DNA of 64,000 nucleotides from Hyphomicrobium nitrativorans NL23. GTDB taxonomy: Bacteria > Pseudomonadota > Alphaproteobacteria > Rhizobiales > Hyphomicrobiaceae. The notes beneath the pieces were generated by a model. The model saw only the letters and a program-made list of their open reading frames with translations. It was not told the DNA's origin and did not search any database. Location of the stretch: contig NC_022997.1 of NCBI RefSeq assembly GCF_000503895.1, forward strand, positions 826,501-890,500. The letters are read 5' to 3'. Positions 1 through 64,000 of the stretch are shown piece after piece; positions within the stretch are counted from its first letter, which is position 1, and every line of letters starts with the position of its first letter. The translations under genes and the position numbers were made by a program.

Positions 1-450
1 AACGGCTCGAGCCTCGTGATCGACGTCGGCGGGACGACCGAGCTTGCCGACGGGTTCCAGCCGCTTTCCACCAACTTCAACGGCAACAAGCCGAGTGCTG
101 TCGAGTACGTCGAGTTCTCGTCTGACGGCAAACTCTATGCGGTGTACGGCAGCGGCGCGCGGCAGGCGATCTATCAGATCCCGCTGGCGACGGTGGCGAG
201 TCCCGACAATCTTACGCCCGAAGCGGGCAACGTGTACTCGATTAGCGCGACGTCCGGCGGTTTGCAGCTCGGGTTCCCGGGCACCGGGGCGTTTGGCGAC
301 ATTCGTGCCTCGCAGCTCGAAAAATCGACCGTCGATACCGCGACGGAACTAACCACAATGATCGAATCGCAGTTCGCCTTCACGGCCAATTCCAAGGTGT
401 TCCAGACCGGCGGCGAACTCATGGACGTGCTCGTCAACCTCAAGCGCTAA
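1..450 (+). CDS. flgE: Flagellar hook protein FlgE, C-terminal part (5' end outside window)
   Basis: The reading frame is already open at base 1 and ends at the TAA at 448-450, giving the last 149 residues. FlgE polymerises into the flagellar hook outside the cell. The C-terminus has the family signature: a segment reading SQLEKSTVDTATELTTMIES followed by a helix with NSKVFQTGGELMDVLVNLKR, the D0 helix shared by hook, rod and hook-associated proteins. The upstream part of this segment (VEFSSDG-LYAVYGSG) matches the FlgE beta-rich domain rather than FlgG. flgK and flgL follow directly, the usual hook/hook-associated order. Only the N-terminal length is unknown. Confidence 0.93.
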   Translation, partial: NGSSLVIDVGGTTELADGFQPLSTNFNGNKPSAVEYVEFSSDGKLYAVYGSGARQAIYQIPLATVASPDNLTPEAGNVYSISATSGGLQLGFPGTGAFGDIRASQLEKSTVDTATELTTMIESQFAFTANSKVFQTGGELMDVLVNLKR

Positions 451-481
451 TGCGCCTGGGTTGAGGGAAGGGGTGTAGGCG

Positions 482-1948
482 ATGAGCCTCTCGGCAAGCT
501 TAAGCACCGCGAACTCGTCCCTCTTCGTGACTGGCGAACGCACGTCCATCGTCTCGCGGAACATCGCCAACGCGGATCGGCCCTTCTATTCGAAGAAGTC
601 GGTTTCGGTCGTGACCGTCCCCGGCTCCGGGGTCAAGTCGTCCCAGGTGATACGCGCGGAGCAGCCGGTGCTGTTCCGCAAGGTGTTGACGTCGAGCGCA
701 GCGGCGGCGACGCAGGGCGCGCGCCTCGACGCGCTCAATTTTCTCAACGGTACCATCAACGATGTCGAGCTGGGCGGGTCGCCGAGTGCGTTGATGAACA
801 GCTTTTCGAACGCGTTGCAGACCTTTTCCGCACAGCCGCACAGCAAGCTCGCGGCGGAGGCGGCCGTGCGCTCGGCGCGGGATCTCGCGGATGGTCTCAA
901 CGGGGCGGCAAGCATCATCCAGCAGGTGCGCAACGAATCCGAGACGGGCATTCAGGCGTCCGTCAATCGGGTGAACTCGCTGCTCGCGGATTTTAAGACC
1001 GTGAACGACACGATCGTGAAGGGCACGATCTCGGGGTCGGACGTCACGGACTATCTCGACCAGCGCGACGAGATCCTCGCGAACCTGTCTAACGAAATCG
1101 GTATACGCACCGTTGCTCGCGACAACAACGACATGGCGATTTACACGGACGGCGGGGTGACGCTGTTCGATCGATCGCCGCGATCTGTCGAGTTTCAGCG
1201 TACGCTCAATCTGACGCCGGGAGTTCCCGGCAACGCGGTTATTATCGACGGCGTTGCGGTGACGGGGGCGAACGCCACGATGCCGCTCCAGTCGGGCAGG
1301 CTCATTGGGCTCGTCGAGGCGCGCGACGACATCTCGCTGACCTATCAGGCGCAGCTCGACGAAATGGCGCGCGTTCTCATCACGGCGTTCGCGGAAAGCG
1401 ATCAGTCCGGTGGCGGCGGCCCCGACCAGACGGGTCTGTTCACGTGGCCCGGCTCGCCGGCCGTGCCTCCGGCCGGCACGCTGATTTCAGGGTTGTCCGG
1501 AAGCATCAGGGTCAATTCCGCGGTCGATCCGGATCTCGGCGGCGATGCCGTGCTGCTCAGGGACGGCGGCATCAATGGTGCCGATTACAGGTACAATGGA
1601 TTAGCCGAAGCGAGCTTTACCGACCGCATCGACGAGCTGATCGGCAATATGAGCGAGACGTATGCGTTCGATCCCGCGGCAAAGCTTGCGGCTGGAACGT
1701 CCGTCACCGGGTTTGCAGGCGCGTCTGCGGCCTGGCTGCAGGAAGCGCGCAAGGTGGCGGACGACGCCTATTCTTATCAGAGCACGCTGCTGCAACGATC
1801 GTACGAGTCGTTTTCCAATCTCACCGGCGTCAACCTTGAGGAGGAGCTGGCGCTGATGCTCGATCTCGAAAGATCGTTCCAAACTTCCTCCAAGCTGGTC
1901 GGCGTGATCGATACCATGTTCACGTCGCTCTTGGCGGCGATCAGGTAG
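482..1948 (+). CDS. flgK: Flagellar hook-associated protein 1 (hook-filament junction) FlgK
   Basis: 488 residues. FlgK is the first junction protein between hook and filament. The N-terminus carries the rod/hook-family motif SRNIANADRPFYSKK (about residues 26-40), and the C-terminus the matching D0 helix (GVNLEEELALMLDLERSFQ, then KLVGVIDTMF). The middle includes the conserved SGSDVTDYLDQRDEILANLS segment typical of FlgK. The start ATG has a purine-rich AGGGAAGGGG stretch about 10 bases upstream. It lies 31 bases after flgE and 8 bases before flgL, so the three are very probably one transcript. Confidence 0.95.
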   Translation: MSLSASLSTANSSLFVTGERTSIVSRNIANADRPFYSKKSVSVVTVPGSGVKSSQVIRAEQPVLFRKVLTSSAAAATQGARLDALNFLNGTINDVELGGSPSALMNSFSNALQTFSAQPHSKLAAEAAVRSARDLADGLNGAASIIQQVRNESETGIQASVNRVNSLLADFKTVNDTIVKGTISGSDVTDYLDQRDEILANLSNEIGIRTVARDNNDMAIYTDGGVTLFDRSPRSVEFQRTLNLTPGVPGNAVIIDGVAVTGANATMPLQSGRLIGLVEARDDISLTYQAQLDEMARVLITAFAESDQSGGGGPDQTGLFTWPGSPAVPPAGTLISGLSGSIRVNSAVDPDLGGDAVLLRDGGINGADYRYNGLAEASFTDRIDELIGNMSETYAFDPAAKLAAGTSVTGFAGASAAWLQEARKVADDAYSYQSTLLQRSYESFSNLTGVNLEEELALMLDLERSFQTSSKLVGVIDTMFTSLLAAIR

Positions 1949-1956
1949 GCTAGGCC

Positions 1957-2976
1957 ATGAAAACGACACCCGTCTCGACCATGGGCCTGATCAACGCGAC
2001 GCGCGAGTCGCGCATGAACCTTCAGTTCAAGATCGCCGAGGCGCAGAAGGAAGCGAACTCCGGGCGCTATGCGGACGTCGGGCTCAGCATCGGTTATCTG
2101 GCCGAGCGGACACTGTCTCTCCGCAACGAAATGGATCGTCTCAAGACATTCAAGGACACAAACTCGGTGGCCGCGTCCCGGCTCGAACTTAGCCAGGTGC
2201 AGCTCAACGCCATGGCCGACGCGGCAAGCAAGTTCGTGCAGACGTTGCAGGCCGCGCGCGCATCGCCTTCGAACTCCGGCGTTGCCGTGACCGACGCTAA
2301 GGCCAAGTTGACGTCATTGACGGCGTCGCTGAATACGGCGGTGAACGGCGCCTACATCTTCTCGGGCGTCAATACCGACGTGAGGCCGATGACCGATTAC
2401 CCCGGATCGGCGACGCAGACGAACCTGGCGCTGACCTTCGACGCGATGGGCGCACCGGAGAACATTACCGCGGCCGACATGAAGGCGTTTCTCGATGGCG
2501 CGTTCAACGATATGTTCATGGACGATAGCAACTGGTCCGATCTGTCGGATGCATCGGACCGGAACATCACCAGCCGAATTACGAACAACGAGCGGATTGC
2601 GACGGCGACAAACTCCAACGAGGAGCCCTTCCGTCTTCTCACTTCCGCCTATGCGATGATCGCCGATCTTCCGCTCAATGAGCTCAGCGAGGCCGCGTAT
2701 ATCACCGTCATCGATACGGCGATGGCGCTTGTCGGCCAGGCGGAAGGAGGGCTTACGGCGATCCGTGCCTCTCTCGGCACCTCGCAGGAGCGGATCAAAT
2801 CGGCAAACGACCGCATGGATGTGCAGATCGGACTTTTGAACGAGCACATCGTGGCCATTGAAGGTGTCGATCCGTACGAGGCGCAAGTCAAAGTGAACAC
2901 ACTGCTGACGCAGCTCGAAACGGCTTATGCGTTGACCGCGAAACTGCAGAATCTGAGCCTACTGAAATACATCTGA
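1957..2976 (+). CDS. flgL: Flagellar hook-associated protein 3 FlgL
   Basis: 339 residues, related to flagellin by its N- and C-terminal helices (LNTAVNGAYIFSGVNTDVRP near residue 127 is the typical FlgL 'YIFSG' motif). FlgL is the second hook-filament junction protein. It follows flgK by 8 bases and precedes flaF by 37 bases. The C-terminus (VNTLLTQLETAYALTAKLQNLSLLKYI) is the family D0 helix that packs against FlgK and flagellin. The position between flgK and flaF is the standard alphaproteobacterial order. Confidence 0.93.
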   Translation: MKTTPVSTMGLINATRESRMNLQFKIAEAQKEANSGRYADVGLSIGYLAERTLSLRNEMDRLKTFKDTNSVAASRLELSQVQLNAMADAASKFVQTLQAARASPSNSGVAVTDAKAKLTSLTASLNTAVNGAYIFSGVNTDVRPMTDYPGSATQTNLALTFDAMGAPENITAADMKAFLDGAFNDMFMDDSNWSDLSDASDRNITSRITNNERIATATNSNEEPFRLLTSAYAMIADLPLNELSEAAYITVIDTAMALVGQAEGGLTAIRASLGTSQERIKSANDRMDVQIGLLNEHIVAIEGVDPYEAQVKVNTLLTQLETAYALTAKLQNLSLLKYI

Positions 2977-3013
2977 GGCGTGTCGGGACACCTCCGGAGA
3001 CTTAGGATGCCCA

Positions 3014-3361
3014 ATGTATAAGATCGCCTACAACGAGGTTCTCGACGAATCCCCGAGGGAAGGGCGTCTTCAGGAACGCACCGCGCTCGAAAGATCCATT
3101 GCGATGTTGCAGGATGCCGAGCGCGCCGGCGCCGGATCGCGGGAGGCCATCGACGCCATCTTTTTCGTTCGCAAGCTGTGGGGGATCTTCATCGAGGATC
3201 TCGCCAGCTCCGAGAACGGTTTGCCGCAGAAGCTCAGAGCCGATCTGATTTCAGTGGGCTTATGGGTGATGCGCGAGAGCGAGGAAATCCGCCTCGGGCG
3301 CTCGTCGAATTTCGCCGGGCTGATCGACGTATCGCGCACCATTTCGGAGGGCCTGCAATGA
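3014..3361 (+). CDS. flaF: Flagellar biosynthesis regulator FlaF
   Basis: 115 residues. FlaF acts with FlbT to couple flagellin synthesis to assembly of the basal body in alphaproteobacteria (family knowledge, mainly Caulobacter and Brucella). The sequence has the family pattern: N-terminal YNEVLDESPREGRLQERTALERSIAML, then LWGIFIEDLASSENGLP and LISVGLWVMRESEEIRLGRSS. The stop codon overlaps the ATG of flbT (ATGA), so the two are translationally coupled. Located between flgL and flbT as usual. Confidence 0.93.
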   Translation: MYKIAYNEVLDESPREGRLQERTALERSIAMLQDAERAGAGSREAIDAIFFVRKLWGIFIEDLASSENGLPQKLRADLISVGLWVMRESEEIRLGRSSNFAGLIDVSRTISEGLQ

Positions 3362-3786
3362 GCGTTGCGACGCGTGTCACGCTGCGCCCGGGCGAACGGG
3401 TCTTCATCAACGGCGCGGTTCTGGCGTGGGATGGGCGGGGATCGTTCGATATCCTCAACGACGTGCCCTATCTCCTTGAGCACGAGATCCTTCACGCGCA
3501 GCAAACGGTCACGCCGCTCCGTCAGCTCTATTACATTCTCCAGACGATGGTGCTGGAGCCGGACGGCATGGAAACAACGCGCGAGATTTTTACTCAGACG
3601 ATGGACGCGCTTTCGGGCGCCTTTTCCAACGCAGAAATCCTGGCGGGTCTCGCGGCAATCCGGTGGCAGGTCGCGGAGGGCGCCGTTTTCCCGGCGCTCA
3701 AGATGTTGAGGACATTGGTACCCATCGAGGATCAGATCCTCGGCCGCAACAAGCATGCGGAACTCAGGATCGTGGAGGCAGGATAA
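3358..3786 (+). CDS. flbT: Flagellin synthesis repressor FlbT
   Basis: 142 residues beginning at the ATG that overlaps the flaF stop; a longer open frame exists upstream but lies inside flaF. FlbT binds flagellin mRNA and controls its translation/stability in alphaproteobacteria. The conserved family pattern is visible: LRPGERVFINGAVL near the start, then LLEHEILHAQQTVTPLRQLY and YYILQTMVLEP. The C-terminal half is helical (ALKMLRTLVPIEDQILG). The stop at 3784-3786 is immediately followed by the flgD ATG with no spacer, so regulation and hook-cap synthesis share a transcript. Confidence 0.93.
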   Translation: MSVATRVTLRPGERVFINGAVLAWDGRGSFDILNDVPYLLEHEILHAQQTVTPLRQLYYILQTMVLEPDGMETTREIFTQTMDALSGAFSNAEILAGLAAIRWQVAEGAVFPALKMLRTLVPIEDQILGRNKHAELRIVEAG

Positions 3787-4218
3787 ATGGACGTCACAAG
3801 CAGCACAGCAACCACAGGGACGCAGCAGAATACCGCGGCCCAGAGCACCGGCGCGTCGACGCTCGGTTACGACGCGTTTCTGAAGCTTCTTGTGGCACAG
3901 ATGCAGAATCAGGATCCGACAAAGCCGATGGATTCGACGGAGTTCGTGGCGCAGCTCGCGTCGTTTTCGGGCGTCGAGCAGAGTGTCAAGATCAACTCGA
4001 AGCTGGATGCGCTCATCACGTCGATCGGGCTCAATCAGGCCGACGCCTTGATCGGCAAATACGTCAGCAATTTCGACGGTTCGATCGCGGGCAAAGTGGT
4101 GGCCGTGCAAGCCTTCTCCGACGGCACCGTGGCCGAACTGGAAGACGGCCGGCATATCATGCTGGAATCGGGGATCAAGATTTCCGACACGCCTCCCAAG
4201 GAAGAGGCCGCCGCGTGA
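3787..4218 (+). CDS. flgD: Flagellar hook capping protein FlgD (short form)
   Basis: 143 residues. FlgD is the scaffold at the tip of the growing hook and is later replaced by FlgK. The N-terminal motif YDAFLKLLVAQMQNQDPTKP (residues 29-48) is the FlgD signature, followed by MDSTEFVAQLASFSGVEQS. The protein ends soon after an SH3-like strand region and lacks the long fibronectin-like second half of the enterobacterial protein, as is common in rhizobia. It abuts flbT and its last bases overlap the GTG start of fliQ. Confidence 0.94.
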   Translation: MDVTSSTATTGTQQNTAAQSTGASTLGYDAFLKLLVAQMQNQDPTKPMDSTEFVAQLASFSGVEQSVKINSKLDALITSIGLNQADALIGKYVSNFDGSIAGKVVAVQAFSDGTVAELEDGRHIMLESGIKISDTPPKEEAAA

Positions 4219-4481
4219 ATCCGGCCGATGCGCTCGACCTTAGCCAAGCGGCGATCTGGACAGTTCTGGTCGCCGCGTCTCCTGCCGTCGCTGCGGCGAT
4301 GGGGGTGGGCATTGCGATCGCACTTCTGCAGGCGCTGACGCAGATCCAGGAAATGACACTGACCTTCGTGCCGAAGATCGTCGTCATCCTGCTTGTGATG
4401 TCGCTCAGCGCGCCGTTCATGGGGTCGGTGATCTTCACGTTTGCCGAGCAGACATACGCGCGGATTCCCAACGGCTTTTAA
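4215..4481 (+). CDS. fliQ: Flagellar type III export apparatus protein FliQ
   Basis: 88 residues from a GTG start that overlaps the flgD stop (GTGA). FliQ is a two-helix membrane subunit of the FliPQR export gate. The length matches the family (about 88-89) and both hydrophobic helices are visible (IWTVLVAASPAVAAAMGVGI and KIVVILLVMSLSAPFMGSVI), separated by the conserved ALLQALTQIQEMTLTFVPK loop. The open frame runs much further upstream inside flbT and flgD, but that part does not resemble a protein. fliR and flhA of the same gate are downstream. Confidence 0.92.
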   Translation: MNPADALDLSQAAIWTVLVAASPAVAAAMGVGIAIALLQALTQIQEMTLTFVPKIVVILLVMSLSAPFMGSVIFTFAEQTYARIPNGF

Positions 4482-4671
4482 GGCGCTCCTGCAACCTCAT
4501 TCGCGGCAGGTGCTTGTCTTTCCGACGTTTTTTTGCGCCTCCCCCCTTGTGGTGACCTCCGCACAAGGTTGGTCGGCCAGTCTTGGCGCTTGAGTTCCGG
4601 GCTTTTGACGAGACCGATGATTCACGCTTCGGGCCGATAGGGCACGAAGCGATCATGGTCTAGGGGACAGC

Positions 4672-6759
4672 ATGGCCACGACAACCGCAATCGAAGGCGC
4701 GCCGAGCGGAAAAATCGGGCGCGACGTCTTCTTTGCGATGGGTATCGTCACAATTCTGACGGTGCTCTTTTTGCCGTTGCCGCCTGTGCTGGTCGACGTC
4801 GGGCTGGCATTTTCCATCGCGTTCGCCGTTCTCATTCTGATGGTGGCGCTGTGGATTCAGCGCCCTCTCGAATTCTCCGCCTTTCCGACCGTGCTTCTGA
4901 TTGCGACCATGCTGCGCCTCTCGCTCAGTGTGGCCACCACCCGTCTCATCCTTTCGGAAGGCGCGGACGGACCCATGGCGGCGGGACACGTGATCGCCGG
5001 CTTCGCGAATTTCGTCATGGCCGGCGACTTCGTCATCGGCGTGGTTGTTTTCGTGATCCTGATCACCGTGAACTTTCTCGTGATCACGAAGGGTGCGAGC
5101 CGCATCGCGGAGGTGGGCGCGAGGTTTGCGCTCGACGCCATCCCCGGCAAGCAGATGGCGATCGACGCCGATCTTTCGGCGGGAAACATCGACGAAAAGG
5201 AAGCAATGAGCCGGCGCCGGGAGCTGGAAGAAGAGAGCTCCTTCTTCGGCGCGATGGACGGTGCTTCGAAGTTCGTGCGCGGCGATGCGATTGCGGGCCT
5301 CATCATTACGGCGGTCACCGTGTTCGGCGGCATCATCATCGGCGTGACGCGCCATGACATGACGCTGGGCGCTGCGACCGATGCGTTCGTTCGCTTGTCG
5401 GTGGGCGACGGCCTCGTGACGCAGATCCCGGCTCTGATCATTTCGCTTGCGGCCGGTCTCCTGGTCTCCAAAGGCGGAACGCGGGGTTCCGCCGAATCGA
5501 CCGTGTTTACCCAGCTCGGCAACTATCCCCGCGCGCTTGGCGTCGCGGGTGCGACGCTGCTTGCGCTTGCGGTGGCGCCGGGCCTGCCGTTCCTGCCGTT
5601 TGCGATCATCTCGGGCGTGCTCATCTTCATCTCCGTTTCCATCCCGAAGAAGCTTGCGGAGGAGAAGGCCAAGGCGGACGCCATCGAGCAGGAGGCCGAG
5701 CGGCTTTCCATCGAGGAAGCGCGCCAATCGGTCAAGGAGCAGTTGAAGACGGCCGAGGTCGAGATCGCGCTTGGAAAGCAGCTTTCGTCGACGCTGCTTG
5801 CTTCACAGGGAGAGTTGGCTCATCGCGCCGGGCGGATGCGCCGGGCGTTCGCCAAGCAGTATGGTTTCGTCGTTCCGGAAATTCGCATCTCCGACGACAT
5901 CTCGATCCCCGGCAAGACTTACCAGATCAAGATCCACGGGACGGTGGTGGCTTCGGAGGAACTCCGCATCGGCGATGTTCTGGTCATCACCGGCGACGGG
6001 CCGATGCCCGACGTGCCAGGCGACGAGGCGCGCGAGCCGGCCTTCGGCATGAAGGCAATGTGGGTATCGGAAATGTTTGCGAATACGGTGAAGCGCGAGG
6101 GCTTCAATCCCGTCGATCCGATGTCGGTGATGCTGACGCATCTGCGCGAGGTGATCCGCGGGAACCTGTCGCAGCTTCTCTCGTACAAGGATATGCGCGC
6201 GCTCATCGATCGGCTGGAGCCCGAGTACAAGCGGCTTGTCGAGGAAATCATTCCGTCGCAGCTTTCCTACTCCGGTCTGCAGGCGGTGCTCAAGCTGCTG
6301 CTCTCCGAACGGATTTCGATCCGCAACCTGCATCTCATCCTCGAAAGCATCGCGGAAGTGGCGCCGCACGTCCGGCGCGCCGAGCAGCTCACCGAGCATG
6401 TCCGGATGCGGATGGCGCAGCAGATTTGCGGCGACCTCGCGGACAATGGCGTTCTCAAGGTTCTTCGCCTCGGCAACCGTTGGGATCTCGCATTTCACCA
6501 GAGCCTCAAGCGCGACGCCAAGGGCGAGGTGGTTGAATTCGATATCGACCCGAGGCTCATCGAGCAGTTCGGCGCCGAAGCCTCGAAGGTTATTCGCGGG
6601 CATCTCGATCAGGGACATCAGTTCGTTCTGGTTTCGGCGCCGGACGCGCGGCCCTATGTGCGGATGGTGACGGAGCGGCTGTTCCCGACGCTGCCGGTGC
6701 TGTCGCACCTTGAAATCGCGCGCGGCGTGCAAGTCAAATCGATGGGCACCATCTCGTGA
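4672..6759 (+). CDS. flhA: Flagellar export gate protein FlhA
   Basis: 695 residues. FlhA forms the nonameric ring of the flagellar type III export gate. The N-terminal half (to about residue 320) contains some eight hydrophobic segments and the FHIPEP-family segment around residues 140-160 ([20 protein letters not shown]). The cytoplasmic C-terminal half follows a charged linker ([20 protein letters not shown]) and ends near [20 protein letters not shown] 190-base gap separates it from fliQ and may carry a promoter; the TGGCGC-N5-TTCC at 4584-4598 is only a poor sigma-54 match. The stop overlaps the fliR start (GTGA). Confidence 0.95.
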
Positions 6760-7514
6760 CGACGACGATTACGTCAGGAGCGGTTCTTCTGACGTTTGTG
6801 GTGTTCTGCAGGATTGCGGGTTGTCTCATGCTCATGCCGGGGTTCGGCAGTCCGCGGATCCCATTTCAGGTGCGGCTTTACATTGCCGTGTCGACGACGC
6901 TGGTCCTGGCGCCGCTGATCGTTCCCGTGTTCGAAGCCGATCTCGCGGACGCCGCGCCCCCTCAAATCCTTCAACTCATTGCATCCGAAACGCTGGTCGG
7001 GGCGACCATCGGCGTGATGATGCGGGTTTTCTTTTTGTCCCTCCAATTCATGGGAACAGCTGCGGCTATGCTTTCGGGCTTCGGCGGCATGCCGGACAAC
7101 GCTCTGGAAGAGAGCGAGCCGGCGCCGGCCGTGGCCAATATTCTGACCCTGACGGCGACCGTTCTTCTGTTCGCGACGGGGTTGCACATGGAGGTTCTGC
7201 GGGGTCTGGTGACATCCTATTCGGTGATTCCGGTCAGCGAGCTGTTCGATCCGAGGTTCGCGCTCGGAAAGATTACGGATGCGGCGTCGGATTCGTTTTT
7301 TCTGATCGCGCAGCTGACCGCGCCGTTTCTCGTCTTTTCGCTCATCGTCAACTTTCTATCCGGTATCCTGAATAAGATGACGCCGATGATCCCCGTGTAC
7401 TTCATCACCATGCCGTTCATGGTTGCGGGCGGGCTCTTCATTCTTTTCTTCACGTTCAGCGAGGCGCTGATGCTGTTCATTTCCGGGTTTCAGTCGTTTC
7501 TGGAAAACGGGTGA
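6756..7514 (+). CDS. fliR: Flagellar type III export apparatus protein FliR
   Basis: 252 residues starting at a GTG that overlaps the flhA stop. FliR is the third membrane component of the export gate with FliP and FliQ. About six hydrophobic helices are visible, with the conserved [20 protein letters not shown] region near residue 26 and the C-terminal [20 protein letters not shown] segment. The coupling to flhA and the FliJ-like gene only 6 bases downstream point to a single export operon. Confidence 0.94.
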
Positions 7515-7520
7515 GGGCGC

Positions 7521-7928
7521 ATGCGGGATCGGGTCAAGACCCTGAAACGGGTGCTTCAAGTCCAGAAGAAGCTTCATGCGCTCGAAGAGCTCAAGTATGT
7601 GCGCCTCAAGCAGAAGGTGCAGCAGTGCCAGGACGATCAGCGCGACCTTACGAATTCGCTTTCGAGTGAAGATGCGCTGCACGGGTTGTTTTTGGACATG
7701 ACCGTGCGGCGTGTTCAGGCGCTACGGCTGGAGGAGGCGCGGCTTGCTCCACTGATCGAAGCGCAGCAGCGCGTGCTGAGCGAGCATGGCGCGCGCCTCA
7801 GCAACTCGGAACGGCTCTCGGCCGAGCTTGGCGAGGAATTGAAGCGGACCGACGAACGGCTGGAACTCGAACGCCTCTTGGAGGCAGGTTTTGCGCAGAG
7901 CGGCGCAAGCTCCGAGCAAGACCGCTGA
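7521..7928 (+). CDS. Coiled-coil protein, probable FliJ-like export component
   Basis: 135 residues, almost entirely charged helix with heptad-like leucines (VLQVQKKLHALEELKYVRLK and LEEARLAPLIEAQQRVLSE), no signal peptide and no membrane segment. Size, coiled-coil nature and position right after fliR fit FliJ, the small soluble protein that links the FliI ATPase to FlhA. FliJ proteins diverge strongly, so the identity rests on architecture and neighbourhood rather than on a motif. The fliI gene lies further on in a separate reverse operon. Alternative: an unrelated export chaperone. Confidence 0.6.
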   Translation: MRDRVKTLKRVLQVQKKLHALEELKYVRLKQKVQQCQDDQRDLTNSLSSEDALHGLFLDMTVRRVQALRLEEARLAPLIEAQQRVLSEHGARLSNSERLSAELGEELKRTDERLELERLLEAGFAQSGASSEQDR

Positions 7929-7971
7929 GTCATCCTCAGGGCTCAAATTGTTGCGCCTCGGAGGCATGTTT

Positions 7972-8373
7972 TTGAGCGCAGACCTTCCGATCCGACCCCT
8001 TACCGACGCGTCTTCGAGCGTGGAGACGGCGCTTAAAGCGCGTGCGGGCCGCGTGCGTAACGCGCCGGATGCGGCGCAGAAGTTCGAATCCTTCGTGCTC
8101 CAGACGTTCATTCAGGAGATGATGCCGAAGGAAGCCGAAGGCGTTTTCGGCTCGGGCGTGGCGGGGGATTTCTGGCGATCCATGATGGCCGAGAAGATGG
8201 CCGAGCAGGTTGCGGAACGCGGAGCGCTCGGAATCGCGGATCTCGTGAGGACTGGCGGTGCGGCGCCCGCGCGAACACCGGCGTCCGTGTCTCTCGACGT
8301 GCTGAACCATCTTTCCACACTCGATGCGGCGGCGTTCGCGTCGCCTGACGATGAGCCCAAGTCCGGAGCGTAA
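7972..8373 (+). CDS. flgJ: FlgJ-type rod-binding protein (no muramidase domain)
   Basis: About 133 residues. The segment FESFVLQTFIQEMMPKEAEG through GDFWRSMMAEKMAEQVAERG and ALGIADLV is the Rod-binding domain of FlgJ, which caps and scaffolds the periplasmic rod. There is no peptidoglycan hydrolase half, as in many alphaproteobacteria. Start choice is uncertain: the TTG at 7972 has GGAGG seven bases upstream, the ATG at 7966 sits too close to that GGAGG, and a TTG at 7891 (GGAGG six bases upstream, overlapping the previous gene) would add 27 residues. The GH24 lysozyme at 34730 could supply the missing hydrolase. Confidence 0.85.
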   Translation: MSADLPIRPLTDASSSVETALKARAGRVRNAPDAAQKFESFVLQTFIQEMMPKEAEGVFGSGVAGDFWRSMMAEKMAEQVAERGALGIADLVRTGGAAPARTPASVSLDVLNHLSTLDAAAFASPDDEPKSGA

Positions 8374-8378
8374 AACCC

Positions 8379-8840
8379 ATGCTGCAGCGTCCTGCCGATC
8401 CCGCACAAAACTATTCGACGGCGACCCAGGCATCGCCGTCTCTTCCTCCCGCCTCCATGGCGGGGCTTCCGGTTGGCGGCTCCGCGCCGATCTCGATGCT
8501 CGAAATCGCGATCCAGCGGCTTGAGGAGATCGTCGATCAGGAGACGAAGGCGCTGAAGCAGCGGGAGACGATCGATCTCAAGGGCTTCAACGACCGCAAG
8601 AGCCAGGCGCTTCTGGAGCTGACCCGCTGGATGCGCAATATATCGGGCGTGGAGGCCAACCCTCAGATTGCCGCTCGCATCGGCGCGCTCAAGGAGAAGC
8701 TCCTGGTCAATCAGGCCGTGCTCAAGCTGCACCTTGAAGCCGTGCGTGAGATTTCCGCGTCCATGGCCGACGCGATCCGGCAGTCCGAATCCGACGGGAC
8801 GTACACGCAGGCAATCTCTTCCGCCTACAGGCAGCTATGA
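8379..8840 (+). CDS. flgN: FlgN-like flagellar chaperone
   Basis: 153 residues. FlgN is the cytoplasmic chaperone for hook-associated proteins FlgK and FlgL. The central helix (IAIQRLEEIVDQETKALKQR and LKGFNDRKSQALLELTRWM) and the C-terminal helix ending in an SDGTYT turn have the spacing seen in FlgN-family proteins of rhizobia. The first 35 residues are Ser/Pro-rich and probably disordered. Its stop overlaps the start of the next gene (ATGA). The assignment rests on the helical pattern plus context; divergence in this family is high. Confidence 0.7.
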   Translation: MLQRPADPAQNYSTATQASPSLPPASMAGLPVGGSAPISMLEIAIQRLEEIVDQETKALKQRETIDLKGFNDRKSQALLELTRWMRNISGVEANPQIAARIGALKEKLLVNQAVLKLHLEAVREISASMADAIRQSESDGTYTQAISSAYRQL

Positions 8841-9286
8841 TCAAGCTTCTCGCCACAGGCCTGTGGGCGTCCGTCGTGACGCTCGGCGCCGTGTTCGGCG
8901 TGCTGGAATGGCAGAAGAATGCCCAGACAGGTGACGGCGCGCAGGCCGAGCTGAAGATCGAGGAATACCGGACGAAGGCCATCAACGTGCCGATCATCGG
9001 CAACGGGGCCATTCAGGGCTATATGGTGGCGCAGTTCGTGTTCACGGTCGACGTCACGGCGATGCGCAAGCTCGCAATCGATCCCGAAATTTACGTTTTG
9101 GACGAGGCGTTCAAGACTATCTACGCGGGCGAGCAGATCAATTTTCAGAACATGAAGAAGCAGGATCTGCCGGCACTTGCGAAAGCGCTTGCCGACAATG
9201 TGAACGGCCGGCTCGGATTACCCATCGTGCAGGAAGTGCTGATCGACCAGCTTTCCTACATCCCGAAGAACGAGATGCGGGGATAA
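8837..9286 (+). CDS. Membrane-anchored protein of unknown function in flagellar operon
   Basis: 149 residues. One N-terminal hydrophobic helix (residues 3-22, LLATGLWASVVTLGAVFGVL) anchors a periplasmic domain that ends in IVQEVLIDQLSYIPKNEMRG. The topology resembles FliL (single anchor plus a small alpha/beta domain), and the protein is translationally coupled to the FlgN-like gene, but I cannot match it to FliL by motif and a separate fliL exists at 22355. It is the last gene of the operon starting at flhA and converges on fliI. A role at the motor or rod in the periplasm is an inference from topology and position. Confidence 0.8.
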   Translation: MIKLLATGLWASVVTLGAVFGVLEWQKNAQTGDGAQAELKIEEYRTKAINVPIIGNGAIQGYMVAQFVFTVDVTAMRKLAIDPEIYVLDEAFKTIYAGEQINFQNMKKQDLPALAKALADNVNGRLGLPIVQEVLIDQLSYIPKNEMRG

Positions 9287-9335
9287 TCGCCCACGTAAGC
9301 TGGGCCGCGATCTCTCCTGAAAAATCTAGACGGTT

Positions 9336-10757
9336 CTAGCCGGGCGGGGCGGCTTGGCCGGCGTTCGGGTCTTCCTTCGGCTCGGACAGCGCGCGTGCGA
9401 TCTCCTGGAAGGGATCGGTGCTTTGGGGATCGAACATGGTCTGCTTCATGCTCTCGTAGAGCTTCGGTACGATGTCGATCGCTTTATCGAGTTCGGGATC
9501 GGCGCCTTTCTGGTAGCCGCCCATGAGGCGCAAGTCGCGTGTGTCCTCGAAGTGAGCGATCATCGCGCGGAGCATCATCACGAGCTTCCGCTGTTCCTCC
9601 GACCAGACCGCATTCGCGAGACGTGAGACGCTGGTCAGGACGTTGACGGCGGGATAGCGGCCCTGGTCGGCGATCTTGCGATCGAGCACGATATGGCCAT
9701 CGAGGGTGCCGCGGATGCTGTCGGCGATGGGGTCGTTATGGTCGTCGCCGTCGACGAGAACCGAGAATACGCCGGTTATGGAGCCTGTGCCTTCGAGGCC
9801 GGGGCCGGCCCGTTCGAGCAGTTTCGGCAGCTCGCTGAAGACGGAAGGCGTATAGCCGCGGGCGACGGGGGCTTCACCCGCGGCGAGGGCGACCTCGCGC
9901 GTGGCATGAGCAAAGCGCGTTACGGAATCGACGATGAGGAGCACGCTTTCGCCCCTGTCGCGGAAGAACTCCGCTACGGCAAGCGCGGTCTTGGGCGCGA
10001 GGCGCCGCATCATCGGGCTTTCGTCGCTGGTCGAGACGACGGTGACGGCGCGGGCACGGTTCTGCGCGAGCGCATCTTCCAGGAATTCACGCACCTCGCG
10101 GCCGCGCTCGCCCACGAGCGCGAGCACGACCGTGTCGAAGCCCTGTGACCTTGCAAGCATCGACAGGAGCGTCGACTTGCCGACGCCGGAACCTGCGAAG
10201 ATGCCGATGCGCTGGCCGGCGCAGAGCGGCGTGAAAAGGTCGATCACACGTACGCCGGAGCGGAGCGGCTCGCGGACGCGGTCTCGGTTCAGCGCGGAGG
10301 GCGGTTCGGCGTCGAAGGCGTAGGCGCGCGCGCCCTCCGCGAGCGGGCCGAGACCGTCGATGGGCGCGCCGAGCGCATTTAAGACGCGGCCTTTCCACGA
10401 GACGTCGGGCCGCAGGCTTTGGTCGCTATGCTGCCAGGCGATTTCACCGGGGCCGATCTTGAGATTGACGTCGAAGGGCTTGATGGTGGCGCCTGCGCCG
10501 TCGATGCGCACGACTTCGCCCAGTTGCAGGGTGGGGCCAGTTTCGAAACTCAGGCGGTCGCCGAGCTTCAGGCGGCGCGAGAGCCCGGACACTTGCACGT
10601 AGGCCGGGGTTACCTGGGTGACGACGCCTCCCACGCGGACGAGCGAGAGCGAAGCTGCCGCGCGGCCGATGTGATCTTCCATGCGGTCGAGCGCGGTCGC
10701 ATCGCGGTGGGGGGCGGCGGACGCGTCCGGCGTCGTCACTGTCGGGGTGTCGGTCAT
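9336..10757 (-). CDS. fliI: Flagellum-specific export ATPase FliI
   Basis: 473 residues. FliI is the hexameric ATPase that drives or primes flagellar protein export. The P-loop AGSGVGKST is at about residues 188-196, followed by the ALVGERGREVREFLED segment and the Walker B region LLIVDSVTRFAHATREVALA. The ATP synthase beta-like C-terminal domain is complete (DILRLMGGY-like helix seen as DLRLMGGYQKGADPELDKAI). It is the last gene of a reverse operon DUF1217 gene-flgF-fliI, 44 bases after flgF, away from fliH and fliJ. Confidence 0.96.
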   Translation of the reverse strand: MTDTPTVTTPDASAAPHRDATALDRMEDHIGRAAASLSLVRVGGVVTQVTPAYVQVSGLSRRLKLGDRLSFETGPTLQLGEVVRIDGAGATIKPFDVNLKIGPGEIAWQHSDQSLRPDVSWKGRVLNALGAPIDGLGPLAEGARAYAFDAEPPSALNRDRVREPLRSGVRVIDLFTPLCAGQRIGIFAGSGVGKSTLLSMLARSQGFDTVVLALVGERGREVREFLEDALAQNRARAVTVVSTSDESPMMRRLAPKTALAVAEFFRDRGESVLLIVDSVTRFAHATREVALAAGEAPVARGYTPSVFSELPKLLERAGPGLEGTGSITGVFSVLVDGDDHNDPIADSIRGTLDGHIVLDRKIADQGRYPAVNVLTSVSRLANAVWSEEQRKLVMMLRAMIAHFEDTRDLRLMGGYQKGADPELDKAIDIVPKLYESMKQTMFDPQSTDPFQEIARALSEPKEDPNAGQAAPPG

Positions 10758-10801
10758 GGATGCGTTTTAGCGTCAGGGGCGGTCATCGCGTCGAACCTCC
10801 G

Positions 10802-11527
10802 TCAGCTCGTTTCGCCGATGGTCCGCACGGCCTCGCTTAACGTCTGCTCGGACTGGGAAATGGCGTTGTTGATGGAATCGAACGAGCGCTGGATCTGGAT
10901 CAGGCGCGAAATCTCGGAGACGGGATTGACGTTCGACTGCTCCGTAAAGCCTTGAAGAATACCCACGCGGTTGAAGTCGAGCGCAGGCTGGGCCGCGACG
11001 TCGGGGATCACGCCGGAGGTGTCGTGACGGCTTAAGCGGGCGTTTTCCGGGATCGTGAAGAGGCCGAGCGCGCCCATCTGGTTGCCGTTCTGAGTCATCA
11101 TGCCGTCGCGGGCGATGACGGGCGCGCCGGCTGCGGGATTGAGCTGGATCGGTGCGCCGCCGACATCGAGAAGCGGGTAGCCGGTGAGGGTCGTAAGCGC
11201 GCCTTCGGGCGTCATGGTCATGCGGCCGTCGCGTGTGTAAACGATGCCGCCCGGACCTTGAAACGCGAGCCATGCGTCGCCGCTGACGGCCACATCGAGG
11301 GGGTTGTCCGTGCGGCTCACGGGGCCTGCTTCGCGTGAGAGGTAGGTGTTACCGGGCGACACGAACGCGGTGGGTGCGTCCGTCTTGTCGGAGATCAACT
11401 GCTCGAACTTGACCTCTTCCGCGCGAAAGCCCGCCGTCGTTGTGTTCGCCACGTTGTGGGCGACCGTCTCCAGGCGGCGCATCATCGCCATCTGGCCAGA
11501 CAGCGACACGTAGAGGCTAGGCTGCAT
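10802..11527 (-). CDS. flgF: Flagellar basal-body proximal rod protein FlgF
   Basis: 241 residues from the ATG at 11527, whose A is shared with the TAA stop of the preceding DUF1217 gene (TAATG); the frame stays open upstream but inside that gene. FlgF is a proximal rod subunit. The N-terminal rod motif reads VAHNVANTTTAGFRAEEVKF (residues 22-41), the middle has the VAVSGDAWLAFQGPGG and YTRDGRMTMTPEGALTT strands of the FlgE/F/G core, and the C-terminus has the SEISRLIQIQRSFDSINNAI helix. FlgG is encoded separately at 18054. Confidence 0.93.
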   Translation of the reverse strand: MQPSLYVSLSGQMAMMRRLETVAHNVANTTTAGFRAEEVKFEQLISDKTDAPTAFVSPGNTYLSREAGPVSRTDNPLDVAVSGDAWLAFQGPGGIVYTRDGRMTMTPEGALTTLTGYPLLDVGGAPIQLNPAAGAPVIARDGMMTQNGNQMGALGLFTIPENARLSRHDTSGVIPDVAAQPALDFNRVGILQGFTEQSNVNPVSEISRLIQIQRSFDSINNAISQSEQTLSEAVRTIGETS

Positions 11528-12315
11528 TAACGTCCTCCGAGCTTCAGGGTTTGTATGCTGGCGAGCACATCGCTCGATATGCCGATGGGGGCGCCGCCCG
11601 CCATGAACGGCGTGAGGTTGGTGAACTGCTGTTGCGGCGCACGGTTGTTCATCTCCCACATGGTCGTGAAGCGGGTGATGAACGCTTCGAGCTTTTTTGG
11701 CTCCTTAAAGTCGGCGACATTGATGCGTTTCGCATACATGTCGGCCTGCTTGTCGACGTCCATGAGGGCCGTCTCGGCGGCAAAGCCCAACGCGGTCTGC
11801 GCAACCTTGAAGAGCGCGCGGTCGGCGAGGAGGCCCATTGCGCTCGTGAGGTTCGGGGCCTTGCGGGCGAAGTAGAGGGCGAGGCGGACGCCTTCGTTCT
11901 GCTCGCCGGAGCGTTGTTCCAGCGACAGGCGCACGAAGCGGTCCACGGTGCCTTGACGAGCGTCGTGGCCTTCGGTGGCGGCTTCGCCGTTCGCTGCGAA
12001 ATTGAACGTCGCGGCCAAGTCCTTGAAGCGGACATCCGTCAGGGTGTTGGCGAAGGCCTTCGGGTCCGACACGCCTTCGGTCAGGACTTTACGTACGAAG
12101 GCCTTGGCGTAGGCCATGTCCTCAAGGCCGAACGCTTTCATGGCGTATCGGTAGACCCGGTCGTTCTTCATGAAATCGTCGACGCTTTTGATTTCGCCGA
12201 TCTTCTCCAAATAGTTCTTCGACTCGCGCGCCACCTGGGGCTCTTTCGCGAGCGTGGTGAGCGATCTCGTGAGATTTTGGGAAACCAGTCTGTAACTGTC
12301 CGATGTGGTGAGCAC
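11527..12315 (-). CDS. DUF1217 family protein
   Basis: 262 residues from a GTG start with GAGG nine bases upstream. The sequence matches the DUF1217 family pattern: N-terminal SYRLVSQNLTRSLTTLAKEP, then ARESKNYLEKIGEIKSVDDF and YRYAMKAFGLEDMAYAKAFV. This family recurs in flagellar gene clusters of Hyphomicrobiales; its molecular role is not established to my knowledge. No signal peptide or membrane segment is seen and the protein is largely helical. It is translationally coupled to flgF, so it is probably made together with rod protein FlgF and the export ATPase FliI. Confidence 0.88.
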   Translation of the reverse strand: MLTTSDSYRLVSQNLTRSLTTLAKEPQVARESKNYLEKIGEIKSVDDFMKNDRVYRYAMKAFGLEDMAYAKAFVRKVLTEGVSDPKAFANTLTDVRFKDLAATFNFAANGEAATEGHDARQGTVDRFVRLSLEQRSGEQNEGVRLALYFARKAPNLTSAMGLLADRALFKVAQTALGFAAETALMDVDKQADMYAKRINVADFKEPKKLEAFITRFTTMWEMNNRAPQQQFTNLTPFMAGGAPIGISSDVLASIQTLKLGGR

Positions 12316-12489
12316 GGCTCGGGCCTCGCGTCTCGGGTTGCCAGTCTCGTGGTTCCGCCTTGTCTCAGGCTGACTTTAGCCCGCGACCAGATCAGGGCCG
12401 ACGGCCGTTTGGCCAAGGCCTTGATCAGGCTCGCGCAAGGAGGTCCCGGCTAAAAATACGTTAACAGGGCTTAACGCGGGGTTTAGCCG

Positions 12490-13362
12490 GTGACGATTAT
12501 CCTCGGTCTGATTATTACGCTCGGCTGCATGCTCGGTGGCTACGTGGCCATGGGCGGCTATGTCGGCGTGTTGTGGCAGCCGTGGGAGTTCGTCATCATT
12601 CTGGGCACGGCGCTCGGGACGTTCATCGTCGCCAATCCGATGAAGGTCATCAAGGATTCCCTCAAGGGTCTCGGCGAGGCATTCGGCAACGCTGCGCCTA
12701 CGAGCCGCCATTACCTCGACGTCATGGGGCTTCTTTATTCGCTCATGCGGGAGCTGCGCTCGAAACCGCGCAACGAAGTCGAAAAGCATATCGACACGCC
12801 GGAAGAATCGGCGATCTTTCAGAAGTTCAGCTCGGTCCTCAAGAATCGGGATCTCACCACCTTCATCTGCGACTATTGCCGCCTCATCATTATCGGCAAT
12901 GCGCGCACGCACGAGGTGGAGGCGCTGATGGACGAAGAAATCCAGACGCTGCGCAGCGACAGGCTCAAGGCGTATCATGCGTTGACGACGGTTGCGGACG
13001 GGCTTCCCGCCATCGGCATCATTGCCGCCGTGCTCGGTGTCATCAAAGCGATGGGCGCCATTTCCGAGCCGCCCGAAGTACTCGGACACTTGATCGGTGC
13101 CGCACTGGTCGGAACGTTTGCCGGTATTTTCTTCTCGTATGCCGTTTTTGCACCGCTAGCAGGCAAGGTGAAGACAGGCCGCGAGAAGCAGATGCGCCTC
13201 TACATCGTCGCGAAGCAAACTTTGCTGGCGTTCATGAATGGTGCCATGCCGCAAGTTGCGGTGGAATATGGACGCAAGACCATCTCGGCTTACGAGCGTC
13301 CGACGATCGACGAGGTTGAGGCCGAGACGCTCGGAGGCGGCGGCGAGGCTCAGGCGGCGTAG
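12490..13362 (+). CDS. motA: Flagellar motor stator protein MotA
   Basis: 290 residues from a GTG start. MotA forms, with MotB, the proton channel that drives rotation. Four membrane segments are visible: two near the N-terminus ([19 protein letters not shown] and [18 protein letters not shown]) and two around residues 175-225 ([18 protein letters not shown] and [19 protein letters not shown]). The long cytoplasmic loop between carries the conserved [20 protein letters not shown] region that contacts FliG. motB lies far downstream at 29591, so the two stator genes are separated, as in several rhizobia. Confidence 0.95.
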
Positions 13363-13462
13363 ACCGCCATGCTTGAAGGCGTGCGTGCCACGGGGCGCGG
13401 CGCCTGATACACTGTGACCCCGTCCCGAAGTCGCAATGCGAACGCAGGCCAGGTAGATCGCG

Positions 13463-13861
13463 ATGAGCCAAGAGGGTTCCGATATTCGTCCCGCCGCAGC
13501 GGAGCTGCAATCGATCATGGATCCGGCAGCGCCAGAGAACTCGGCGGACGCTCTTTTCAAGTCCGCTGCGCAGCAGACTGCCGCGGGGCAGAAGCCGCAT
13601 CATCTTGAGACCGTTTTGCAGATTCCGGTGTCGGTCAAGGTCGTGCTCGGTTCGGCGACGATGCCGGTCGCCAATGTGCTGAAGCTCGGGCGCGGCGCCG
13701 TCGTGCCGCTCGACCGGAAGGTTGGCGAGCCGGTCGACGTGGTGGTGAACGGCCGCGTCATCGCACGGGGCGAGGTCGTCGTTCTTGACGAGGACAGCTC
13801 GCGGTTCGGCGTGTCGCTTACGGAAGTGATCGGGACCGGGACGGGGACGCGCGTCGTTTGA
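13463..13861 (+). CDS. fliN: Flagellar motor switch protein FliN
   Basis: 132 residues. FliN is a C-ring switch component. The C-terminal SpoA-type domain is complete: LQIPVSVKVVLGSATMPVAN, then LKLGRGAVVPLDRKVGEPVD and VVVNGRVIARGEVVVLDEDS. The first 45 residues are a low-complexity Ala/Glu leader. It follows motA by 100 bases and precedes flhB by 71 bases. fliM and fliG are encoded together at 40.8-42.8 kb on the other strand. Confidence 0.94.
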   Translation: MSQEGSDIRPAAAELQSIMDPAAPENSADALFKSAAQQTAAGQKPHHLETVLQIPVSVKVVLGSATMPVANVLKLGRGAVVPLDRKVGEPVDVVVNGRVIARGEVVVLDEDSSRFGVSLTEVIGTGTGTRVV

Positions 13862-13868
13862 TCCCCAT

Positions 13869-13900
13869 TCGGCCGTGGCCGACGGGTTCGTTTTTCATTT
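13869..13900 (+). terminator. Possible weak terminator after fliN
   Basis: A short inverted repeat TCGGCC-GT-GGCCGA is followed after a few bases by a run of five T. The stem is only six pairs with a tight two-base loop, so it is a weak candidate. It lies between fliN and flhB. Confidence 0.3.
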
Positions 13901-13932
13901 GCTTACGCCGTTCCCTTTGAGGGCGCCTCCCG

Positions 13933-15015
13933 ATGTCTGATCAGCCAGACAAAGCAAGTAAAACAGAAGAGGCGACAGAGAAGAAGATTCGCGATGCCCT
14001 GGAAAAAGGGCAGACCGCTTCATCGCGCGAGGTCGCGACGCTGGCGGGCCTTATCGCGACGCTCGGCGCACTCTACTTCTTCCTCTCCAGCAGCGTTTTG
14101 AACGTTCGGGATTCTCTGGCGAGTTTCATCGATCGGCCGGAGGCGTTTTCGCTCAAGTCCGGTGCGGACGCTTCGGCACTTCTGTTTATCGTCGGGATGG
14201 AGGGGATCAAGATGGTCGGTCCTATCGTGCTCCTTCTCATGTTCGCCGGTGTCGCGGCCTCCGTGGTGCAGAACCAGCCGAGGATCGTCGGCACCAGGAT
14301 CGAGCCCAAGCTCGAACGCATTTCCCTCGTCAAAGGATGGACGCGCATTTTCGGCCTCAAGGGGATGGTCGAATTTCTGAAGAGCGTCTTCAAATTCCTG
14401 ACGGTTGGCATTGCCGGCTATATCGCGCTCCGCAACGCGGATCGCGACATCATCAATGCGCTGTTCATGGAGCCCGTTGCGATCCCTGAGCTCATGAAGC
14501 AGATGGGGATCAAAGTGCTGGTCGCCGTGATTATCACGGTGGCCTTCCTCGTTGCGGCGGATATTGCGTGGTCGCGCTTCTCCTGGCGTCGCGATCTGCG
14601 CATGACAAAGCAAGAGGTGAAGGATGAGCATAAGCAGATGGAAGGCGACCCGCTCATCCGCATGAAGCTGCGCTCCATGCAGCGCGATCGCGCGCGGCGG
14701 CGGATGATCGCGTCCGTGCCGAAGGCGACGCTGATCGTTGCCAACCCGACACACTACTCGGTTGCTTTGCGCTATGTGCGGGAAGAAGGCGGCGCGCCAG
14801 TCGTTGTCGCCAAAGGAAAAGATCTCGTTGCGCTCAAGATCCGCTTCATCGCGGAGCAGAACGGCATCCCAATTTACGAAGATCGGATGCTGGCACGCTC
14901 GCTCTACGCAAGCGTCGAGGTGGATAAGATGATTCCACCGGAGTTCTACAAGGCGGTCGCCGGAATCATTCTGTTCTTCGCTCAAAAAGGACAGACGGCC
15001 CGACCGGCCATGTGA
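13933..15015 (+). CDS. flhB: Flagellar export switch protein FlhB
   Basis: 360 residues. FlhB is the export-gate protein that changes substrate specificity from hook to filament proteins after self-cleavage. The N-terminal motif DQPDKASKTEEATEKKIRDA is typical; four hydrophobic segments lie between about residues 35 and 210. The autocleavage site NPTH is present (IVANPTHYSVALRYV near residue 270), followed by the C-terminal domain with KGKDLVALKIRFIAEQNGIP. The stop overlaps the GTG of the next gene. Confidence 0.96.
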   Translation: MSDQPDKASKTEEATEKKIRDALEKGQTASSREVATLAGLIATLGALYFFLSSSVLNVRDSLASFIDRPEAFSLKSGADASALLFIVGMEGIKMVGPIVLLLMFAGVAASVVQNQPRIVGTRIEPKLERISLVKGWTRIFGLKGMVEFLKSVFKFLTVGIAGYIALRNADRDIINALFMEPVAIPELMKQMGIKVLVAVIITVAFLVAADIAWSRFSWRRDLRMTKQEVKDEHKQMEGDPLIRMKLRSMQRDRARRRMIASVPKATLIVANPTHYSVALRYVREEGGAPVVVAKGKDLVALKIRFIAEQNGIPIYEDRMLARSLYASVEVDKMIPPEFYKAVAGIILFFAQKGQTARPAM

Positions 15016-15512
15016 GGATCGAGACCATGCTGAAGCAGGGCAAAGATTATTCGCGTGAGCGCGAGAAGGCGCTTGCCGACGGCCTCAGGGACGTGGCGTC
15101 CGAGCTGAGGCTCGTCGATCCGGCGGACTTTATCGCGTTTCTTCGGACCGAGCAGTTCGGGAATATCCGCAATCTCGTGAATTCCTCGACGGAGATGTTC
15201 TTCAAGCCGGGGACGATCACCTTCGGACTATCGGGCGAAGTCGATCTTCCCTGGGACCGGGCGCCGTCGGTCTCGCTCGACATGGAGTTTCATCACCTTA
15301 ACGTTTCCGCTTACTTCCGCCTCGTACTCGAAGCGTTCCACGCGGGCGTGGACCTCAGCTACGTGTCGTTCGAAGGGGGCTCGGACGATCCCGACAAGAA
15401 TACGTGCCGGCTCGTCGAAGCCATCGAGGATGCGCGCGTCGTGCCGCGTTCGCGTGGGAGCAAGACGGCGTCTCAGGCGGGCGCCTCGGCAGATGGGGAC
15501 GTCCGGCTCTAA
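15012..15512 (+). CDS. Conserved-looking protein of unknown function coupled to flhB
   Basis: 166 residues from a GTG overlapping the flhB stop; an ATG at 15027 with GAGG nine bases upstream is an equally good start. I do not recognise the family. It is soluble, without signal peptide or membrane segment, and has an N-terminal helix, a strand-rich centre (TITFGLSGEVDLPWDRAPSV, then SLDMEFHHLNVSAYFRLVLE) and a disordered tail. Coupling to flhB suggests a flagellar role, but this is inference; it converges on usg. Confidence 0.75.
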   Translation: MRIETMLKQGKDYSREREKALADGLRDVASELRLVDPADFIAFLRTEQFGNIRNLVNSSTEMFFKPGTITFGLSGEVDLPWDRAPSVSLDMEFHHLNVSAYFRLVLEAFHAGVDLSYVSFEGGSDDPDKNTCRLVEAIEDARVVPRSRGSKTASQAGASADGDVRL

Positions 15513-15597
15513 GCTTTTGTTCGATCATGCTGGAAGGCCGGTTCCTGCTTTTCCGGAAGCACTCCACGCAGGACGCGTTCCGGTTCTGATCGTTCGC

Positions 15598-15873
15598 TCA
15601 GTTGAGCTTGAGCTCGGTTCCGATCAGGCGGAGTTCGTGCGGCTTGATCAATCCGGCGTGCGCGACGAGCACCTGGTGCAGCTTGCCTTCCAGGTTGCGC
15701 GACCAGAACTCCAGGAAGCTTTTCAATTTCGGGAAGCGTGGGTGGAGATCGTAGTCCTGCCAGATGTAGCTCTGCATCAGAGCGGGATGGTCGGGCAGGC
15801 GATAGATGATCTCTGCGGTGGTGAGGCTGTAGCCCGCAAGCATGCGGACAAAATCGTTGTCGGCCTTGCTCAA
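15598..15873 (-). CDS. Usg family protein
   Basis: 91 residues from a TTG start with GGAG eight bases upstream; the open frame continues upstream without protein-like sequence. The sequence matches the Usg family of alphaproteobacteria: LAGYSLTTAEIIYRLPDHPA, then LMQSYIWQDYDLHPRFPKL and FLEFWSRNLEGKLHQVLVAH. The family was first noted near tryptophan biosynthesis genes; its function is unknown to me. Here it has no trp neighbours and sits as a single reverse gene inside the flagellar locus. Confidence 0.85.
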   Translation of the reverse strand: MSKADNDFVRMLAGYSLTTAEIIYRLPDHPALMQSYIWQDYDLHPRFPKLKSFLEFWSRNLEGKLHQVLVAHAGLIKPHELRLIGTELKLN

Positions 15874-16113
15874 AGTGTTGCTCCGGGTCTTGCGTCGTTC
15901 ACGGAAGCAGGATACTTGAGCGCGTAGAAAAATCAATATTTCTGTTAAATATCATATTGTTAGCAGCAAATTCCGGCGGATGCTAACAGGGGCGTGGATT
16001 GCGCGGCGTCCTCCCCGGCCGCGGGCGACGTGCGCGGCCCATGTTTTCGTATTCGGGATGCGAGCTGCTATGCCTGTCCGCGACGGGTGGGCTTTCGCGA
16101 TCGGAGTGTGCGG

Positions 16114-16749
16114 ATGTTCGGTACGGCACTCACAAGTTTCACGACGTTCTTCGCGACGGTCGGGCCGATCGAGGCTGCGGTGTTGTTTGCGGCATTCACC
16201 TCGGGCGTGCCGGTGCCGCAGCGGAGACGGATCGCGCTCAGGGCCACTGCTATCGCGAGCTTGATCCTCGTCATCTCGACGCTGGCGGGCGGGCCGCTGC
16301 TGCGGCAACTCGGCGTTTCCATTCCCGCGCTGCAGACGGCTGGCGGAATCATCCTGCTCATGATTGCGCTCGATATGGTGTTCGCCCGGCCGACCAGCGT
16401 GTTCAAGCTGTCGCGGCCGGAAGGGGAGGAGGCGCAACAAAAGGACGATCTCGCCGTGTTTCCGCTGGCGACGCCGTTGCTCGCCGGGCCGGGGGCTATG
16501 AGCGCCGGTATTTTGCTGGCGGCGAACGCCGAGGGCAATACGGTGGAGCTTGCCATGACCATCTCGGCGCTGGGCGTCGTCATGGGCGTCACGCTCGTGC
16601 TGCTTCTGCTCGCACACGAGCTTTCCCGTTACCTCGGTGTGACCGCGCAGCGGGTGCTTATGCGCGTGTTCGGCATCCTGCTCGCCGCCATCGCGGTCGA
16701 GGCGCTCTTTGCCGGTCTTGCTGGGAGCGGCCTCGTTTCGCGCGGATAG
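16114..16749 (+). CDS. MarC family integral membrane protein
   Basis: 211 residues from the ATG at 16114 with GGAG about eight bases upstream; the open frame extends 40 codons further but those residues are not protein-like. Six hydrophobic segments are visible (ALTSFTTFFATVGPIEAAVL, then ATAIASLILVISTLAGGPLL and others). Conserved MarC features include the N-terminal FFATVGPIEA region and the FPLATPLLAGPGAMSA segment. MarC proteins are inner membrane proteins of uncertain substrate; the old link to multiple antibiotic resistance was withdrawn for E. coli MarC. No functional link to the surrounding flagellar genes is evident. Confidence 0.88.
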   Translation: MFGTALTSFTTFFATVGPIEAAVLFAAFTSGVPVPQRRRIALRATAIASLILVISTLAGGPLLRQLGVSIPALQTAGGIILLMIALDMVFARPTSVFKLSRPEGEEAQQKDDLAVFPLATPLLAGPGAMSAGILLAANAEGNTVELAMTISALGVVMGVTLVLLLLAHELSRYLGVTAQRVLMRVFGILLAAIAVEALFAGLAGSGLVSRG

Positions 16750-16880
16750 AGGCTTTCGGGCCGCAGTGCGTTAACACTTTCAGCCGTCGAGGGTTTCGGC
16801 CCCGTTCGCCGTCCGCTCACAAGCTTCGGACAAGATTGCAGACCTAAAACGGAGAGTGGCTCAAGGCGGGGCGCGCTCTC

Positions 16881-17261
16881 ATGGACGTTACAAATTTCTT
16901 TTCGATCGCGTCTCAGCAGAATCGCTGGCTCGGCGTGCGCCAGTCGGTGATCGCGCAGAACATCGCGCATGTGAACACGCCCGGCTACAAGGCGCTCGAC
17001 GTGGAGCCTTTCGAGGCCGTTCTCAACGCGACCGGCCTCAAGATGCAGAAAACGCAGGCCAGCCACTTGAGCCCTGCGAGCGGCACGGGAAGCGACGCTC
17101 AAACTCAGGAAGAGTCGCAGTGGGCCGTCTTGCATTCCGGAAACAGCGTGAGCCTCGAAGAGCAGTTGTTCAAGGCGAGCGAAGTGACGGGCCAATATTC
17201 GCGTAACACCGGCGTGATGAAGGTGTTCCACCGCATGCTGCTCGCATCGACCAAGGGGTAA
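16881..17261 (+). CDS. flgB: Flagellar basal-body proximal rod protein FlgB
   Basis: 126 residues. FlgB is the first proximal rod protein. The rod signature IAQNIAHVNTPGYKALDVEP occupies about residues 28-47, and the C-terminal helix reads SLEEQLFKASEVTGQYSRNT. It heads a ten-gene run flgB to fliP with gaps of 3-30 bases or overlaps, so a promoter for that operon should lie in the 131 bases after marC; no clear promoter motif was identified there. Confidence 0.95.
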   Translation: MDVTNFFSIASQQNRWLGVRQSVIAQNIAHVNTPGYKALDVEPFEAVLNATGLKMQKTQASHLSPASGTGSDAQTQEESQWAVLHSGNSVSLEEQLFKASEVTGQYSRNTGVMKVFHRMLLASTKG

Positions 17262-17264
17262 GCC

Positions 17265-17684
17265 ATGATCGATCCAATTCGGATTGCCGTCAAAGTGGCG
17301 GCCTCGGGCCTCGAAGCGCAATCGCGGCGTATGCTTATCGTCTCGGAGAACCTTGCGAACGCGTCATCGACGGGCAATACGCCCGGCGCCGACCCTTACA
17401 TGCGCAAGACCGTGAGCTTCCAGGCTGCGATGGACGAAGCGATGGGTGCGAAGCTCGTCAAAGTCGATCGCGTCGATGTGGATCGTAAGCCGTTTCGCGT
17501 CGAATACGACCCCGGCCATCCTGCGGCGGATGGGAACGGCAACGTCAAGCTTCCGAACGTCGACATGCTCGTCGAGCTTGCCGACATCCGCGAGACCAAT
17601 CGATCCTATGAAGCGAACCTGCAAGTCGTGAAGCAGGCACGCTCCATGATGTCGATGACCATCGATCTGCTCAGGAGCTCGTAA
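17265..17684 (+). CDS. flgC: Flagellar basal-body proximal rod protein FlgC
   Basis: 139 residues. FlgC is a proximal rod subunit. The N-terminal rod motif is [20 protein letters not shown] and the middle has the conserved [20 protein letters not shown] segment; the C-terminus is the [20 protein letters not shown] helix. It begins 3 bases after flgB and its TAA shares a base with the ATG of fliE. Confidence 0.95.
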
Positions 17685-18025
17685 TGCTGGACGGCGTTGG
17701 GCGATTTCCGAGTGTCGGCACGGGAAGCCAATACGGCCTCGCGCAGCCTACCCCCGTGGCACCCGCGCCCACTCCGCAGACGGCGCCCGTTCGCACCGAG
17801 CCATTGCCGAGCGACTTCGGCGCTGTGCTCGGGCAGATGACGCTCGAAGCCATCAGTACGTTGCGTTCGAGCGAGCAGACGGCGGTTGCAGGCGTTCGCG
17901 GTCAGGCTACGGCGCAGCAGGTGGTCGAGGCCGTCATGGATGCCGAGCAGACGTTGCAGACCGCTATCGCCATCCGCGACAAAGTCGTCGCGTCCTATCT
18001 CGAAGTCAGCCGTATGGCTATCTAG
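17684..18025 (+). CDS. fliE: Flagellar hook-basal body complex protein FliE
   Basis: 113 residues. FliE joins the MS ring to the proximal rod. The N-terminal 40 residues are Pro/Ala-rich; the C-terminal helices TLEAISTLRSSEQTAVAGVR and QQVVEAVMDAEQTLQTAIAI, ending VVASYLEVSRMAI, carry the family pattern. The start overlaps the flgC stop (TAATG). Confidence 0.92.
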   Translation: MLDGVGRFPSVGTGSQYGLAQPTPVAPAPTPQTAPVRTEPLPSDFGAVLGQMTLEAISTLRSSEQTAVAGVRGQATAQQVVEAVMDAEQTLQTAIAIRDKVVASYLEVSRMAI

Positions 18026-18053
18026 CCCGTGAATTGAAAGTCAGGACACGTCC

Positions 18054-18842
18054 ATGAGAGCGCTTGCGATTGCTGCGACGGGCATGAACGCTCAGCAGAC
18101 GAATCTTGAGGTGACCGCGAACAACATCGCGAACATCAATACGACCGGCTACAAGCGCACGCGTGCCGAATTCACCGATCTTCTCTATCAGGCAGAGCGG
18201 GCGCTCGGCGCGCCGGCGCGCGGAGGCGCGGCAAACCTTCCGGAAGGCGCCTATGTGGGCCTTGGCGTGCGGACGGCTGCGATCCGCCATTTGCATCAGC
18301 AGGGTTCGCTCGCGCAGACGACGAACAAGCTCGACCTCGCGCTCAACGGCCGTGGGTGGTTCCAGATCACGGGGGCCGACGGCGAGACGTTCTATACGCG
18401 CGATGGTGCGTTCAACAAGAACGACCAGGGCCAGATCGTGACGCTGGACGGCTATGAGGTGCAGCCGGCCATGACGGTGCCGCAAGATGCCGTCGACATC
18501 ATCGTCAACGAGACGGGCGAGATCTACGTGACACTTGACGGGCAGATTGAGCCGCAGCTCATCGGCCAGCTCACGCTTGCGTCGTTCGTCAACGATGCGG
18601 GTCTGGAGCCCTTGGGCGGCAACCTTTACCGGGAGACGGAATCTTCGGGCGATCCTGTCACCGGCGTGCCAGGCGATCCGGGCTTCGGGCGCATTCATCA
18701 GGGCTACCTTGAGAATTCGAACGTCGATGCCGTGAAGGAGATCACGCAGCTCATCTCGGCACAGCGCGCCTACGAGATGAACTCGAAAGTCATCCAGACG
18801 GTGGATTCGATGTACGGCACGGTGGCCAACAACATGCGGTAA
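18054..18842 (+). CDS. flgG: Flagellar distal rod protein FlgG
   Basis: 262 residues, the usual FlgG length. FlgG builds the distal rod. The N-terminus [20 protein letters not shown] and the motif [19 protein letters not shown] are diagnostic, as are the [13 protein letters not shown] core strand and the C-terminal [20 protein letters not shown] helix. It is preceded by a 28-base gap with AGGACA before the ATG and followed by flgA. Confidence 0.96.
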
Positions 18843-18857
18843 GCGTGTAGGGGAGCG

Positions 18858-19412
18858 GTGACGATCATGGCGAAGGTCCGGAGACCCGTCATTTCCAGAA
18901 TGCGGGGCTGGCTTGGGGTCGTGACGTGCGCGCTCGTCGGTGTTGCCGTGGTCGCGGGCCCGTTGCGGGCCGGCGAGTATGACTACGAAGACGACATGGA
19001 GCCGACGCAGACGCTTGCGCAGGAGCACGTGCTGCCGGTGCCGCGCGTCACGATCTATCCGGGCGACGTCATCACCGAAAACATGCTGTCGGATCGGCCG
19101 TTCTTCGGCGCGGAGTATGAAGGTCGCGGCTTCGCCGGATCGCAGGGCGATCTCGTCGGCAGAGTTGCGCGCCAGACGCTGCTGCCGCATTTGCCCATCG
19201 CAGCCACGGCCGTGCGCGAGCCACATGCGGTGGTGCAGGGGCGGCCAGCGGTCGTGTATTTTCAGTCCGGTTCGCTCATCATCTCGGCGACGGCGATGCC
19301 GCTTCAGGCGGGTGTTGCGGGTGAAGTCATCAGCTTGCGCAACACCGACAGCGGGACGACGATCCGCGGCGTTGTGCAGGGGGACGGCACGGTTCGCGTG
19401 GGGCTGCCATGA
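18858..19412 (+). CDS. flgA: Flagellar P-ring assembly chaperone FlgA
   Basis: 184 residues from a GTG start. FlgA is a periplasmic chaperone for P-ring protein FlgI. An N-terminal signal/anchor segment (LGVVTCALVGVAVVAGPLRA) is followed by an SAF-type domain: VPRVTIYPGDVITENMLSDR, then the C-terminal SASAMPLQAGVAGEVI-like strand seen as ISATAMPLQAGVAGEVISLR and GTTIRGVVQGDGTVRVGLP. The stop overlaps the flgI ATG. Confidence 0.92.
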   Translation: MTIMAKVRRPVISRMRGWLGVVTCALVGVAVVAGPLRAGEYDYEDDMEPTQTLAQEHVLPVPRVTIYPGDVITENMLSDRPFFGAEYEGRGFAGSQGDLVGRVARQTLLPHLPIAATAVREPHAVVQGRPAVVYFQSGSLIISATAMPLQAGVAGEVISLRNTDSGTTIRGVVQGDGTVRVGLP

Positions 19413-20521
19413 CGCGCTGCGCCACACTTTTTCTCGTTTTGGCGGCCGTTGCTGCGCTTGCGCCGGGGGCGGCCGACGCCACGACGCGGATCAAGGATAT
19501 TACAGCCGTTCAGGGCGTGCGGGCCAACCAGCTCGTCGGCTACGGCCTGGTCGTGGGCCTCAACGGCTCGGGGGACAGCTTGCGCAATGCGCCCTTTACG
19601 GCGCAGTCGCTCGAATCGATGCTCGATCAGATGGGCGTCAACGTGCGCGACTCCGCTTCGCGGACACGCAATGTCGCGGCTGTGCTCGTGACGGCGGATC
19701 TCCCGCCGTTTGCGGGGCGCGGCGCCCGGATCGACGTGACGGTCTCTTCGCTCGGCGATGCCACGTCGCTTGCGGGCGGTTCGCTCGTCATGACGCCGCT
19801 CAATGGCGCAGACGGTGCGATCTACGCGGTGGCGCAGGGCCCCGTGGCGGTGAGCGGGTTCCAAATCCAGGGCCGCGCGGAAACGCTCAGCCAGAATGTG
19901 CCGACGACGGGACGCATTCCGAATGGCGCACTCGTGGAGCGGGAGGTTGCGGGTTCCCTCGACGATGAGGAGACGCTCGTGCTCGAACTGCGCAACCCGG
20001 ACTTTACCACTGCGGTTCGCATTGCGGATGTGATCAACGACTACACCAAGGCGCGTTACGGACGGCCTTCGGCGCGCGAGCAGGATCTCAGGAGCGTGGC
20101 GTTGAGGCGGCCGCACAACGTGAGCGCGGCGCGGTTTCTTTCCGAGGTCGGCGAACTCGTTACGCAGGCGGATTCTCCTGCACGGGTGGTGATCGACGAG
20201 AGAACGGGAACCGTGGTGATCGGGCGGGACGTGCAGATCGCGACGGTGGCGGTTTCGCACGGCAGCCTCACGGTTCGGATTACGGAAGGCGCGCAGGTCT
20301 CGCAGCCCGAGCCGTTCTCCGACGGCGAAACCGTGGTGGTGCCGGAGACCTTTGTGACCGTGAACCAGGAAGGCGCAAACCTCGCCATCATGGGCGGCAC
20401 CAACCTCGAAACGCTGGTGCGAGGCCTCAACATGATGGGTCTCAGGCCCATGGGCATCATCGCCATTCTGCAAGCCATCAAGACGTCCGGTGCGCTTCAA
20501 GCGGAGCTTGTGGTGCAATGA
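19409..20521 (+). CDS. flgI: Flagellar P-ring protein FlgI
   Basis: 370 residues with a cleavable signal peptide (LFLVLAAVAALAPGAADA). FlgI forms the P ring around the rod in the peptidoglycan layer. Family motifs include TRIKDITAVQGVRANQLVGY at the mature N-terminus, GLNGSGDSLRNAPFT, and the C-terminal NLETLVRGLNMMGLRPMGII followed by AILQAIKTSGALQAELVVQ. It overlaps flgA upstream and motE downstream by four bases each. Confidence 0.96.
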   Translation: MTRCATLFLVLAAVAALAPGAADATTRIKDITAVQGVRANQLVGYGLVVGLNGSGDSLRNAPFTAQSLESMLDQMGVNVRDSASRTRNVAAVLVTADLPPFAGRGARIDVTVSSLGDATSLAGGSLVMTPLNGADGAIYAVAQGPVAVSGFQIQGRAETLSQNVPTTGRIPNGALVEREVAGSLDDEETLVLELRNPDFTTAVRIADVINDYTKARYGRPSAREQDLRSVALRRPHNVSAARFLSEVGELVTQADSPARVVIDERTGTVVIGRDVQIATVAVSHGSLTVRITEGAQVSQPEPFSDGETVVVPETFVTVNQEGANLAIMGGTNLETLVRGLNMMGLRPMGIIAILQAIKTSGALQAELVVQ

Positions 20522-21552
20522 GGTGGCTGGAAGCGGAGCGCGGAAACGAAAACGGTGCAGCGAGCGGGGGGCGTCTGCTCGCGCTCGGTCTGGCGTTGGG
20601 TGTGCTCGGCTTCGCAGGGGGTATCGTGGCGCCTGCCGCTGCCCAGCGAAACTGGGACCCCATTGTCGCGACCGCGCCTGGCGGTGCGCTGCAAGGGCAT
20701 CAGCAGTTGCCCGTTATGGTCGATCCACGCCAATTTCCGCCCCCTGGGCAGCCGTCCGCCGCGGTCCCCAACGACCCGCTTCCGCAAGGCGCCTGGTCGC
20801 CTCTGGTGACGGGAGCCATTCCGGATCGGCGTCCCGCACAGCGGCGCGCGACCGCGACGCCGAAATCTGGGACGGATGCGGTGCAAAGCCGTGCCTCGCC
20901 TGTCGCCGACGGGCTGTCTCCGATCCGGCCGACGCGTGGCGGTATCGTAACGGGAACGGTTCAGAGCGAGCCGGCAGCTTCCGCGTCCGATGCGGCCGAC
21001 GATGCGTCTGCGCCGCCTTCACGGCCCGGTCCCTTGGACGCGCTGCCTCCCAATGCCACGGCGGCGCAGCAATATTGCTTCAATACGGCCGATACGGCCG
21101 CGGATGCGCGGTTCGCCTGGCAAGCCAAGAAGATCCAGGAAATGGAGGCCGAGCTCAACAAGCGCGCGGAGCAGCTCTCGGCCAAGACCGAGGAATACAA
21201 GACGTGGCTAGCACGGCGCGACGAGTTCTCGCGTAAGGCTCACGAAAAGCTGGTGGGGTTTTATTCGCGCATGCGCGCCGACGCGGCGGCGGCGCAGTTG
21301 GCGGCGATCGACGAGGAGACGGCGGCGGCTGTGGTGACGAAGCTCGAAACCAAGGTCGCAAGCCAGATCATGGGCGAGATGGAACCTGCTCAGGCCGCGA
21401 AGATCGCGAGCGTCATTGCGGGCGCTGCGCGGACCAAACCTGCCGCGCGCAGAGGTGCTGCCGCACGCGGTGCGGCGTCGGGTGCACGGAATCGGGATGC
21501 GGCGGCGACGCCCGGCAATGCAGCCAGCGCGCGGGGGCGCCCTGAATCATGA
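20518..21552 (+). CDS. motE: MotE-like periplasmic chaperone of the flagellar motor
   Basis: 344 residues. In Sinorhizobium MotE is a periplasmic chaperone for MotC, encoded between flgI and flgH, exactly the position seen here. The protein has an N-terminal hydrophobic segment (LLALGLALGVLGFAGGIVAP), a long Pro/Ala-rich linker, a coiled coil (KKIQEMEAELNKRAEQLSAK), and a helical domain resembling the MgtE intracellular N-domain (AAIDEETAAAVVTKLETKVA, then SQIMGEMEPAQAAKIASVIA). The tail is Ala/Arg-rich. It overlaps both neighbours by four bases. Identity rests on domain pattern plus synteny with motC in the same locus. Confidence 0.82.
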   Translation: MRWLEAERGNENGAASGGRLLALGLALGVLGFAGGIVAPAAAQRNWDPIVATAPGGALQGHQQLPVMVDPRQFPPPGQPSAAVPNDPLPQGAWSPLVTGAIPDRRPAQRRATATPKSGTDAVQSRASPVADGLSPIRPTRGGIVTGTVQSEPAASASDAADDASAPPSRPGPLDALPPNATAAQQYCFNTADTAADARFAWQAKKIQEMEAELNKRAEQLSAKTEEYKTWLARRDEFSRKAHEKLVGFYSRMRADAAAAQLAAIDEETAAAVVTKLETKVASQIMGEMEPAQAAKIASVIAGAARTKPAARRGAAARGAASGARNRDAAATPGNAASARGRPES

Positions 21553-22325
21553 CGAGGCACGCAATCATACCGCTCAGTTCCCGGCCAAAGCCGACGCTCT
21601 CGCGCGCGGCGCCAGGTGTCGTCGCGCTCACGCTCGCCATGCTGTCGGGTGCCTGCGCCGTCGATCCGGCCGATATCGGGCGCGAGCCGGCGCTCAGCGC
21701 TGTCGGCTCCGGTTTGCTCGCGAACCGCATGCCGCTTCCTGCGGAACCGGCGCCGCGCCCGGCTTACCGGCCCGGAAACTCGATCTGGCAGGATGCGAGC
21801 GCGGATCTGTTCCGCGATCCGCGAGCGCGCAAGATCGGCGATGTGGTGACGGTGAGGATTTCGATCAAAGACAAGGCGAGCATCGACAACAATTCGAAGC
21901 GCTCGCGCGACTCCAAGGCCAAGCTGAAGCCGAAGCTGATCTATGACGCGACGACGTCGGGAGGGACGGCGGTGTCGGGCGATCTTTCGCTCGATGCGCA
22001 GGTCGATGCCGGGACTTCGACGGACAGCAAGGGCCGCATCAACAGATCCGAGGATATCAAGCTCTTGGTCGCTGCCGTCGTTACGGGTGTGCTGCCGAAC
22101 GGCAATCTTATCATCAGCGGGAGCCAGGAAGTTCGCGTGAACTTCGAGGTGCGCGAACTCAGCGTGGCTGGGATCGTGAGGCCGCGCGACATTTCGACGG
22201 ACAATACGGTCGCGTACGAGAAGGTCGCGGAGGCGCGGATTTCCTACGGCGGGCGCGGCCGGATTTCGGAAGTGCAGCAGCCAGCGGTGGTCCACCAGCT
22301 CTTCGATCTTCTGACGCCGTTCTAG
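21549..22325 (+). CDS. flgH: Flagellar L-ring lipoprotein FlgH
   Basis: 258 residues. FlgH forms the outer membrane L ring. A signal segment ends in the lipobox LSGAC with the lipidated cysteine near residue 36. Conserved regions include GNSIWQDASADLFRDPRARK, DVVTVRISIKDKASIDNNSK and the C-terminal GRISEVQQPAVVHQLFDLLTPF end. It overlaps motE by four bases and precedes fliL. Confidence 0.95.
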   Translation: MTRHAIIPLSSRPKPTLSRAAPGVVALTLAMLSGACAVDPADIGREPALSAVGSGLLANRMPLPAEPAPRPAYRPGNSIWQDASADLFRDPRARKIGDVVTVRISIKDKASIDNNSKRSRDSKAKLKPKLIYDATTSGGTAVSGDLSLDAQVDAGTSTDSKGRINRSEDIKLLVAAVVTGVLPNGNLIISGSQEVRVNFEVRELSVAGIVRPRDISTDNTVAYEKVAEARISYGGRGRISEVQQPAVVHQLFDLLTPF

Positions 22326-22354
22326 GCTGCGTACTCATTGTAGGGGAGCGGCCG

Positions 22355-22852
22355 TTGGCCAAGAAGGACACGAAGGGCGAAGGCAAGGGCGGCGGCGGAC
22401 TTATCGGAGTCGTCGTCGTGACCGTGCTTGCGCTCGCGTGTGGCGCGGGGTTCGGCTTCTATATCGATGCCCAACTGAAATCCCGGGCAGGAGCGATCCC
22501 TCAAGAGAAGGTCGAAGCACCCGCCGGGGCGCCCGCGCCCGCGGCTCCCGCTGCGTCTCCGACGGCGCGGCTCGTGGCGCTTGCGCCGATTGTCGCCAAC
22601 CTTTCCGAGCCGTCGACCGCGTGGATGCGAGTCGAGGCGTCGATCCTGGTCGACGATACAGAGCCTGGTTCCGATCTGTTGGCTGCCCAGCTTGCCGAAG
22701 ATATTCTCGCTTACCTCAGAACCACGACGCTTACCCAGTTCCAGGGAGCGAGCGGGTTCCAAAACCTGCGCGAGGACTTCAAGGACCGCGCCACCATTCG
22801 CGATCCCGGCCGGATCAAGGACGTCATCATCCATGGAGTGGTTGTGGAATGA
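22355..22852 (+). CDS. fliL: Flagellar basal body-associated protein FliL
   Basis: 165 residues from a TTG start preceded by AGGGGAG. FliL is a single-pass inner membrane protein around the stator. A lysine-rich cytoplasmic tip (MAKKDTKGEGK) is followed by the membrane helix (LIGVVVVTVLALACGAGFGF), a Pro/Ala linker and a stomatin-like periplasmic domain (LAPIVANLSEPSTAWMRVEA, then LRTTTLTQFQGASGFQNLRE). The stop overlaps the fliP ATG. Confidence 0.92.
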   Translation: MAKKDTKGEGKGGGGLIGVVVVTVLALACGAGFGFYIDAQLKSRAGAIPQEKVEAPAGAPAPAAPAASPTARLVALAPIVANLSEPSTAWMRVEASILVDDTEPGSDLLAAQLAEDILAYLRTTTLTQFQGASGFQNLREDFKDRATIRDPGRIKDVIIHGVVVE

Positions 22853-23586
22853 CGCTTCGCGCCCTCCTCGCTCTGCTCTTCGTTCTCCTTCCCGGCGTTG
22901 CGCTTGCGCAGGGGCTCAACCTTGAGAACCTGATCCCGTCCGACGAGCAAAGCACCACCGGGCGGATGGTGCAGATCGTGCTCCTGATCACCGTCCTCTC
23001 GGTGGCGCCGGGCCTTCTCGTCATGGTGACGTGCTTCACGCGCTTCGTGATCGTGTTGTCGCTATTACGTTCGGGCATCGGTCTGCAGACAACGCCGGCG
23101 AACATGGTGCTCGTGAGCCTTGCGCTGTTTCTGACGTTCTACGTGATGGCACCGACGTTCGACCGGGCCTGGCAGAACGGCCTTAAGCCGTTCATGGAGA
23201 ACCAGATCAGCGAGGAGGAGGCCTATACCCAGATTACGCAGCCGCTGCGTGAGTTCATGCAGGCCAACGTCAGGCCGCGGGACCTCGAACTCTTTCAGGA
23301 TCTCGCCGAGGAGCGTTTCGGTCCGCGTGACGAGAATGCGGAGGTCGAGCTCAGGGTGCTGATACCGGCCTTCATGATCTCGGAACTCCGACGAGGCTTC
23401 GAGATGGGCTTTCTCGTCGTGCTGCCTTTTCTCGTCATCGATCTTCTTGTCGCGACCTTAACCATGTCCATGGGCATGATGATGCTGCCGCCAACGGTCA
23501 TGAGTTTGCCGTTCAAGATCCTGTTCTTTGTGCTGATCGATGGGTGGAACCTGTTGGTGGGTGGGCTCGTCCGGTCGTTCCCTTGA
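22849..23586 (+). CDS. fliP: Flagellar export gate protein FliP
   Basis: 245 residues from the ATG overlapping the fliL stop; the frame is open further upstream inside fliL but is not protein-like there. FliP is the core subunit of the export gate. A cleavable signal peptide (ALLALLFVLLPGVALA) is followed by four membrane segments with the conserved MVTCFTRFVIVLSLLRSGIG, TPANMVLVSLALFLTFYVM and VLIPAFMISELRRGFEMGF regions. No fliO gene is recognisable next to it. It is the last gene of the flgB operon. Confidence 0.96.
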   Translation: MTLRALLALLFVLLPGVALAQGLNLENLIPSDEQSTTGRMVQIVLLITVLSVAPGLLVMVTCFTRFVIVLSLLRSGIGLQTTPANMVLVSLALFLTFYVMAPTFDRAWQNGLKPFMENQISEEEAYTQITQPLREFMQANVRPRDLELFQDLAEERFGPRDENAEVELRVLIPAFMISELRRGFEMGFLVVLPFLVIDLLVATLTMSMGMMMLPPTVMSLPFKILFFVLIDGWNLLVGGLVRSFP

Positions 23587-23771
23587 CGGGATTATCTTCA
23601 ACCCGACCCAGCTAAAGCAGCGGCGCCTATTAACCGGCGCGCAATATATGCTCGTTATGCTGAAGTCTGTGGCAGCTGGGTTAGGGGGACATCCTTGGCA
23701 CGCCGCCGCGGTGGAATGATTGGCCGTCGTTACGGCCTGAATGCGTAGCGTAGTGTAAGGGTAGTAGCGAT

Positions 23772-24698
23772 ATGAGTAGCATCAACACCAACATCGCGGC
23801 AATGACCGCGTTGCAGACCCTCCGGTCCACAAACTCCGAACTTCTTCAGACGCAGAACCGCATTTCGACGGGTCTGCGCGTTTCCAGCGCCTCCGACAAC
23901 GCCGCTTACTGGTCGATCGCGACCACGATGCGCAACGACCGTCAGTCGATCTCGACGGTTTCGGACGCGCTCGGCCTCGGCTCCGCGACGGCGGAAATCG
24001 CTTCCAAGGGCATCGAGACCGGGATCAAGATCGCCAGCGAGATCAAGGACAAGCTGCTTGCCGCCCGTACGCCGGGCGTTGACCGCGCCAAGATCCAGAC
24101 CGAAATCACCGAGCTTCAGGAGTCTCTGAAGGCCGTCGTCGGAGGTGCAAGCTTCAACGGTCAGAACTGGCTTCAGACCAGCAGCGACGACGAAGACGCC
24201 CGTACGATCGTGTCGTCGTTCTCGCGCGGTTCCGACGGCAAGATCTCGATCGGCACGATCTCGGTCGATCTCGAATCGACCCGTCTCGTCGACACGTCGA
24301 CGGGTGCGTCTGCCGGCGGTATTCTCGACGCCGACATCGCGATGGCTACGGGCACGGGCACCGTGACGGTTCTCGACCTCGACATCTCGGCGCTTGAAGA
24401 CACCACGGAGGATCTCGCCGACCTCGAAGCGATGATCTCGGGCGTGGACGCGGCCATCGAAAAGATGACGGATGCGGCCAGCACGCTGGGCGCCGTCAAG
24501 ACGCGCATCGACATCCAGAAGGACTTCTCCGACAGCCTCATGGCGGCGATCGACAAGGGTGTCGGCCAGCTCGTCGACGCGGACATGAACGAAGAGTCGA
24601 CCCGCCTTCAGGCCCTGCAGGTTCGCCAGCAGCTGGGCATCCAGGCTCTTGGTATCGCCAACCAGAGCGCCCAGTCGATCCTGTCGCTCTTCCGGTAA
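23772..24698 (+). CDS. Flagellin 1
   Basis: 308 residues. Flagellin polymerises into the filament. The N-terminal helices (SSINTNIAAMTALQTLRSTN, then TQNRISTGLRVSSASDNAAY) and C-terminal helices (LQALQVRQQLGIQALGIANQ, ending SAQSILSLFR) are the D0/D1 core; the variable central part is short, about 100 residues. It shares long identical stretches with flagellin 2. A good hairpin terminator follows. Upstream, 185 bases without a gene separate it from fliP; no convincing sigma-54 site was found there. Confidence 0.96.
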   Translation: MSSINTNIAAMTALQTLRSTNSELLQTQNRISTGLRVSSASDNAAYWSIATTMRNDRQSISTVSDALGLGSATAEIASKGIETGIKIASEIKDKLLAARTPGVDRAKIQTEITELQESLKAVVGGASFNGQNWLQTSSDDEDARTIVSSFSRGSDGKISIGTISVDLESTRLVDTSTGASAGGILDADIAMATGTGTVTVLDLDISALEDTTEDLADLEAMISGVDAAIEKMTDAASTLGAVKTRIDIQKDFSDSLMAAIDKGVGQLVDADMNEESTRLQALQVRQQLGIQALGIANQSAQSILSLFR

Positions 24699-24730
24699 AG
24701 TTCGGTCCCTTCGAAACCCACCGATCCTGG

Positions 24731-24766
24731 AAGGCCGTGTCCCTTGGGGCGCGGCCTTTCCTCTTT
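24731..24766 (+). terminator. Rho-independent terminator after flagellin 1
   Basis: A stem with left arm AGGCCGTGTC and right arm GGCGCGGCCT (ten pairs, two of them G-T wobbles) around a CCTTGG loop is followed by TTCCTCTTT. It lies 33 bases after the flagellin 1 stop. Confidence 0.8.
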
Positions 24767-24895
24767 GAGATCCTGCTTTAGACGGCTTGTTCGTTTTAGG
24801 ACACCCGTTAACAGTTCGGTAAGTAAAGCTGCCCTACCTTCGATTCTGAAAGCCCGACTTGGAGCGGGACATACGGGTCGGAAGGGAAACCTGAC

Positions 24896-25831
24896 ATGGG
24901 CAGCAGCATTAACACGAACATCGCGGCGATGACCGCGTTGCAGAGCCTCAACGCCACCAACAAGCAACTTCTCACGACGCAGAACCGTGTCTCGACGGGT
25001 TTGCGCGTTGCGGATGCATCGGACAACGCGGCCTACTGGTCGATTGCGACCACGATGCGCGGCGACCGCTCGTCGATCTCGACGGTTGCGGACGCGCTCG
25101 GCCTCGGCTCCGCCACGGCGGAAATCGCCGCCAAGGGCATCGAGACCGCGATCAAGATCGCCGGCGAGATCAAAGATAAGCTGATGGTTGCCCGTACGCC
25201 GGGCGTGGACCGCACGAAGATCCAGAAGGAAATCTCGGAACTTCAAGACTCGCTCAAGGCCGTCGTCGAGGGTGCGACGTTCAACGGCCAGAATTGGCTC
25301 CAGAGCAACAGTGCCGACGCTGCGGATGAGAATCGGACGATCGTGTCGTCCTTCTCGCGCGCTTCGGACGGCAGCATCTCGATCGGTACGATCACGGTCG
25401 ACCTGGAGGCGATGCGCCTCGTCGATACCGACACGGGTGCTTCCGCCGGCGGTATCCTCGATTCGGACATCGCGCTCGCAACCGGCACCGGCACCGTGAC
25501 GGTTCTCGATCTCGACATTTCCGCTCTCGAAGACAATGCCGAGGATCTCGCCGACCTCGTGAAAATGATCGAGGGCGTCGATAGCGCCATCAATAAGATG
25601 ACGGACGCGGCCAGCTCGCTCGGTGCGGTCAAGACGCGCATCGACATCCAGAAGGACTTCGCACAGAGCCTGATGGATGCCATCGATACTGGCGTCGGGC
25701 AGCTTGTGGATGCCGATATGAACGCGGAATCGACCAGGTTGCAGGCTCTCCAGGTTCGCCAGCAGCTCGGTATCTCGGCGCTCGGTATCGCCAACCAGTC
25801 CGCTCAGATGATCATGAGGCTCTTCCAGTAA
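24896..25831 (+). CDS. Flagellin 2
   Basis: 311 residues, closely similar to flagellin 1 across nearly the whole length: both share DNAAYWSIATTMR, GLGSATAEIA, VARTPGVDR-type loop, TGASAGGIL and GTGTVTVLDLDISALED. Differences concentrate in charged surface positions and in a three-residue insertion near residue 142 (NSADAADENR). Ends SAQMIMRLFQ. It is flanked by its own leader (197 bases) and a strong terminator, so it is probably transcribed alone. Recent duplication with gene 1 is the simplest explanation. Confidence 0.96.
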   Translation: MGSSINTNIAAMTALQSLNATNKQLLTTQNRVSTGLRVADASDNAAYWSIATTMRGDRSSISTVADALGLGSATAEIAAKGIETAIKIAGEIKDKLMVARTPGVDRTKIQKEISELQDSLKAVVEGATFNGQNWLQSNSADAADENRTIVSSFSRASDGSISIGTITVDLEAMRLVDTDTGASAGGILDSDIALATGTGTVTVLDLDISALEDNAEDLADLVKMIEGVDSAINKMTDAASSLGAVKTRIDIQKDFAQSLMDAIDTGVGQLVDADMNAESTRLQALQVRQQLGISALGIANQSAQMIMRLFQ

Positions 25832-25863
25832 GCCTCGCGCTGGCGACGCACGCTTTCAAGGCG

Positions 25864-25899
25864 AAAGCCGCGCTCCCTCCCGGAGCGCGGCTTTTGTCT
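25864..25899 (+). terminator. Rho-independent terminator after flagellin 2
   Basis: A 13-pair perfect stem (left arm AAAGCCGCGCTCC, right arm GGAGCGCGGCTTT) around a five-base CTCCC loop, followed by TTGTCTTT. It begins 33 bases after the stop codon. Confidence 0.9.
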
Positions 25900-26004
25900 T
25901 TCCGCGTGCTCCGTCTTCCTACAACTGACCCTCCGTTATGCTCGCAATCCCCGCACAAGGTTCGAAAGAAAGAATGTCTTACGAATCGGTAAAGGGGCGC
26001 TGGC

Positions 26005-26964
26005 ATGAGCAGCATCAACACGAACATCGCGGCGATGACCGCGCTGCAGACCCTGAGCCAGACCAACAAGGATTTGTTGGTCACGCAGAACCGTGTTTCC
26101 ACGGGGCTGAGGGTTAAGGACGCCTCCGACAACGCCGCTTACTGGTCGATCGCAACGACCATGCGCAGCGACAACATGGCGGTCTCGACGGTTCAGGACG
26201 CGCTGGGGCTCGGCGCCGCGACGGTGGAGGTGGCCGCTACCGCGCTGAACAGTTCGATCGAAACCGTCAGTAAGATCCACGCCAAGCTCGTTGCGGCGAT
26301 GGCACCCGGTCTCGACCGCCACAAGATCCAGACCGAGATCAAGGAGCTACAGGCCGAGCTGAGGAATACCTCGCAGTCGGCTGTGTTCTCAGGCGAGAAC
26401 TGGCTCCAGGGGAACTCGGATACGGGGCCCGACTCCAAGACGATCGTGGCCTCTTTCTCCCGTGACAGCAGCGGGACGATCTCGATCGGCACGATCGAGG
26501 TCGATGTCGGGCCGGGCGGCACGATGATGTTCGATCTGGGGACCTCGGCCTCCGCAGGCGGTCTGCTCGACAAGACACACACTCTCACGAACGCAACTGC
26601 GCCGAACAACGAGATTTCGATTGCGGGCGAAAGCACAGGGCTCACGATCGATTGGATCACCGACGATCCGGACGATCTCCTTGCGCTCAAGGAGATGGCG
26701 GAGATCGTCGATAAGGCGCTCCGGAGCATGACGGATGCCGCGACGCTTCTCGGCGCCGCCAAGTCGCGAATCAGCTTGCAGAAGGACTTCGTGAGCAAGC
26801 TCATCGATTCGATCGATGTGGGCATCGGACAGCTCGTCGATGCCGATATGAACGAAGAATCGACGCGATTGCAGGCCTTGCAGGTGCGCCAGCAGCTCGG
26901 CGTGCAGGCGCTCGGTATCGCCAACCAGTCGGCGCAGATGATCCTGAGACTGTTCCAGGGCTAA
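26005..26964 (+). CDS. Flagellin 3 (divergent copy)
   Basis: 319 residues. N- and C-terminal cores match the other two flagellins (SSINTNIAAMTALQTLSQTN; LQVRQQLGVQALGIANQSAQ), but the middle third differs: GIEVDVG-type region reads TIEVDVGPGGTMMFDLGTSA and TGLTIDWITDDPDDLLALKE, with no counterpart of the VLDLDISALED segment. It may form a different part of the filament or be expressed under other conditions. It has its own 173-base leader and a strong terminator. Confidence 0.95.
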   Translation: MSSINTNIAAMTALQTLSQTNKDLLVTQNRVSTGLRVKDASDNAAYWSIATTMRSDNMAVSTVQDALGLGAATVEVAATALNSSIETVSKIHAKLVAAMAPGLDRHKIQTEIKELQAELRNTSQSAVFSGENWLQGNSDTGPDSKTIVASFSRDSSGTISIGTIEVDVGPGGTMMFDLGTSASAGGLLDKTHTLTNATAPNNEISIAGESTGLTIDWITDDPDDLLALKEMAEIVDKALRSMTDAATLLGAAKSRISLQKDFVSKLIDSIDVGIGQLVDADMNEESTRLQALQVRQQLGVQALGIANQSAQMILRLFQG

Positions 26965-27011
26965 TCCAGGTATTTCCAGGGCCCGGCTCCCCATCACACC
27001 CGAGCCCCCAA

Positions 27012-27052
27012 GAAGGCCACGCCACCCCGCCCCGGCGTGGCCTTCGCATTTT
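27012..27052 (+). terminator. Rho-independent terminator after flagellin 3
   Basis: A 12-pair perfect stem (GAAGGCCACGCC / GGCGTGGCCTTC) with a ten-base loop ACCCCGCCCC, followed by GCATTTT. It starts 48 bases after the flagellin 3 stop. Confidence 0.85.
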
Positions 27053-27228
27053 CGCTCGGCGCAGTTGGTGCTGGCGGAGGCGATGGCGTGGTGATGCCCG
27101 TGCCTCGCTCCGCTTCTTTTCGGCGCAAACGTTTGGCGCGGCAAACCCCGCGCAAGCTTGATCCCTCAGAATCCCGGTGCACCATTCCGCTAGAGCGCAC
27201 AATGGGTTGGTTGGGGGTTGGCTGAGCA

Positions 27229-28908
27229 ATGCTCGGGGTTGAACAACTGGAGAGACTTTGGGGCAATCTGCTTGCCCTGGGCCCGAGGCGCCTGGCAGCG
27301 CTCGGCGTCGTCGGTCTTGCCGTGTTCGCTGCGGTGGGGCTTGGCAGCTACTACCTCAGCCGATCCGATATGGAGACGCTTTACTCCGGTCTCAATTCGC
27401 AGGACGTGAGCCGTATCGGCGCTGCGTTGCGCGAGTCGGGCATTGCCTTCGACGTCAATTCCGAGGGTACGCGGGTGATGGTGCGGCGTGGCGAGACCGC
27501 GCAGGCTAGAATGCTTCTCGCTGAAAAGGGCCTGCCCGCAAGCTCGAATGCCGGTTACGAGCTGTTCGACAAGCTTGGTCCCATCGGTCTGACGTCCTTC
27601 ATGCAAGAGGTGACGCGCGTCCGGGCCATCGAAGGGGAGCTTTCGCGCACCATCCAGGCCATGAAGGGCGTGAAGGCCGCGCGCGTGCACATCGTGCTGC
27701 CGGAGACGGGCTCTTTCCGCCGTGGGCGGCAACCGGCTTCTGCCTCCGTCGTCATTCGGACGGAAGTGGCGGCGGACGCCTCGACCGCGCGTGCCATTCG
27801 CCATCTCGTGGCGGCTGCGGTGCCGGGGCTCACCATCGACGATATCAGCGTTCTGCACACCGACGGGACGGTGCTGGCCTCCGCAGGGGACGGCGCATCG
27901 ACGGCATCGAGCCGCATGATCGAGCTCGAAAAGACGATCTCGAAGGATCTCGGCGACAACGTTCGCAAGACGCTCACGCCTTATCTCGGGTTCGATAACT
28001 TCGAGGTCAGTGTGGCCGCGCGCCTGAACATGGACAAGCGCCAGACCAACGAGACGACGTTCGATCCGGATTCGCGTGTCGAGCGCTCGCTTCGCGTGGT
28101 GAAGGAAAGCGGCAGTCAGCAGGATTCGACGTCGCGCAATCCGGTCGGCGTCGAGCAGAACGTGCCGGATCAGGGTGCGAACGGCGCAGGCGGCGATCAA
28201 TCGCTGCGCAAGAACGACCGGCGCGAGGATCTCAGCAACTTCGAGCTGAACACGAAGACGACATCGACGATCAGCGAGGGCTATCGCATCGATGCGCTGA
28301 CGATCGCCGTCGTCGTGAACCGGAAGCGGCTTTTGGAGACGCTCGGCGTTTCCGCCGATCCGGAGACGGTGCAGGCGCAGGTGAAAGAGGTGGAGCGTCT
28401 TGTCGCGACGGCGGCGGGCGTGGATACCGAGCGCGGCGATCAGATCAGCGTGGTCGCTGTCGAGTTTGCCGAGGATTCGCGCTTGTCCGATATGTCCGGC
28501 TCGGCAAGCCTGGTCGGGCCTCTGATCGGCCTCGCGACGGGGCTTATCAAGGCGCTCACCGTGCTCGGTTTGGTGTTCATCGTCGTGATGTTCGGCGTCC
28601 GGCCGGTCACGCGGGCGCTGCTCGATCAGCGCGAGGACCAGGTTGCGGGCGGCGCGTTGGCTGCGGATGGGGAAGCCGATGACGGCTCGCTGCTGACCGC
28701 CAACGACGACGGCGATCCGGCGCTTTCACAGTCGGCTGCAACGGCCGAGCTGCTCGGCATCAAGGCGCAACGCGAGCCGAACCTTATCGAAGACATCACG
28801 AGCGATGTGATGCGTCTTTCGCAGCGCCGGCTTGAGCAGATGGTGCAGCTCGACGAAGAGCAGGCCGCCAACATCCTCAAGCAGTGGATGCGCGAGCGTG
28901 CGGCATGA
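27229..28908 (+). CDS. fliF: Flagellar MS-ring protein FliF
   Basis: 559 residues. FliF forms the MS ring in the inner membrane. Two membrane segments flank the periplasmic part: residues 24-44 (LGVVGLAVFAAVGLGSYYLS) and about 435-465 (LIGLATGLIKALTVLGLVFI, then VVMFGVRPVTRALL). Conserved segments include DMETLYSGLNSQDVSRIGAA, KGLPASSNAGYELFDKLGPI and RVHIVLPETGSF. The C-terminus (RLEQMVQLDEEQAANILKQW) is the FliG-binding tail. The stop overlaps the ATG of the fliH-like gene. Confidence 0.96.
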   Translation: MLGVEQLERLWGNLLALGPRRLAALGVVGLAVFAAVGLGSYYLSRSDMETLYSGLNSQDVSRIGAALRESGIAFDVNSEGTRVMVRRGETAQARMLLAEKGLPASSNAGYELFDKLGPIGLTSFMQEVTRVRAIEGELSRTIQAMKGVKAARVHIVLPETGSFRRGRQPASASVVIRTEVAADASTARAIRHLVAAAVPGLTIDDISVLHTDGTVLASAGDGASTASSRMIELEKTISKDLGDNVRKTLTPYLGFDNFEVSVAARLNMDKRQTNETTFDPDSRVERSLRVVKESGSQQDSTSRNPVGVEQNVPDQGANGAGGDQSLRKNDRREDLSNFELNTKTTSTISEGYRIDALTIAVVVNRKRLLETLGVSADPETVQAQVKEVERLVATAAGVDTERGDQISVVAVEFAEDSRLSDMSGSASLVGPLIGLATGLIKALTVLGLVFIVVMFGVRPVTRALLDQREDQVAGGALAADGEADDGSLLTANDDGDPALSQSAATAELLGIKAQREPNLIEDITSDVMRLSQRRLEQMVQLDEEQAANILKQWMRERAA

Positions 28909-29594
28909 CGGCTACTTTTCCGGTCCGTCATTACCTCACGGAGATTTCCGGAGACGCCGTCCGGACGAAGGACGACACGGGGCGGCCGGGACGCAACGCG
29001 GCTGTCGAAGCGGAAGCGCGCATAGAAGAAGCGCGCACGCGCGGCATTCTCGACGGACGTGCTGCTGCGGACGCGGAATATGCCGCGTTGCTTGCCGCCA
29101 AGGATGCGGCGTTCGAGGAGAGGCTTGCGTCGGAACGGCAGAAGTGGGCCGTAGACGAGGGCGGGCGGCTCGGCAACCTCTTTCACGCTGGCTTGATGGA
29201 TGTCGAGCAACGGGTTGCGGAGCAGGTCGGACGAATTCTGAAGCCGATTTTTGCCGATGAGGTTCGTCGCGCTGCTGTTTCGGCTCTCTCGCAAACGCTC
29301 ACGGAAATGCTGGCGAAGGGCGCATATACGCGCATTGCGATTTCCGGTCCGTCCGATCTTCTTTCCGCATTGCAGGCTCGCGTCGGCGAGGTGGATGCCG
29401 CTTTGAGCTTCGTTGTGTCCGAGCGTGTCGATCTCGTTGTCCATGCGGACGAAACGGTTCTCGAAACACGCATCGGTGCCTGGGGCAAGTTTATCGAGGC
29501 CGGGGCGGAACCCGCAACCTCCACTCTTTCGGGCGCGGAAGGTTCTGTCGCAGAGTTGGAAAATCCGCCTTACCCGACGGGAGGCGCGGAATGA
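28905..29594 (+). CDS. fliH: FliH-like export ATPase regulator
   Basis: 229 residues from the ATG overlapping the fliF stop. FliH is the cytoplasmic stator-like partner of ATPase FliI. The protein has an Ala/Glu-rich coiled coil (EARIEEARTRGILDGRAAAD) followed by a compact C-terminal domain (VAEQVGRILKPIFADEVRRA, then VVSERVDLVVHADETVLETR) comparable with the FliH/ATP synthase delta-like domain. Placement directly after fliF and before motB fits rhizobial loci. The family is poorly conserved, so the call leans on architecture and context. Confidence 0.7.
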   Translation: MTATFPVRHYLTEISGDAVRTKDDTGRPGRNAAVEAEARIEEARTRGILDGRAAADAEYAALLAAKDAAFEERLASERQKWAVDEGGRLGNLFHAGLMDVEQRVAEQVGRILKPIFADEVRRAAVSALSQTLTEMLAKGAYTRIAISGPSDLLSALQARVGEVDAALSFVVSERVDLVVHADETVLETRIGAWGKFIEAGAEPATSTLSGAEGSVAELENPPYPTGGAE

Positions 29595-30745
29595 GCGACG
29601 GGCAAGTTCCACACGAAGTCGTCATTGTCCGGCGGCGTGGCGGCGACGGTGACGAGGGTCATCACGGCGGCGCGTGGAAAATTGCCTTCGCCGACCTCAT
29701 GACGGCGATGATGGCGTTCTTCCTCGTGATGTGGCTGCTGAACGTCTCCGATAAGGAGAAGATCCAGCAGATCGCCACCTATTTCAATCCGATGAAGCTC
29801 AACTCGAAAATTCCGACACGCAAAGGCGTCCAGGAAGAGCGGGACGCCGCACAGTCGGCTCCGTTGGCTGAGGGGCCCACCGATCAGGGCGCGACGGTCA
29901 GTGAGGTCGAGGGTAAGGATACGCAACAGGGCGGCCATAAGCGCGGCGGCGATGGCGTGCTCGAAGAAGGCGATCCGCAGAAGGCGGAAGAAGAGCTGTT
30001 CAACGATCCGTACGGCGTGCTCGCGCGGCTTGCGCAAGAGGCGTCTCAGGGTGACACGGAGCAGGGAACGCGAGGGCAATCCGAAACGACAGCGCGTGGC
30101 GGCGAAGGGTTCAGCAATCCGTTCGAGCCGTTTGCCGACCGGCAGGTCATTCCCGAGACGGGTGAGCGCGCGCCGCTGACTTTGGACGACCCCGGCCTTC
30201 AGCCGGATCCGACAGATGCGCCCGATGAGATGGCGAAAGCGCCGGCTTCGGCGGCGGAAGAGGCCGCGTCCCAGGAGGCCCGCCGAGAAGTGAGCACGCT
30301 CAAAGCGGAGCTTGGGCAAGAGCTTGCCGGCATCTCTCCGGAGAAGAGACCGAGCATCGATGTCGAGAGGGTGTCCGACGGGCTTCTGATCAGCCTGACG
30401 GACGATTTCCGTTTCGGCATGTTTGCGAGCGCTTCCGCAGAGCCGAAACCTGAGATGGTCGTCGTGATGGAAAAAATCGCGAAGGTTCTGGCCGAGCGCG
30501 AAGGGCGCATCGTGGTGCGCGGCCATACCGACGCCCGGCCGTTCCGCAGCGAGCGAAACAACAACTGGCGACTGTCGATGTCGCGCGCAAAGGTCGCGTA
30601 TTACATGCTGGCGCGCGGGGGTGTCGACGAAGGCCGCTTCGAGAGCATCGAGGGGCGCGCGGATCGCGACCTCAAGATCGAATCCGATCCGAACGCGGCA
30701 GAAAACCGCCGCATCGAGATCCTGATCAGGGACGATGCGTCATGA
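29591..30745 (+). CDS. motB: Flagellar motor stator protein MotB
   Basis: 384 residues. MotB anchors the stator to peptidoglycan. The single membrane helix carries the proton-binding aspartate (AFADLMTAMMAFFLVMWLLN, Asp about residue 35). A long linker, acidic and Gln-rich, about 200 residues, leads to the OmpA-like domain (VVVMEKIAKVLAEREGRIVV, then RGHTDARPFRSERNNNWRLS and ENRRIEILIRDD). The linker is longer than in E. coli, as in rhizobia that use MotC. Overlaps fliH and motC by four bases. Confidence 0.95.
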   Translation: MSDGQVPHEVVIVRRRGGDGDEGHHGGAWKIAFADLMTAMMAFFLVMWLLNVSDKEKIQQIATYFNPMKLNSKIPTRKGVQEERDAAQSAPLAEGPTDQGATVSEVEGKDTQQGGHKRGGDGVLEEGDPQKAEEELFNDPYGVLARLAQEASQGDTEQGTRGQSETTARGGEGFSNPFEPFADRQVIPETGERAPLTLDDPGLQPDPTDAPDEMAKAPASAAEEAASQEARREVSTLKAELGQELAGISPEKRPSIDVERVSDGLLISLTDDFRFGMFASASAEPKPEMVVVMEKIAKVLAEREGRIVVRGHTDARPFRSERNNNWRLSMSRAKVAYYMLARGGVDEGRFESIEGRADRDLKIESDPNAAENRRIEILIRDDAS

Positions 30746-31965
30746 TGTTCCGTGCGATCGTTCTCGCGGCTTCTGTTTTGACGCTCGGCTGTTCTCTTGC
30801 TCTCGCCGCCGATGCGCCGCAAGACGGCGAGCCCGATGCAGAGGGTGCGGAAGCTGCGGCTGCCGTCGTTCCGCTGTGGCCCGAGCTGCCCGCGGTGGAA
30901 GCGGATCAGCAGCCCTATGTTCTCATTCGCGCGCTGCGCTCGGTTCAGGATGAAGTGGCGGTCGGCAGCACGACGGCGCACGAGCAGCAGCGGCAGATTC
31001 TGCGAGATCTCGGCAGTCAATTGCGGGGCCTACCCGTCCAAGTCTGGGACGACGTGCGCAATGTGCGTGCGGCCGTGTTTTTCGCGCTGTCCGGCGGCGA
31101 TCCTGCGGTTTTGAAGATCGTCATCGGCCGAACCAAAACGCCCTACGTGGAGCGTCGGCTTTTGCGCGGCGCGCTCGCGTACGGGGAGGGACGCCAGAGG
31201 GATGCGCTTGGGCTGTTGCATCCGATCAAGGCGCGCGATCTCGATCCTGTTCTCGGTGGGATGGTTGCGCTCATTCAAGGAACGTTGCTGGCGCGAACGA
31301 ACTCCAAGGACGCCATTCAGAGATTGGATGAGGCGCGTCTTCTGGCGCCCGGAACGCTGATCGAGGAATCCGCGCTGAGGCAAGAGATCCTGCTGGTCGC
31401 GCGCGAAGGGGAAATCGAGCGCTTCGATGTTTTGACGGACCAGTATTCGCGACGCTTTCCGAATTCGCTGTTCGCGCAAAGTTTTCGCCGCCAGTTCTTT
31501 GCCGGTGTGGCACGACAGGACTTCAAGCGGGCGTCGGAATGGATTTCGCGCACGCAGACCGAGCTGATGAAGGTGCCGGCCGGCGAGCGTGTCGGTCTTT
31601 ATCTCGCGATCGCGCAAGAGGCGACGAAGGGCGGCAATCTCGACATCGCGAAATTCGCGGCCGGAAAGGCGCGTGAGCTTTCGCATGCGGGAAGCCGGCA
31701 GATGGCGCGCGCTCTTCTGTACGAAGGTGCGGCACGCGTGGCTACGGATGAGTTCGAGACGGGGGTGGCTTTGCTTCGCGAGGTCGATCTGACGGCACTC
31801 GATGCGGCCGATCGGGAGGTTCATGCCGCGGCCCTCGCCGTTTCTAGGTCGGTCGGTGCATGGCCGGAAGCCGGGGAGGAACCGGACGCGGAGGTTCCGT
31901 CATCGGTTAGCAACGCTCAGACTTTGCTGTCGGATATCGATACGCTTTTGGGAGGGTCGCTCTAG
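30742..31965 (+). CDS. motC: Periplasmic motor protein MotC
   Basis: 407 residues with a signal peptide (MMFRAIVLAASVLTLGCSLALAA region). MotC is a periplasmic protein found in rhizobia that interacts with MotB and is stabilised by MotE. The family pattern is present: PYVLIRALRSVQDEVAVGST, then GLPVQVWDDVRNVRAAVFFA and a helical TPR-like body. It sits between motB and fliK, as in Sinorhizobium motB-motC-motD(fliK). Starts in an ATGATG context overlapping motB, and its TAG shares a base with the next GTG. Confidence 0.9.
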   Translation: MMFRAIVLAASVLTLGCSLALAADAPQDGEPDAEGAEAAAAVVPLWPELPAVEADQQPYVLIRALRSVQDEVAVGSTTAHEQQRQILRDLGSQLRGLPVQVWDDVRNVRAAVFFALSGGDPAVLKIVIGRTKTPYVERRLLRGALAYGEGRQRDALGLLHPIKARDLDPVLGGMVALIQGTLLARTNSKDAIQRLDEARLLAPGTLIEESALRQEILLVAREGEIERFDVLTDQYSRRFPNSLFAQSFRRQFFAGVARQDFKRASEWISRTQTELMKVPAGERVGLYLAIAQEATKGGNLDIAKFAAGKARELSHAGSRQMARALLYEGAARVATDEFETGVALLREVDLTALDAADREVHAAALAVSRSVGAWPEAGEEPDAEVPSSVSNAQTLLSDIDTLLGGSL

Positions 31966-33452
31966 TGACCGCTGCACAGGCTTTGGCACCAGGATTGTCT
32001 TCGCCGTCGTCCTCTCGGCCGTCGGCTTCGGGGGCGGGCGGCGAGCGTGGAGGGGCGTCGTTCCGCGATACGCTCGACCACGCGGCGAAGGCCTCGCCGG
32101 ATGCCGCGGCGTCCCGGCCCCGGAAACAGGGGCAGGACGAGACCCCGTCGAACTCCGATCCGCAGCAGGCGTCCGGGACCGGCACTGAAATCGGCACGGC
32201 CGAGCAGAATGCGGCACCGATGGGCACACCTCCGGTGCAGGCGGCCGAGGCGCGGCGCGGCGCACCTGCGAGCCAGAGCGGCATGGCCGCAAATCAACCG
32301 GCATCTCTCGTGGCGCGGCTGCAGGCGCTGCTGGGACAGGGCGAAGCGGCAGCACAAACAAGCGCGGACGCGGAGGGCGGCCCCTGGCTTCCAGGCACGG
32401 CGGAGAATGACGGAGAGGTGTTCGACGCGGCGCGTCTGCTTGCGATCATGAGATCGGATGGCGCGCAGGGGGCGAATGCAACCGGCGGCGCAACGGTGGT
32501 GACCGTGCTTGGACAGGAGCGCCATCTTGCTCTTGCCCGCATGTCTCCCGAACTCACGACCGCGCTTGCGCAGGAGCAGGATCTTGCAGCGACGGTGCGG
32601 AGTGACGCCAATGCCGCGGCGAGCAATGCGGCGGTGTTGTCCTCTCAGGCCGATGCGGCGGGCGAGGTTCTGGAGCGCACGCGCGCCCAAGCCCAAGCCC
32701 AAGGCGATGATACGTCCCGCCTTGGAACGGAACTCGGAACGGGACGGCGCGGTGCGCTCTTTGCCGCCGATGGGCGGGGACAGGGCGGTGCCGGGCTTGG
32801 CGAGCACGGACAAGAGGGACGCCAGCAGGACGGGCGGAACTCGGGCACGGGCGGGCAGGCGACAGGCGCCAACTTTGCTTCCGCTATGCAGGGTGTTGGA
32901 CTGCAAGCGATAAACACGGCGCGCGGTACGCCGGGTGCGGCTGCCGCTCACGATCCCGCCGCCGATCAGATCGCGGCCCGCATCCGCTCGGAGCTGACCG
33001 CGGGCGGGCTCGGCGAGCCGTCATCCGAGGGCGTGGTCAAGGTGCTCAATCTGGAACTCAAGCCTGCGAACCTCGGTGCGGTGACCGTGCGGATGCAGCT
33101 CAAGGACAACGTGATCTCCATCCATGTGGAGGCGCAACACGCCGAGACGAGGGCGCTCATCGAGCGGGAGCAGGCCAAGCTCACGAGCGCGCTTTCGGCG
33201 GCAGGCTATACGGTGGAGACGATTACCGCGGTCCAGGGCGACGGCGTGCGGCCGGGTGGCTACGCGGCGCCTGGCGACAGCGGTTCGGCTGGATTCCAAG
33301 ACTCTGGGAACCAAAACCAGGGTTCGCAAGATTCATCAGGTGATGGACGTTCGGGCCGGCCTTCGGGCGGCGATCATCAAAGATCCGGTTCCGGCGGTAA
33401 CGATGACAACACGGCCGCCGCTCACAAGGGCGTCGATGGCGTCTATGTCTAA
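31965..33452 (+). CDS. fliK: Flagellar hook-length control protein FliK
   Basis: 495 residues from a GTG start sharing a base with the motC stop. FliK measures hook length and triggers the export switch through FlhB. The N-terminal two thirds are low-complexity Ala/Gly/Gln/Ser, as usual for FliK rulers. The C-terminal domain (about residues 345-425) is recognisable: VVKVLNLELKPANLGAVTVR, then MQLKDNVISIHVEAQHAETR and LIEREQAKLTSALSAAGYTV. In rhizobia the gene was first called motD. It ends the fliF operon. Confidence 0.9.
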   Translation: MTAAQALAPGLSSPSSSRPSASGAGGERGGASFRDTLDHAAKASPDAAASRPRKQGQDETPSNSDPQQASGTGTEIGTAEQNAAPMGTPPVQAAEARRGAPASQSGMAANQPASLVARLQALLGQGEAAAQTSADAEGGPWLPGTAENDGEVFDAARLLAIMRSDGAQGANATGGATVVTVLGQERHLALARMSPELTTALAQEQDLAATVRSDANAAASNAAVLSSQADAAGEVLERTRAQAQAQGDDTSRLGTELGTGRRGALFAADGRGQGGAGLGEHGQEGRQQDGRNSGTGGQATGANFASAMQGVGLQAINTARGTPGAAAAHDPAADQIAARIRSELTAGGLGEPSSEGVVKVLNLELKPANLGAVTVRMQLKDNVISIHVEAQHAETRALIEREQAKLTSALSAAGYTVETITAVQGDGVRPGGYAAPGDSGSAGFQDSGNQNQGSQDSSGDGRSGRPSGGDHQRSGSGGNDDNTAAAHKGVDGVYV

Positions 33453-33503
33453 CCGGCCGTTAGGTGCGTTTTGTGTGTCGGCGTTTTAGGTGCGAGTTGC
33501 GTG

Positions 33504-33908
33504 ATGAGCGTGGTTCCGTTTCCGTCTGGTCCAAGAGCGGCGAGAGCGATGTCAAGCACAGGACTTCTCGGGCCTTTCCGGCTCGCTTACGACGATATCA
33601 CCAATGCCATTCCGCGCGTCGCGCCGGGGGCCTTCGTTTTGGGACACAAGGGACCGGACGGCCGGTTCTATGTGGATTATGTGGGGCGCGCCGACCGCGA
33701 TATTCGCGATCGGCTGCTTCAGCTCATCGGCTCAGGCAATCTGTTCAAGTACAGATGTCTGACCTCCATGGAGGCCGCATTCCATGCCGAATGCGACCTG
33801 TTCCACGACTTCCAGCCACCGGGAAACCGGATGCATCCCGACCGGCCTGCCGGTACTAATTTTGAATGTCCGAGGTGTCGGTTTTTCCGACTTCAGGGAC
33901 GAGCATAG
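33504..33908 (+). CDS. GIY-YIG-like domain protein, function unknown
   Basis: 134 residues from the ATG at 33504; an ATG at 33549 would give 119. The core VAPGAFVLGHKGPDGRFYVD, YVGRADRDIRDRLLQLIGSG and a later AAFHAECDLFHDF, HP-RPAGTNFECPRCRFF pattern resembles a group of small proteins with a GIY-YIG nuclease-like fold. The GIY is degenerate (GAF) while the YVGR part and a conserved glutamate are kept. The cysteine pair CPRC near the C-terminus may bind a metal. It is not a flagellar gene and looks like part of a small accessory stretch. Nuclease activity is not established. Confidence 0.65.
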   Translation: MSVVPFPSGPRAARAMSSTGLLGPFRLAYDDITNAIPRVAPGAFVLGHKGPDGRFYVDYVGRADRDIRDRLLQLIGSGNLFKYRCLTSMEAAFHAECDLFHDFQPPGNRMHPDRPAGTNFECPRCRFFRLQGRA

Positions 33909-34080
33909 CCAAGATGTCGGTTAGCGCGGCCTGGTAGCCATGGTGCCAATAGGCCCGCTCAGGCGTGTGCGCATCGAGATGGCGCTGATCGACATCCGTA
34001 TAAGGTGCTTCCTCTTCCAGCCACTCACGAATGTTATCGCGGCGCTGACGAAGCGTAGTCGCGTTGACTTTCTGGAACAT
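33856..34080 (-). CDS. Small protein of unknown function
   Basis: 74 residues from the ATG at 34080. The sequence looks protein-like: LRQRRDNIREWLEEEAPYTD, then DVDQRHLDAHTPERAYWHHG and YQAALTDILAMLV. I do not recognise a named family, although the ordered pattern (tryptophan, histidines, YQAAL helix) suggests a conserved small protein. Its 3' end overlaps the end of the GIY-YIG-like gene by 53 bases on the opposite strand. Base composition here is more AT-rich than the surrounding flagellar genes. Confidence 0.5.
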   Translation of the reverse strand: MFQKVNATTLRQRRDNIREWLEEEAPYTDVDQRHLDAHTPERAYWHHGYQAALTDILAMLVPEVGKTDTSDIQN

Positions 34081-34296
34081 TGTAGGCCCGACCCTGCAAC
34101 TTCTTTGTGATGGCGCGCTGCGACTTTGCAGCAGCCTCATCCTTTCTACCGTAGTGGTCTTGAGGGCCACTTAGAGGGGGGAGGAAAAGTTGCTTCAAAT
34201 TGTACGGATCTTGCGTGCCGGGATAGGACACATGGTGATCGTGCATCAACCGTGACCGGGCGCGCAGGCGAGCGTTTGCGAGGTTTCCGCAGCGAT

Positions 34297-34578
34297 TCAG
34301 TGGACTTCCGGCAGCACGTCTGCGAGGCGCCGTGGCCCTTTGGGTTTCGGCTGGGCGGGCGCGCGGGCGACGATCTCGGTCGCGATGCGGCGGATCCAAT
34401 CGTCGATGGTGGCTTCGGGATCGCGGCCGCGCGCAACGTCATTTGCGACGGCACCGGCGAGGTCGCGGGCAAGGACAGTGGCGCGCGTTTCGCCGAGCGG
34501 GCGAGAGAGCTCGCCGAGGGCGGAGATACGAGCGCGAAGGTTAGCAGAAAGCTGCATGGTTGCACCAAACGAAGACAT
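34297..34578 (-). CDS. Small protein of unknown function (doubtful)
   Basis: 93 residues from the ATG at 34578 (a second ATG lies at 34557). No family recognised. The composition is plausible for a soluble helical protein (ALGELSRPLGETRATVLARD, then DDWIRRIATEIVARA), whereas overlapping frames on the other strand are Arg/Ser-rich and look like shadows. There is no strong ribosome binding site. It would converge away from the lysozyme gene at 34730. Confidence 0.4.
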   Translation of the reverse strand: MSSFGATMQLSANLRARISALGELSRPLGETRATVLARDLAGAVANDVARGRDPEATIDDWIRRIATEIVARAPAQPKPKGPRRLADVLPEVH

Positions 34579-34729
34579 GATCCGTTTTACGCAACTGCCG
34601 TGCCAAGTCTGGGCCGGATACTCTCGGGTCATGGGTGAGGAGGCTCGTATCCCATGAACGCCCCGTGGGATCAGCCTTGCGCAAGCGCCTGGCCTTAACA
34701 AGGGAGGCCGGAGGCCAGAGACCCCTGCC

Positions 34730-35524
34730 ATGCACAGTTATTATCTGGATGCGATCCGCAACTTCGAGGGCTTCACGCCGAAGGCCTCCTGGGATTACGC
34801 GCAATTCTCGAACGGATACGGGACGCGGGCGCGCTTCGACGGCGAGGTGATCGACCGTGCCGAGGCGGAACGCCGCTTCAAGGCCGAAATTTCGGAAGCT
34901 CGCCAGATCGTCGAGCGTGCGGCGCCGCAAGTCGACGAGGGGACGAAAGCGGCCCTGACGTCGCTTACCTACAACGCGGGCACCACATGGGTTCGCAGCG
35001 GCCTCGGCGAGGCCGTGCGGGCCGGCGATCTCGATACGGTGCGCGAGATCTTTCAGAAGTACAACAAGGCGGGCGGCGAGGTGCTTCCTGGTCTCGTGCG
35101 CAGACGGACCGCGGAAGCGCAGTGGATCGGGAATCCGGCAGCCGTCCAGCTCGCGCAGGGCGAGGCAAGCGATCGGTTAGGGCAACTGGTGGCGGCGGCA
35201 ACGTCTGCGGGCGGCGATCGCGATCAGAGCGCGCAACGCGTGACGGATCTCATTCAAAAGCGGATGGCGCGTGCGATGCACTCGGCGGGAGATCAGGCGG
35301 GCGCCGGCGCCGAAACATCGCGCGTCGATCGCGAGATGGCCGGGACGACCACCGCAGCCGCACTCTCGCGCGCGGCGAGCGATGCGTTGCTCGCGCTTTC
35401 AGAGGCGGACCGGCTGACGTCGGAGCGGGTGGCGGACATGGCGCGCGCCGCGCAACTCGGCCGCGGAAGTGAACTGGCCATGCCCAACAAGGATGGCGAG
35501 AACGAAAAAACGCGCCGGATTTAA
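34730..35524 (+). CDS. Phage-type lysozyme (GH24) with long C-terminal extension
   Basis: 264 residues. Residues 1-135 form a GH24 lysozyme domain that would cut peptidoglycan glycan strands: the catalytic glutamate lies in NFEGF (Glu13) with Asp22 eight residues later, then SNGYGT; the helix DEGTKAALTSLTYNAGTTWV and PGLVRRRTAEAQ complete the fold. The usual catalytic Thr aligns with Asn28 or Ser27. No signal peptide is seen. Residues 140-264 are an Ala-rich helical extension without known domain. Location next to fliK and opposite cheR, with no prophage genes, suggests a host role, possibly opening peptidoglycan for the flagellar rod, but this is inference. Confidence 0.85.
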   Translation: MHSYYLDAIRNFEGFTPKASWDYAQFSNGYGTRARFDGEVIDRAEAERRFKAEISEARQIVERAAPQVDEGTKAALTSLTYNAGTTWVRSGLGEAVRAGDLDTVREIFQKYNKAGGEVLPGLVRRRTAEAQWIGNPAAVQLAQGEASDRLGQLVAAATSAGGDRDQSAQRVTDLIQKRMARAMHSAGDQAGAGAETSRVDREMAGTTTAAALSRAASDALLALSEADRLTSERVADMARAAQLGRGSELAMPNKDGENEKTRRI

Positions 35525-35558
35525 TCCTGACGCGTTCTTCTCATCTTGAAAAGATTGT

Positions 35559-36488
35559 TTAGCCCGTCGTGCGCAGACGTGCGGCGGCCATGGCGGTTGC
35601 GGCAAAGCCAGGCGGCAGAGCACTGGCCGCGGGCTGCGGCGTGACGGGCCGAGCGGCTTGAAGCTGCGTTTGCGGCGCGCTCGTCTGGCGAACGAATATG
35701 CCCCGCTGTTCGGGATGGGCCACGAGATCGGTCTTGAGGCCGATCAGACTTTCGGACGCGCCGAGCGTCAGGAAGCCGTCGGGCGCGAGGATGCGCGTCA
35801 TGCGGCTGAGGATGTCGGCCTTGAGGGCGGCGTCGAAGTAGATGAGCACGTTGCGGCAGAAGATGAGATCGAAGCGCCCGAGAGACGTGAAGTCCGACAG
35901 AAGATTGAGCTGGCGGAAGGTCACCTTGCTGCGCATCGCTTCGGAAATCTGCCAGCTTTCGCCGATCTGATTGAAGTGGCGGAGCAGCATGGGAGTCGGC
36001 AGGCCGCGCTGGACTTCGAACTGCGAATAGATGCCCTTGCGCGCCTTTTCGAGGACCGGCTCGGAGAGGTCGGTGCCGACGATCTCGATCTTCCAGCCCG
36101 GCATCTTGGCCGCGTGCTCGTCGAGGATCATGGCGAGGGAGTAGGCTTCCTGTCCCGAGGAGGCGGCGGCCGACCAGATGCGCAGGCGGCGATCCTTTTG
36201 GCGCGAGGCGATGAGTGCGGGCAAGATGAGGTTGCGGAACTGATCGAACGGCGTCTTGTCGCGGAAGAAGTACGTTTCGTTGATCGTCATCGCTTCGATG
36301 ACGTCCTTGGCGAGCTTGGGCGACTGCTTGCGCTGCAGGATAAGCACGAGCTCATCGAGGCCTGAGAGCCGTTCACGCCGCACGATGGGCATGACGCGGC
36401 TTTCGACGAGATATTGCTTGGAGCTCTCCATCACCAATCCGGACGAGCGGCGCAGGAATTCGCAAAGAGCTTCGAAAGCTTGGGACAT
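35559..36488 (-). CDS. cheR: Chemoreceptor glutamate methyltransferase CheR
   Basis: 309 residues from the ATG at 36488; the frame is open further but those residues lack similarity. CheR methylates glutamates of chemoreceptors with S-adenosylmethionine. The all-helical N-domain (FEALCEFLRRSSGLVMESSK) is followed by the methyltransferase domain with INETYFFRD, RIWSAAASSGQEAYSLAMIL (SAM-binding) and DLIFCRNVLIYFD. A Pro/Ala/Gln-rich tail of about 45 residues follows. No cheB or receptor gene is in the window. Confidence 0.95.
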   Translation of the reverse strand: MSQAFEALCEFLRRSSGLVMESSKQYLVESRVMPIVRRERLSGLDELVLILQRKQSPKLAKDVIEAMTINETYFFRDKTPFDQFRNLILPALIASRQKDRRLRIWSAAASSGQEAYSLAMILDEHAAKMPGWKIEIVGTDLSEPVLEKARKGIYSQFEVQRGLPTPMLLRHFNQIGESWQISEAMRSKVTFRQLNLLSDFTSLGRFDLIFCRNVLIYFDAALKADILSRMTRILAPDGFLTLGASESLIGLKTDLVAHPEQRGIFVRQTSAPQTQLQAARPVTPQPAASALPPGFAATAMAAARLRTTG

Positions 36489-36567
36489 GGTACGCTTCAC
36501 TAATCCAGAAGGTTGAGCCTGCTGCGGTTCGTCGTCTCGCGGGGACCGCAAGGCATCGAATGACGTC

Positions 36568-36933
36568 TCAAACCATGCCGATCTGTTCGAGCTTGGTGCG
36601 GATGATTTCCTGGTCGAACGGCTTCATGATGTATTCGGTGGCGCCAGCTTCGAGCGCGGTGATGATCTTATCGCGCGTGTTCTCGGTCGTGCAGAAGACA
36701 ACCTGAGGATCGCCGCCGCCCGGCATCTTGCGAAGCTTGTGCAGGAATTCGAGGCCGCTCATGACCGGCATGTGCCAGTCGAGCAGGATGAGATCGGGAA
36801 GTTCAGCCTGACACTGCGTGAGAGCGTCTTCGCCATCCTGAGCTTCGGCCACTTCGAAGCCCATGCCGTCGAGGATCTGACGTGCGATCTTGCGAATGAA
36901 CGCGCTGTCGTCCACCACCAAAGCTGTCTTCAT
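36568..36933 (-). CDS. cheY: Chemotaxis response regulator CheY
   Basis: 121 residues, a single receiver domain. The ATG at 36933 has AAGGTGAG upstream. Key residues: acidic pair Asp8-Asp9 (VVDDS), phosphoacceptor Asp52 (LILLDWHMP), Thr82/83 (VFCTTEN) and Lys104 (IMKPF). It sits between cheW and cheR in the reverse chemotaxis operon, so it is probably phosphorylated by the adjacent CheA and acts on FliM. Tryptophan follows the phosphoacceptor. Confidence 0.95.
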   Translation of the reverse strand: MKTALVVDDSAFIRKIARQILDGMGFEVAEAQDGEDALTQCQAELPDLILLDWHMPVMSGLEFLHKLRKMPGGGDPQVVFCTTENTRDKIITALEAGATEYIMKPFDQEIIRTKLEQIGMV

Positions 36934-36965
36934 GATACTCACCTTCACCTACACAGAAGTACGCA

Positions 36966-37439
36966 TCAGTTCGTAAAGTCGAAGAGGGCCCCGATGTTGA
37001 GAGCGGGGATCAGAAGGTTGCCGACCTTGTAAAGCCCCGTCATGAGACGCGAGCGGGCCGGGTCGAAGTGGGCGGGGATCTGCACCTTCATCGACGCGTC
37101 AAGGGTGAGGACGTCGCCCACCTCGTCGACGATGAGGGCAAAGTTCTCGCCTTTATGCTCGATGCCGATGGCAAGCGCGTTCTGCACGTCGTCCATCGGG
37201 ATCCCGAGGCGGCGGCGAAGGCTGACGGCGGTCACGATCTTTCCGCGCAAATTCACCAGGCCCACGATGTCGGCCGGGCCGAGCGGGATCGGGGTCACGC
37301 TCGTGATGCGGAAGATCGTCTGAGCCTGGAGGACGGAAAGGCCGAAGGCCTCGCCGCCTGCAAACACGGTGAAATAGCTCTCTTCGCCTGCGGTCGGAAC
37401 GTCCGACACCATCTGAACGGCGGCGCTCATGCTGCTCAT
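36966..37439 (-). CDS. cheW: Chemotaxis adaptor protein CheW
   Basis: 157 residues. CheW couples receptors to CheA. The SH3-like fold is visible: YFTVFAGGEAFGLSVLQAQT, IVGLVNLRGKIVTAVSLRRR (the conserved N-L-R-G) and VDEVGDVLTLDASMKVQIPA. The ATG overlaps the cheA stop (ATGA); an in-frame ATG at 37430 is an alternative. Confidence 0.95.
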   Translation of the reverse strand: MSSMSAAVQMVSDVPTAGEESYFTVFAGGEAFGLSVLQAQTIFRITSVTPIPLGPADIVGLVNLRGKIVTAVSLRRRLGIPMDDVQNALAIGIEHKGENFALIVDEVGDVLTLDASMKVQIPAHFDPARSRLMTGLYKVGNLLIPALNIGALFDFTN

Positions 37440-40077
37440 GCGGCAAGCTCCATGCTGGAAGCCTTGGCGTCGGCGGCGGTATCGAGCGCGAACGCGAGCG
37501 TTTCGAGCAGCGACTGGCGGTCGTGTTTGCTCAGGAGCGCGACGAGGCCGTTGTCTGTCGCTTTACGCGCCGCGCGGGTAGTGGCATGCGTCGCCACGCC
37601 GACGATGGGGATAAGGCTCGCGTTTTTGCGATCTCTCAATGCGGCGAGGGCGCCGGGGAGTGCAAAAGCCGGGGCGTCGAAATCGACGATCACGGCATCG
37701 TAGGCGGAGAACTGCCCGACAAGCTCGTTGATGTCGGCCGGGACTGCGGCTGCCGACAGGTTGTAGCCTGCTGCGGCGAGTGCGGGGCACAGCATGTCGC
37801 GTACGAGCTGGTCGTCAGCCGCGAAGAGAATGCGCTGCGGGCTTGTGCCGGTGCTGGTCGGCGGGTCCGCCATCCGGATGAAGTGCGATACGTCGAGAAG
37901 TTCCACCGCTTCGCCGCGGATTTCCGCGGAACCGACGATGTCGGAGTTGGCGCTTGCGAGTTGGATTTCGAGCTTCTCTTCGAGGATGTCGACGATCTCG
38001 TCCGTCATGAGGCCGATCGAGCGCTTCTCGGTGGCGATCACGAGAACGGGGTACGAGGGCTTCGACATGTCGATGTGATGGGAGATCGGCACGATCGGCA
38101 TCAGGCGGCCCTGAAGCAGGACCATAAGGCGGCCGTCGGAGCTTTCGATGCGGCTCGTCTCGACCATTTCGATGCGCGACACGAGCGAGAGCGGCAGAAC
38201 CTTCGGAGCGCCGGGGCCGGCGCGGAACATGACGAGGCGGCGGCGTTCGAGGGCGCCCTGGTCGCGCAGGTCGGTGCGCTTCTTGTCGGTCGATTTCTCG
38301 ATGCCGAGGTTGGCGCCGATCCCTGCGGGATCGAGGATAAGCACCACGGAGCCGTCTCCGAGAATGGTGTGGCCGCTGAAGACCTTGAGGTGAGACAGCG
38401 AGGCGGAGAGCGGCTTGACGACGATTTCCTGGATGTCGGCCACGCCGTCCACGATGACGCAGAACGAATCCGTGCCGACGCGCATGACGACGGCGAGCTT
38501 TTCCGTCTCTTCGCTTTCGCTCGCGGCGGAGAAGCCGACGACATCGCGCAACTCGACGGCGGGGATCACTTCCTCGCGCAGCTTTAGAACAAGCGCGTTC
38601 TGGACGTTCTGGATCAGGTCCTTGTAGTTCTTGCCGAGGCTGACGGCCTCTACGACCGATGTCTGCGGAAGCGCGAAGCGCTGTCCCGCGACCTCGATGA
38701 TCAGCGCCGGCGCGATGGCGAGCGTCAGCGGGATGCGGAGGGAGAAGCGGCTGCCCTTGCCGGGAGCGGACGACAACGACACCGATCCGCCGATGGCTTC
38801 GATGTTGGAGCGCACGACGTCCATGCCGACGCCGCGGCCGGAGACGTTGGAGACGACCTGGGCCGTGGAGAAGCCGGGCTCGAAGATGTAGCGATAGATC
38901 TCCTCGTTGCTCATGCTGCGGAGATCCTGCTCCGTCGCGAGGCCCTGCGTGGTGATCTTTGCCTTGATGCGCTCGATGTCGAGACCCTTGCCGTCGTCGG
39001 CAATGTCGATGGTGATCTGACCGGCCTCATGGGCTGCCGAAACGCGGATCTCGCCGCGCTCGGGCTTGCCGCTCGCGAGACGTTCTTCCGGCCTTTCGAT
39101 GCCGTGGTCGGCGCAGTTGCGGATGAGGTGAGTCAGCGGATCGCGGATGACCTCGATGAGCTGACGGTCGAGCTCGGTGTCGGCGCCCTCGGTCACGAGG
39201 TCGATGTTCTTGCCGAGACTCGTCGAAAGCTCGCGCACGAGGCGGGGCAGGTTGGCGTAGAGGCGGCCGACGGGCTGCATGCGCGCGCGCATCACCGCGT
39301 CCTGGAGATCGCTCGTCAGCGTGGAAAGGTGCTGGAGCGGCGTCTTGATGGCGTCGTCCTCGCGGTGACGCGCCAACTCCAGGAGCTGGTTGCGCGAGAG
39401 AACGAGCTCGGAGACGAGCTGCATCATGCGTTCGATGGTGTCCACCGAGACGCGGATGGTTTCCTGATTCGGGTTGGCGGCGGTCTTCGCCTGCGCACCC
39501 TTCGTTTCCTCCTGCTTAGCGGCGGGAGCGGGCTGCGCCTGCTGCGCGGGCGCCTTTTCGGCCTTCGGGGCTTCCGCGACGGCGGCTGCGGCCTCGATCA
39601 CGAGGGCGGGTTCAGGCTCGGCGTTCGGAGCGCTGTCTGCGGCCTGCGCGGGCGCGGGTTCGGCGTTCGCCTCCGCCGAGGCTGCCGCGGTGGCGGCTTC
39701 CGTTCCGGCGGCATAATAAGCTTCGAGCGCGTTGATGATCTCGCTGTCGTCGCCGGGGGTTCCCCGCCGTGCTGGCCGATCTCCTCGATGATCGTCTTGA
39801 TGCGGTCGATGGCGGCCAGGATGATGGTGACCGAATGCTGGGTGGGGGGCACGCCGTCGCGCAGCATACCCATCACGGACTCGGCCGCGTGGCCGACGCG
39901 CTCAAGGCGATCGAGCCCCAAGAAGCTCGACGTGCCTTTGATGGTGTGAACCAGCCGGAAGATGCTCGAAATCAGCGAGGCGTCCGACGGGTTGCGCTCG
40001 AAATGAACGAGCTGCGTTTCGGCACCCTCGATGTGCTCGGTGGTCTCGGTCAGAAAGTCTCTCAGTAGCTCGTCCAT
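37436..40077 (-). CDS. cheA: Chemotaxis histidine kinase CheA with C-terminal receiver, apparently frameshifted
   Basis: Two adjacent frames together encode one CheA. Bases 40077-39760 encode the Hpt domain (phosphorylated His44 in RLVHTIKGTS) up to IGQHGGEPP; the rest (QETIRVSVDTIERMMQLVSE dimerisation helix, kinase with LIRNCADHGIE and GRGVGMDVV, two CheW-like domains, divergent receiver) lies in the next frame down to 37436. Joining requires one extra base in the C5 run (39755-39759 on the plus strand), after which the linker GDDSEIINALEAYYAAG reads smoothly. The receiver keeps VIVDFDAP and a lysine. The first start codon in the downstream frame is the GTG at 39601, which would give a protein lacking Hpt. 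Either a sequencing error, a real mutation or slippage. Confidence 0.9.
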
Positions 40078-40115
40078 GGAGCGGGTCCCTCAGCGACGGC
40101 GTTGTTGTCTTTGTT

Positions 40116-40649
40116 TTACGCGACGCACGGAATCAGGCGGTCGGCCATGCCTTGCGGCGTCTCGACCGGATTGGCCCTTCCATTGTTGACGAGGTCGGAC
40201 GCGCGGTTGAGGGCGCTCCGGATCGCACAGGAGGCGTTTTCACAGAAGTCCGAGACACGCGACGGGTCGATGTCGCCCTCGGGGCCGCGGTGGGCGCTGA
40301 TGACGTCGATCGAGGCGGTCGCCATGGCGTTGATGCCGTCGATGATGCTCTCGAAATCGCGGCGGAAGCCCTCGTCCAGGCCCTCGTAGATCTCAAGGGC
40401 CGCGGACGAGCCGGGCAGAGCCGACTTGGCGAAGTATTCGCGATAGGTGACGGGGCGCCATTCGAGCAACTCGTCGAGCATCTCGGGGAGGAGAGTCGGC
40501 AGGTTCTCGATCAGAAGCAGGATCTCGTTGAAGTGGTTGAGATAATCGTTGGCGATGCCAGACGCGGGGTTGACGAGCTTTGCCGCGCGCTCTTCCAGTG
40601 AAGCCCTGTTGGTATCTTGAGCCCCGGTCGCACTGTCGGTCGTTGCCAT
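40116..40649 (-). CDS. Protein of unknown function upstream of cheA
   Basis: 177 residues from the ATG at 40649 (a GTG at 40679 would add ten). Soluble and helical: NDYLNHFNEILLLIENLPTL, then LLEWRPVTYREYFAKSALPG and EGLDEGFRRDFESIIDGINA. No family recognised. It is in the same orientation as cheA with a 38-base gap, and probably belongs to the chemotaxis operon. The C-terminus is cysteine-containing but without a motif. Confidence 0.8.
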   Translation of the reverse strand: MATTDSATGAQDTNRASLEERAAKLVNPASGIANDYLNHFNEILLLIENLPTLLPEMLDELLEWRPVTYREYFAKSALPGSSAALEIYEGLDEGFRRDFESIIDGINAMATASIDVISAHRGPEGDIDPSRVSDFCENASCAIRSALNRASDLVNNGRANPVETPQGMADRLIPCVA

Positions 40650-40800
40650 GTCTTGTTGCCCGCGTTGAAGTTTCGTCACATGAAGGACGATACTCCACGG
40701 CGTTGACTAACAATGCGTTACGACCGCCGAGAAAAAGGGCGCATTCTGATGGATAAAAATGCCGTAGTCTGAAGGAGCTGGCGCAACCGTTGCCGGGTCG

Positions 40801-41766
40801 TTAGCTCGGAGGCGCGCGGACAGGGGTGCCGATCAGGTCGGCGACGAGTTCTTTCTGGCGATCGATAGGTTGCTCTACAACGAGAGCGAACTGGCTCTTT
40901 GACTGGGCCAAGCGGCACCAGAAGATGCGCTCGTCCTGACATTCGAGACCGATCAAGCTCTTCGGATCGGCATTGAGACGCAGAATCTGGCCGGGCTTCA
41001 AGGCGGCGATGTCTCCGAGCGTGAGTTCCGGCCCTTCCAGCACCCCCGTCAGGACCATGCTTGCCGATGCAAGGCCGTCCTGCATTTTTTTCTGCCAGTC
41101 GGGGTCGACGTTGGCGCCGTCGAGCGCGCGGGTGCGCTCCAGCAGTTTGCGGATCGGGTAGAGCGCCGACTGCGGGATGATCATGAACATCCGTCCGCCG
41201 TTATCGAGGATCTGGAAAAGAACCTGGACGGCGATCACGGGAACGTCGGTCTGGCCGAGGATCTGGAAGTCGAGCTTGGTTTCGAGCTTTTCGAGTTCGA
41301 AGGTTACCGGCGTGATGGTGGAGACGAGATACTCCAGCTCAGGCACGACAATGCCGAAGACGCTTCGCGCAAGGCGTGCTTCGAGGGACGTGAACGGGCG
41401 ATCCGCCTCAAACGGCGGCATGGACCCGTCTCCGCCGAACGCGGCGTCGATCAGCGAAAAAATGAAACGGCGGTCAAGGCCGACGACGATCTTGCTGTCC
41501 CACTGACGGCTGTAGTAGATGCCGGCGATGCTGTCTTCGTAGGATTCGAGCACGTCCCACGAATTGCCGCTTTCGAGCTGGTTGACGAAGAACGACGAGG
41601 GCACGTTGCAATATTCGCGGAACCGTTCCGAAAGCGTAGTCACGAGACGTTCGAGAATGCCTTTCAGAACGTGCAGCCGTTCGACTTCGAGCTTGGGCGG
41701 CTCTAGAAGCTTGTCGGTTCCGGGCTGACCGCCGGATTCGCGGATCTCGGTATACTCGTCGGCCAT
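40801..41766 (-). CDS. fliM: Flagellar motor switch protein FliM
   Basis: 321 residues from the ATG sharing one base with the fliG stop (TGATG). FliM is the C-ring protein that binds CheY-P. The middle domain (VPSSFFVNQLESGNSWDVLE, then IYYSRQWDSKIVVGLDRRFI and FSLIDAAFGG) and the C-terminal SpoA domain (LGDIAALKPGQILRLNADPK) are recognisable. The N-terminal CheY-binding motif LSQxEIDALL is not evident, as in some alphaproteobacteria. Confidence 0.92.
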   Translation of the reverse strand: MADEYTEIRESGGQPGTDKLLEPPKLEVERLHVLKGILERLVTTLSERFREYCNVPSSFFVNQLESGNSWDVLESYEDSIAGIYYSRQWDSKIVVGLDRRFIFSLIDAAFGGDGSMPPFEADRPFTSLEARLARSVFGIVVPELEYLVSTITPVTFELEKLETKLDFQILGQTDVPVIAVQVLFQILDNGGRMFMIIPQSALYPIRKLLERTRALDGANVDPDWQKKMQDGLASASMVLTGVLEGPELTLGDIAALKPGQILRLNADPKSLIGLECQDERIFWCRLAQSKSQFALVVEQPIDRQKELVADLIGTPVRAPPS

Positions 41767-42809
41767 CAATCCTCTTCCTCTTCCGGATTGCCGATCTCAA
41801 TGATGCCCTTCTCGATCATCTCCATGGCGGTGTCGGCAATCGCGCGGCGGGCTTTCTGAATTTCCTTGGCCGACGGCTTTTTGCCGGTGGCGACTTCCTG
41901 CTCGATCATGCGGCGCGCGCGGCCTGGCGTGGCTTCGAGGATGAGTTCGATCATGCGCGGTTCGGCGCCATACAGTGCCATGATGGTGCGGTCGGTCGGA
42001 ACACCGTCGAACAGGGTGACGAGAGCGGGCGGCGAGAGCTTCGTGAGATCGTCGAACGTGAACAGGAGGCTTCGTACCATCTCTGCCTCTTTCGGACGGT
42101 GCTCATCCAGATCGCTCAGGATCTCGTCCATCTGCTTGCGTTCCATCTTGTTGATGATGTCGGCAAGGCGGGCGTGAATGGTGGGACCGGCATTCTTTGC
42201 GCTCTTGTAGAGCAGCTCTTCCTTGACGGCGCCTTCGAGAAGCTGGATCGGCCGTTCGAGCACGACTTTCATCGAGAGCATCCGGCGCATGATTTCGTTG
42301 CGCAGCGGGCCCGGGAGCATCTTGAGGGCTGCGGCGGCATAATGGGGCGGCGTGCGCGAGAGAACCAGGGCCGAGACCTGCGGGTGCTCCTTCGCGAGAT
42401 ATTGCGCGGTCGAGAGCTCGGGGACCTCGCCGAGCTTGATCCAGATCGACTGCAGGGACTTCGAGCGTACCTGCTGCATGATCTCGGCGATCTGCTCGGG
42501 AGGCACGACGCCGTTCAAAAGCTGCTCGACCTCATGCGCTGTCGCGATCAGGTCGCCGCCGGTGCGCAGATGCTGGGCGAACTCCTCGATCAACGCATCG
42601 AGCGTTTCCTTGGTGACGGCGCCGAGATCGGTCGCGGTCTGCGCGATCAGCTTGATGTCGTCTTCGTCGAAGTGCTTGAGGATGCGTGAGGCGACCTGTT
42701 TGTCCATGGACAGGAGGAGCGCGGCCACCTTCTTGGGGCCGGTCAGTTCCACAGATTCGGCTGGCTCTTCGCCTCGGCTCGGTCGTCTCTCGGCGTTGGC
42801 CTGGGTCAT
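41766..42809 (-). CDS. fliG: Flagellar motor switch protein FliG
   Basis: 347 residues from the ATG at 42809; the open frame extends 33 codons further with Arg-rich sequence that does not resemble protein. FliG transmits torque from MotA to the rotor. The N-domain begins SVELTGPKKVAALLLSMDKQ, the middle contains EHPQVSALVLSRTPPHYAAA (EHPQ motif), and the C-domain has LFTFDDLTKLSPPALVTLFD and the torque-helix region RRMIEQEVATGKKPS. Coupled to fliM. Confidence 0.95.
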   Translation of the reverse strand: MTQANAERRPSRGEEPAESVELTGPKKVAALLLSMDKQVASRILKHFDEDDIKLIAQTATDLGAVTKETLDALIEEFAQHLRTGGDLIATAHEVEQLLNGVVPPEQIAEIMQQVRSKSLQSIWIKLGEVPELSTAQYLAKEHPQVSALVLSRTPPHYAAAALKMLPGPLRNEIMRRMLSMKVVLERPIQLLEGAVKEELLYKSAKNAGPTIHARLADIINKMERKQMDEILSDLDEHRPKEAEMVRSLLFTFDDLTKLSPPALVTLFDGVPTDRTIMALYGAEPRMIELILEATPGRARRMIEQEVATGKKPSAKEIQKARRAIADTAMEMIEKGIIEIGNPEEEED

Positions 42810-43026
42810 TGGTCGCTCTAGTCGGCGCCGCCTGCCCGTGGCCGCGTCCGGCCCGGGCTCGATCTCGAAGCTTCGGCAGCGTCTCGGCGTGGCCGAGCGA
42901 AGCGTCAAAGCTCGTTACAGGCTTCCACGATTTGGCTTGAGCGAAGCTTGCGAGACGAGGTGCGCTACAACTCAAATCGGCGGTTCCGAGCCGGTCTGTT
43001 GTGTCCCGGAAACCCTCGGGTCAGCT

Positions 43027-43626
43027 TCAGCTAAAGCGTTGCCACGTCACCGTTACCCGCGTGCCGACGGGGACGCGCTGGTAGAGGTCGATCACATCGT
43101 GGTTGTACATGCGGATGCAGCCCTTGGAGACGGCTGTGCCGATGGACCAGGGCGCGTCGGTGCCATGGATGCGGTAGGCCGAGCTGCCGAGATAGAGCGC
43201 GCGGGCGCCCATGGGGTTTTGCGGATGTCCGCCGGGTACCCACTTCGGCAACTTGGGGTTTTCGCGAAGCATCGCGGGGGTCGGCGCCCATGGCGGGTTG
43301 ACGGCCTTGCGGGAGACACTGGTGACGCCCTGCCAACGGCTCTGCTCGCGCGGGACGGCGATCGGATAGCTGATCGCTTCGCCGCGGCGATGCACCCAGT
43401 AAAGCTTGCGGTCGCCGAAGGAGACGATGAGCTGGCGGGGTTCATAGCGGTTGCTGAACTTGACCGTTTGGCGAGAGCCGCCGTCCCAAAGGAACGAGAA
43501 GAAATCCTGAGCCGCGGCGCGGGACGGCGCGAGGGCGCACGCAACGAGCGCGACAGCCGCCATGAACAGCGCCAGGTGCGGCGCGGGCGCGGGAAGAGAG
43601 ATGATCCTGGAACGGGCCGTTGCCAT
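43027..43626 (-). CDS. Secreted L,D-transpeptidase (YkuD family)
   Basis: 199 residues from the ATG at 43626, with GGGGAGG ten bases upstream. L,D-transpeptidases make 3-3 cross-links in peptidoglycan or attach proteins to it. A signal peptide (LFMAAVALVACALAPSRAAA) precedes the YkuD domain with PRQLIVSFGDRKLYWVHRRG, RIHGTDAPWSIGTAVSKGCI: catalytic His154 and Cys170. It stands alone between fliG and a two-component system in the same orientation. No stress-type promoter is seen before it. Confidence 0.92.
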   Translation of the reverse strand: MATARSRIISLPAPAPHLALFMAAVALVACALAPSRAAAQDFFSFLWDGGSRQTVKFSNRYEPRQLIVSFGDRKLYWVHRRGEAISYPIAVPREQSRWQGVTSVSRKAVNPPWAPTPAMLRENPKLPKWVPGGHPQNPMGARALYLGSSAYRIHGTDAPWSIGTAVSKGCIRMYNHDVIDLYQRVPVGTRVTVTWQRFS

Positions 43627-43866
43627 GCGGGAAGCCTCCCCTTTTCGGCAGGTCCGCGACGGCGGGCACCTGCGGGTCAATCGGGCTCTACTTCGCGGAG
43701 ATTATCGTCTTCCGCAGATATGCTACGCAACGTGCCTTCGTCGCGTGCGCCGCGCAACTCAGGAATTTCCCTCATCACGGCGAGGGACGGAAACGATTGT
43801 TGTTTTTCTGCATCTATTCCTAATGCATTACGCGGAAACGGTGCGAGGCTTGCTCGCTCCGCGAAG

Positions 43867-45243
43867 TCAGGTCACGACAGGGAACGAGACCGAGACTTTG
43901 AGGCCCGGTTTGTTGTCGCCGAGGGCGACGGATGCGCCGTGGAGGTCTGCGATTGCGCGTGCCAGGCTGAGGCCCAGGCCGTGTCCCGGGCTCGAACGCT
44001 CCCGCTCCAGCCGGTAGAAGCGGCGGAAGACGTTCTCGTGCTCCGCTGCCGGGATGCCGGGGCCGTCGTCGGCGACGACAACGACGGCGCCGCGCGACGT
44101 GACCGACAGCGCGAGCGTGATCGTCGTACCCGCAGGGGTGTGCTGGAGCGTGTTCTCGATCAGGTTGGCGACGAGCTGCAAGAGCAACTCGTGGTCGCCG
44201 CGGATTGTCGCCGCCGGCGTCCCCGCGATATTCCACGTGAGGCGATAGCCCGAGTCCTCGATCACGGGCGCGTAGGCTTCGGCAGCGTCGCTCAACGTCG
44301 CCTTGAGATCGAGATCGACGAAGCGCGTGCGCCGGTCGCCGGCTTCGAGCTGGCCGATGTTGAGGAGTGCTTCGAAGGTGGCGACGATGCTGTCGACTTC
44401 GCCGATGGCGTTTTCGAGAACGTTGCGGGTTTCGGAATTCGCGGTCTCGGCCTCTGCGGCCGCTTCGAGCTGCTGGCGCAGGCGGGTCATCGGCCGCTTG
44501 AGGTCGTGGGCGATGTCTGTGGAGGATTGATTGGCGCTTTCGACGAGACGCTGGAGCTGGGTCAGCATGGCGTTGATGCGCTGGGCGATCTCGTCGAGAT
44601 CGTGATGGACGTTCTTTACCGGCACGCGCCGGTCCAGGTCGCCGCCCGACACGGCCGAGAGCGTGCCCGCGATATCGTCGATGCGCCGTTGCGTGCCGCG
44701 TGCGAGATAGATGCCAGATCCGACGCCGACCGCCGCGGTCGCGAGGAGGCCCCATCCGAGGCTTCGCATCAGGATGCTCCAGGCGTGCTCGACCTCGCGG
44801 TTGCTCATTCCGACGAGGAGTTGGCCTTCGGAAACGGGTGCCCAGATGGCGTAGAAGTGGCCTTGCGAGCGGCCTTTGCTGGCGAGTTCGGGCAGATTTT
44901 TGCGTTCGAGGTCGTGCCAGCCTTCGAAGGGAGCCTGAGAGCGGACGTTGCCGGCGACGACTTTGCCTTCCGCATCGAGAACGGAAAAAATGCTGTCGAT
45001 GTCGCGGACCGAATCCATTTCGTCGTGGACCACGGTCACCAGCTCCTTGAAGCCATAGCGGCGGTCGATGGCGAGAAGCGCATCGCGTGCGTTGAGAACA
45101 CGCGCGCGCACGCCATCTTCCAGGCCGTCTATGAGGTTGACGATCAGGCCGACGAACAGTGCCGTCACACACGCCGTGATGATCAGCGTGAAGGCTGCGG
45201 CAGAGCGCACCTCGGTGCGGCGGAAAAGATTACGGATTGTCAT
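43867..45243 (-). CDS. Sensor histidine kinase (HAMP, HisKA, HATPase)
   Basis: 458 residues. Two membrane helices (about residues 17-39 and 160-180) enclose a periplasmic sensor region of about 120 residues. A HAMP domain follows (RRIDDIAGTLSAVSGGDLDR), then the phosphorylated His246 in STDIAHDLKRPMTRLRQQLE, and the ATPase with LVANLIENTLQHTPAG, VVVADDGPGIP and GHGLGLSLARAI. The start overlaps the response regulator gene by 14 bases, so the pair is one system. The signal sensed is unknown; the class resembles EnvZ/QseC-like kinases. Confidence 0.92.
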   Translation of the reverse strand: MTIRNLFRRTEVRSAAAFTLIITACVTALFVGLIVNLIDGLEDGVRARVLNARDALLAIDRRYGFKELVTVVHDEMDSVRDIDSIFSVLDAEGKVVAGNVRSQAPFEGWHDLERKNLPELASKGRSQGHFYAIWAPVSEGQLLVGMSNREVEHAWSILMRSLGWGLLATAAVGVGSGIYLARGTQRRIDDIAGTLSAVSGGDLDRRVPVKNVHHDLDEIAQRINAMLTQLQRLVESANQSSTDIAHDLKRPMTRLRQQLEAAAEAETANSETRNVLENAIGEVDSIVATFEALLNIGQLEAGDRRTRFVDLDLKATLSDAAEAYAPVIEDSGYRLTWNIAGTPAATIRGDHELLLQLVANLIENTLQHTPAGTTITLALSVTSRGAVVVVADDGPGIPAAEHENVFRRFYRLERERSSPGHGLGLSLARAIADLHGASVALGDNKPGLKVSVSFPVVT

Positions 45244-45907
45244 TGATGGAATAGCCGCTGCCGCGCACCGTATGAATCAGCGGCCTTGCAAAGGGACGGT
45301 CGATTTTGGCGCGCAAGCGCGAAATGTGCGTTTCGACGACGCTTGTGCGGGGATCGAAGTGAAAGCCCCACACGCGTTCCAGCAGCATGGTGCGGGTGAC
45401 GACGCGGCCTTTATTGCGCAGAAGAACTTCCAGGAGGACCAGCTCCTTGGGCTTCAAGTCGATGCGATCCTTGCCGCGGCGCACCGCGCGCCGGGCGACG
45501 TCGAGTTCGAGATCTCCCGCGCGCAGGATGTCGCCTTCGGCCCGCATCGGCGGCCGCCGGCCGAGCGCGTTGACACGCGCGAGCAGCTCGGCAAAAGCAA
45601 ACGGCTTCACGAGGTAGTCGTCTCCGCCGACGTCGAGCCCCTGGACGCGATCGTTGACGCCGCCGAGCGAGGTCAGAAACAGGATCGAGACGCGGCTTCC
45701 GGCGCTGCGCAGCGTGCGCGCGAGAGAGAGCCCGTCGAGGCCCGGCAGCATACGGTCCAGTATGACGATGTCGTAGTTTTCGCGGATGGCGAGCGTCAAT
45801 CCGTCCTTGCCATCCGATACCACGTCGATGGTGTGACCGGCCTGGACCAGACCTTTCGCGACGTATAGCGCTGTGTCTTTGTCGTCTTCGACAATGAGCA
45901 CCCGCAT
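45230..45907 (-). CDS. OmpR/PhoB-family response regulator
   Basis: 225 residues. Receiver domain with acidic pair at Glu7-Asp9 (LIVEDD), phosphoacceptor Asp51 (IVILDRMLPGLDG), Thr79 and Lys101 (YLVKPFAF). The C-terminal winged helix has GDLELDVARRAVRRGKDRID, KELVLLEVLLRNKGRVVTRT and the end VVETHISRLRAKIDRPFARP. It is transcribed with the histidine kinase downstream. A 339-base gene-free, hairpin-rich stretch lies immediately upstream. Regulated genes are unknown; the neighbouring transpeptidase is a possible target. Confidence 0.93.
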   Translation of the reverse strand: MRVLIVEDDKDTALYVAKGLVQAGHTIDVVSDGKDGLTLAIRENYDIVILDRMLPGLDGLSLARTLRSAGSRVSILFLTSLGGVNDRVQGLDVGGDDYLVKPFAFAELLARVNALGRRPPMRAEGDILRAGDLELDVARRAVRRGKDRIDLKPKELVLLEVLLRNKGRVVTRTMLLERVWGFHFDPRTSVVETHISRLRAKIDRPFARPLIHTVRGSGYSINDNP

Positions 45908-46246
45908 GATTCCATGCTCCCTTGCGGCCTTCCGGGGATCAAAGGGACCGGCTGCTTGGTGTCTATATCACCAATTGCGAGCCACCCAAGCTTGCCCGCA
46001 GGGCAGGAGGAGCCCGAACGCTTGGAAGCATTCGGGCTCCGGGGCACCCAGCAAGGGACGGGGCCCTATGGGCAGAACCGAGGGGGACCATTGTTCAGGA
46101 GCTGGCTGTGAGCCCCGCAAGCGGAGGCGCACATCTCAGAGACTGCCCAGTCCTGAGATTAGGGAGCCAAGGTTACCCCCTCATGTCCGGGACCTTACAA
46201 TTGCGGTAAAGTCCGAGATCAGGCTGTTGGTAATGTGAGAATGGGG
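45908..46246. other. 339-base gene-free, hairpin-rich stretch upstream of the response regulator
   Basis: No protein-like frame is found on either strand. Several inverted repeats are present: TTGGTG/CACCAA at 45956-45974; CTTGCCC/GGGCAGG at 45991-46007; a 15-position stem at 46009-46040 (left arm GGAGCCCGAACGCTT, right arm AAGCATTCGGGCTCC, one mismatch that is a G-U pair in minus-strand RNA); and ATCTCAG/CTGAGAT with inner GACT/AGTC at 46133-46159. None is followed by a T run. It could be the leader of the response regulator mRNA or a separate small RNA. It matches no RNA family I can name. Confidence 0.5.
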
Positions 46247-46759
46247 TCACGGCGTGCCCGGTGCATCGGCCTCCGCCACGTCCGAGGGCGAAGGTTCCCC
46301 GGACGCTTCCGCAAAGCGTGAGATCACGAACGCGGCGATTGCGAGCAGGAAAATGAGCGGCAGGTTTCTTGCCACGCCGCGAGCGATGCCGGGTGCTGCG
46401 GCCGGGGCAACGGATGTGAGCAATGCCATCACCTCGGGCGGGAGCTGGGGGGCGTCGCTTTCCTCATCGGCTTCTTGCGAAGCGTCCGTCGCGTCGGCTG
46501 CTGCGGCTGGTTCCCCTACGGGCTCGCTCTCCTTGTTGTTCACGGCCATCGTGATCAGCGCGATGACAGAAAACAGAACGGCCATGATCGCGTACGCGGA
46601 CACGTGTCCATAAAGCTCGACGAGTTTAATGGAGAGGGCGGCCGTTGCGAACCCTCCGGCCACGAGAAGGGGCACTGCCACCGTCGCGCGTCCCACGAAT
46701 TTTGAGATGGCTGAGTCGATCGAACGCTCGGCCCGCTTGAAAAGTCCCTGGAACAGCAT
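46247..46759 (-). CDS. Small integral membrane protein of unknown function
   Basis: 170 residues. Hydrophobic segments at about 26-48 (ATVAVPLLVAGGFATAALSI), 52-72 (VSAYAIMAVLFSVIALITMA) and 133-150 (LPLIFLLAIAAFVISRF), separated by an acidic Ala/Glu-rich loop (ASQEADEESDAPQLPPEV). The arrangement resembles holin-like or phage-shock-like small membrane proteins, but no motif supports a family. Same orientation as the DUF883 gene 53 bases upstream. Confidence 0.75.
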   Translation of the reverse strand: MLFQGLFKRAERSIDSAISKFVGRATVAVPLLVAGGFATAALSIKLVELYGHVSAYAIMAVLFSVIALITMAVNNKESEPVGEPAAAADATDASQEADEESDAPQLPPEVMALLTSVAPAAAPGIARGVARNLPLIFLLAIAAFVISRFAEASGEPSPSDVAEADAPGTP

Positions 46760-46812
46760 CGGCGGTCAGTTCTCCCCTCCCGATCTCAGACGAAGCGGCG
46801 AGGATGGGTGCG

Positions 46813-47085
46813 TTACGACTTCCAAAGCGCGCCGATCACGAAGCCGAGTCCCGCCGCAACGGCGAGGGTGGTCAACGGCTGGTCTTTGACCGACTTGTCG
46901 ACGGCGCTCTTGAAGTTCTGGGCGACTTCCTGAACCTGCTCGGACGCTTCGCGGCCCTGGTCGGCCACGTTGCGCGCGACGCGCTGGATTTCCTCGCCGG
47001 TGCGCTCGGCGAAGTCGGTGGCCTTGTCCGCAAGGTCGTCCGCAGTCTTGCCGCCGCGCGTGGTGGTCGATGAGGTGGTGTTCAT
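46813..47085 (-). CDS. DUF883 (ElaB/YqjD-like) membrane-anchored protein
   Basis: 90 residues. A polar helical N-terminal part (DDLADKATDFAERTGEEIQR and SEQVQEVAQNFKSAVDKSVK) ends in a C-terminal membrane anchor TLAVAAGLGFVIGALWKS. This is the DUF883 pattern of E. coli ElaB/YqjD, stress-induced tail-anchored proteins that bind ribosomes or protect the membrane in stationary phase. No EcfG-type promoter is seen directly upstream. Confidence 0.85.
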   Translation of the reverse strand: MNTTSSTTTRGGKTADDLADKATDFAERTGEEIQRVARNVADQGREASEQVQEVAQNFKSAVDKSVKDQPLTTLAVAAGLGFVIGALWKS

Positions 47086-47161
47086 GGGAAACGCAGCTCC
47101 TGTTCCTGTACCGAGGGGCCGTCCGCCCCGCTTCTGTAAACGCGGACGACTGAACTTGGTT

Positions 47162-48271
47162 TCACTCGGGAAGCTCAGGACCTTCGTCCGGAAACAGGTG
47201 ACGGAAGGTGACGATGGTCGTCATCAGAATGGGCACGGCCACAAAGGCGCCGATGGGCCCCCACATCCAGGCCCAGAAGCCGATGGCAAGGAAGACAGCG
47301 AAGGGGTTTAGCGTCATGCGGCGCCCTAGCAGCAACGGCGTGAAGAACTGGCCTTCGAGTGCGGTGATGGTGAGATAGGCGGCAGGGGCGATGAGCGCTT
47401 CGCCGACGGTCGGAAACGTGAAGAGGCCGATCAGGAACAGCACTCCGGTGGTGATGGCCGGCCCGATGTAGGGGATATAGTTGAGAACTGCGGCCAACAC
47501 GCCCCAGAGCAGCGGGTTGGGAAGGCCGACGGCGTAGGCGATGAGGGCGGTGACACAGCCAAGCACGGTGTTGATGAGTGTGAACGTGCCGAAGTAAACG
47601 GTCGTTTTGTGTTCGATGTCGGAGAGGATCTTGAGCGCCGTCAGCCGGGCTTCTCTGCTGGGAAAAACGAGCACAGAACGCGTTTTGATCTCCTTCTGGT
47701 AGATCATGTAGAAAATGAGCGCACCGAGGAAGAGAATGCCTTGCGTCACGGCAGGTGTAAGCACCGAGACGATGCTGTGGACGATGTTCGTGTTTTCCTC
47801 GACCCGGAGGCTCGTGCCGCCCTGCCCGCCGGTGGCCTGGTTTAAGGCGCCGAACACTTCCTCAAGGAAGTCGAGCGGCCCCGACATGGCCGCGAGCCTC
47901 TGGCGGATGAGATCGCCCAATTCGTTGGCGCGGCCGAGCCAATAGGTGATCGGCAGTGAGAGCAGGGTCGCAATTGCGAGCAGGATGGCGACGAAGGCGA
48001 GCGTCACGAAGATGACAGCCGGAACGCGGGGCAGCCCGTGGCGCTCGAACCATGCGACGAGAGGGAGCAGGATGTTGGCCACGACCCAGGCCAGGATCAC
48101 GGGCACCGCCACATCGCGCATGAGATAGAGCGCGGCGAGAACGGCGAGTGCGAAGAGGCCGGTGACCGATACATGCGCCACGAGCGCCCAGGTTTCTGCG
48201 GTGGATGGCGTGGGTGCGGGCGTTTCAGCGTTTCTCGGTGTGGTTTCCGGTAACGCCTCCTGGATTGCCAT
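47162..48271 (-). CDS. AI-2E family transporter (PerM/TqsA type)
   Basis: 369 residues with eight or so hydrophobic segments. Family features include the N-terminal ALYLMRDVAVPVILAWVVAN helix, LLPLVAWFERHGLPR loop, and the C-terminal NYIPYIGPAITTGVLFLIGL and LLLGRRMTLNPFAVFLAIGF, ending GPIGAFVAVPILMT. Members are proposed exporters; some were linked to autoinducer-2, others to ion transport, so substrate is unknown. The first 30 residues are Thr/Pro-rich. Confidence 0.9.
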   Translation of the reverse strand: MAIQEALPETTPRNAETPAPTPSTAETWALVAHVSVTGLFALAVLAALYLMRDVAVPVILAWVVANILLPLVAWFERHGLPRVPAVIFVTLAFVAILLAIATLLSLPITYWLGRANELGDLIRQRLAAMSGPLDFLEEVFGALNQATGGQGGTSLRVEENTNIVHSIVSVLTPAVTQGILFLGALIFYMIYQKEIKTRSVLVFPSREARLTALKILSDIEHKTTVYFGTFTLINTVLGCVTALIAYAVGLPNPLLWGVLAAVLNYIPYIGPAITTGVLFLIGLFTFPTVGEALIAPAAYLTITALEGQFFTPLLLGRRMTLNPFAVFLAIGFWAWMWGPIGAFVAVPILMTTIVTFRHLFPDEGPELPE

Positions 48272-48350
48272 GGCGTGTCACTCCGGTTTTTTTGCTTCGT
48301 ACACAAGCTGATGGAGGTTTCGCTCAAAGAGCGTTGCGCTTTTTGGAATG

Positions 48351-48368
48351 CCGCGGCACTTGCCGCGG
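48351..48368. repeat. Perfect inverted repeat between AI-2E transporter and GTPase genes
   Basis: CCGCGGCA-CT-TGCCGCGG, eight perfect pairs around two bases, in the 186-base gap 48272-48457. There is no T run, so it is more likely a protein-binding palindrome or a simple hairpin at the end of the GTPase transcript than a terminator. Confidence 0.45.
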
Positions 48369-48457
48369 GTCGCCTTGCTCCCGGGCGCTTCGTGCCGGTT
48401 CTTTGGTAGGTAAACTGCGGAAGCTTGGTGGCTTGCCTTGACCGATCGCGCCCTTTC

Positions 48458-50041
48458 TCATTTTGGGGGAGACTTGGATGGAGGTTCCCTTTTCAGTGCG
48501 CCGGCAAGAGCGCGTCCCGCGCCGCTGGCCTGCGACCAGAGGGAGCCCCACGTCCATTTGTCCTTAAGTTCGTGCAGCACGCGCAATAGTTGGGCGCGCG
48601 TCGCTTCGGGGAGTGCGTTCGCGATGACCTGCCAGAGGCGCTCCACGTTGTAGGGTTCGGCATCGCGCAGGCTCACCGGCACGGCCTCGTCGGGGCCGAA
48701 GCCGAGGTCGCTCGCGGCAGAGGATATGGCTGCCCTGATGCTGCGGGCTTTTTCGCGCTGATCGTCCGCTTCGTACGGTGGGTCCCATTCGGTGAAGGGG
48801 CGCAGACGGTCGATATGGGTTGCGACGAGGACGATGGGCGGACGGCGGCGGTTGAGGCGGGCGGCGAAGTGCCGGCGCAGCGCATCGAGTGCAGTCCTGT
48901 CAACTTCACGGTCGGCGCGGTTGGCGGCCGCGACCCACAACACGAGATCGCAGTCTGCGGCCTTCTCGATGAGCGCTTCGATGGCGCGAGGATCGGCGAC
49001 GATGCCGGGGCTGTCGATGATCATGGCCGCGGGAAATCCCTCCCGCTCAAGCCGATAGGGCGTAAACTTGGCGGTAGCGGGTAGGGTGTCGGTTGCCGCT
49101 TGGGCTTCGCGGGCAAGCGCATTGACGAGGCTCGATTTGCCGGCACCCGTTTGGCCTGCCACGAGGATGCGGAGCGGTTCTGCCCGAACCTGACCGAGAG
49201 CGGTTTCGTCGGCGGCCGTTTCGTCCGATACGTAGCTCGTGAGCGCCCCTGAGGTGACGCGGAGGCGTCCGCCGTAAAGGTCGATGGCGGCGCGGCCGAT
49301 TTCGGTGATGTAGGCTTCGGTCAGACGGCGCGCGATGGCATCGCGGCCCCACTGCATCATGGCCTTTGAAAGCTGTTCGCGAGCTTCGTTGGCGACCGCT
49401 GTTGCGGGATTGATCATGCGGATGACGCGCCAGACGTCGTAGGCTTGCCCGGCGACGTCGAGCGCGCCGCGCCAGCGATACAGGGCGAGAGCCTGCGCAA
49501 CCGTGAGGCGATCTCCGAAGGGGACGCGTTCGAGCGTGAGCATCCGGAGGCGGCGGCTTACGCGCTCGATGATCGCAAGAGCTTCCGGCATGGTGAACTG
49601 CCAGAGAGGGTCTTTGCGGTCGGGATGGATGCGGTGGGCGACGACCTCGATCGTATCCTGTCCGAGCTTCAGAAGAAGCTCTGGGCTGGTGATGGCCGCA
49701 GGATCGGTTTTCTGCGCGAGGCGTGTCACGTCTGTCCAGGCCAGCTCTTCGGCGGGCGACCAGTGAAGGCTCGGCGTCTCTGCGGGATCCGTGGCGGGGG
49801 CCTCCGCCGTTGAACTTTCAATCGGCTTTGCGGGGGGAAGGAGCCAGCGCTGGGTGAAGTAGACAAGCGCGACGGCAGCAAGGGCGAAGCCGGTCCAGTG
49901 AAGGAGATAACCGTTCTGCCAGAGCCAGATGCTGCCGAGCGGGATGAGCGACAGAGCAGGCACGACAAGGCCGATGCTCAGCAGGATCAGAGAGGCTGTG
50001 CGCCTCGCAGAGCCTTTGCGTGTGCTTTTGTTTCCTGTCAT
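48458..50041 (-). CDS. Membrane-anchored P-loop GTPase (second of a tandem pair)
   Basis: 527 residues. Two hydrophobic segments near the N-terminus (residues 17-37 and 48-66) anchor a large cytoplasmic part. Residues 90-285 are helical. The GTPase domain starts near residue 290: G1 GQTGAGKSS (296-304), G3 DSPG (343-346) and G4 as THID (408-411) instead of NKxD. The domain belongs to the 50S-ribosome-binding/Era-like superfamily. The ATG overlaps the stop of the first GTPase gene, so both are co-expressed, apparently from a stress-type promoter at 51394. Function unknown. Confidence 0.88.
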   Translation of the reverse strand: MTGNKSTRKGSARRTASLILLSIGLVVPALSLIPLGSIWLWQNGYLLHWTGFALAAVALVYFTQRWLLPPAKPIESSTAEAPATDPAETPSLHWSPAEELAWTDVTRLAQKTDPAAITSPELLLKLGQDTIEVVAHRIHPDRKDPLWQFTMPEALAIIERVSRRLRMLTLERVPFGDRLTVAQALALYRWRGALDVAGQAYDVWRVIRMINPATAVANEAREQLSKAMMQWGRDAIARRLTEAYITEIGRAAIDLYGGRLRVTSGALTSYVSDETAADETALGQVRAEPLRILVAGQTGAGKSSLVNALAREAQAATDTLPATAKFTPYRLEREGFPAAMIIDSPGIVADPRAIEALIEKAADCDLVLWVAAANRADREVDRTALDALRRHFAARLNRRRPPIVLVATHIDRLRPFTEWDPPYEADDQREKARSIRAAISSAASDLGFGPDEAVPVSLRDAEPYNVERLWQVIANALPEATRAQLLRVLHELKDKWTWGSLWSQASGAGRALAGALKREPPSKSPPK

Positions 50042-51321
50042 CGGCGCTCCCCGCCGTCGTTGCGTGACAGCCTTTGTTCTTTGGCGATGCGAAAGGCTTC
50101 GCGGAGAGACTGGCGGTAGGTTTCGGCGATGTCGCGGCTGTCCGTGAGACCAAGCCGGCGTCCATGAAGATAGCGGATCGCGGCACGGCCGAGCGCATAC
50201 GTGACCGCGAAGCTTGCGGCGGCCGATGCCGCGGCGCCTGCCGTTTGGCCATAGACCGGAATGAACTTGGCAAGCTGACGCAGGCCGACGCTGGCCGCGA
50301 CCTTCGTGAGCGTGCCCGCGCCAAGGGCAGCGCTCAGCTCCGCATATGCGCGCCGGTCCCAGGCAACGCCGTAGAGCGTGCCGAGGCGTGCGAGCATTCG
50401 TGCCTGGACGGTGGTTGCCGCGATGGTTCCGGCTACGGGGAAGGGGACGAGATCACCTCCCGCTGCGGCCATGGCATGTCCCATGACGATGGGGTCTGCG
50501 GAGCGTGCCTTGGGGTCTGCGGCGAAGCCCGGCATGGCTTGGAGTGCGGCGAGCATTCCGTGCGGCGCGACTGTGGAGAGCGCTTCCGTCAGTGCGTCGA
50601 GCCCGTAATCGTGCGGGGCGAGCGCATCTTCGGGCTTGGTGAGATCTATCGGAATGAAAAGGAGCGGGCCTTTTCCCGGCAGGTTATCGAGCAGGGTGCG
50701 CTGATAGGCGAGGGCGCGCATCAGGTCGACGGGGATGCGGTCTATGGCTTCGGGCGGAGCGTGCGGATCGAACGGGTAGGGCTGCGTGTGGCCTTGGCCC
50801 AGCGGATACGCGTCGTGAAGCGTCGTTTGCGCGACGACAATGGGCCAGTCCGGATGGCGTGAGCGGACCCGATGGAGCGCGTCGCGCACGGCCCCCTGGT
50901 CGGGGTCGGTTGCGCGCATGGTGGCGACGATGAGGTGGGCCGCCGCTTCGCTGATCGCGAGATCGTCGGCGGGATCGTACGCCACCTCGCCGAGCCCCCG
51001 CGTGTCGAGGAAGCGGAGCACGGGCGTGTCGTCCGGGAAGGCGTAGAGGCGGGCTGTGCGGGTGCAGGGGCGAAAGCCGTCGCCGATGTCGGCGTCGCTC
51101 GCCTGGGTGATGGCGCGGATGATCGACGTCTTGCCGCTTTGGACCTTGCCAAGCAACCAGACGACAGGCGCTTGTAGCTCAGTCTGCTGAGAGCGCCCCT
51201 CCGCGGCCTCTGCGGCTCGCGGTCGTCCGTCCGTGTGGCTGGAGCCGGCGCCGGGCCATGGCTTGGCGGTCCCGGACAGGCTCGGCAGCACGCCCCTCAG
51301 CGCTGCAGCCCATCTCGCCAT
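50038..51321 (-). CDS. P-loop GTPase with DUF697-like membrane domain (first of a tandem pair)
   Basis: 427 residues. G1 is GKVQSGKTS (58-66) and G3 DTRG (106-109); the later VVAQTTLHDAY occupies the place of G4 but lacks the usual Asp. The C-terminal half (about 270-390: IVMGHAMAAAGGDLVPFPVA, then TKVAASVGLRQLAKFIPVYG and AASAAASFAVTYALGRAAIR) resembles DUF697, a helical membrane-associated domain found in YcjF-type proteins. Related pairs YcjX/YcjF are stress-induced in enterobacteria. The start is at ATG 51321, 73 bases after a GGAAC-N16-CGTT promoter. Confidence 0.88.
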   Translation of the reverse strand: MARWAAALRGVLPSLSGTAKPWPGAGSSHTDGRPRAAEAAEGRSQQTELQAPVVWLLGKVQSGKTSIIRAITQASDADIGDGFRPCTRTARLYAFPDDTPVLRFLDTRGLGEVAYDPADDLAISEAAAHLIVATMRATDPDQGAVRDALHRVRSRHPDWPIVVAQTTLHDAYPLGQGHTQPYPFDPHAPPEAIDRIPVDLMRALAYQRTLLDNLPGKGPLLFIPIDLTKPEDALAPHDYGLDALTEALSTVAPHGMLAALQAMPGFAADPKARSADPIVMGHAMAAAGGDLVPFPVAGTIAATTVQARMLARLGTLYGVAWDRRAYAELSAALGAGTLTKVAASVGLRQLAKFIPVYGQTAGAAASAAASFAVTYALGRAAIRYLHGRRLGLTDSRDIAETYRQSLREAFRIAKEQRLSRNDGGERR

Positions 51322-51393
51322 GACGCCCTCTCATCGGTCAGTCTCGAACGGTGACACGTGATGTCGATTACCCCATCACGCAAGGCTTAAGTC

Positions 51394-51418
51394 AACGCCC
51401 CGAACAAGATGGGGTTCC
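51394..51418 (-). promoter_or_regulatory. EcfG-type stress promoter of the GTPase pair
   Basis: On the minus strand the sequence reads GGAAC (51418-51414), 16 bases, CGTT (51397-51394), an exact match to the consensus of the alphaproteobacterial general stress sigma factor EcfG. The first GTPase ATG is 73 bases downstream of the -10 element. Confidence 0.8.
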
Positions 51419-51471
51419 TCATCGGCGCGCGTGTGGCAGGCGATCATGATTGCAGCGGAAGGCAACGCGGG

Positions 51472-51885
51472 TCAGGACCCTTCCTTCTGATCTTTGAGAT
51501 ACTGGATGATCTGTTTGCGCGTTTCGGCGTCTTCCACACCCGCAAAGGGCGTCATGGTCGTGTTCGACGCGATAGACTGCGGATTGGCGATGAACTTATC
51601 GAGCGTTGCCTCGTCCCAGGTGATGCTTGACGTAAGGCCGCCCGAGTAGTTGCCGAAGCCTTCGACCTGCCCTGCCGGCGCTCCGAAGATGTTGTGAAGG
51701 CTGGGGCCGAGACGATTGTCGCCTTCGTTTACAGTGTGGCACGTGCGGCAATGGTTGTTGAATTCGATCTGGCCTTTGCTCGCGTCGCCACCGGGGGCCG
51801 GGCCTGCTCCTGCTGCTGCCGGTGGTGCCGATCCCACGTTCAGGCAGGCCGCACTCAGAATGAGCGCCAGGGATGCCGTCCGCAT
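51472..51885 (-). CDS. Secreted c-type cytochrome
   Basis: 137 residues. A signal peptide (LALILSAACLNVGSAPPAAA) precedes a class I cytochrome c with the haem motif CRTCH (Cys46, Cys49, His50) and a likely axial methionine near residue 111 (NTTMTPFAG). The NRLGPSLHNIFGAPAGQVEG segment is typical of cytochrome c2/c-550-like proteins of this group. It transfers electrons in the periplasm; the partner is unknown. A perfect EcfG-type promoter stands upstream, so expression is probably stress-induced. Confidence 0.94.
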   Translation of the reverse strand: MRTASLALILSAACLNVGSAPPAAAGAGPAPGGDASKGQIEFNNHCRTCHTVNEGDNRLGPSLHNIFGAPAGQVEGFGNYSGGLTSSITWDEATLDKFIANPQSIASNTTMTPFAGVEDAETRKQIIQYLKDQKEGS

Positions 51886-51927
51886 TGATGCCTCTCCTTG
51901 TTGCTTTTTCAGCGGTATGCGGAAATT

Positions 51928-51952
51928 AACGCCCTTTTTGGGGAAGAGTTCC
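51928..51952 (-). promoter_or_regulatory. EcfG-type stress promoter of the cytochrome c gene
   Basis: Minus-strand GGAAC (51952-51948), 16 bases, CGTT (51931-51928). The cytochrome start codon lies 43 bases downstream of the -10 element, a normal leader length. Confidence 0.82.
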
Positions 51953-52099
51953 CGGGATACTTTTCTGGCGCGGGCGGACGGTTTCGGCCGCCAAGCTTCG
52001 GCTGTGTGAGGAAGTCCGAGCCTTTTCAGGGATAATCTGGCACCTAGCAGAAGCTTGTGTATGATGCCCCCGCCAACAGGGGAGTGGGTTCAACAACCA

Positions 52100-53944
52100 A
52101 TGCTGGACAGATTGGCCAACGTGTTCGGGGCCCGCGTGCCGGAGGTGGCGGGCGCGGCGCTCATCTTCATCTTCGGCCTGACATTTTGGCTGGGCACCCG
52201 ATACGCGGAGCAAGCGGAGTGGGTGCGCCACTCTCTTCAAGTAGAAATGAAGCTCTCGGGCATCTACGCCCTTTTGAAGGACGCCGAACTCGGCCAGCGG
52301 AGTTACATTCTGACTGGCGAGGCCGATTTCCTGCAGCCGTTCCTGCGGGCAAAGACCGAGCTTCCCGACGAAATTTCCGAACTCAAGGCTCTGCTTTCCG
52401 ACAACGAAGAGCAGTTCGAGGCGTTCAAAGAGGCGGTGCCGATCATCGAGCGGCGCCTTGCTTATGCGGAAGAGACGATCTCCGTGCGGCGCCAGCAGGG
52501 GTTCGATGCGGCGCAGGCGCGCGTGCTGCAGCGCTATGGCTTGAAGGTGACCGAGGAGTTGCGCGACCGCTTCCAGGCTTTGCGGACGGTGGAGCATGGG
52601 CTGCTCGAAAAACGCGAGGCCGATATGCTTCGCACCGTGAACGTTCTTGCCGTCGCAGTCATGATGGCGTTTCTCATGACATTGCTCGCCCTATCGGCCT
52701 GGATATTCCGTACGCGTCGCGACACGGCGGACATCGCAACAGCGAACAAGCTTCTGCAGGAAACGATCGCGGATCGGGATGTGGCGGAGATGCAAATCCG
52801 CCAGATGCAGAAGGTCGAGGCCGTGGGGCAGCTCACAGGCGGGATTGCGCACGACTTCAACAATATGCTCGCCGTCATCATGAGCGGTATCGGGCTTGCG
52901 CAAAAGCGGCTTCAGCGCGGCCAGGACGGCGCCGAGGAGTTCCTCAACGGAGCGCTCGACGGCGCAAACCGCGCGGCGACGCTGGTCAAGCGTCTGCTCG
53001 CGTTCTCGCGCCAGCAGCCGCTTGCACCCAAGGCCATCGACGCGAACAAGTTCGTGGCCGGTATTTCGGAACTGATTTCGCGCGCGCTCGGCGAGATGAT
53101 CCAGATGGAGACGATCCTGGGTGGCGGATTGTGGCTTACGCACGTCGATCCGGTTCAGCTTGAGAACTCGATCCTGAACTTGTGCGTCAACGCGCGCGAC
53201 GCGATGCCGGACGGAGGTTGTCTTACGGTGGAGACGGCGAACTGCCATCTCGACGACCGATACGCCCGCCTGCATCCCGGAATTCCTGCGGGTCAGTATG
53301 TCCTGATCGCCGTGACGGATACCGGCACGGGGATGTCGACCGACATCCTACATAAAGCATTCGATCCATTCTTCACGACGAAGGATGCGACCAAGGGGAC
53401 GGGGCTCGGCCTCTCGCAAGTCTACGGTTTCGTCAAGCAGTCCGGCGGACATGTGAAGATCTACTCGGAGATCGGACAGGGCTCGACGGTCAAAATCTAT
53501 CTGCCGCGCCATTATGCGGTGGAGGCGGAGCGCCACGACGTTGTGGTGCACGAGGTCATCCGGGCGAAGGGTGCAGAGACGGTTCTTTTGGTCGAGGACG
53601 ACGTTCGCGTGCTCGAACTCACGACGGCGAGTTTGCGAGAATTGGGATACACGGTTCTCGTGGCGGGTGGCGCTAAAGATGCGCTCGCACAGCTCGATAG
53701 CGATGTCGAGATCGACCTCCTGCTGACAGATATCGTGATGCCGGAGATGAACGGCCGGAAACTTGCCGATGCGGCGGAAAAGCTGAGACCCGGACTCAAA
53801 GTGATCTTCATGACCGGGTTTACGAAAAACGCGGTGGTGCACAATGGCGTGCTCGACCCCGGCGTGAACTTCCTCGCCAAGCCGTTCTCGCTCGAAGAGC
53901 TGTCGGCGAAAATCTGCGAAGTTCTCGAAACGGAAAGAGCGTAG
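52100..53944 (+). CDS. CHASE3 hybrid histidine kinase with receiver domain
   Basis: 614 residues from the ATG at 52100, which places the membrane helix near the N-terminus; ATGs at 52061/52064 or TTG at 52055 would add up to 15 residues. Two membrane helices (about 16-34 and 180-202) enclose a CHASE3-type sensor (LKDAELGQRSYILTGEADFL). The kinase has phosphorylated His251 in GGIAHDFNNMLAV, ATPase boxes NLCVNARDAMPDGG, VTDTGTGMS and KGTGLGLSQVYGFVKQSGGH; the receiver has LLVEDD, Asp544 (LLTDIVMPEMNG) and a lysine in FLAKPFS. It lacks an output domain, so a phosphorelay partner is expected elsewhere. No stress-type promoter is seen before it. Confidence 0.92.
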   Translation: MLDRLANVFGARVPEVAGAALIFIFGLTFWLGTRYAEQAEWVRHSLQVEMKLSGIYALLKDAELGQRSYILTGEADFLQPFLRAKTELPDEISELKALLSDNEEQFEAFKEAVPIIERRLAYAEETISVRRQQGFDAAQARVLQRYGLKVTEELRDRFQALRTVEHGLLEKREADMLRTVNVLAVAVMMAFLMTLLALSAWIFRTRRDTADIATANKLLQETIADRDVAEMQIRQMQKVEAVGQLTGGIAHDFNNMLAVIMSGIGLAQKRLQRGQDGAEEFLNGALDGANRAATLVKRLLAFSRQQPLAPKAIDANKFVAGISELISRALGEMIQMETILGGGLWLTHVDPVQLENSILNLCVNARDAMPDGGCLTVETANCHLDDRYARLHPGIPAGQYVLIAVTDTGTGMSTDILHKAFDPFFTTKDATKGTGLGLSQVYGFVKQSGGHVKIYSEIGQGSTVKIYLPRHYAVEAERHDVVVHEVIRAKGAETVLLVEDDVRVLELTTASLRELGYTVLVAGGAKDALAQLDSDVEIDLLLTDIVMPEMNGRKLADAAEKLRPGLKVIFMTGFTKNAVVHNGVLDPGVNFLAKPFSLEELSAKICEVLETERA

Positions 53945-53962
53945 TCCGTCAGGGCGTGGACG

Positions 53963-54169
53963 TCAGGCGCGCGTGAATGCCCGCGCAGGCTGACAGGTAT
54001 ATTTCGCGATGTAGTGGTTCGGGTGCGATTCCGCCCACTTTGCGCCTTCAATCTGGGAGGCGATCATGCATCCTCGCAGGTCGACGTTCTCGTTAAGCTG
54101 GATCGGATGCTCTTCGCGGCAGGATGCGCCGGCGACAATCGAACAGACGGTCAACACCAGTTCAAACAC
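53963..54169 (-). CDS. Small secreted-like protein of unknown function
   Basis: 68 residues from the GTG at 54169, preceded by AGGAGG four bases upstream. The N-terminal hydrophobic stretch (FELVLTVCSIVAGASC) and the later pattern CMIASQIEGAKWAESHPNHY, IAKYTCQPA match a small cysteine-containing protein common in Hyphomicrobiales genomes; its role is unknown. Four cysteines may form disulfides after export. The longer open frame upstream is not protein-like. Confidence 0.75.
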   Translation of the reverse strand: MFELVLTVCSIVAGASCREEHPIQLNENVDLRGCMIASQIEGAKWAESHPNHYIAKYTCQPARAFTRA

Positions 54170-54362
54170 GGCGGCCTCCTGAGAATTTGCGCAGAGCACG
54201 TTCGCTTTCAATCGCCGATCGTGGCGCGTGGTTCCGTTTGCTTCACTCACGATTTTGTCGCGAGGTTTCACATGGGCCTATTTCTACCGCCTTGGGCGGC
54301 GAAGCAGCACCCGGCGGCGGGACCGGATGCTGCTGAGGGTGGTTTGTCCTCCGTTGCGGGGA

Positions 54363-54866
54363 CTAAGCGGCGCGTCGATTGAGGCGGCTCTCGGCCATGG
54401 CGCTGAGATGAGCGTCGGCCGCTTTCTCCTCCTTGAGGTTTTCGAGAAGGACGCTTGCGCAGTCGTCGCGACCGAGTTCCTTCGCCCATGCGGCAAGGGT
54501 TCCGTAACGGGTGATCTCGTAGTGCTCGACGGCCTGGGCTGCGGCGATCAGGGCTGCGTCGCGAACGGATTTATCGGCGACTTCGCCCGTCACTTCTTTG
54601 GCTTCCTGGATGATGCCATCGATTGCCGGGCATGAGACGCCACCGATCTCGACGCCGTGCATCTGGAACACTTTTTCCAGACGCTCGATCTGCCGGTGTG
54701 TTTCGCCGAGGTGGTTTTCGAGCCCGTTCTTAAGCTGCGGGTCGGATGCCTGATCAATCATGTTGGGAAGCGCCTTCGCGATCTGATGTTCCGCGTAGTA
54801 GATGTCGCGCAGTGTGTGCACGAAGAGGTCATCCATCGATTTGATGTCGTACGTGAAGAATCCCAT
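54363..54866 (-). CDS. YciE/YciF family (DUF892) ferritin-like protein
   Basis: 167 residues from the ATG at 54866 with AAGGAG ten bases upstream. The sequence shows the YciF pattern: SMDDLFVHTLRDIYYAEHQI, then NHLGETHRQIERLEKVFQMH and AQAVEHYEITRYGTLAAWAK, with Glu and His residues (YYAEHQ, HLGETH, EHYE) positioned as in a di-iron four-helix bundle. YciE/YciF proteins are stress-induced in many bacteria. It lies 75 bases after the SDR gene in the same direction, probably co-transcribed. Confidence 0.92.
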   Translation of the reverse strand: MGFFTYDIKSMDDLFVHTLRDIYYAEHQIAKALPNMIDQASDPQLKNGLENHLGETHRQIERLEKVFQMHGVEIGGVSCPAIDGIIQEAKEVTGEVADKSVRDAALIAAAQAVEHYEITRYGTLAAWAKELGRDDCASVLLENLKEEKAADAHLSAMAESRLNRRAA

Positions 54867-54941
54867 GGCGTGTTTCTCCTTTTGATTTTTTGCCGTGGAC
54901 GCGTGGGCATTCAACAGCTCCTGCTGCTGAGGGAATTGGCG

Positions 54942-55934
54942 TTAATCGTAGCCGCCGACGATCGGCAGGATTTCGCCGGTGATGTAGCTTGAGCAAGACG
55001 GCGCAGCGAGAAAGACATAGGCGGGCGCGATCTCCTCAGGTTGAGCCGCGCGCTTCATCGGCGTGCTTTGTCCAAATTCGCGGACTTCGTCCGCCGGGCG
55101 ATCTGCGGGATTGAGCGGTGTCCAAACGGGACCTGGCGCAATGGCGTTGACGCGGATTCCGCGTGGCAGCACATGCGCCGAAAGCGCCCGTGCGAAGGCG
55201 TGAATGCCGCCTTTGGTGAGGGAGTAATCGAGCAAGTCCTTGCTGCCGTCGATGCCGGTTATCGATCCGGTCATGATGATTGAGCTTCCAGGACGCATAT
55301 GGGGGATTGCTGCGCGGGTGAGATAAAACAGGCCGTAGAGGTTGGTCTTCATCGTGCGGTCGAAGTGATCGTCGCTGATGTCCGAGATTTCGAACGCGTG
55401 CTCCTGAAAGGCGGCGTTGGCCACGACGATGTCGATCGCTCCAAACGCGTCGAGAGTTTTCGTCACCGCGTCTTCGCATGTCGCGCGGTCTGTGACGTCG
55501 CCTGGAAGAAGGATGCAGCGCACGCCTTCTTTTTCCACCGCTTCCTTGGTCTCGCGCGCATCGTCGTGCTCGTCGAGATACGAAATCGCGATGTCGGCGC
55601 CTTCGCGCGCGTAGAGAACGGCGACGGCGCGTCCGATACCCGAATCTCCCCCGGTGATCAGGGCCGCCATGCCAGCGAGCTTCTCGGAGCCCTTATAGGC
55701 GGGCGCTTCGTACATGGGCGCGGTTGCGAGATCTTTTTCGTGCCCCGGTTTGTCCAATTGCGTTTCATCGAGTTCGTCCGGATAGCGGCGCTGGCCGGCT
55801 TGGACGGCTCCGTGTTTTTTGCGACCGCCGCGCGATGTGCCCTCCTTCTTGTCCAGTTCGTTGATGTGCGACTGGATCTTGCGACTTTCCTCTGAAGCCT
55901 GTTTTGCGCGTTCGAGCGTTTTTGGGCGGGTCAT
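54942..55934 (-). CDS. SDR family oxidoreductase (YghA-like)
   Basis: 330 residues from the ATG at 55934; upstream open frame is not protein-like. The Rossmann core has the NADP(H)-binding motif TGGDSGIG (about residues 92-99), the NAA-type motif VVANAAFQ, and catalytic Ser/Tyr/Lys in GSITG and YSLTKGG. A basic, Gln/Lys-rich N-terminal extension of about 85 residues is typical of the general-stress SDR group (YghA/GsiB-like neighbours). Substrate unknown. A near-match stress promoter (TGAAC-N17-CGTT) lies upstream. Confidence 0.92.
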   Translation of the reverse strand: MTRPKTLERAKQASEESRKIQSHINELDKKEGTSRGGRKKHGAVQAGQRRYPDELDETQLDKPGHEKDLATAPMYEAPAYKGSEKLAGMAALITGGDSGIGRAVAVLYAREGADIAISYLDEHDDARETKEAVEKEGVRCILLPGDVTDRATCEDAVTKTLDAFGAIDIVVANAAFQEHAFEISDISDDHFDRTMKTNLYGLFYLTRAAIPHMRPGSSIIMTGSITGIDGSKDLLDYSLTKGGIHAFARALSAHVLPRGIRVNAIAPGPVWTPLNPADRPADEVREFGQSTPMKRAAQPEEIAPAYVFLAAPSCSSYITGEILPIVGGYD

Positions 55935-55966
55935 GTTTGGGCGCCTCTCTATCTTGTTGAACGCAC

Positions 55967-55992
55967 AACGCTCTCCTCGCCGTGGAGGTTCA
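55967..55992 (-). promoter_or_regulatory. Possible EcfG-type promoter of the SDR-yciF operon (one mismatch)
   Basis: Minus strand TGAAC (55992-55988), 17 bases, CGTT (55970-55967); the first G of GGAAC is replaced by T. The SDR start is 33 bases downstream of the -10 element, a fitting distance. Confidence 0.45.
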
Positions 55993-56007
55993 GCGGGCGC
56001 TTTGTTC

Positions 56008-56033
56008 GGAACGGAGGCGTCCCAGGGGCCGTT
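56008..56033 (+). promoter_or_regulatory. EcfG-type stress promoter of the proline-rich protein gene
   Basis: GGAAC (56008-56012), 17 bases, CGTT (56030-56033), an exact consensus match. The ATG of the gene at 56070 is 37 bases downstream. It is divergent to the weaker site for the SDR gene. Confidence 0.8.
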
Positions 56034-56069
56034 ACCTTTGCAAGGAAAAGAAGCGTCAGGAGGAGAACC

Positions 56070-56465
56070 ATGCAGCGGCATCATCCAGGGACCCGTTCCG
56101 TTTCCGCGCTCTTCGTGATTGCGGCCGGTGTCGCCTTGGCGCCTGTGGACGCGGCCGCGCAAATTCCGCCGCCCGCTCAACCTGGTGCACCACCTCCCGC
56201 GATGGAGCCGCCCTCAGAAAGTCCGGTCCCTCCGGCCGATCCTGGTCTTCAAAGCGAGACGCCCGGCGAACCGCTGTCCGAAAAGCTCAAGCGGGGGGAG
56301 GGCGTGCTCGAACCGCCTCGCAGCATCGACCCGGGCATGACCCAGCCCGTTCCCGAAGAATTCGAGAGCAAGACGCCCGTCATCCCACCGCCTCGCGACG
56401 CGGATGGTGCGCCCCGTGACGCAGAGCCGGATGGCGCCGCGCCGCTCAGCCCGCCGGCCAAATAA
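56070..56465 (+). CDS. Secreted proline-rich protein of unknown function
   Basis: 131 residues with AGGAGGAG before the ATG. A signal peptide (SVSALFVIAAGVALAPVDAAA) precedes a Pro/Glu/Ala-rich mature part without regular structure. The stretch LSEKLKRGEGVLEPPRSIDP, then GMTQPVPEEF and TPVIPPPRDA resembles a short conserved motif (LS-KL-R--GV--PP--VDPGM) found in small exported proteins of Hyphomicrobiales; function unknown. Expression is probably stress-controlled by the promoter at 56008. Confidence 0.8.
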   Translation: MQRHHPGTRSVSALFVIAAGVALAPVDAAAQIPPPAQPGAPPPAMEPPSESPVPPADPGLQSETPGEPLSEKLKRGEGVLEPPRSIDPGMTQPVPEEFESKTPVIPPPRDADGAPRDAEPDGAAPLSPPAK

Positions 56466-56500
56466 GGCTGAGGTTTCGGGCGCCTTTGATGCCGCAAGGG

Positions 56501-56773
56501 TTATCCGGGCGAGGTTTTCTTCCGTTGCTTTTTCAGGCGCGGTTTAGAGTCTTCCGTAACCATATCACCCCGAAGGCGGCGCTCCATCTTGGGAGAGATC
56601 GGCGGGCAGGGTAGAATCGTCGTCGGTCCGGTGCCGTGGTCGACCGTTACCGCTTTTTCGACCGCGTCGTCGTCCAACCGCTCCAGTTCGAGGCTTGTGG
56701 CGCTCTCTGGAGTTGTGGCGTCTTTCTTCCGGATCGCCTTGTCTGCCGCCTTTTTCGAGCGTTCGGATGTCAT
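56501..56773 (-). CDS. Small basic protein of unknown function
   Basis: 90 residues from the ATG at 56773 with GGGAG seven bases upstream. Lys-rich ends (SERSKKAADKAIRKKDATTP and RLKKQRKKTSPG) surround an acidic middle (LELERLDDDAVEKAVTVDHG). Probably disordered; no family recognised. That it is a real gene is supported by a perfect GGAAC-N16-CGTT stress promoter 66 bases upstream. Confidence 0.65.
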   Translation of the reverse strand: MTSERSKKAADKAIRKKDATTPESATSLELERLDDDAVEKAVTVDHGTGPTTILPCPPISPKMERRLRGDMVTEDSKPRLKKQRKKTSPG

Positions 56774-56838
56774 GGTTTGCTCCCGATTTTCGCACCTCGC
56801 CTGTCTCGTTGGAAACGGCGTGGGCGGCTTTACAGGCC

Positions 56839-56863
56839 AACGCCGGGTGAGGATCTCGGTTCC
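56839..56863 (-). promoter_or_regulatory. EcfG-type stress promoter of the small basic protein gene
   Basis: Minus strand GGAAC (56863-56859), 16 bases, CGTT (56842-56839), exact consensus. The start codon at 56773 is 66 bases downstream of the -10 element. Confidence 0.78.
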
Positions 56864-56909
56864 TTTGGCGCCACGGCAGAGCCTCGGTGTAGCCATGCTA
56901 TCGTGGCAT

Positions 56910-56934
56910 GGAACGCTGGGAAGAGCAGGACGTT
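56910..56934 (+). promoter_or_regulatory. EcfG-type stress promoter of the large L,D-transpeptidase gene
   Basis: GGAAC (56910-56914), 16 bases, CGTT (56931-56934), exact consensus. The start codon at 56962 lies 28 bases downstream of the -10 element. Confidence 0.82.
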
Positions 56935-56961
56935 ATTTTTGCAGGTGGGTGAGGGACTTCA

Positions 56962-58683
56962 ATGGCGTCGCCTCGTCCTCGGCGTGCGAGGTTCGAAAAG
57001 ATGCGTGAATTCATAAGCGGTATTGTCGTGAAAGCGTCCGTTGCCGCGCTGGTTCTGTTGACCGCGTTTGGCGGCAGCCATACGGCCTCCGCGCAAGCGA
57101 CCGACAGCGACAACGCGGAGGTGCAGGGTCTTTCGGGCCCGGCCGTGATGGCTATCGTCTCGCTCGTCGACCAGAGGATTGCAGTCTATGACGCGCATGG
57201 CGGGGTGGTCCGGGCGCGTGTTTCGAGCGGCCGGACGGAGTATGAGACCCCGGTCGGCATCTACAGCGTGCTGCAGAAGAATCGCGATCACGTTTCCAAT
57301 CTCTACGAAGACGCCCGGATGCCGTTTATGCAGCGTATGACGTGGTCGGGCGTCGCGCTGCACGCTGGTGCGCTGCCGGGCCATCCTGCGTCGGCGGGGT
57401 GTGTGCGGATGCCTCACCAGTTTGCAAGCGAGATCTTCGAGCAGACCAAGCTCGGGACCCGGATCATCGTGGCGCGCCGGGACGTGGCGCCTGTGCCGTT
57501 TTCTCACTCGGCGCTGCCGAAGCCTCAGCTTGCGGCTGCGGAAGCCGTGTTGACCCGCACAACGTTCGATCCTTTGGCCGACGAACAGGGCAAGGGCAGC
57601 GTGTTCGAGCCGGATCTAACCAACTGGCCGGAGCGGCAGGCGGTGCTCGAGTCTCTGCGCGCTGTTGCAGACGAAAAGGCCGCAACGGCGAAGGCGGCCT
57701 CGGCCCCGGTCGAGGAGCTGAAGGCTGCCGTAAAAGCTCGCGCCGATGCCGTCAAGAAGGCGGCTGGGGCGAAGCGTACGGCCGAACGGGCAAAGGGACG
57801 CGCCGAGGGCCGCGTGAAACAGGCTGAACGCCGTCTCGCTGCTGCCAAACAGCCTGCGACGATCAAATCGCGTGAAGATGCGCTTGCCAAGGCGCAGGCT
57901 GGATTTGACGAGGCGGCGGCCAAGCTCGCCGAAGCCGACACCGCGGTGGAAGCTGCCGAAAAAGCCCATGCCGCGGCGGAGCAGGAGCTCGGCGCTGCCC
58001 AGGCCGTTTATGCCGAAGCGGATGCGGCTGCGAAGGAGGCCCGGCGCAAGACGCTACCGATTTCCGTGTTCGTCAGTCTCAAGGAACAGCGTGTCTACAT
58101 CCGTCAAGGCCACGAGGCGGTGACGGATGCGCCGGTTACGATCTCGGAGCCAGAAACGCCCATCGGTACGCACGTCTATACGGCTGTCGATTTCACGCCC
58201 GACGGCGACGACGTGCGCTGGACGGCGGTGTCCATCGGCCCGCACGTGCCGGGCCAGGAGGGGTATGGCAAGAAGAAGGAGCCGACGCCTGCGGATGCCG
58301 AACACGCGGGCAGGGCGCTCGACCGTATCGCGATGCCAGCAGAGGTGAGCGAGCGTGTTTCGGCGTCGCTGTGGCCGGGGTCGTCGATCATCGTGTCCGA
58401 CGAGGAGCAGAGCAAGGAAACCGGCGAGTCGACCGATTTTGTCGTGCTGATCAGCGGCGAGCCGCAGGGCGGCATCGTCATTCGCCCGCGCCGCGAGCGC
58501 CAGCCGCAGTTGCCTGAGTATTTTGTCGATTACGACGCGTACTATTACTATGACGAGTATGGTCGGCGGTACGATCGGCGTCGCTACGACCGCCGCAACG
58601 ACCGGCGGTACGGTCGCTACGACCGCTATTACGACGAGCGGCGCGGTCCGCCACGCGATCGTTCGTTTTTCGGTCTATGGTGA
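56962..58683 (+). CDS. Large L,D-transpeptidase-like envelope protein with coiled coil
   Basis: 573 residues (an ATG at 57001 is an alternative start; both have purine-rich sites). A signal peptide ends near residue 45 (LLTAFGGSHTASAQA). The first YkuD domain (about 60-172) has VSLVDQRIAVYDAHGG and HAGALPGHPASAGCVRMP with His135 and catalytic Cys147. An Ala/Lys/Glu coiled coil follows (about 225-363), then a second YkuD-like region (367-497, VFVSLKEQRVYIRQGHEAVT) lacking the catalytic motif, and an Arg/Tyr/Asp-rich tail (YDRRRYDRRNDRRYGRYDRY). Likely acts in the periplasm on peptidoglycan under stress, given its promoter at 56910. Confidence 0.88.
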   Translation: MASPRPRRARFEKMREFISGIVVKASVAALVLLTAFGGSHTASAQATDSDNAEVQGLSGPAVMAIVSLVDQRIAVYDAHGGVVRARVSSGRTEYETPVGIYSVLQKNRDHVSNLYEDARMPFMQRMTWSGVALHAGALPGHPASAGCVRMPHQFASEIFEQTKLGTRIIVARRDVAPVPFSHSALPKPQLAAAEAVLTRTTFDPLADEQGKGSVFEPDLTNWPERQAVLESLRAVADEKAATAKAASAPVEELKAAVKARADAVKKAAGAKRTAERAKGRAEGRVKQAERRLAAAKQPATIKSREDALAKAQAGFDEAAAKLAEADTAVEAAEKAHAAAEQELGAAQAVYAEADAAAKEARRKTLPISVFVSLKEQRVYIRQGHEAVTDAPVTISEPETPIGTHVYTAVDFTPDGDDVRWTAVSIGPHVPGQEGYGKKKEPTPADAEHAGRALDRIAMPAEVSERVSASLWPGSSIIVSDEEQSKETGESTDFVVLISGEPQGGIVIRPRRERQPQLPEYFVDYDAYYYYDEYGRRYDRRRYDRRNDRRYGRYDRYYDERRGPPRDRSFFGLW

Positions 58684-58724
58684 GCCTTCCGAGCCGTCCA
58701 TAGGGTGGCGAGCAGAGGGTGTTC

Positions 58725-59798
58725 ATGGCGGCGGTGAGATCGAACCCGGCGAGACGTAGCTGTTCCTTTCTGAGCTTGGTCGCGCTCGCGTCTGCGGCGA
58801 TGATCGCGATGCCGCGTCCGCTGTTCGCTGCGGAGCTTCAGGGCGTGGCGGCGATCTCTGTCCACCGCGCCACGGCCGAGCGTATCGAGCGCCGACGTGC
58901 GGTGAAGGCCGGCAGGTTGCAGGTTCCGCTTCCCAATACGCCCGACACAGCGCGTGTGCTGACGCGGCTCGCCGTGGCGGGCTTGCAATCGGGCGCGCCC
59001 GTGATGTTGCGCGTGTTCAAGGCCGAATCCGAGCTTGAGGTTTGGGTGGAAAAGGACGGCGCGTTTGTGCCGTTCGCCGTCTATCCGATCTGCTACTGGT
59101 CGGGGAAGATCGGGCCGAAGCTTCGGGAAGGCGACCGGCAGGCGCCCGAGGGTTTTTATACGATTACCGCAGGACAGCTTCATCATGGCGGACGCTGGCG
59201 GCGTTCGCTCGACATCGGCTATCCGAATGTGTTCGACCGCGTGAACGGGCGGACGGGGTCGCTCATTCTCGTGCACGGCGGGTGCGATTCCGTGGGATGC
59301 TTCGCGATGACGGATGCGGTCAATGCCGAGCTTTACGATCTCGTCTCGGCTTCGCTCAGGCGCGGGCAGGAGCATGTGCCTGTTCACGTGTTTCCGTTCC
59401 GGATGACGGATGCGAACGTGGCCGCTCACGGCAACGGCGCGTGGAAGGACTTCTGGGCCGATCTGAAGCTCGGTTACGATGCGTTCGAGCGTACGCGGCG
59501 CACGCCGCACGTGACGGTGTGTGGGCACCGCTATCGTATTGCAGAGGGCAAACCCGGCAGTGTTGGCGAGGAGGTGGCGTTGTGCGAGGCGGACCTCGAA
59601 ACCTACGGCAGCGTGATGGCCGCGGCGCGGGCCGCGACGAAGGGCGATCTGCCGCCTGAAGAGACGGCTGCGAAGCAGCCTATTCCATGCTCGATGGCGC
59701 TCGCAAGCTGTCGTCGCTGGGTCGCGCTGCGCGATCGGCAGGCCGCCAACGGGACCGTTGCGATCAAGCAGAGCAGCGGTCGGTCGCGCGTTCGCTGA
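58725..59798 (+). CDS. Secreted L,D-transpeptidase (YafK-like)
   Basis: 357 residues from the ATG at 58725 with AGAGGG six bases upstream; a GTG at 58719 is also possible. A signal peptide (SLVALASAAMIAMPRPLFAA) precedes a YafK-type domain: APVMLRVFKAESELEVWVEK, WSGKIGPKLREGDRQAPEGF and VHGGCDSVGCFAMTD with His184 and Cys192. The E. coli relative DpaA (YafK) detaches Braun lipoprotein from peptidoglycan, so hydrolysis or transfer are both possible. It follows the large transpeptidase by 41 bases and may share its stress promoter. Confidence 0.9.
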   Translation: MAAVRSNPARRSCSFLSLVALASAAMIAMPRPLFAAELQGVAAISVHRATAERIERRRAVKAGRLQVPLPNTPDTARVLTRLAVAGLQSGAPVMLRVFKAESELEVWVEKDGAFVPFAVYPICYWSGKIGPKLREGDRQAPEGFYTITAGQLHHGGRWRRSLDIGYPNVFDRVNGRTGSLILVHGGCDSVGCFAMTDAVNAELYDLVSASLRRGQEHVPVHVFPFRMTDANVAAHGNGAWKDFWADLKLGYDAFERTRRTPHVTVCGHRYRIAEGKPGSVGEEVALCEADLETYGSVMAAARAATKGDLPPEETAAKQPIPCSMALASCRRWVALRDRQAANGTVAIKQSSGRSRVR

Positions 59799-62700
59799 TC
59801 ATCCGAAGCGCGCGGCCTCCAGCTCTTTCTCCAGCACCTGAGTTTCGTGAGAGCGCGGCTTCGAGAGCGGGGCAAGGATGCGGTAGGCGACCGGCGTCAG
59901 GAACAGCGTCAGCAGCGTCGCGAAGCCGAGCCCGCCGATGATCACCCAGCCGAGGGCGAGGCGCGCTTCCGCACCCGCTCCGAAGGCGAGCACGAGCGGG
60001 ACCGCGCCGATGACGGATGCGGCCATCGTCATCATCACCGGGCGCAAGCGGACGGTGGAGGCATTGCGGATGGCGGTGTCCACGTCCATCCCTTCGTCGC
60101 GCCGCTGGTTTGCGAACTCGACGATGAGGATGCCGTTCTTGGCCATGATGCCGACCAGGAGCACGAGGCCGATCTGGCTGTAGACGTTGAGCGTGCCGCC
60201 GGACAGGAGGATGGCGATGGCCGCTGCCGCCAATCCGAACGGCACCGTGAACAGGATCACCAGTGCGCTCACGATGCTTTCGAACTGGGCGGCGAGCACC
60301 AGGAACACGACGAGCAGCGCAATCGCGAACACGAACGCGGTGTTCTGCGACGTCTCGGCCAGTGTGCGGGCTTCGCCCAGAAGGATGGTGGACATCGTGG
60401 GGTCGAGGACCTCGGCGGCGATGGTGCGCATCGCGTCCACGGCGTCGCTCAGCACCATGCCTTCGTCGAGGCCGGCGGTGATGGGGACCGCACGCTGGCG
60501 GTCCTCGCGGCCGAGGCTCGGTGCGATGGCGCTTTCCTGGATCGTCACCAGCGAGGACAGAGAGACGAAGCTGCCGTTGTTGGTTTTTACGAAGACGTTG
60601 CCGAGGTCGGTCGGGTCATCGATGGGTCGGCCGCCGGCCTTCACCTGAACCTCGACGATTTCATCGCCGATGAACAGGTCTGCCGCCTTCTGATAGTCCA
60701 CCATGGTGTTGATGAGGCTGGTTATGCTGGCGATGGGCACGCCGAGCTTGGTGGCCGCCTCGCGGTTGATGCGGACAGAGAGTTGAGGCTGTGTCGTGTC
60801 GTAATCCGTGCGCGCGTTGCGGAAGCCCGGCGTTTCCGAGAGGCGGCTTGCGAGTTCCACCGCCTTTTCGGCGAGCCGGTCATAGTCGGGCCCGGCGACG
60901 GCAAAGCGGAAGCCCTGCCCGCCGCCGCGGATGCCGAGGCTGTTGGGCTGGCGCATGGCCACGGTGAGACCCGGGATGCCGGACAGCCGTTGCTGCAACT
61001 CGGCTTGGATTTCGTGCTGTGACCGGCTGCGCTCGTTCCACGCTGCGAGGGGAGCCACGATCATGGCGCGATTGGCGTTGCCGCCCATGCCGATGGTTGC
61101 GAGCACGCCTGTTATCTCGCCTTTCTCCTTCAGCTCCGCCAGTATGTTTTCGACCCGCTCGGTGAGCTTCGCCATGTACTCCAGGTTGGCGCCTTGCTGG
61201 GTGTTGAGGCTCACCATGACGATGCCGCGGTCTTCGGCGGGCGTGATTTCCTGAGGCAGCATCGTGTAGGCGATCCAGCCCAGAGCGGCGAAGCCAAACG
61301 AGGCGGCGACGAGCAGGTAACGGGCGCGCAGGCAGAGATCGAGCGTGCGGGCGTATGCTTCCGCCAAGCGGTTCGAGAGGCGGGTAAACCAGCTTTCGCG
61401 CGCAGGCTCGTCGTCGTTGGCGCGCGGGCGTGCGCTCGGCGCGCCAAGTTTGGAGGCCATCATCGGGACGACGGTGAGCGCGACGAAGGAGGAGATGGTG
61501 ACAGCGAAGGCGAGCACGAAACCGAACTCGGAGAACAAGTTTCCGACGAGGCCCGGCATGAACGAGATCGGCACGAACACTGCGATGAGGACCGCGGTGG
61601 TAGAGAGAACGGCGAACACAATCTCGTAGGTGCCGAGCACGGCTGCTGCGCGCGGGCCGTTGCCCATGGCGCGATAGCGCGAAATGTTCTCGACCACGAT
61701 GATGGCGTCGTCCACGACGAGGCCGGTCGCGATGACGAGAGCGAGCAGCGTCAGCATGTTGATGGAGAAACCCGCAATCCAGATCGCGGCCAGCGTGCCG
61801 ATGAGCGAGACAGGGATCGCGAACGCGGGCGGGATCGTTTCGCGGGCCGAGCCGAGAAACGCGAAGATGACGAGGATGACGATCACGGTGGCAAGCAGAA
61901 GGGTGATGACCACCTCGGTGATGGACGCGCGGATGAAGATCGCGTCGTCGGACGTGATGGCGATGCTGACGCCTTCGGGCAGCGAGCGCTGGAGATCGGC
62001 CACGGCCTGGCGTACGCCGTCCGAGATGGCGATGGTGTTGGCCTTGGCCTGACGTACGATCTCGACGCCGATGGCGGTGCTTCCGTCGAGGCGCGTGATG
62101 GCGGTCGCGTCCTGGAAGGCCCATCGTACGAAGGCCACATCGCCGACCTTCGTTCGGGCGTCGATTTCGAGGGCCGCGACATCGGCGGGGGTATCGATGG
62201 GGGCTTCCGCGCGCACGATGAGCTGCTGGGTGGCGTTTTCCAGCGCGCCGGATGGCGTCGTGATGGAGGCCGCCCCGATCGTCGAGATCAGGTCGCTGAG
62301 GCCGATGCCGCGTGCGGCGAGGGCCACCTGGGAGACGCGGACCTCAATGGTGCGTGCGCGCAGGCCGTAGGAGTTTGCGGCCGCGACGCCGTCGACGGCT
62401 GCGAGCCGATCCTCGATGACGTTCTCGACCAGATCCGTCAGCTCGCTTTCCGAGAGGGTATCGGACGCGACGGCCATGCGGATGATGGGGGAGGCATCCG
62501 CGTCGGCCTTCATGACGCGCGGCTCCTGATCCATGTCGTTCGGCAACTGGCGGGCGACGCTGGCGACCGCGTCGCGGACGTCCATCGCTGCAACCTGCAT
62601 GTCGGTGGCGGTCGAGAACTCGATGGAGACCCGGCTCGATCCGTAAGACGAGTTGGAGGTGATCCCCGTGACGCCCTGGACGCGTGCCACCGCGCTTTCG

Positions 62701-62951
62701 ACGATGGCCGTCACCTGCGCGTCCATGCTCTCGGGGGAGGCACCGGGGAAGCTTGAGCTCACCGTCACCACGGGCCGGTCGACGTCGGGAAGCTCGCGGA
62801 TCTCGATGTTCTGAACCGCTGCGATGCCGGCGATGATCACGAGCAGGTTGACGACCATGGCCAGGATCGGCCGGCGAACGAACACGCCGACCCATCCGCC
62901 ATCGCCTGCCGGGCGGCGCATTGGGTCAGTCTCATTCGGGGAGGTCGTCAT
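59799..62951 (-). CDS. RND-family efflux pump permease (AcrB/MexF type)
   Basis: 1050 residues, the usual length. RND pumps export drugs or other compounds using the proton gradient. Start of the first helix VRRPILAMVVNLLVIIAGIA, then IEIRELPDVDRPVVTVSSSF and SFPGASPESMDAQVT are typical; helix 4 carries the paired aspartates (ATGLVVDDAIIVVENI) and the C-terminal half has IGLVLLVGIMAKNGILIVEF. The sequence resembles the MexF/MdtB-like group in overall pattern; substrate unknown. It is preceded by its adaptor gene 53 bases upstream. No outer membrane channel gene is in view. Confidence 0.95.
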   Translation of the reverse strand: MTTSPNETDPMRRPAGDGGWVGVFVRRPILAMVVNLLVIIAGIAAVQNIEIRELPDVDRPVVTVSSSFPGASPESMDAQVTAIVESAVARVQGVTGITSNSSYGSSRVSIEFSTATDMQVAAMDVRDAVASVARQLPNDMDQEPRVMKADADASPIIRMAVASDTLSESELTDLVENVIEDRLAAVDGVAAANSYGLRARTIEVRVSQVALAARGIGLSDLISTIGAASITTPSGALENATQQLIVRAEAPIDTPADVAALEIDARTKVGDVAFVRWAFQDATAITRLDGSTAIGVEIVRQAKANTIAISDGVRQAVADLQRSLPEGVSIAITSDDAIFIRASITEVVITLLLATVIVILVIFAFLGSARETIPPAFAIPVSLIGTLAAIWIAGFSINMLTLLALVIATGLVVDDAIIVVENISRYRAMGNGPRAAAVLGTYEIVFAVLSTTAVLIAVFVPISFMPGLVGNLFSEFGFVLAFAVTISSFVALTVVPMMASKLGAPSARPRANDDEPARESWFTRLSNRLAEAYARTLDLCLRARYLLVAASFGFAALGWIAYTMLPQEITPAEDRGIVMVSLNTQQGANLEYMAKLTERVENILAELKEKGEITGVLATIGMGGNANRAMIVAPLAAWNERSRSQHEIQAELQQRLSGIPGLTVAMRQPNSLGIRGGGQGFRFAVAGPDYDRLAEKAVELASRLSETPGFRNARTDYDTTQPQLSVRINREAATKLGVPIASITSLINTMVDYQKAADLFIGDEIVEVQVKAGGRPIDDPTDLGNVFVKTNNGSFVSLSSLVTIQESAIAPSLGREDRQRAVPITAGLDEGMVLSDAVDAMRTIAAEVLDPTMSTILLGEARTLAETSQNTAFVFAIALLVVFLVLAAQFESIVSALVILFTVPFGLAAAAIAILLSGGTLNVYSQIGLVLLVGIMAKNGILIVEFANQRRDEGMDVDTAIRNASTVRLRPVMMTMAASVIGAVPLVLAFGAGAEARLALGWVIIGGLGFATLLTLFLTPVAYRILAPLSKPRSHETQVLEKELEAARFG

Positions 62952-63004
62952 CAGGGGACTCCGGTAGGCTTAAAGACGTGGCGAGGAGGTGTGAGGGGCT
63001 CCCG

Positions 63005-64000
63005 TCACGAGCCCGCTTCTCGCACCTGCTGTCCCGGGCGGAGGAAGCCGCCGCCCTCGTGGACGATTTTGTCGCCTGCCTTGAGGGCTGCGTCGATGAA
63101 GACGCGGTCGCCGTCCCGCGCGAGGATGGCGGCGTTGATCCGCTCGACCGTGTTCTCGGCGGTGACACGCCAGACGTAGGCTCCTGCGCGGTCCCATTGG
63201 ATCGCGAGCCCCGGAACGACGGGAGATTCGTCGCCGGTGAGCTGGACACTGACGGAAAACGTGGAGCCGGGAATAAGGCTCATGTCGGGGTTCGGGACTT
63301 CGCCGCGTACGGTGAGTGTGCGTGTCACGGGATCGATGCGCGTGCCGACGGCCCGGACACTTCCGTTGTGGATCTCGCCAGGGCGTGCGGCGAGCGTTGC
63401 TCTCACCGGCATGCCGATCTTGATCGCCGGCGCTGCGGCCTCGGGAACCGTGAACTCGATGACAATCGTGGAGCGGTCGTCGAGCGTGGCGACCGGCGTG
63501 CCGATGGCGAGATAGTCGCCGGTGTCGAGATCGGTCAGGCCGACGATGCCCGAGAAGGGGGCCCGAATCGTCATGCGCTCGACATCGTCGCGGGCGCGCC
63601 GCAGGGCGGCATCGGCAACCTTCAACGCCGTGTCTGCATCCGCTCGCGTGACGCGCGACACGGCGCCTTCGGTGAGTTGTTTGTAGCGCTCAACGGCGTC
63701 GAAGGCCTGCTGGCGCTGGGCCTCGGCCGATTCGACCGCGATCGCTTCCTGCTCTGAACTCAAGCGGATGAGGGGTTGGCCGGCCTCAACCTTGTCGCCG
63801 CCTTGGAATAGCACGTCTTCGATGACGCCTGCGACACGCGTCGTCAGCGTCACCTGCTGGCGCGCCCGACCGGAACCGACCGCCGCCACACGCTCTATGG
63901 CGGGGGCGGTGCGCACCTCATAGGTGGAGACGACGGGATCGCCGTCGATCATGCGGCGTTCCCGCTGGGCGTCGGCGGGTGTCGGAAATGCGCTCGCTAT
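63005..64000 (-). CDS. RND efflux periplasmic adaptor (MFP), 5' end outside window
   Basis: The frame is open through base 64000, so the N-terminus with its signal or anchor is missing; at least 331 codons are present. The adaptor links the RND pump to an outer membrane channel. The lipoyl halves (TTRVAGVIEDVLFQGGDKVE and DVERMTIRAPFSGIVGLTDL), the helical hairpin between them (EAIAVESAEAQRQQAFDAVE) and beta-barrel strands (TIVIEFTVPEAAAPAIKIGM) are present. It is transcribed toward the pump gene. Confidence 0.93.
   Translation of the reverse strand: MASAFPTPADAQRERRMIDGDPVVSTYEVRTAPAIERVAAVGSGRARQQVTLTTRVAGVIEDVLFQGGDKVEAGQPLIRLSSEQEAIAVESAEAQRQQAFDAVERYKQLTEGAVSRVTRADADTALKVADAALRRARDDVERMTIRAPFSGIVGLTDLDTGDYLAIGTPVATLDDRSTIVIEFTVPEAAAPAIKIGMPVRATLAARPGEIHNGSVRAVGTRIDPVTRTLTVRGEVPNPDMSLIPGSTFSVSVQLTGDESPVVPGLAIQWDRAGAYVWRVTAENTVERINAAILARDGDRVFIDAALKAGDKIVHEGGGFLRPGQQVREAGS

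Follow-up and report, generated by a model that had tools for sequence, protein, structure and literature searches.

A block of genes within a stretch of 64,000 nucleotides of the Hyphomicrobium nitrativorans NL23 genome (the window) is preceded by sites that, judged from sequence, are very probably promoters recognised by the organism's own EcfG sigma factor. In response to a presumed stress signal, phosphorylated PhyR would remove NepR from EcfG. EcfG-RNA polymerase would then bind GGAAC at -35 and CGTT at -10, and would transcribe eight units of the block from predicted start sites, i.e. GTPase 2-GTPase 1-AI-2E transporter; DUF883-170-aa protein; cytochrome c; 68-aa protein; SDR-yciF; Pro-rich exported protein; 90-aa protein; and YkuD-YkuD2. 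The operon extents given here are putative, and the products may have protective roles. The block appears to be a further instance of an already known system.

Exact EcfG-type sites in the window and the genome

The GGAAC/CGTT pair is the EcfG motif in extracts from published work (PMC3892343, PMC4814048, PMC6599016). Scanning the whole window for GGAAC-N16/17-CGTT gave exactly five matches and none besides, with the coordinates, strands and orientation that the first-pass annotation had claimed. Counted from the last base of CGTT, the site of the GTPase operon (51394..51418, minus strand) lies 72 bp from the ATG at 51321, and that of the cytochrome c gene (51928..51952, minus) lies 42 bp from its start codon. 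The site at 56008..56033 (plus) is 36 bp from the start codon of the Pro-rich exported protein, that at 56839..56863 (minus) is 65 bp from the start codon of the 90-aa protein, and that at 56910..56934 (plus) is 66 bp from the ATG at 57001 of the YkuD pair, a gap that becomes 27 bp if ATG 56962 is the start. The promoter-like placement upstream of start codons proposed earlier therefore holds, with gaps of 36-72 bp. If three one-letter variants of GGAAC/CGTT described below are included, all eight sites of the block have the right orientation and lie 32-72 bp 5′ of a start codon.

In a GC-rich genome, might a motif this short simply match by chance? Many of the 95 exact matches in the genome may well be random, as the reversed pattern occurs 63 times and 41 of the 95 fall in called coding DNA. 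However, all five exact sites of the block are promoter-placed. The window would be expected to hold 0.99 exact matches (the mean of 100 shuffles), and none of the 100 shuffles reached five; an exact site appeared in 3 of 2000 shuffled upstream sequences. Five sites in 5,541 bp make up the densest cluster among the 95, and when 95 positions were placed uniformly at random, 29 of 20,000 simulations reached five in such a span (p about 0.0015). This bears out the earlier view that five well-placed matches would seldom arise by chance. The genome scan against coding background that had been suggested was also run: 42 of the 95 exact matches (38 of 90 without those of the window) are intergenic with a start no more than 300 bp downstream, compared with 2 of the 30 reversed matches (of 63) that were classified (Fisher p 7e-5). 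Genes were placed by a home-made caller; the gene downstream of 56008 escaped it, and the promoter-placed count leaves out three sites that fall within called genes but close to the next start. Other intergenic matches lie upstream of two DUF892 genes, two PRC-barrel genes, a gene for a pyridoxamine-oxidase-like protein, a DUF1328 gene and phyR. Together with the recurrence of the sites in relatives at similar distances, the shuffles, the reversed pattern, the gene placement and the scan statistic lead us to reject a chance origin of the block sites, to which we give a negligible likelihood.

Genes and weaker sites of the block

The first gene of the GTPase operon encodes GTPase 2 (50038..51321, minus), with a P-loop domain and a DUF697-like C-terminus, both Pfam matches being just below the curated cut-offs. 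It is followed by GTPase 1 (48458..50041, minus; MMR_HSR1 or dynamin-like P-loop domain by domain search) and probably by an AI-2E family transporter (47162..48271, minus; PF01594, 2.5e-40); in relatives a gene of similar size to that of the transporter follows GTPase 1. The cytochrome c (51472..51885, minus; PF13442/PF00034) is exported. The 131-aa Pro-rich protein (56070..56465, plus) has a signal-like N-terminus as judged by eye, no Pfam match and 46-57% identity in relatives, and the 90-aa protein (56501..56773, minus) is charged and also has no Pfam match. The L,D-transpeptidase-like YkuD protein (57001..58683, plus; PF03734, 5e-21) is followed by a second YkuD protein (58719..59798, plus) that lacks a site of its own (best scores 6-7 out of 9 here and in six relatives) and is probably co-transcribed.

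The weaker sites each differ by one letter from the consensus. TGAAC-N17-CGTT at 55967..55992 (minus) faces the SDR-yciF operon as previously reported, 32 bp before the start of the SDR oxidoreductase (54942..55934, minus; PF13561, NF005214), beyond which lies the YciF-like DUF892 protein (54363..54866, minus; PF05974, 1e-59). Two sites were absent from the first-pass annotation: GGAAC-N16-CGAT at 54211..54235 (minus), 41 bp before the gene for a conserved 68-aa protein (53963..54169, minus; 63-69% identity in five relatives, no Pfam match), and GAAAC-N16-CGTT at 47139..47163 (minus), 53 bp before a DUF883 (glycine zipper) gene (46813..47085, minus; PF19029, 3.8e-7). The 170-aa protein (46247..46759, minus; no Pfam match) would be encoded by the second gene of the DUF883 unit, and the corresponding stretches of G001, G002, G003, G005 and G007 continue with a gene of comparable length (175-193 aa). 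Because these two further sites are conserved, we extend the block to ~46.2-59.8 kb. The general stress block proposed initially is supported on sequence evidence, but it is larger than was thought and has a histidine kinase without a site in its middle.

We note that this CHASE3-HisKA-HATPase-REC hybrid kinase (52100..53944, plus) was left out of the regulon because its best site score is 6 out of 9, its orthologues reach 7 out of 9 at best (4/4), and it belongs to the HisKA type, while PMC12148442 calls the kinases of the general stress response HWE/HisKA2. Of the four orthologues, only that of G005 shows GAAC-N17-GGTT, which lies 126 bp upstream. A search of window positions 46000-60000 against Rfam gave nothing at gathering scores.

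Conservation of the sites in relatives

The sites were compared in seven same-genus genomes. The site of the GTPase operon is exact in all seven, at 60-76 bp, also where the neighbouring genes differ. That of cytochrome c is exact in four of the seven, matches at eight of nine letters in two more and is missing in one, while the sites of the Pro-rich and 90-aa proteins are each exact in 4/5 relatives. The YkuD site is exact in two of six relatives with upstream DNA; two more have a well-placed match at eight of nine letters, and two have none that is well placed. Across 38 kb of intergenic DNA of the seven relatives (138 segments), with runs of N set aside, GGAAC-N16-CGTT is the commonest 5-N-4 dyad, occurring 19 times; the GGAAC/CGTT pair is spaced by 17 nine times, and occurs at most once at any other spacing in the range 8-27.

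It could be argued that the exact sites alone work, and that the other three (TGAAC, GAAAC and GGAAC-CGAT) are remnants or arose by coincidence, since a best score of 8 out of 9 turns up in 115 of 2000 shuffled upstream sequences. We consider this unlikely, as the variants recur at similar distances. The SDR gene has a variant site in 4/5 genus relatives, i.e. GCAAC-N16-CGTT at 31-33 bp in three and GAAAC-N16-CGTT in one, with none in G001; the exact form is found in 0/5, and G011, from another genus, has an exact site upstream of its SDR gene. For the 68-aa gene GGAAC is aligned in the NL23 genome and in 5/5 relatives with the gene, with CGAT or AATT at -10. In 6/6 relatives examined the DUF883 gene, whose orthologues were chosen by place and N-terminal likeness, has GAAAC or (in G003) GCAAC with CGTT, at a spacer of 16 or 17 and a distance of 47-73 bp. 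Moreover, GCAAC and AATT variants occur among the putative elements of EcfG-dependent Sphingomonas melonis genes in the excerpted text of PMC6599016. We therefore retain the weaker sites as probable EcfG promoters.

Outside the genus, 0/6 GTPase 2 orthologues have an exact site within 400 bp, and five of those six genomes have NepR. Among 79 of 80 named SDR loci (one was excluded as its upstream DNA was too short), 68 have no exact site within 300 bp upstream and 11 have one, two of these at 170 and 268 bp; a wrong-strand site is found in four and the reversed pattern in none. Because only 11/79 loci have an exact site, we reject the SDR promoter link as general beyond the genus.

The regulators and the general stress response of the genus

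The genome has a single nepR-ecfG pair, then phyR, and these have GGAAC-CGTT sites of their own. PhyR scores 368 bits with NF006623 against a cut-off of 240, and its PDB matches include 4qic, named PhyR. NepR has a Pfam match above the cut-off, and the best PDB match of EcfG is 5uxx, which is described simply as an RNA polymerase sigma factor. The core lies ~0.78 Mb from the block, in agreement with the earlier proposal of a regulator acting in trans. As the genome encodes all three proteins, the objection that they might be missing falls.

GGAAC-like -35 boxes are common to several ECF groups, and GGAACTT is given for RpoE of E. coli in one published account. The genome encodes four more ECF-like proteins (L033-L036), 28-33% identical to EcfG, so the sites might be real promoters that belong to a different ECF sigma factor whose -35 specificity overlaps with that of EcfG. 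This seems improbable. The same motif precedes phyR and lies upstream of nepR, and the complete GGAAC/CGTT pair is that published for EcfG. In addition, the motif excess follows the presence of NepR across 60 genomes: the median ratio of exact to reversed motifs is 1.04 with NepR (n=37) and 0.46 without (n=23), kinship and base composition being ignored. The ratio is below 1 in 18 of the 37 genomes with NepR, and some same-genus genomes are barely above the control in raw counts (G002 has a ratio of 0.90).

A genus-conserved structured element lies beside nepR, outside the window, at genome positions 1668907-1669005, behind an EcfG-type site. The site and the position beside the GSR core are found in 8/8 genus genomes. 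By its EcfG-type site, adjoining GSR genes and C-rich loops it is like GsrN of Caulobacteraceae and its predicted relatives, and it is a candidate GsrN-like small RNA. It differs in having no match in Rfam, even at E 5; the likeness is one of site, position and loops, and its transcription is only predicted.

Reading by EcfG places the block with the EcfG (ECF15) promoters of Alphaproteobacteria, with which it shares the -35 GGAAC, the -10 CGTT, the spacer of 16-17, nepR-ecfG-phyR in the genome and, among the predicted targets, DUF892, DUF1328 and pyridoxamine-oxidase-like proteins. Unlike those systems there are eight sites within ~10 kb, and the predicted targets extend to a GTPase operon and a YkuD pair. 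By contrast with the usual loci, where phyR is divergent according to PMC8103513, phyR here follows ecfG in the same orientation.

It is possible, though we put it forward tentatively, that the GSR of the genus has a tuned, genus-specific arm. A strong, invariably kept promoter would drive the membrane operon of the two GTPases and the AI-2E transporter, weaker but conserved variants of the -35 box (GAAAC, GCAAC, TGAAC) would serve SDR-yciF and DUF883, and EcfG would also drive a structured small RNA next to nepR that has C-rich loops and belongs to no Rfam family. Among the matches listed from open-licence papers there was no EcfG study in Hyphomicrobium, and neither a paper pairing DUF697, GTPase and YciF with stress response nor any on DUF697. 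The analysis provides a predicted general stress regulon for Hyphomicrobium, here a methanol-using bacterium, and would tie several small proteins of unknown function, together with the GTPase operon and the YkuD pair, to the general stress response. The strong and weak conserved sites also give a predicted ranking of promoter strength.

EcfG-type sites in the window and the genome

The five exact matches to the EcfG-type promoter (GGAAC at -35 and CGTT at -10, separated by 16 or 17 nt) that the first-pass annotation had placed at 51394-51418 (-), 51928-51952 (-), 56008-56033 (+), 56839-56863 (-) and 56910-56934 (+) are all present, and a pattern scan revealed no others in the 64-kb window. 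Shuffled versions of the window contained a mean of 0.99 exact matches, and five were never reached. With start codons chosen from orthologues and open reading frames, CGTT lies 72, 42, 36, 65 and 66 bp from the start respectively. The TGAAC near match at 55967-55992 (-) does face the SDR gene, 32 bp upstream of its start. Two weaker sites had been overlooked, i.e. GGAAC-N16-CGAT at 54211-54235 (-), 41 bp upstream of a gene encoding a 68-aa protein, and GAAAC-N16-CGTT at 47139-47163 (-), 53 bp upstream of the DUF883 gene.

The genome contains 95 exact matches compared with 63 to the reversed pattern; 41 of the 95 lie inside called genes and 54 between genes. Forty-two of the 95 lie between genes with a start no more than 300 bp away, as do 2 of the 30 reversed matches (out of 63) that were classified for placement (p 7e-5). 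These counts are as called by a home-made codon-usage gene caller, which missed the gene of the Pro-rich protein (56070) and set the start of GTPase 2 too late. The densest cluster among the 95 is that of the window, and five sites in 5,541 bp were reached by 29 of 20,000 random placements.

Elsewhere in the genome a site lies within 130 bp of 32 flagged targets, including a trehalose-phosphate-synthase-type gene at 2987936 whose site sits within the preceding called gene. Domain scans covered 21 of these, phyR among them, and 17 of the other 20 matched a Pfam family with an E-value of 1e-4 or lower; the families include two more DUF892, two PRC-barrel, one pyridoxamine-oxidase-like and DUF1328. 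Twelve intergenic exact sites have no called start within 300 bp downstream. Three of them, at 102473, 234407 and 1898369 of the source contig (G000:C1), possibly mark further small RNAs or overlooked small genes.

Conservation of the sites

Every 5-N-4 dyad with a spacer of 12-22 nt was counted in 38 kb of intergenic DNA from the relatives, excluding runs of N. The most frequent was GGAAC-N16-CGTT (19 occurrences, in 19 segments), and GGAAC and CGTT were found 19 times at a spacing of 16, nine at 17 and 0 or 1 times elsewhere within 8-27; since the stretches were chosen as orthologues of window genes, this result shows that the upstream regions of the block have the motif in common, and its reach does not extend to whole genomes.

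Orthologous stretches were read in seven genomes of the genus. GTPase 2 has an exact site at 60-76 bp in all seven, and this is retained beside different neighbors (the kinase in G002, yciF in G004), so the promoter travels with its operon. The overlapping GTPase genes (48458-51321; DUF697-like and dynamin-like P-loop domains, with an AI-2E transporter next) are adjacent in 7/7 relatives. Exact sites precede the genes of the Pro-rich protein (4/5) and the 90-aa protein (4/5, the distance in G002 varying with choice of start). Cytochrome c has four exact and two near sites in seven relatives, and none in G004, where the contig is fragmentary. For YkuD two of six are exact, two near and two without a well-placed site; the G005 match contains a stop codon, and the G004 contig stops short of the upstream region. 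Upstream of SDR none of five is exact, with GCAAC-N16-CGTT at 31-33 bp in three, GAAAC-N16-CGTT in G007 and no site in G001; G011, of another genus, has an exact site. In shuffled upstream regions an exact site occurred in 3/2000 and a best score of 8 of 9 letters in 115/2000. Of the 145 genes called in the relatives' orthologous regions, 15 are preceded by an exact site no more than 200 bp away, and by our reading all are orthologues of block genes.

The site of the 68-aa gene retains an aligned GGAAC, with CGAT or AATT at -10, in each of the five relatives that carry this gene (G001, G002, G005, G006 and G007); in G001 and G002 automatic scoring favored other 7-of-9 sites. That of DUF883 has GAAAC or GCAAC with CGTT at 47-73 bp in 6/6 relatives covered (the seven less G004). 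The available text of PMC6599016 lists putative GCAAC and AATT elements at EcfG-dependent genes of Sphingomonas melonis, so variants of this kind are plausible as weaker promoters.

The gene of the CckA-like hybrid kinase (52100-53944, +; CHASE3, HisKA and REC domains) has no EcfG-type site in the window, and the same reading of four kinase orthologues and six of the second YkuD gene (58719-59798, +) gave only 6-7 of 9. The kinase is kept within the block in G005, G006 and G007, and adjoins GTPase 2 in G002.

The regulators and a candidate small RNA

The annotation had placed the regulator outside the window, and nepR, ecfG and phyR are indeed found on one strand at G000:C1:1669544-1671350. 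NepR scores above its Pfam cut-off. PhyR exceeds its NCBIfam cut-off, and its PDB matches include PhyR structures, for example 4qic. The top PDB match of the EcfG candidate is 5uxx, which we take to be NepR together with an EcfG-type factor. EcfG shares 28-33% identity with the four other ECF-like proteins (L033-L036). GGAAC-CGTT sites lie 65 bp upstream of phyR and 331 bp upstream of nepR. Here phyR follows ecfG and shares its strand, whereas the available text of PMC8103513 gives divergence as the general case. Across 60 genomes the ratio of exact to reversed matches has a median of 1.04 where NepR is present (n=37, 19 at 1 or above) and 0.46 where it is absent (n=23, one at 1 or above), a comparison that ignores kinship and composition.

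In all eight genomes of the genus an exact site diverging from that on the nepR side faces a conserved element of ~98 nt (G000:C1:1668907-1669005, -; locus L052, outside the window), predicted to form two hairpins with C-rich loops. For 29 predicted pairs in eight sequences, 17 cells have a one-sided change with the pair kept, one is two-sided and five are broken or gapped; covariation support for the two hairpins is thin. A model built from the eight sequences recovers all eight (by construction), one copy each, and matched 0/52 other genomes, with filters that may lose weak matches. Rfam gave no match, and visual inspection showed no distinct run of T downstream of the second hairpin. In position and site the element resembles the GsrN homologues described in the available text of PMC5869019. 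It is a candidate EcfG-driven, GsrN-like small RNA.

Probable function of the block

The block is a genuine general-stress promoter cluster of known type, ordinary yet unusually dense. In the established partner switch, as given in the text available from PMC8103513, phosphorylated PhyR binds NepR and EcfG is set free. The freed EcfG would then transcribe the units of the block. Judged by family, the YkuD products would cross-link the cell wall and those with DUF892 or DUF883 would be stress proteins; an oxidoreductase, a cytochrome of the periplasm and the products of the GTPase/transporter operon would be made alongside them.
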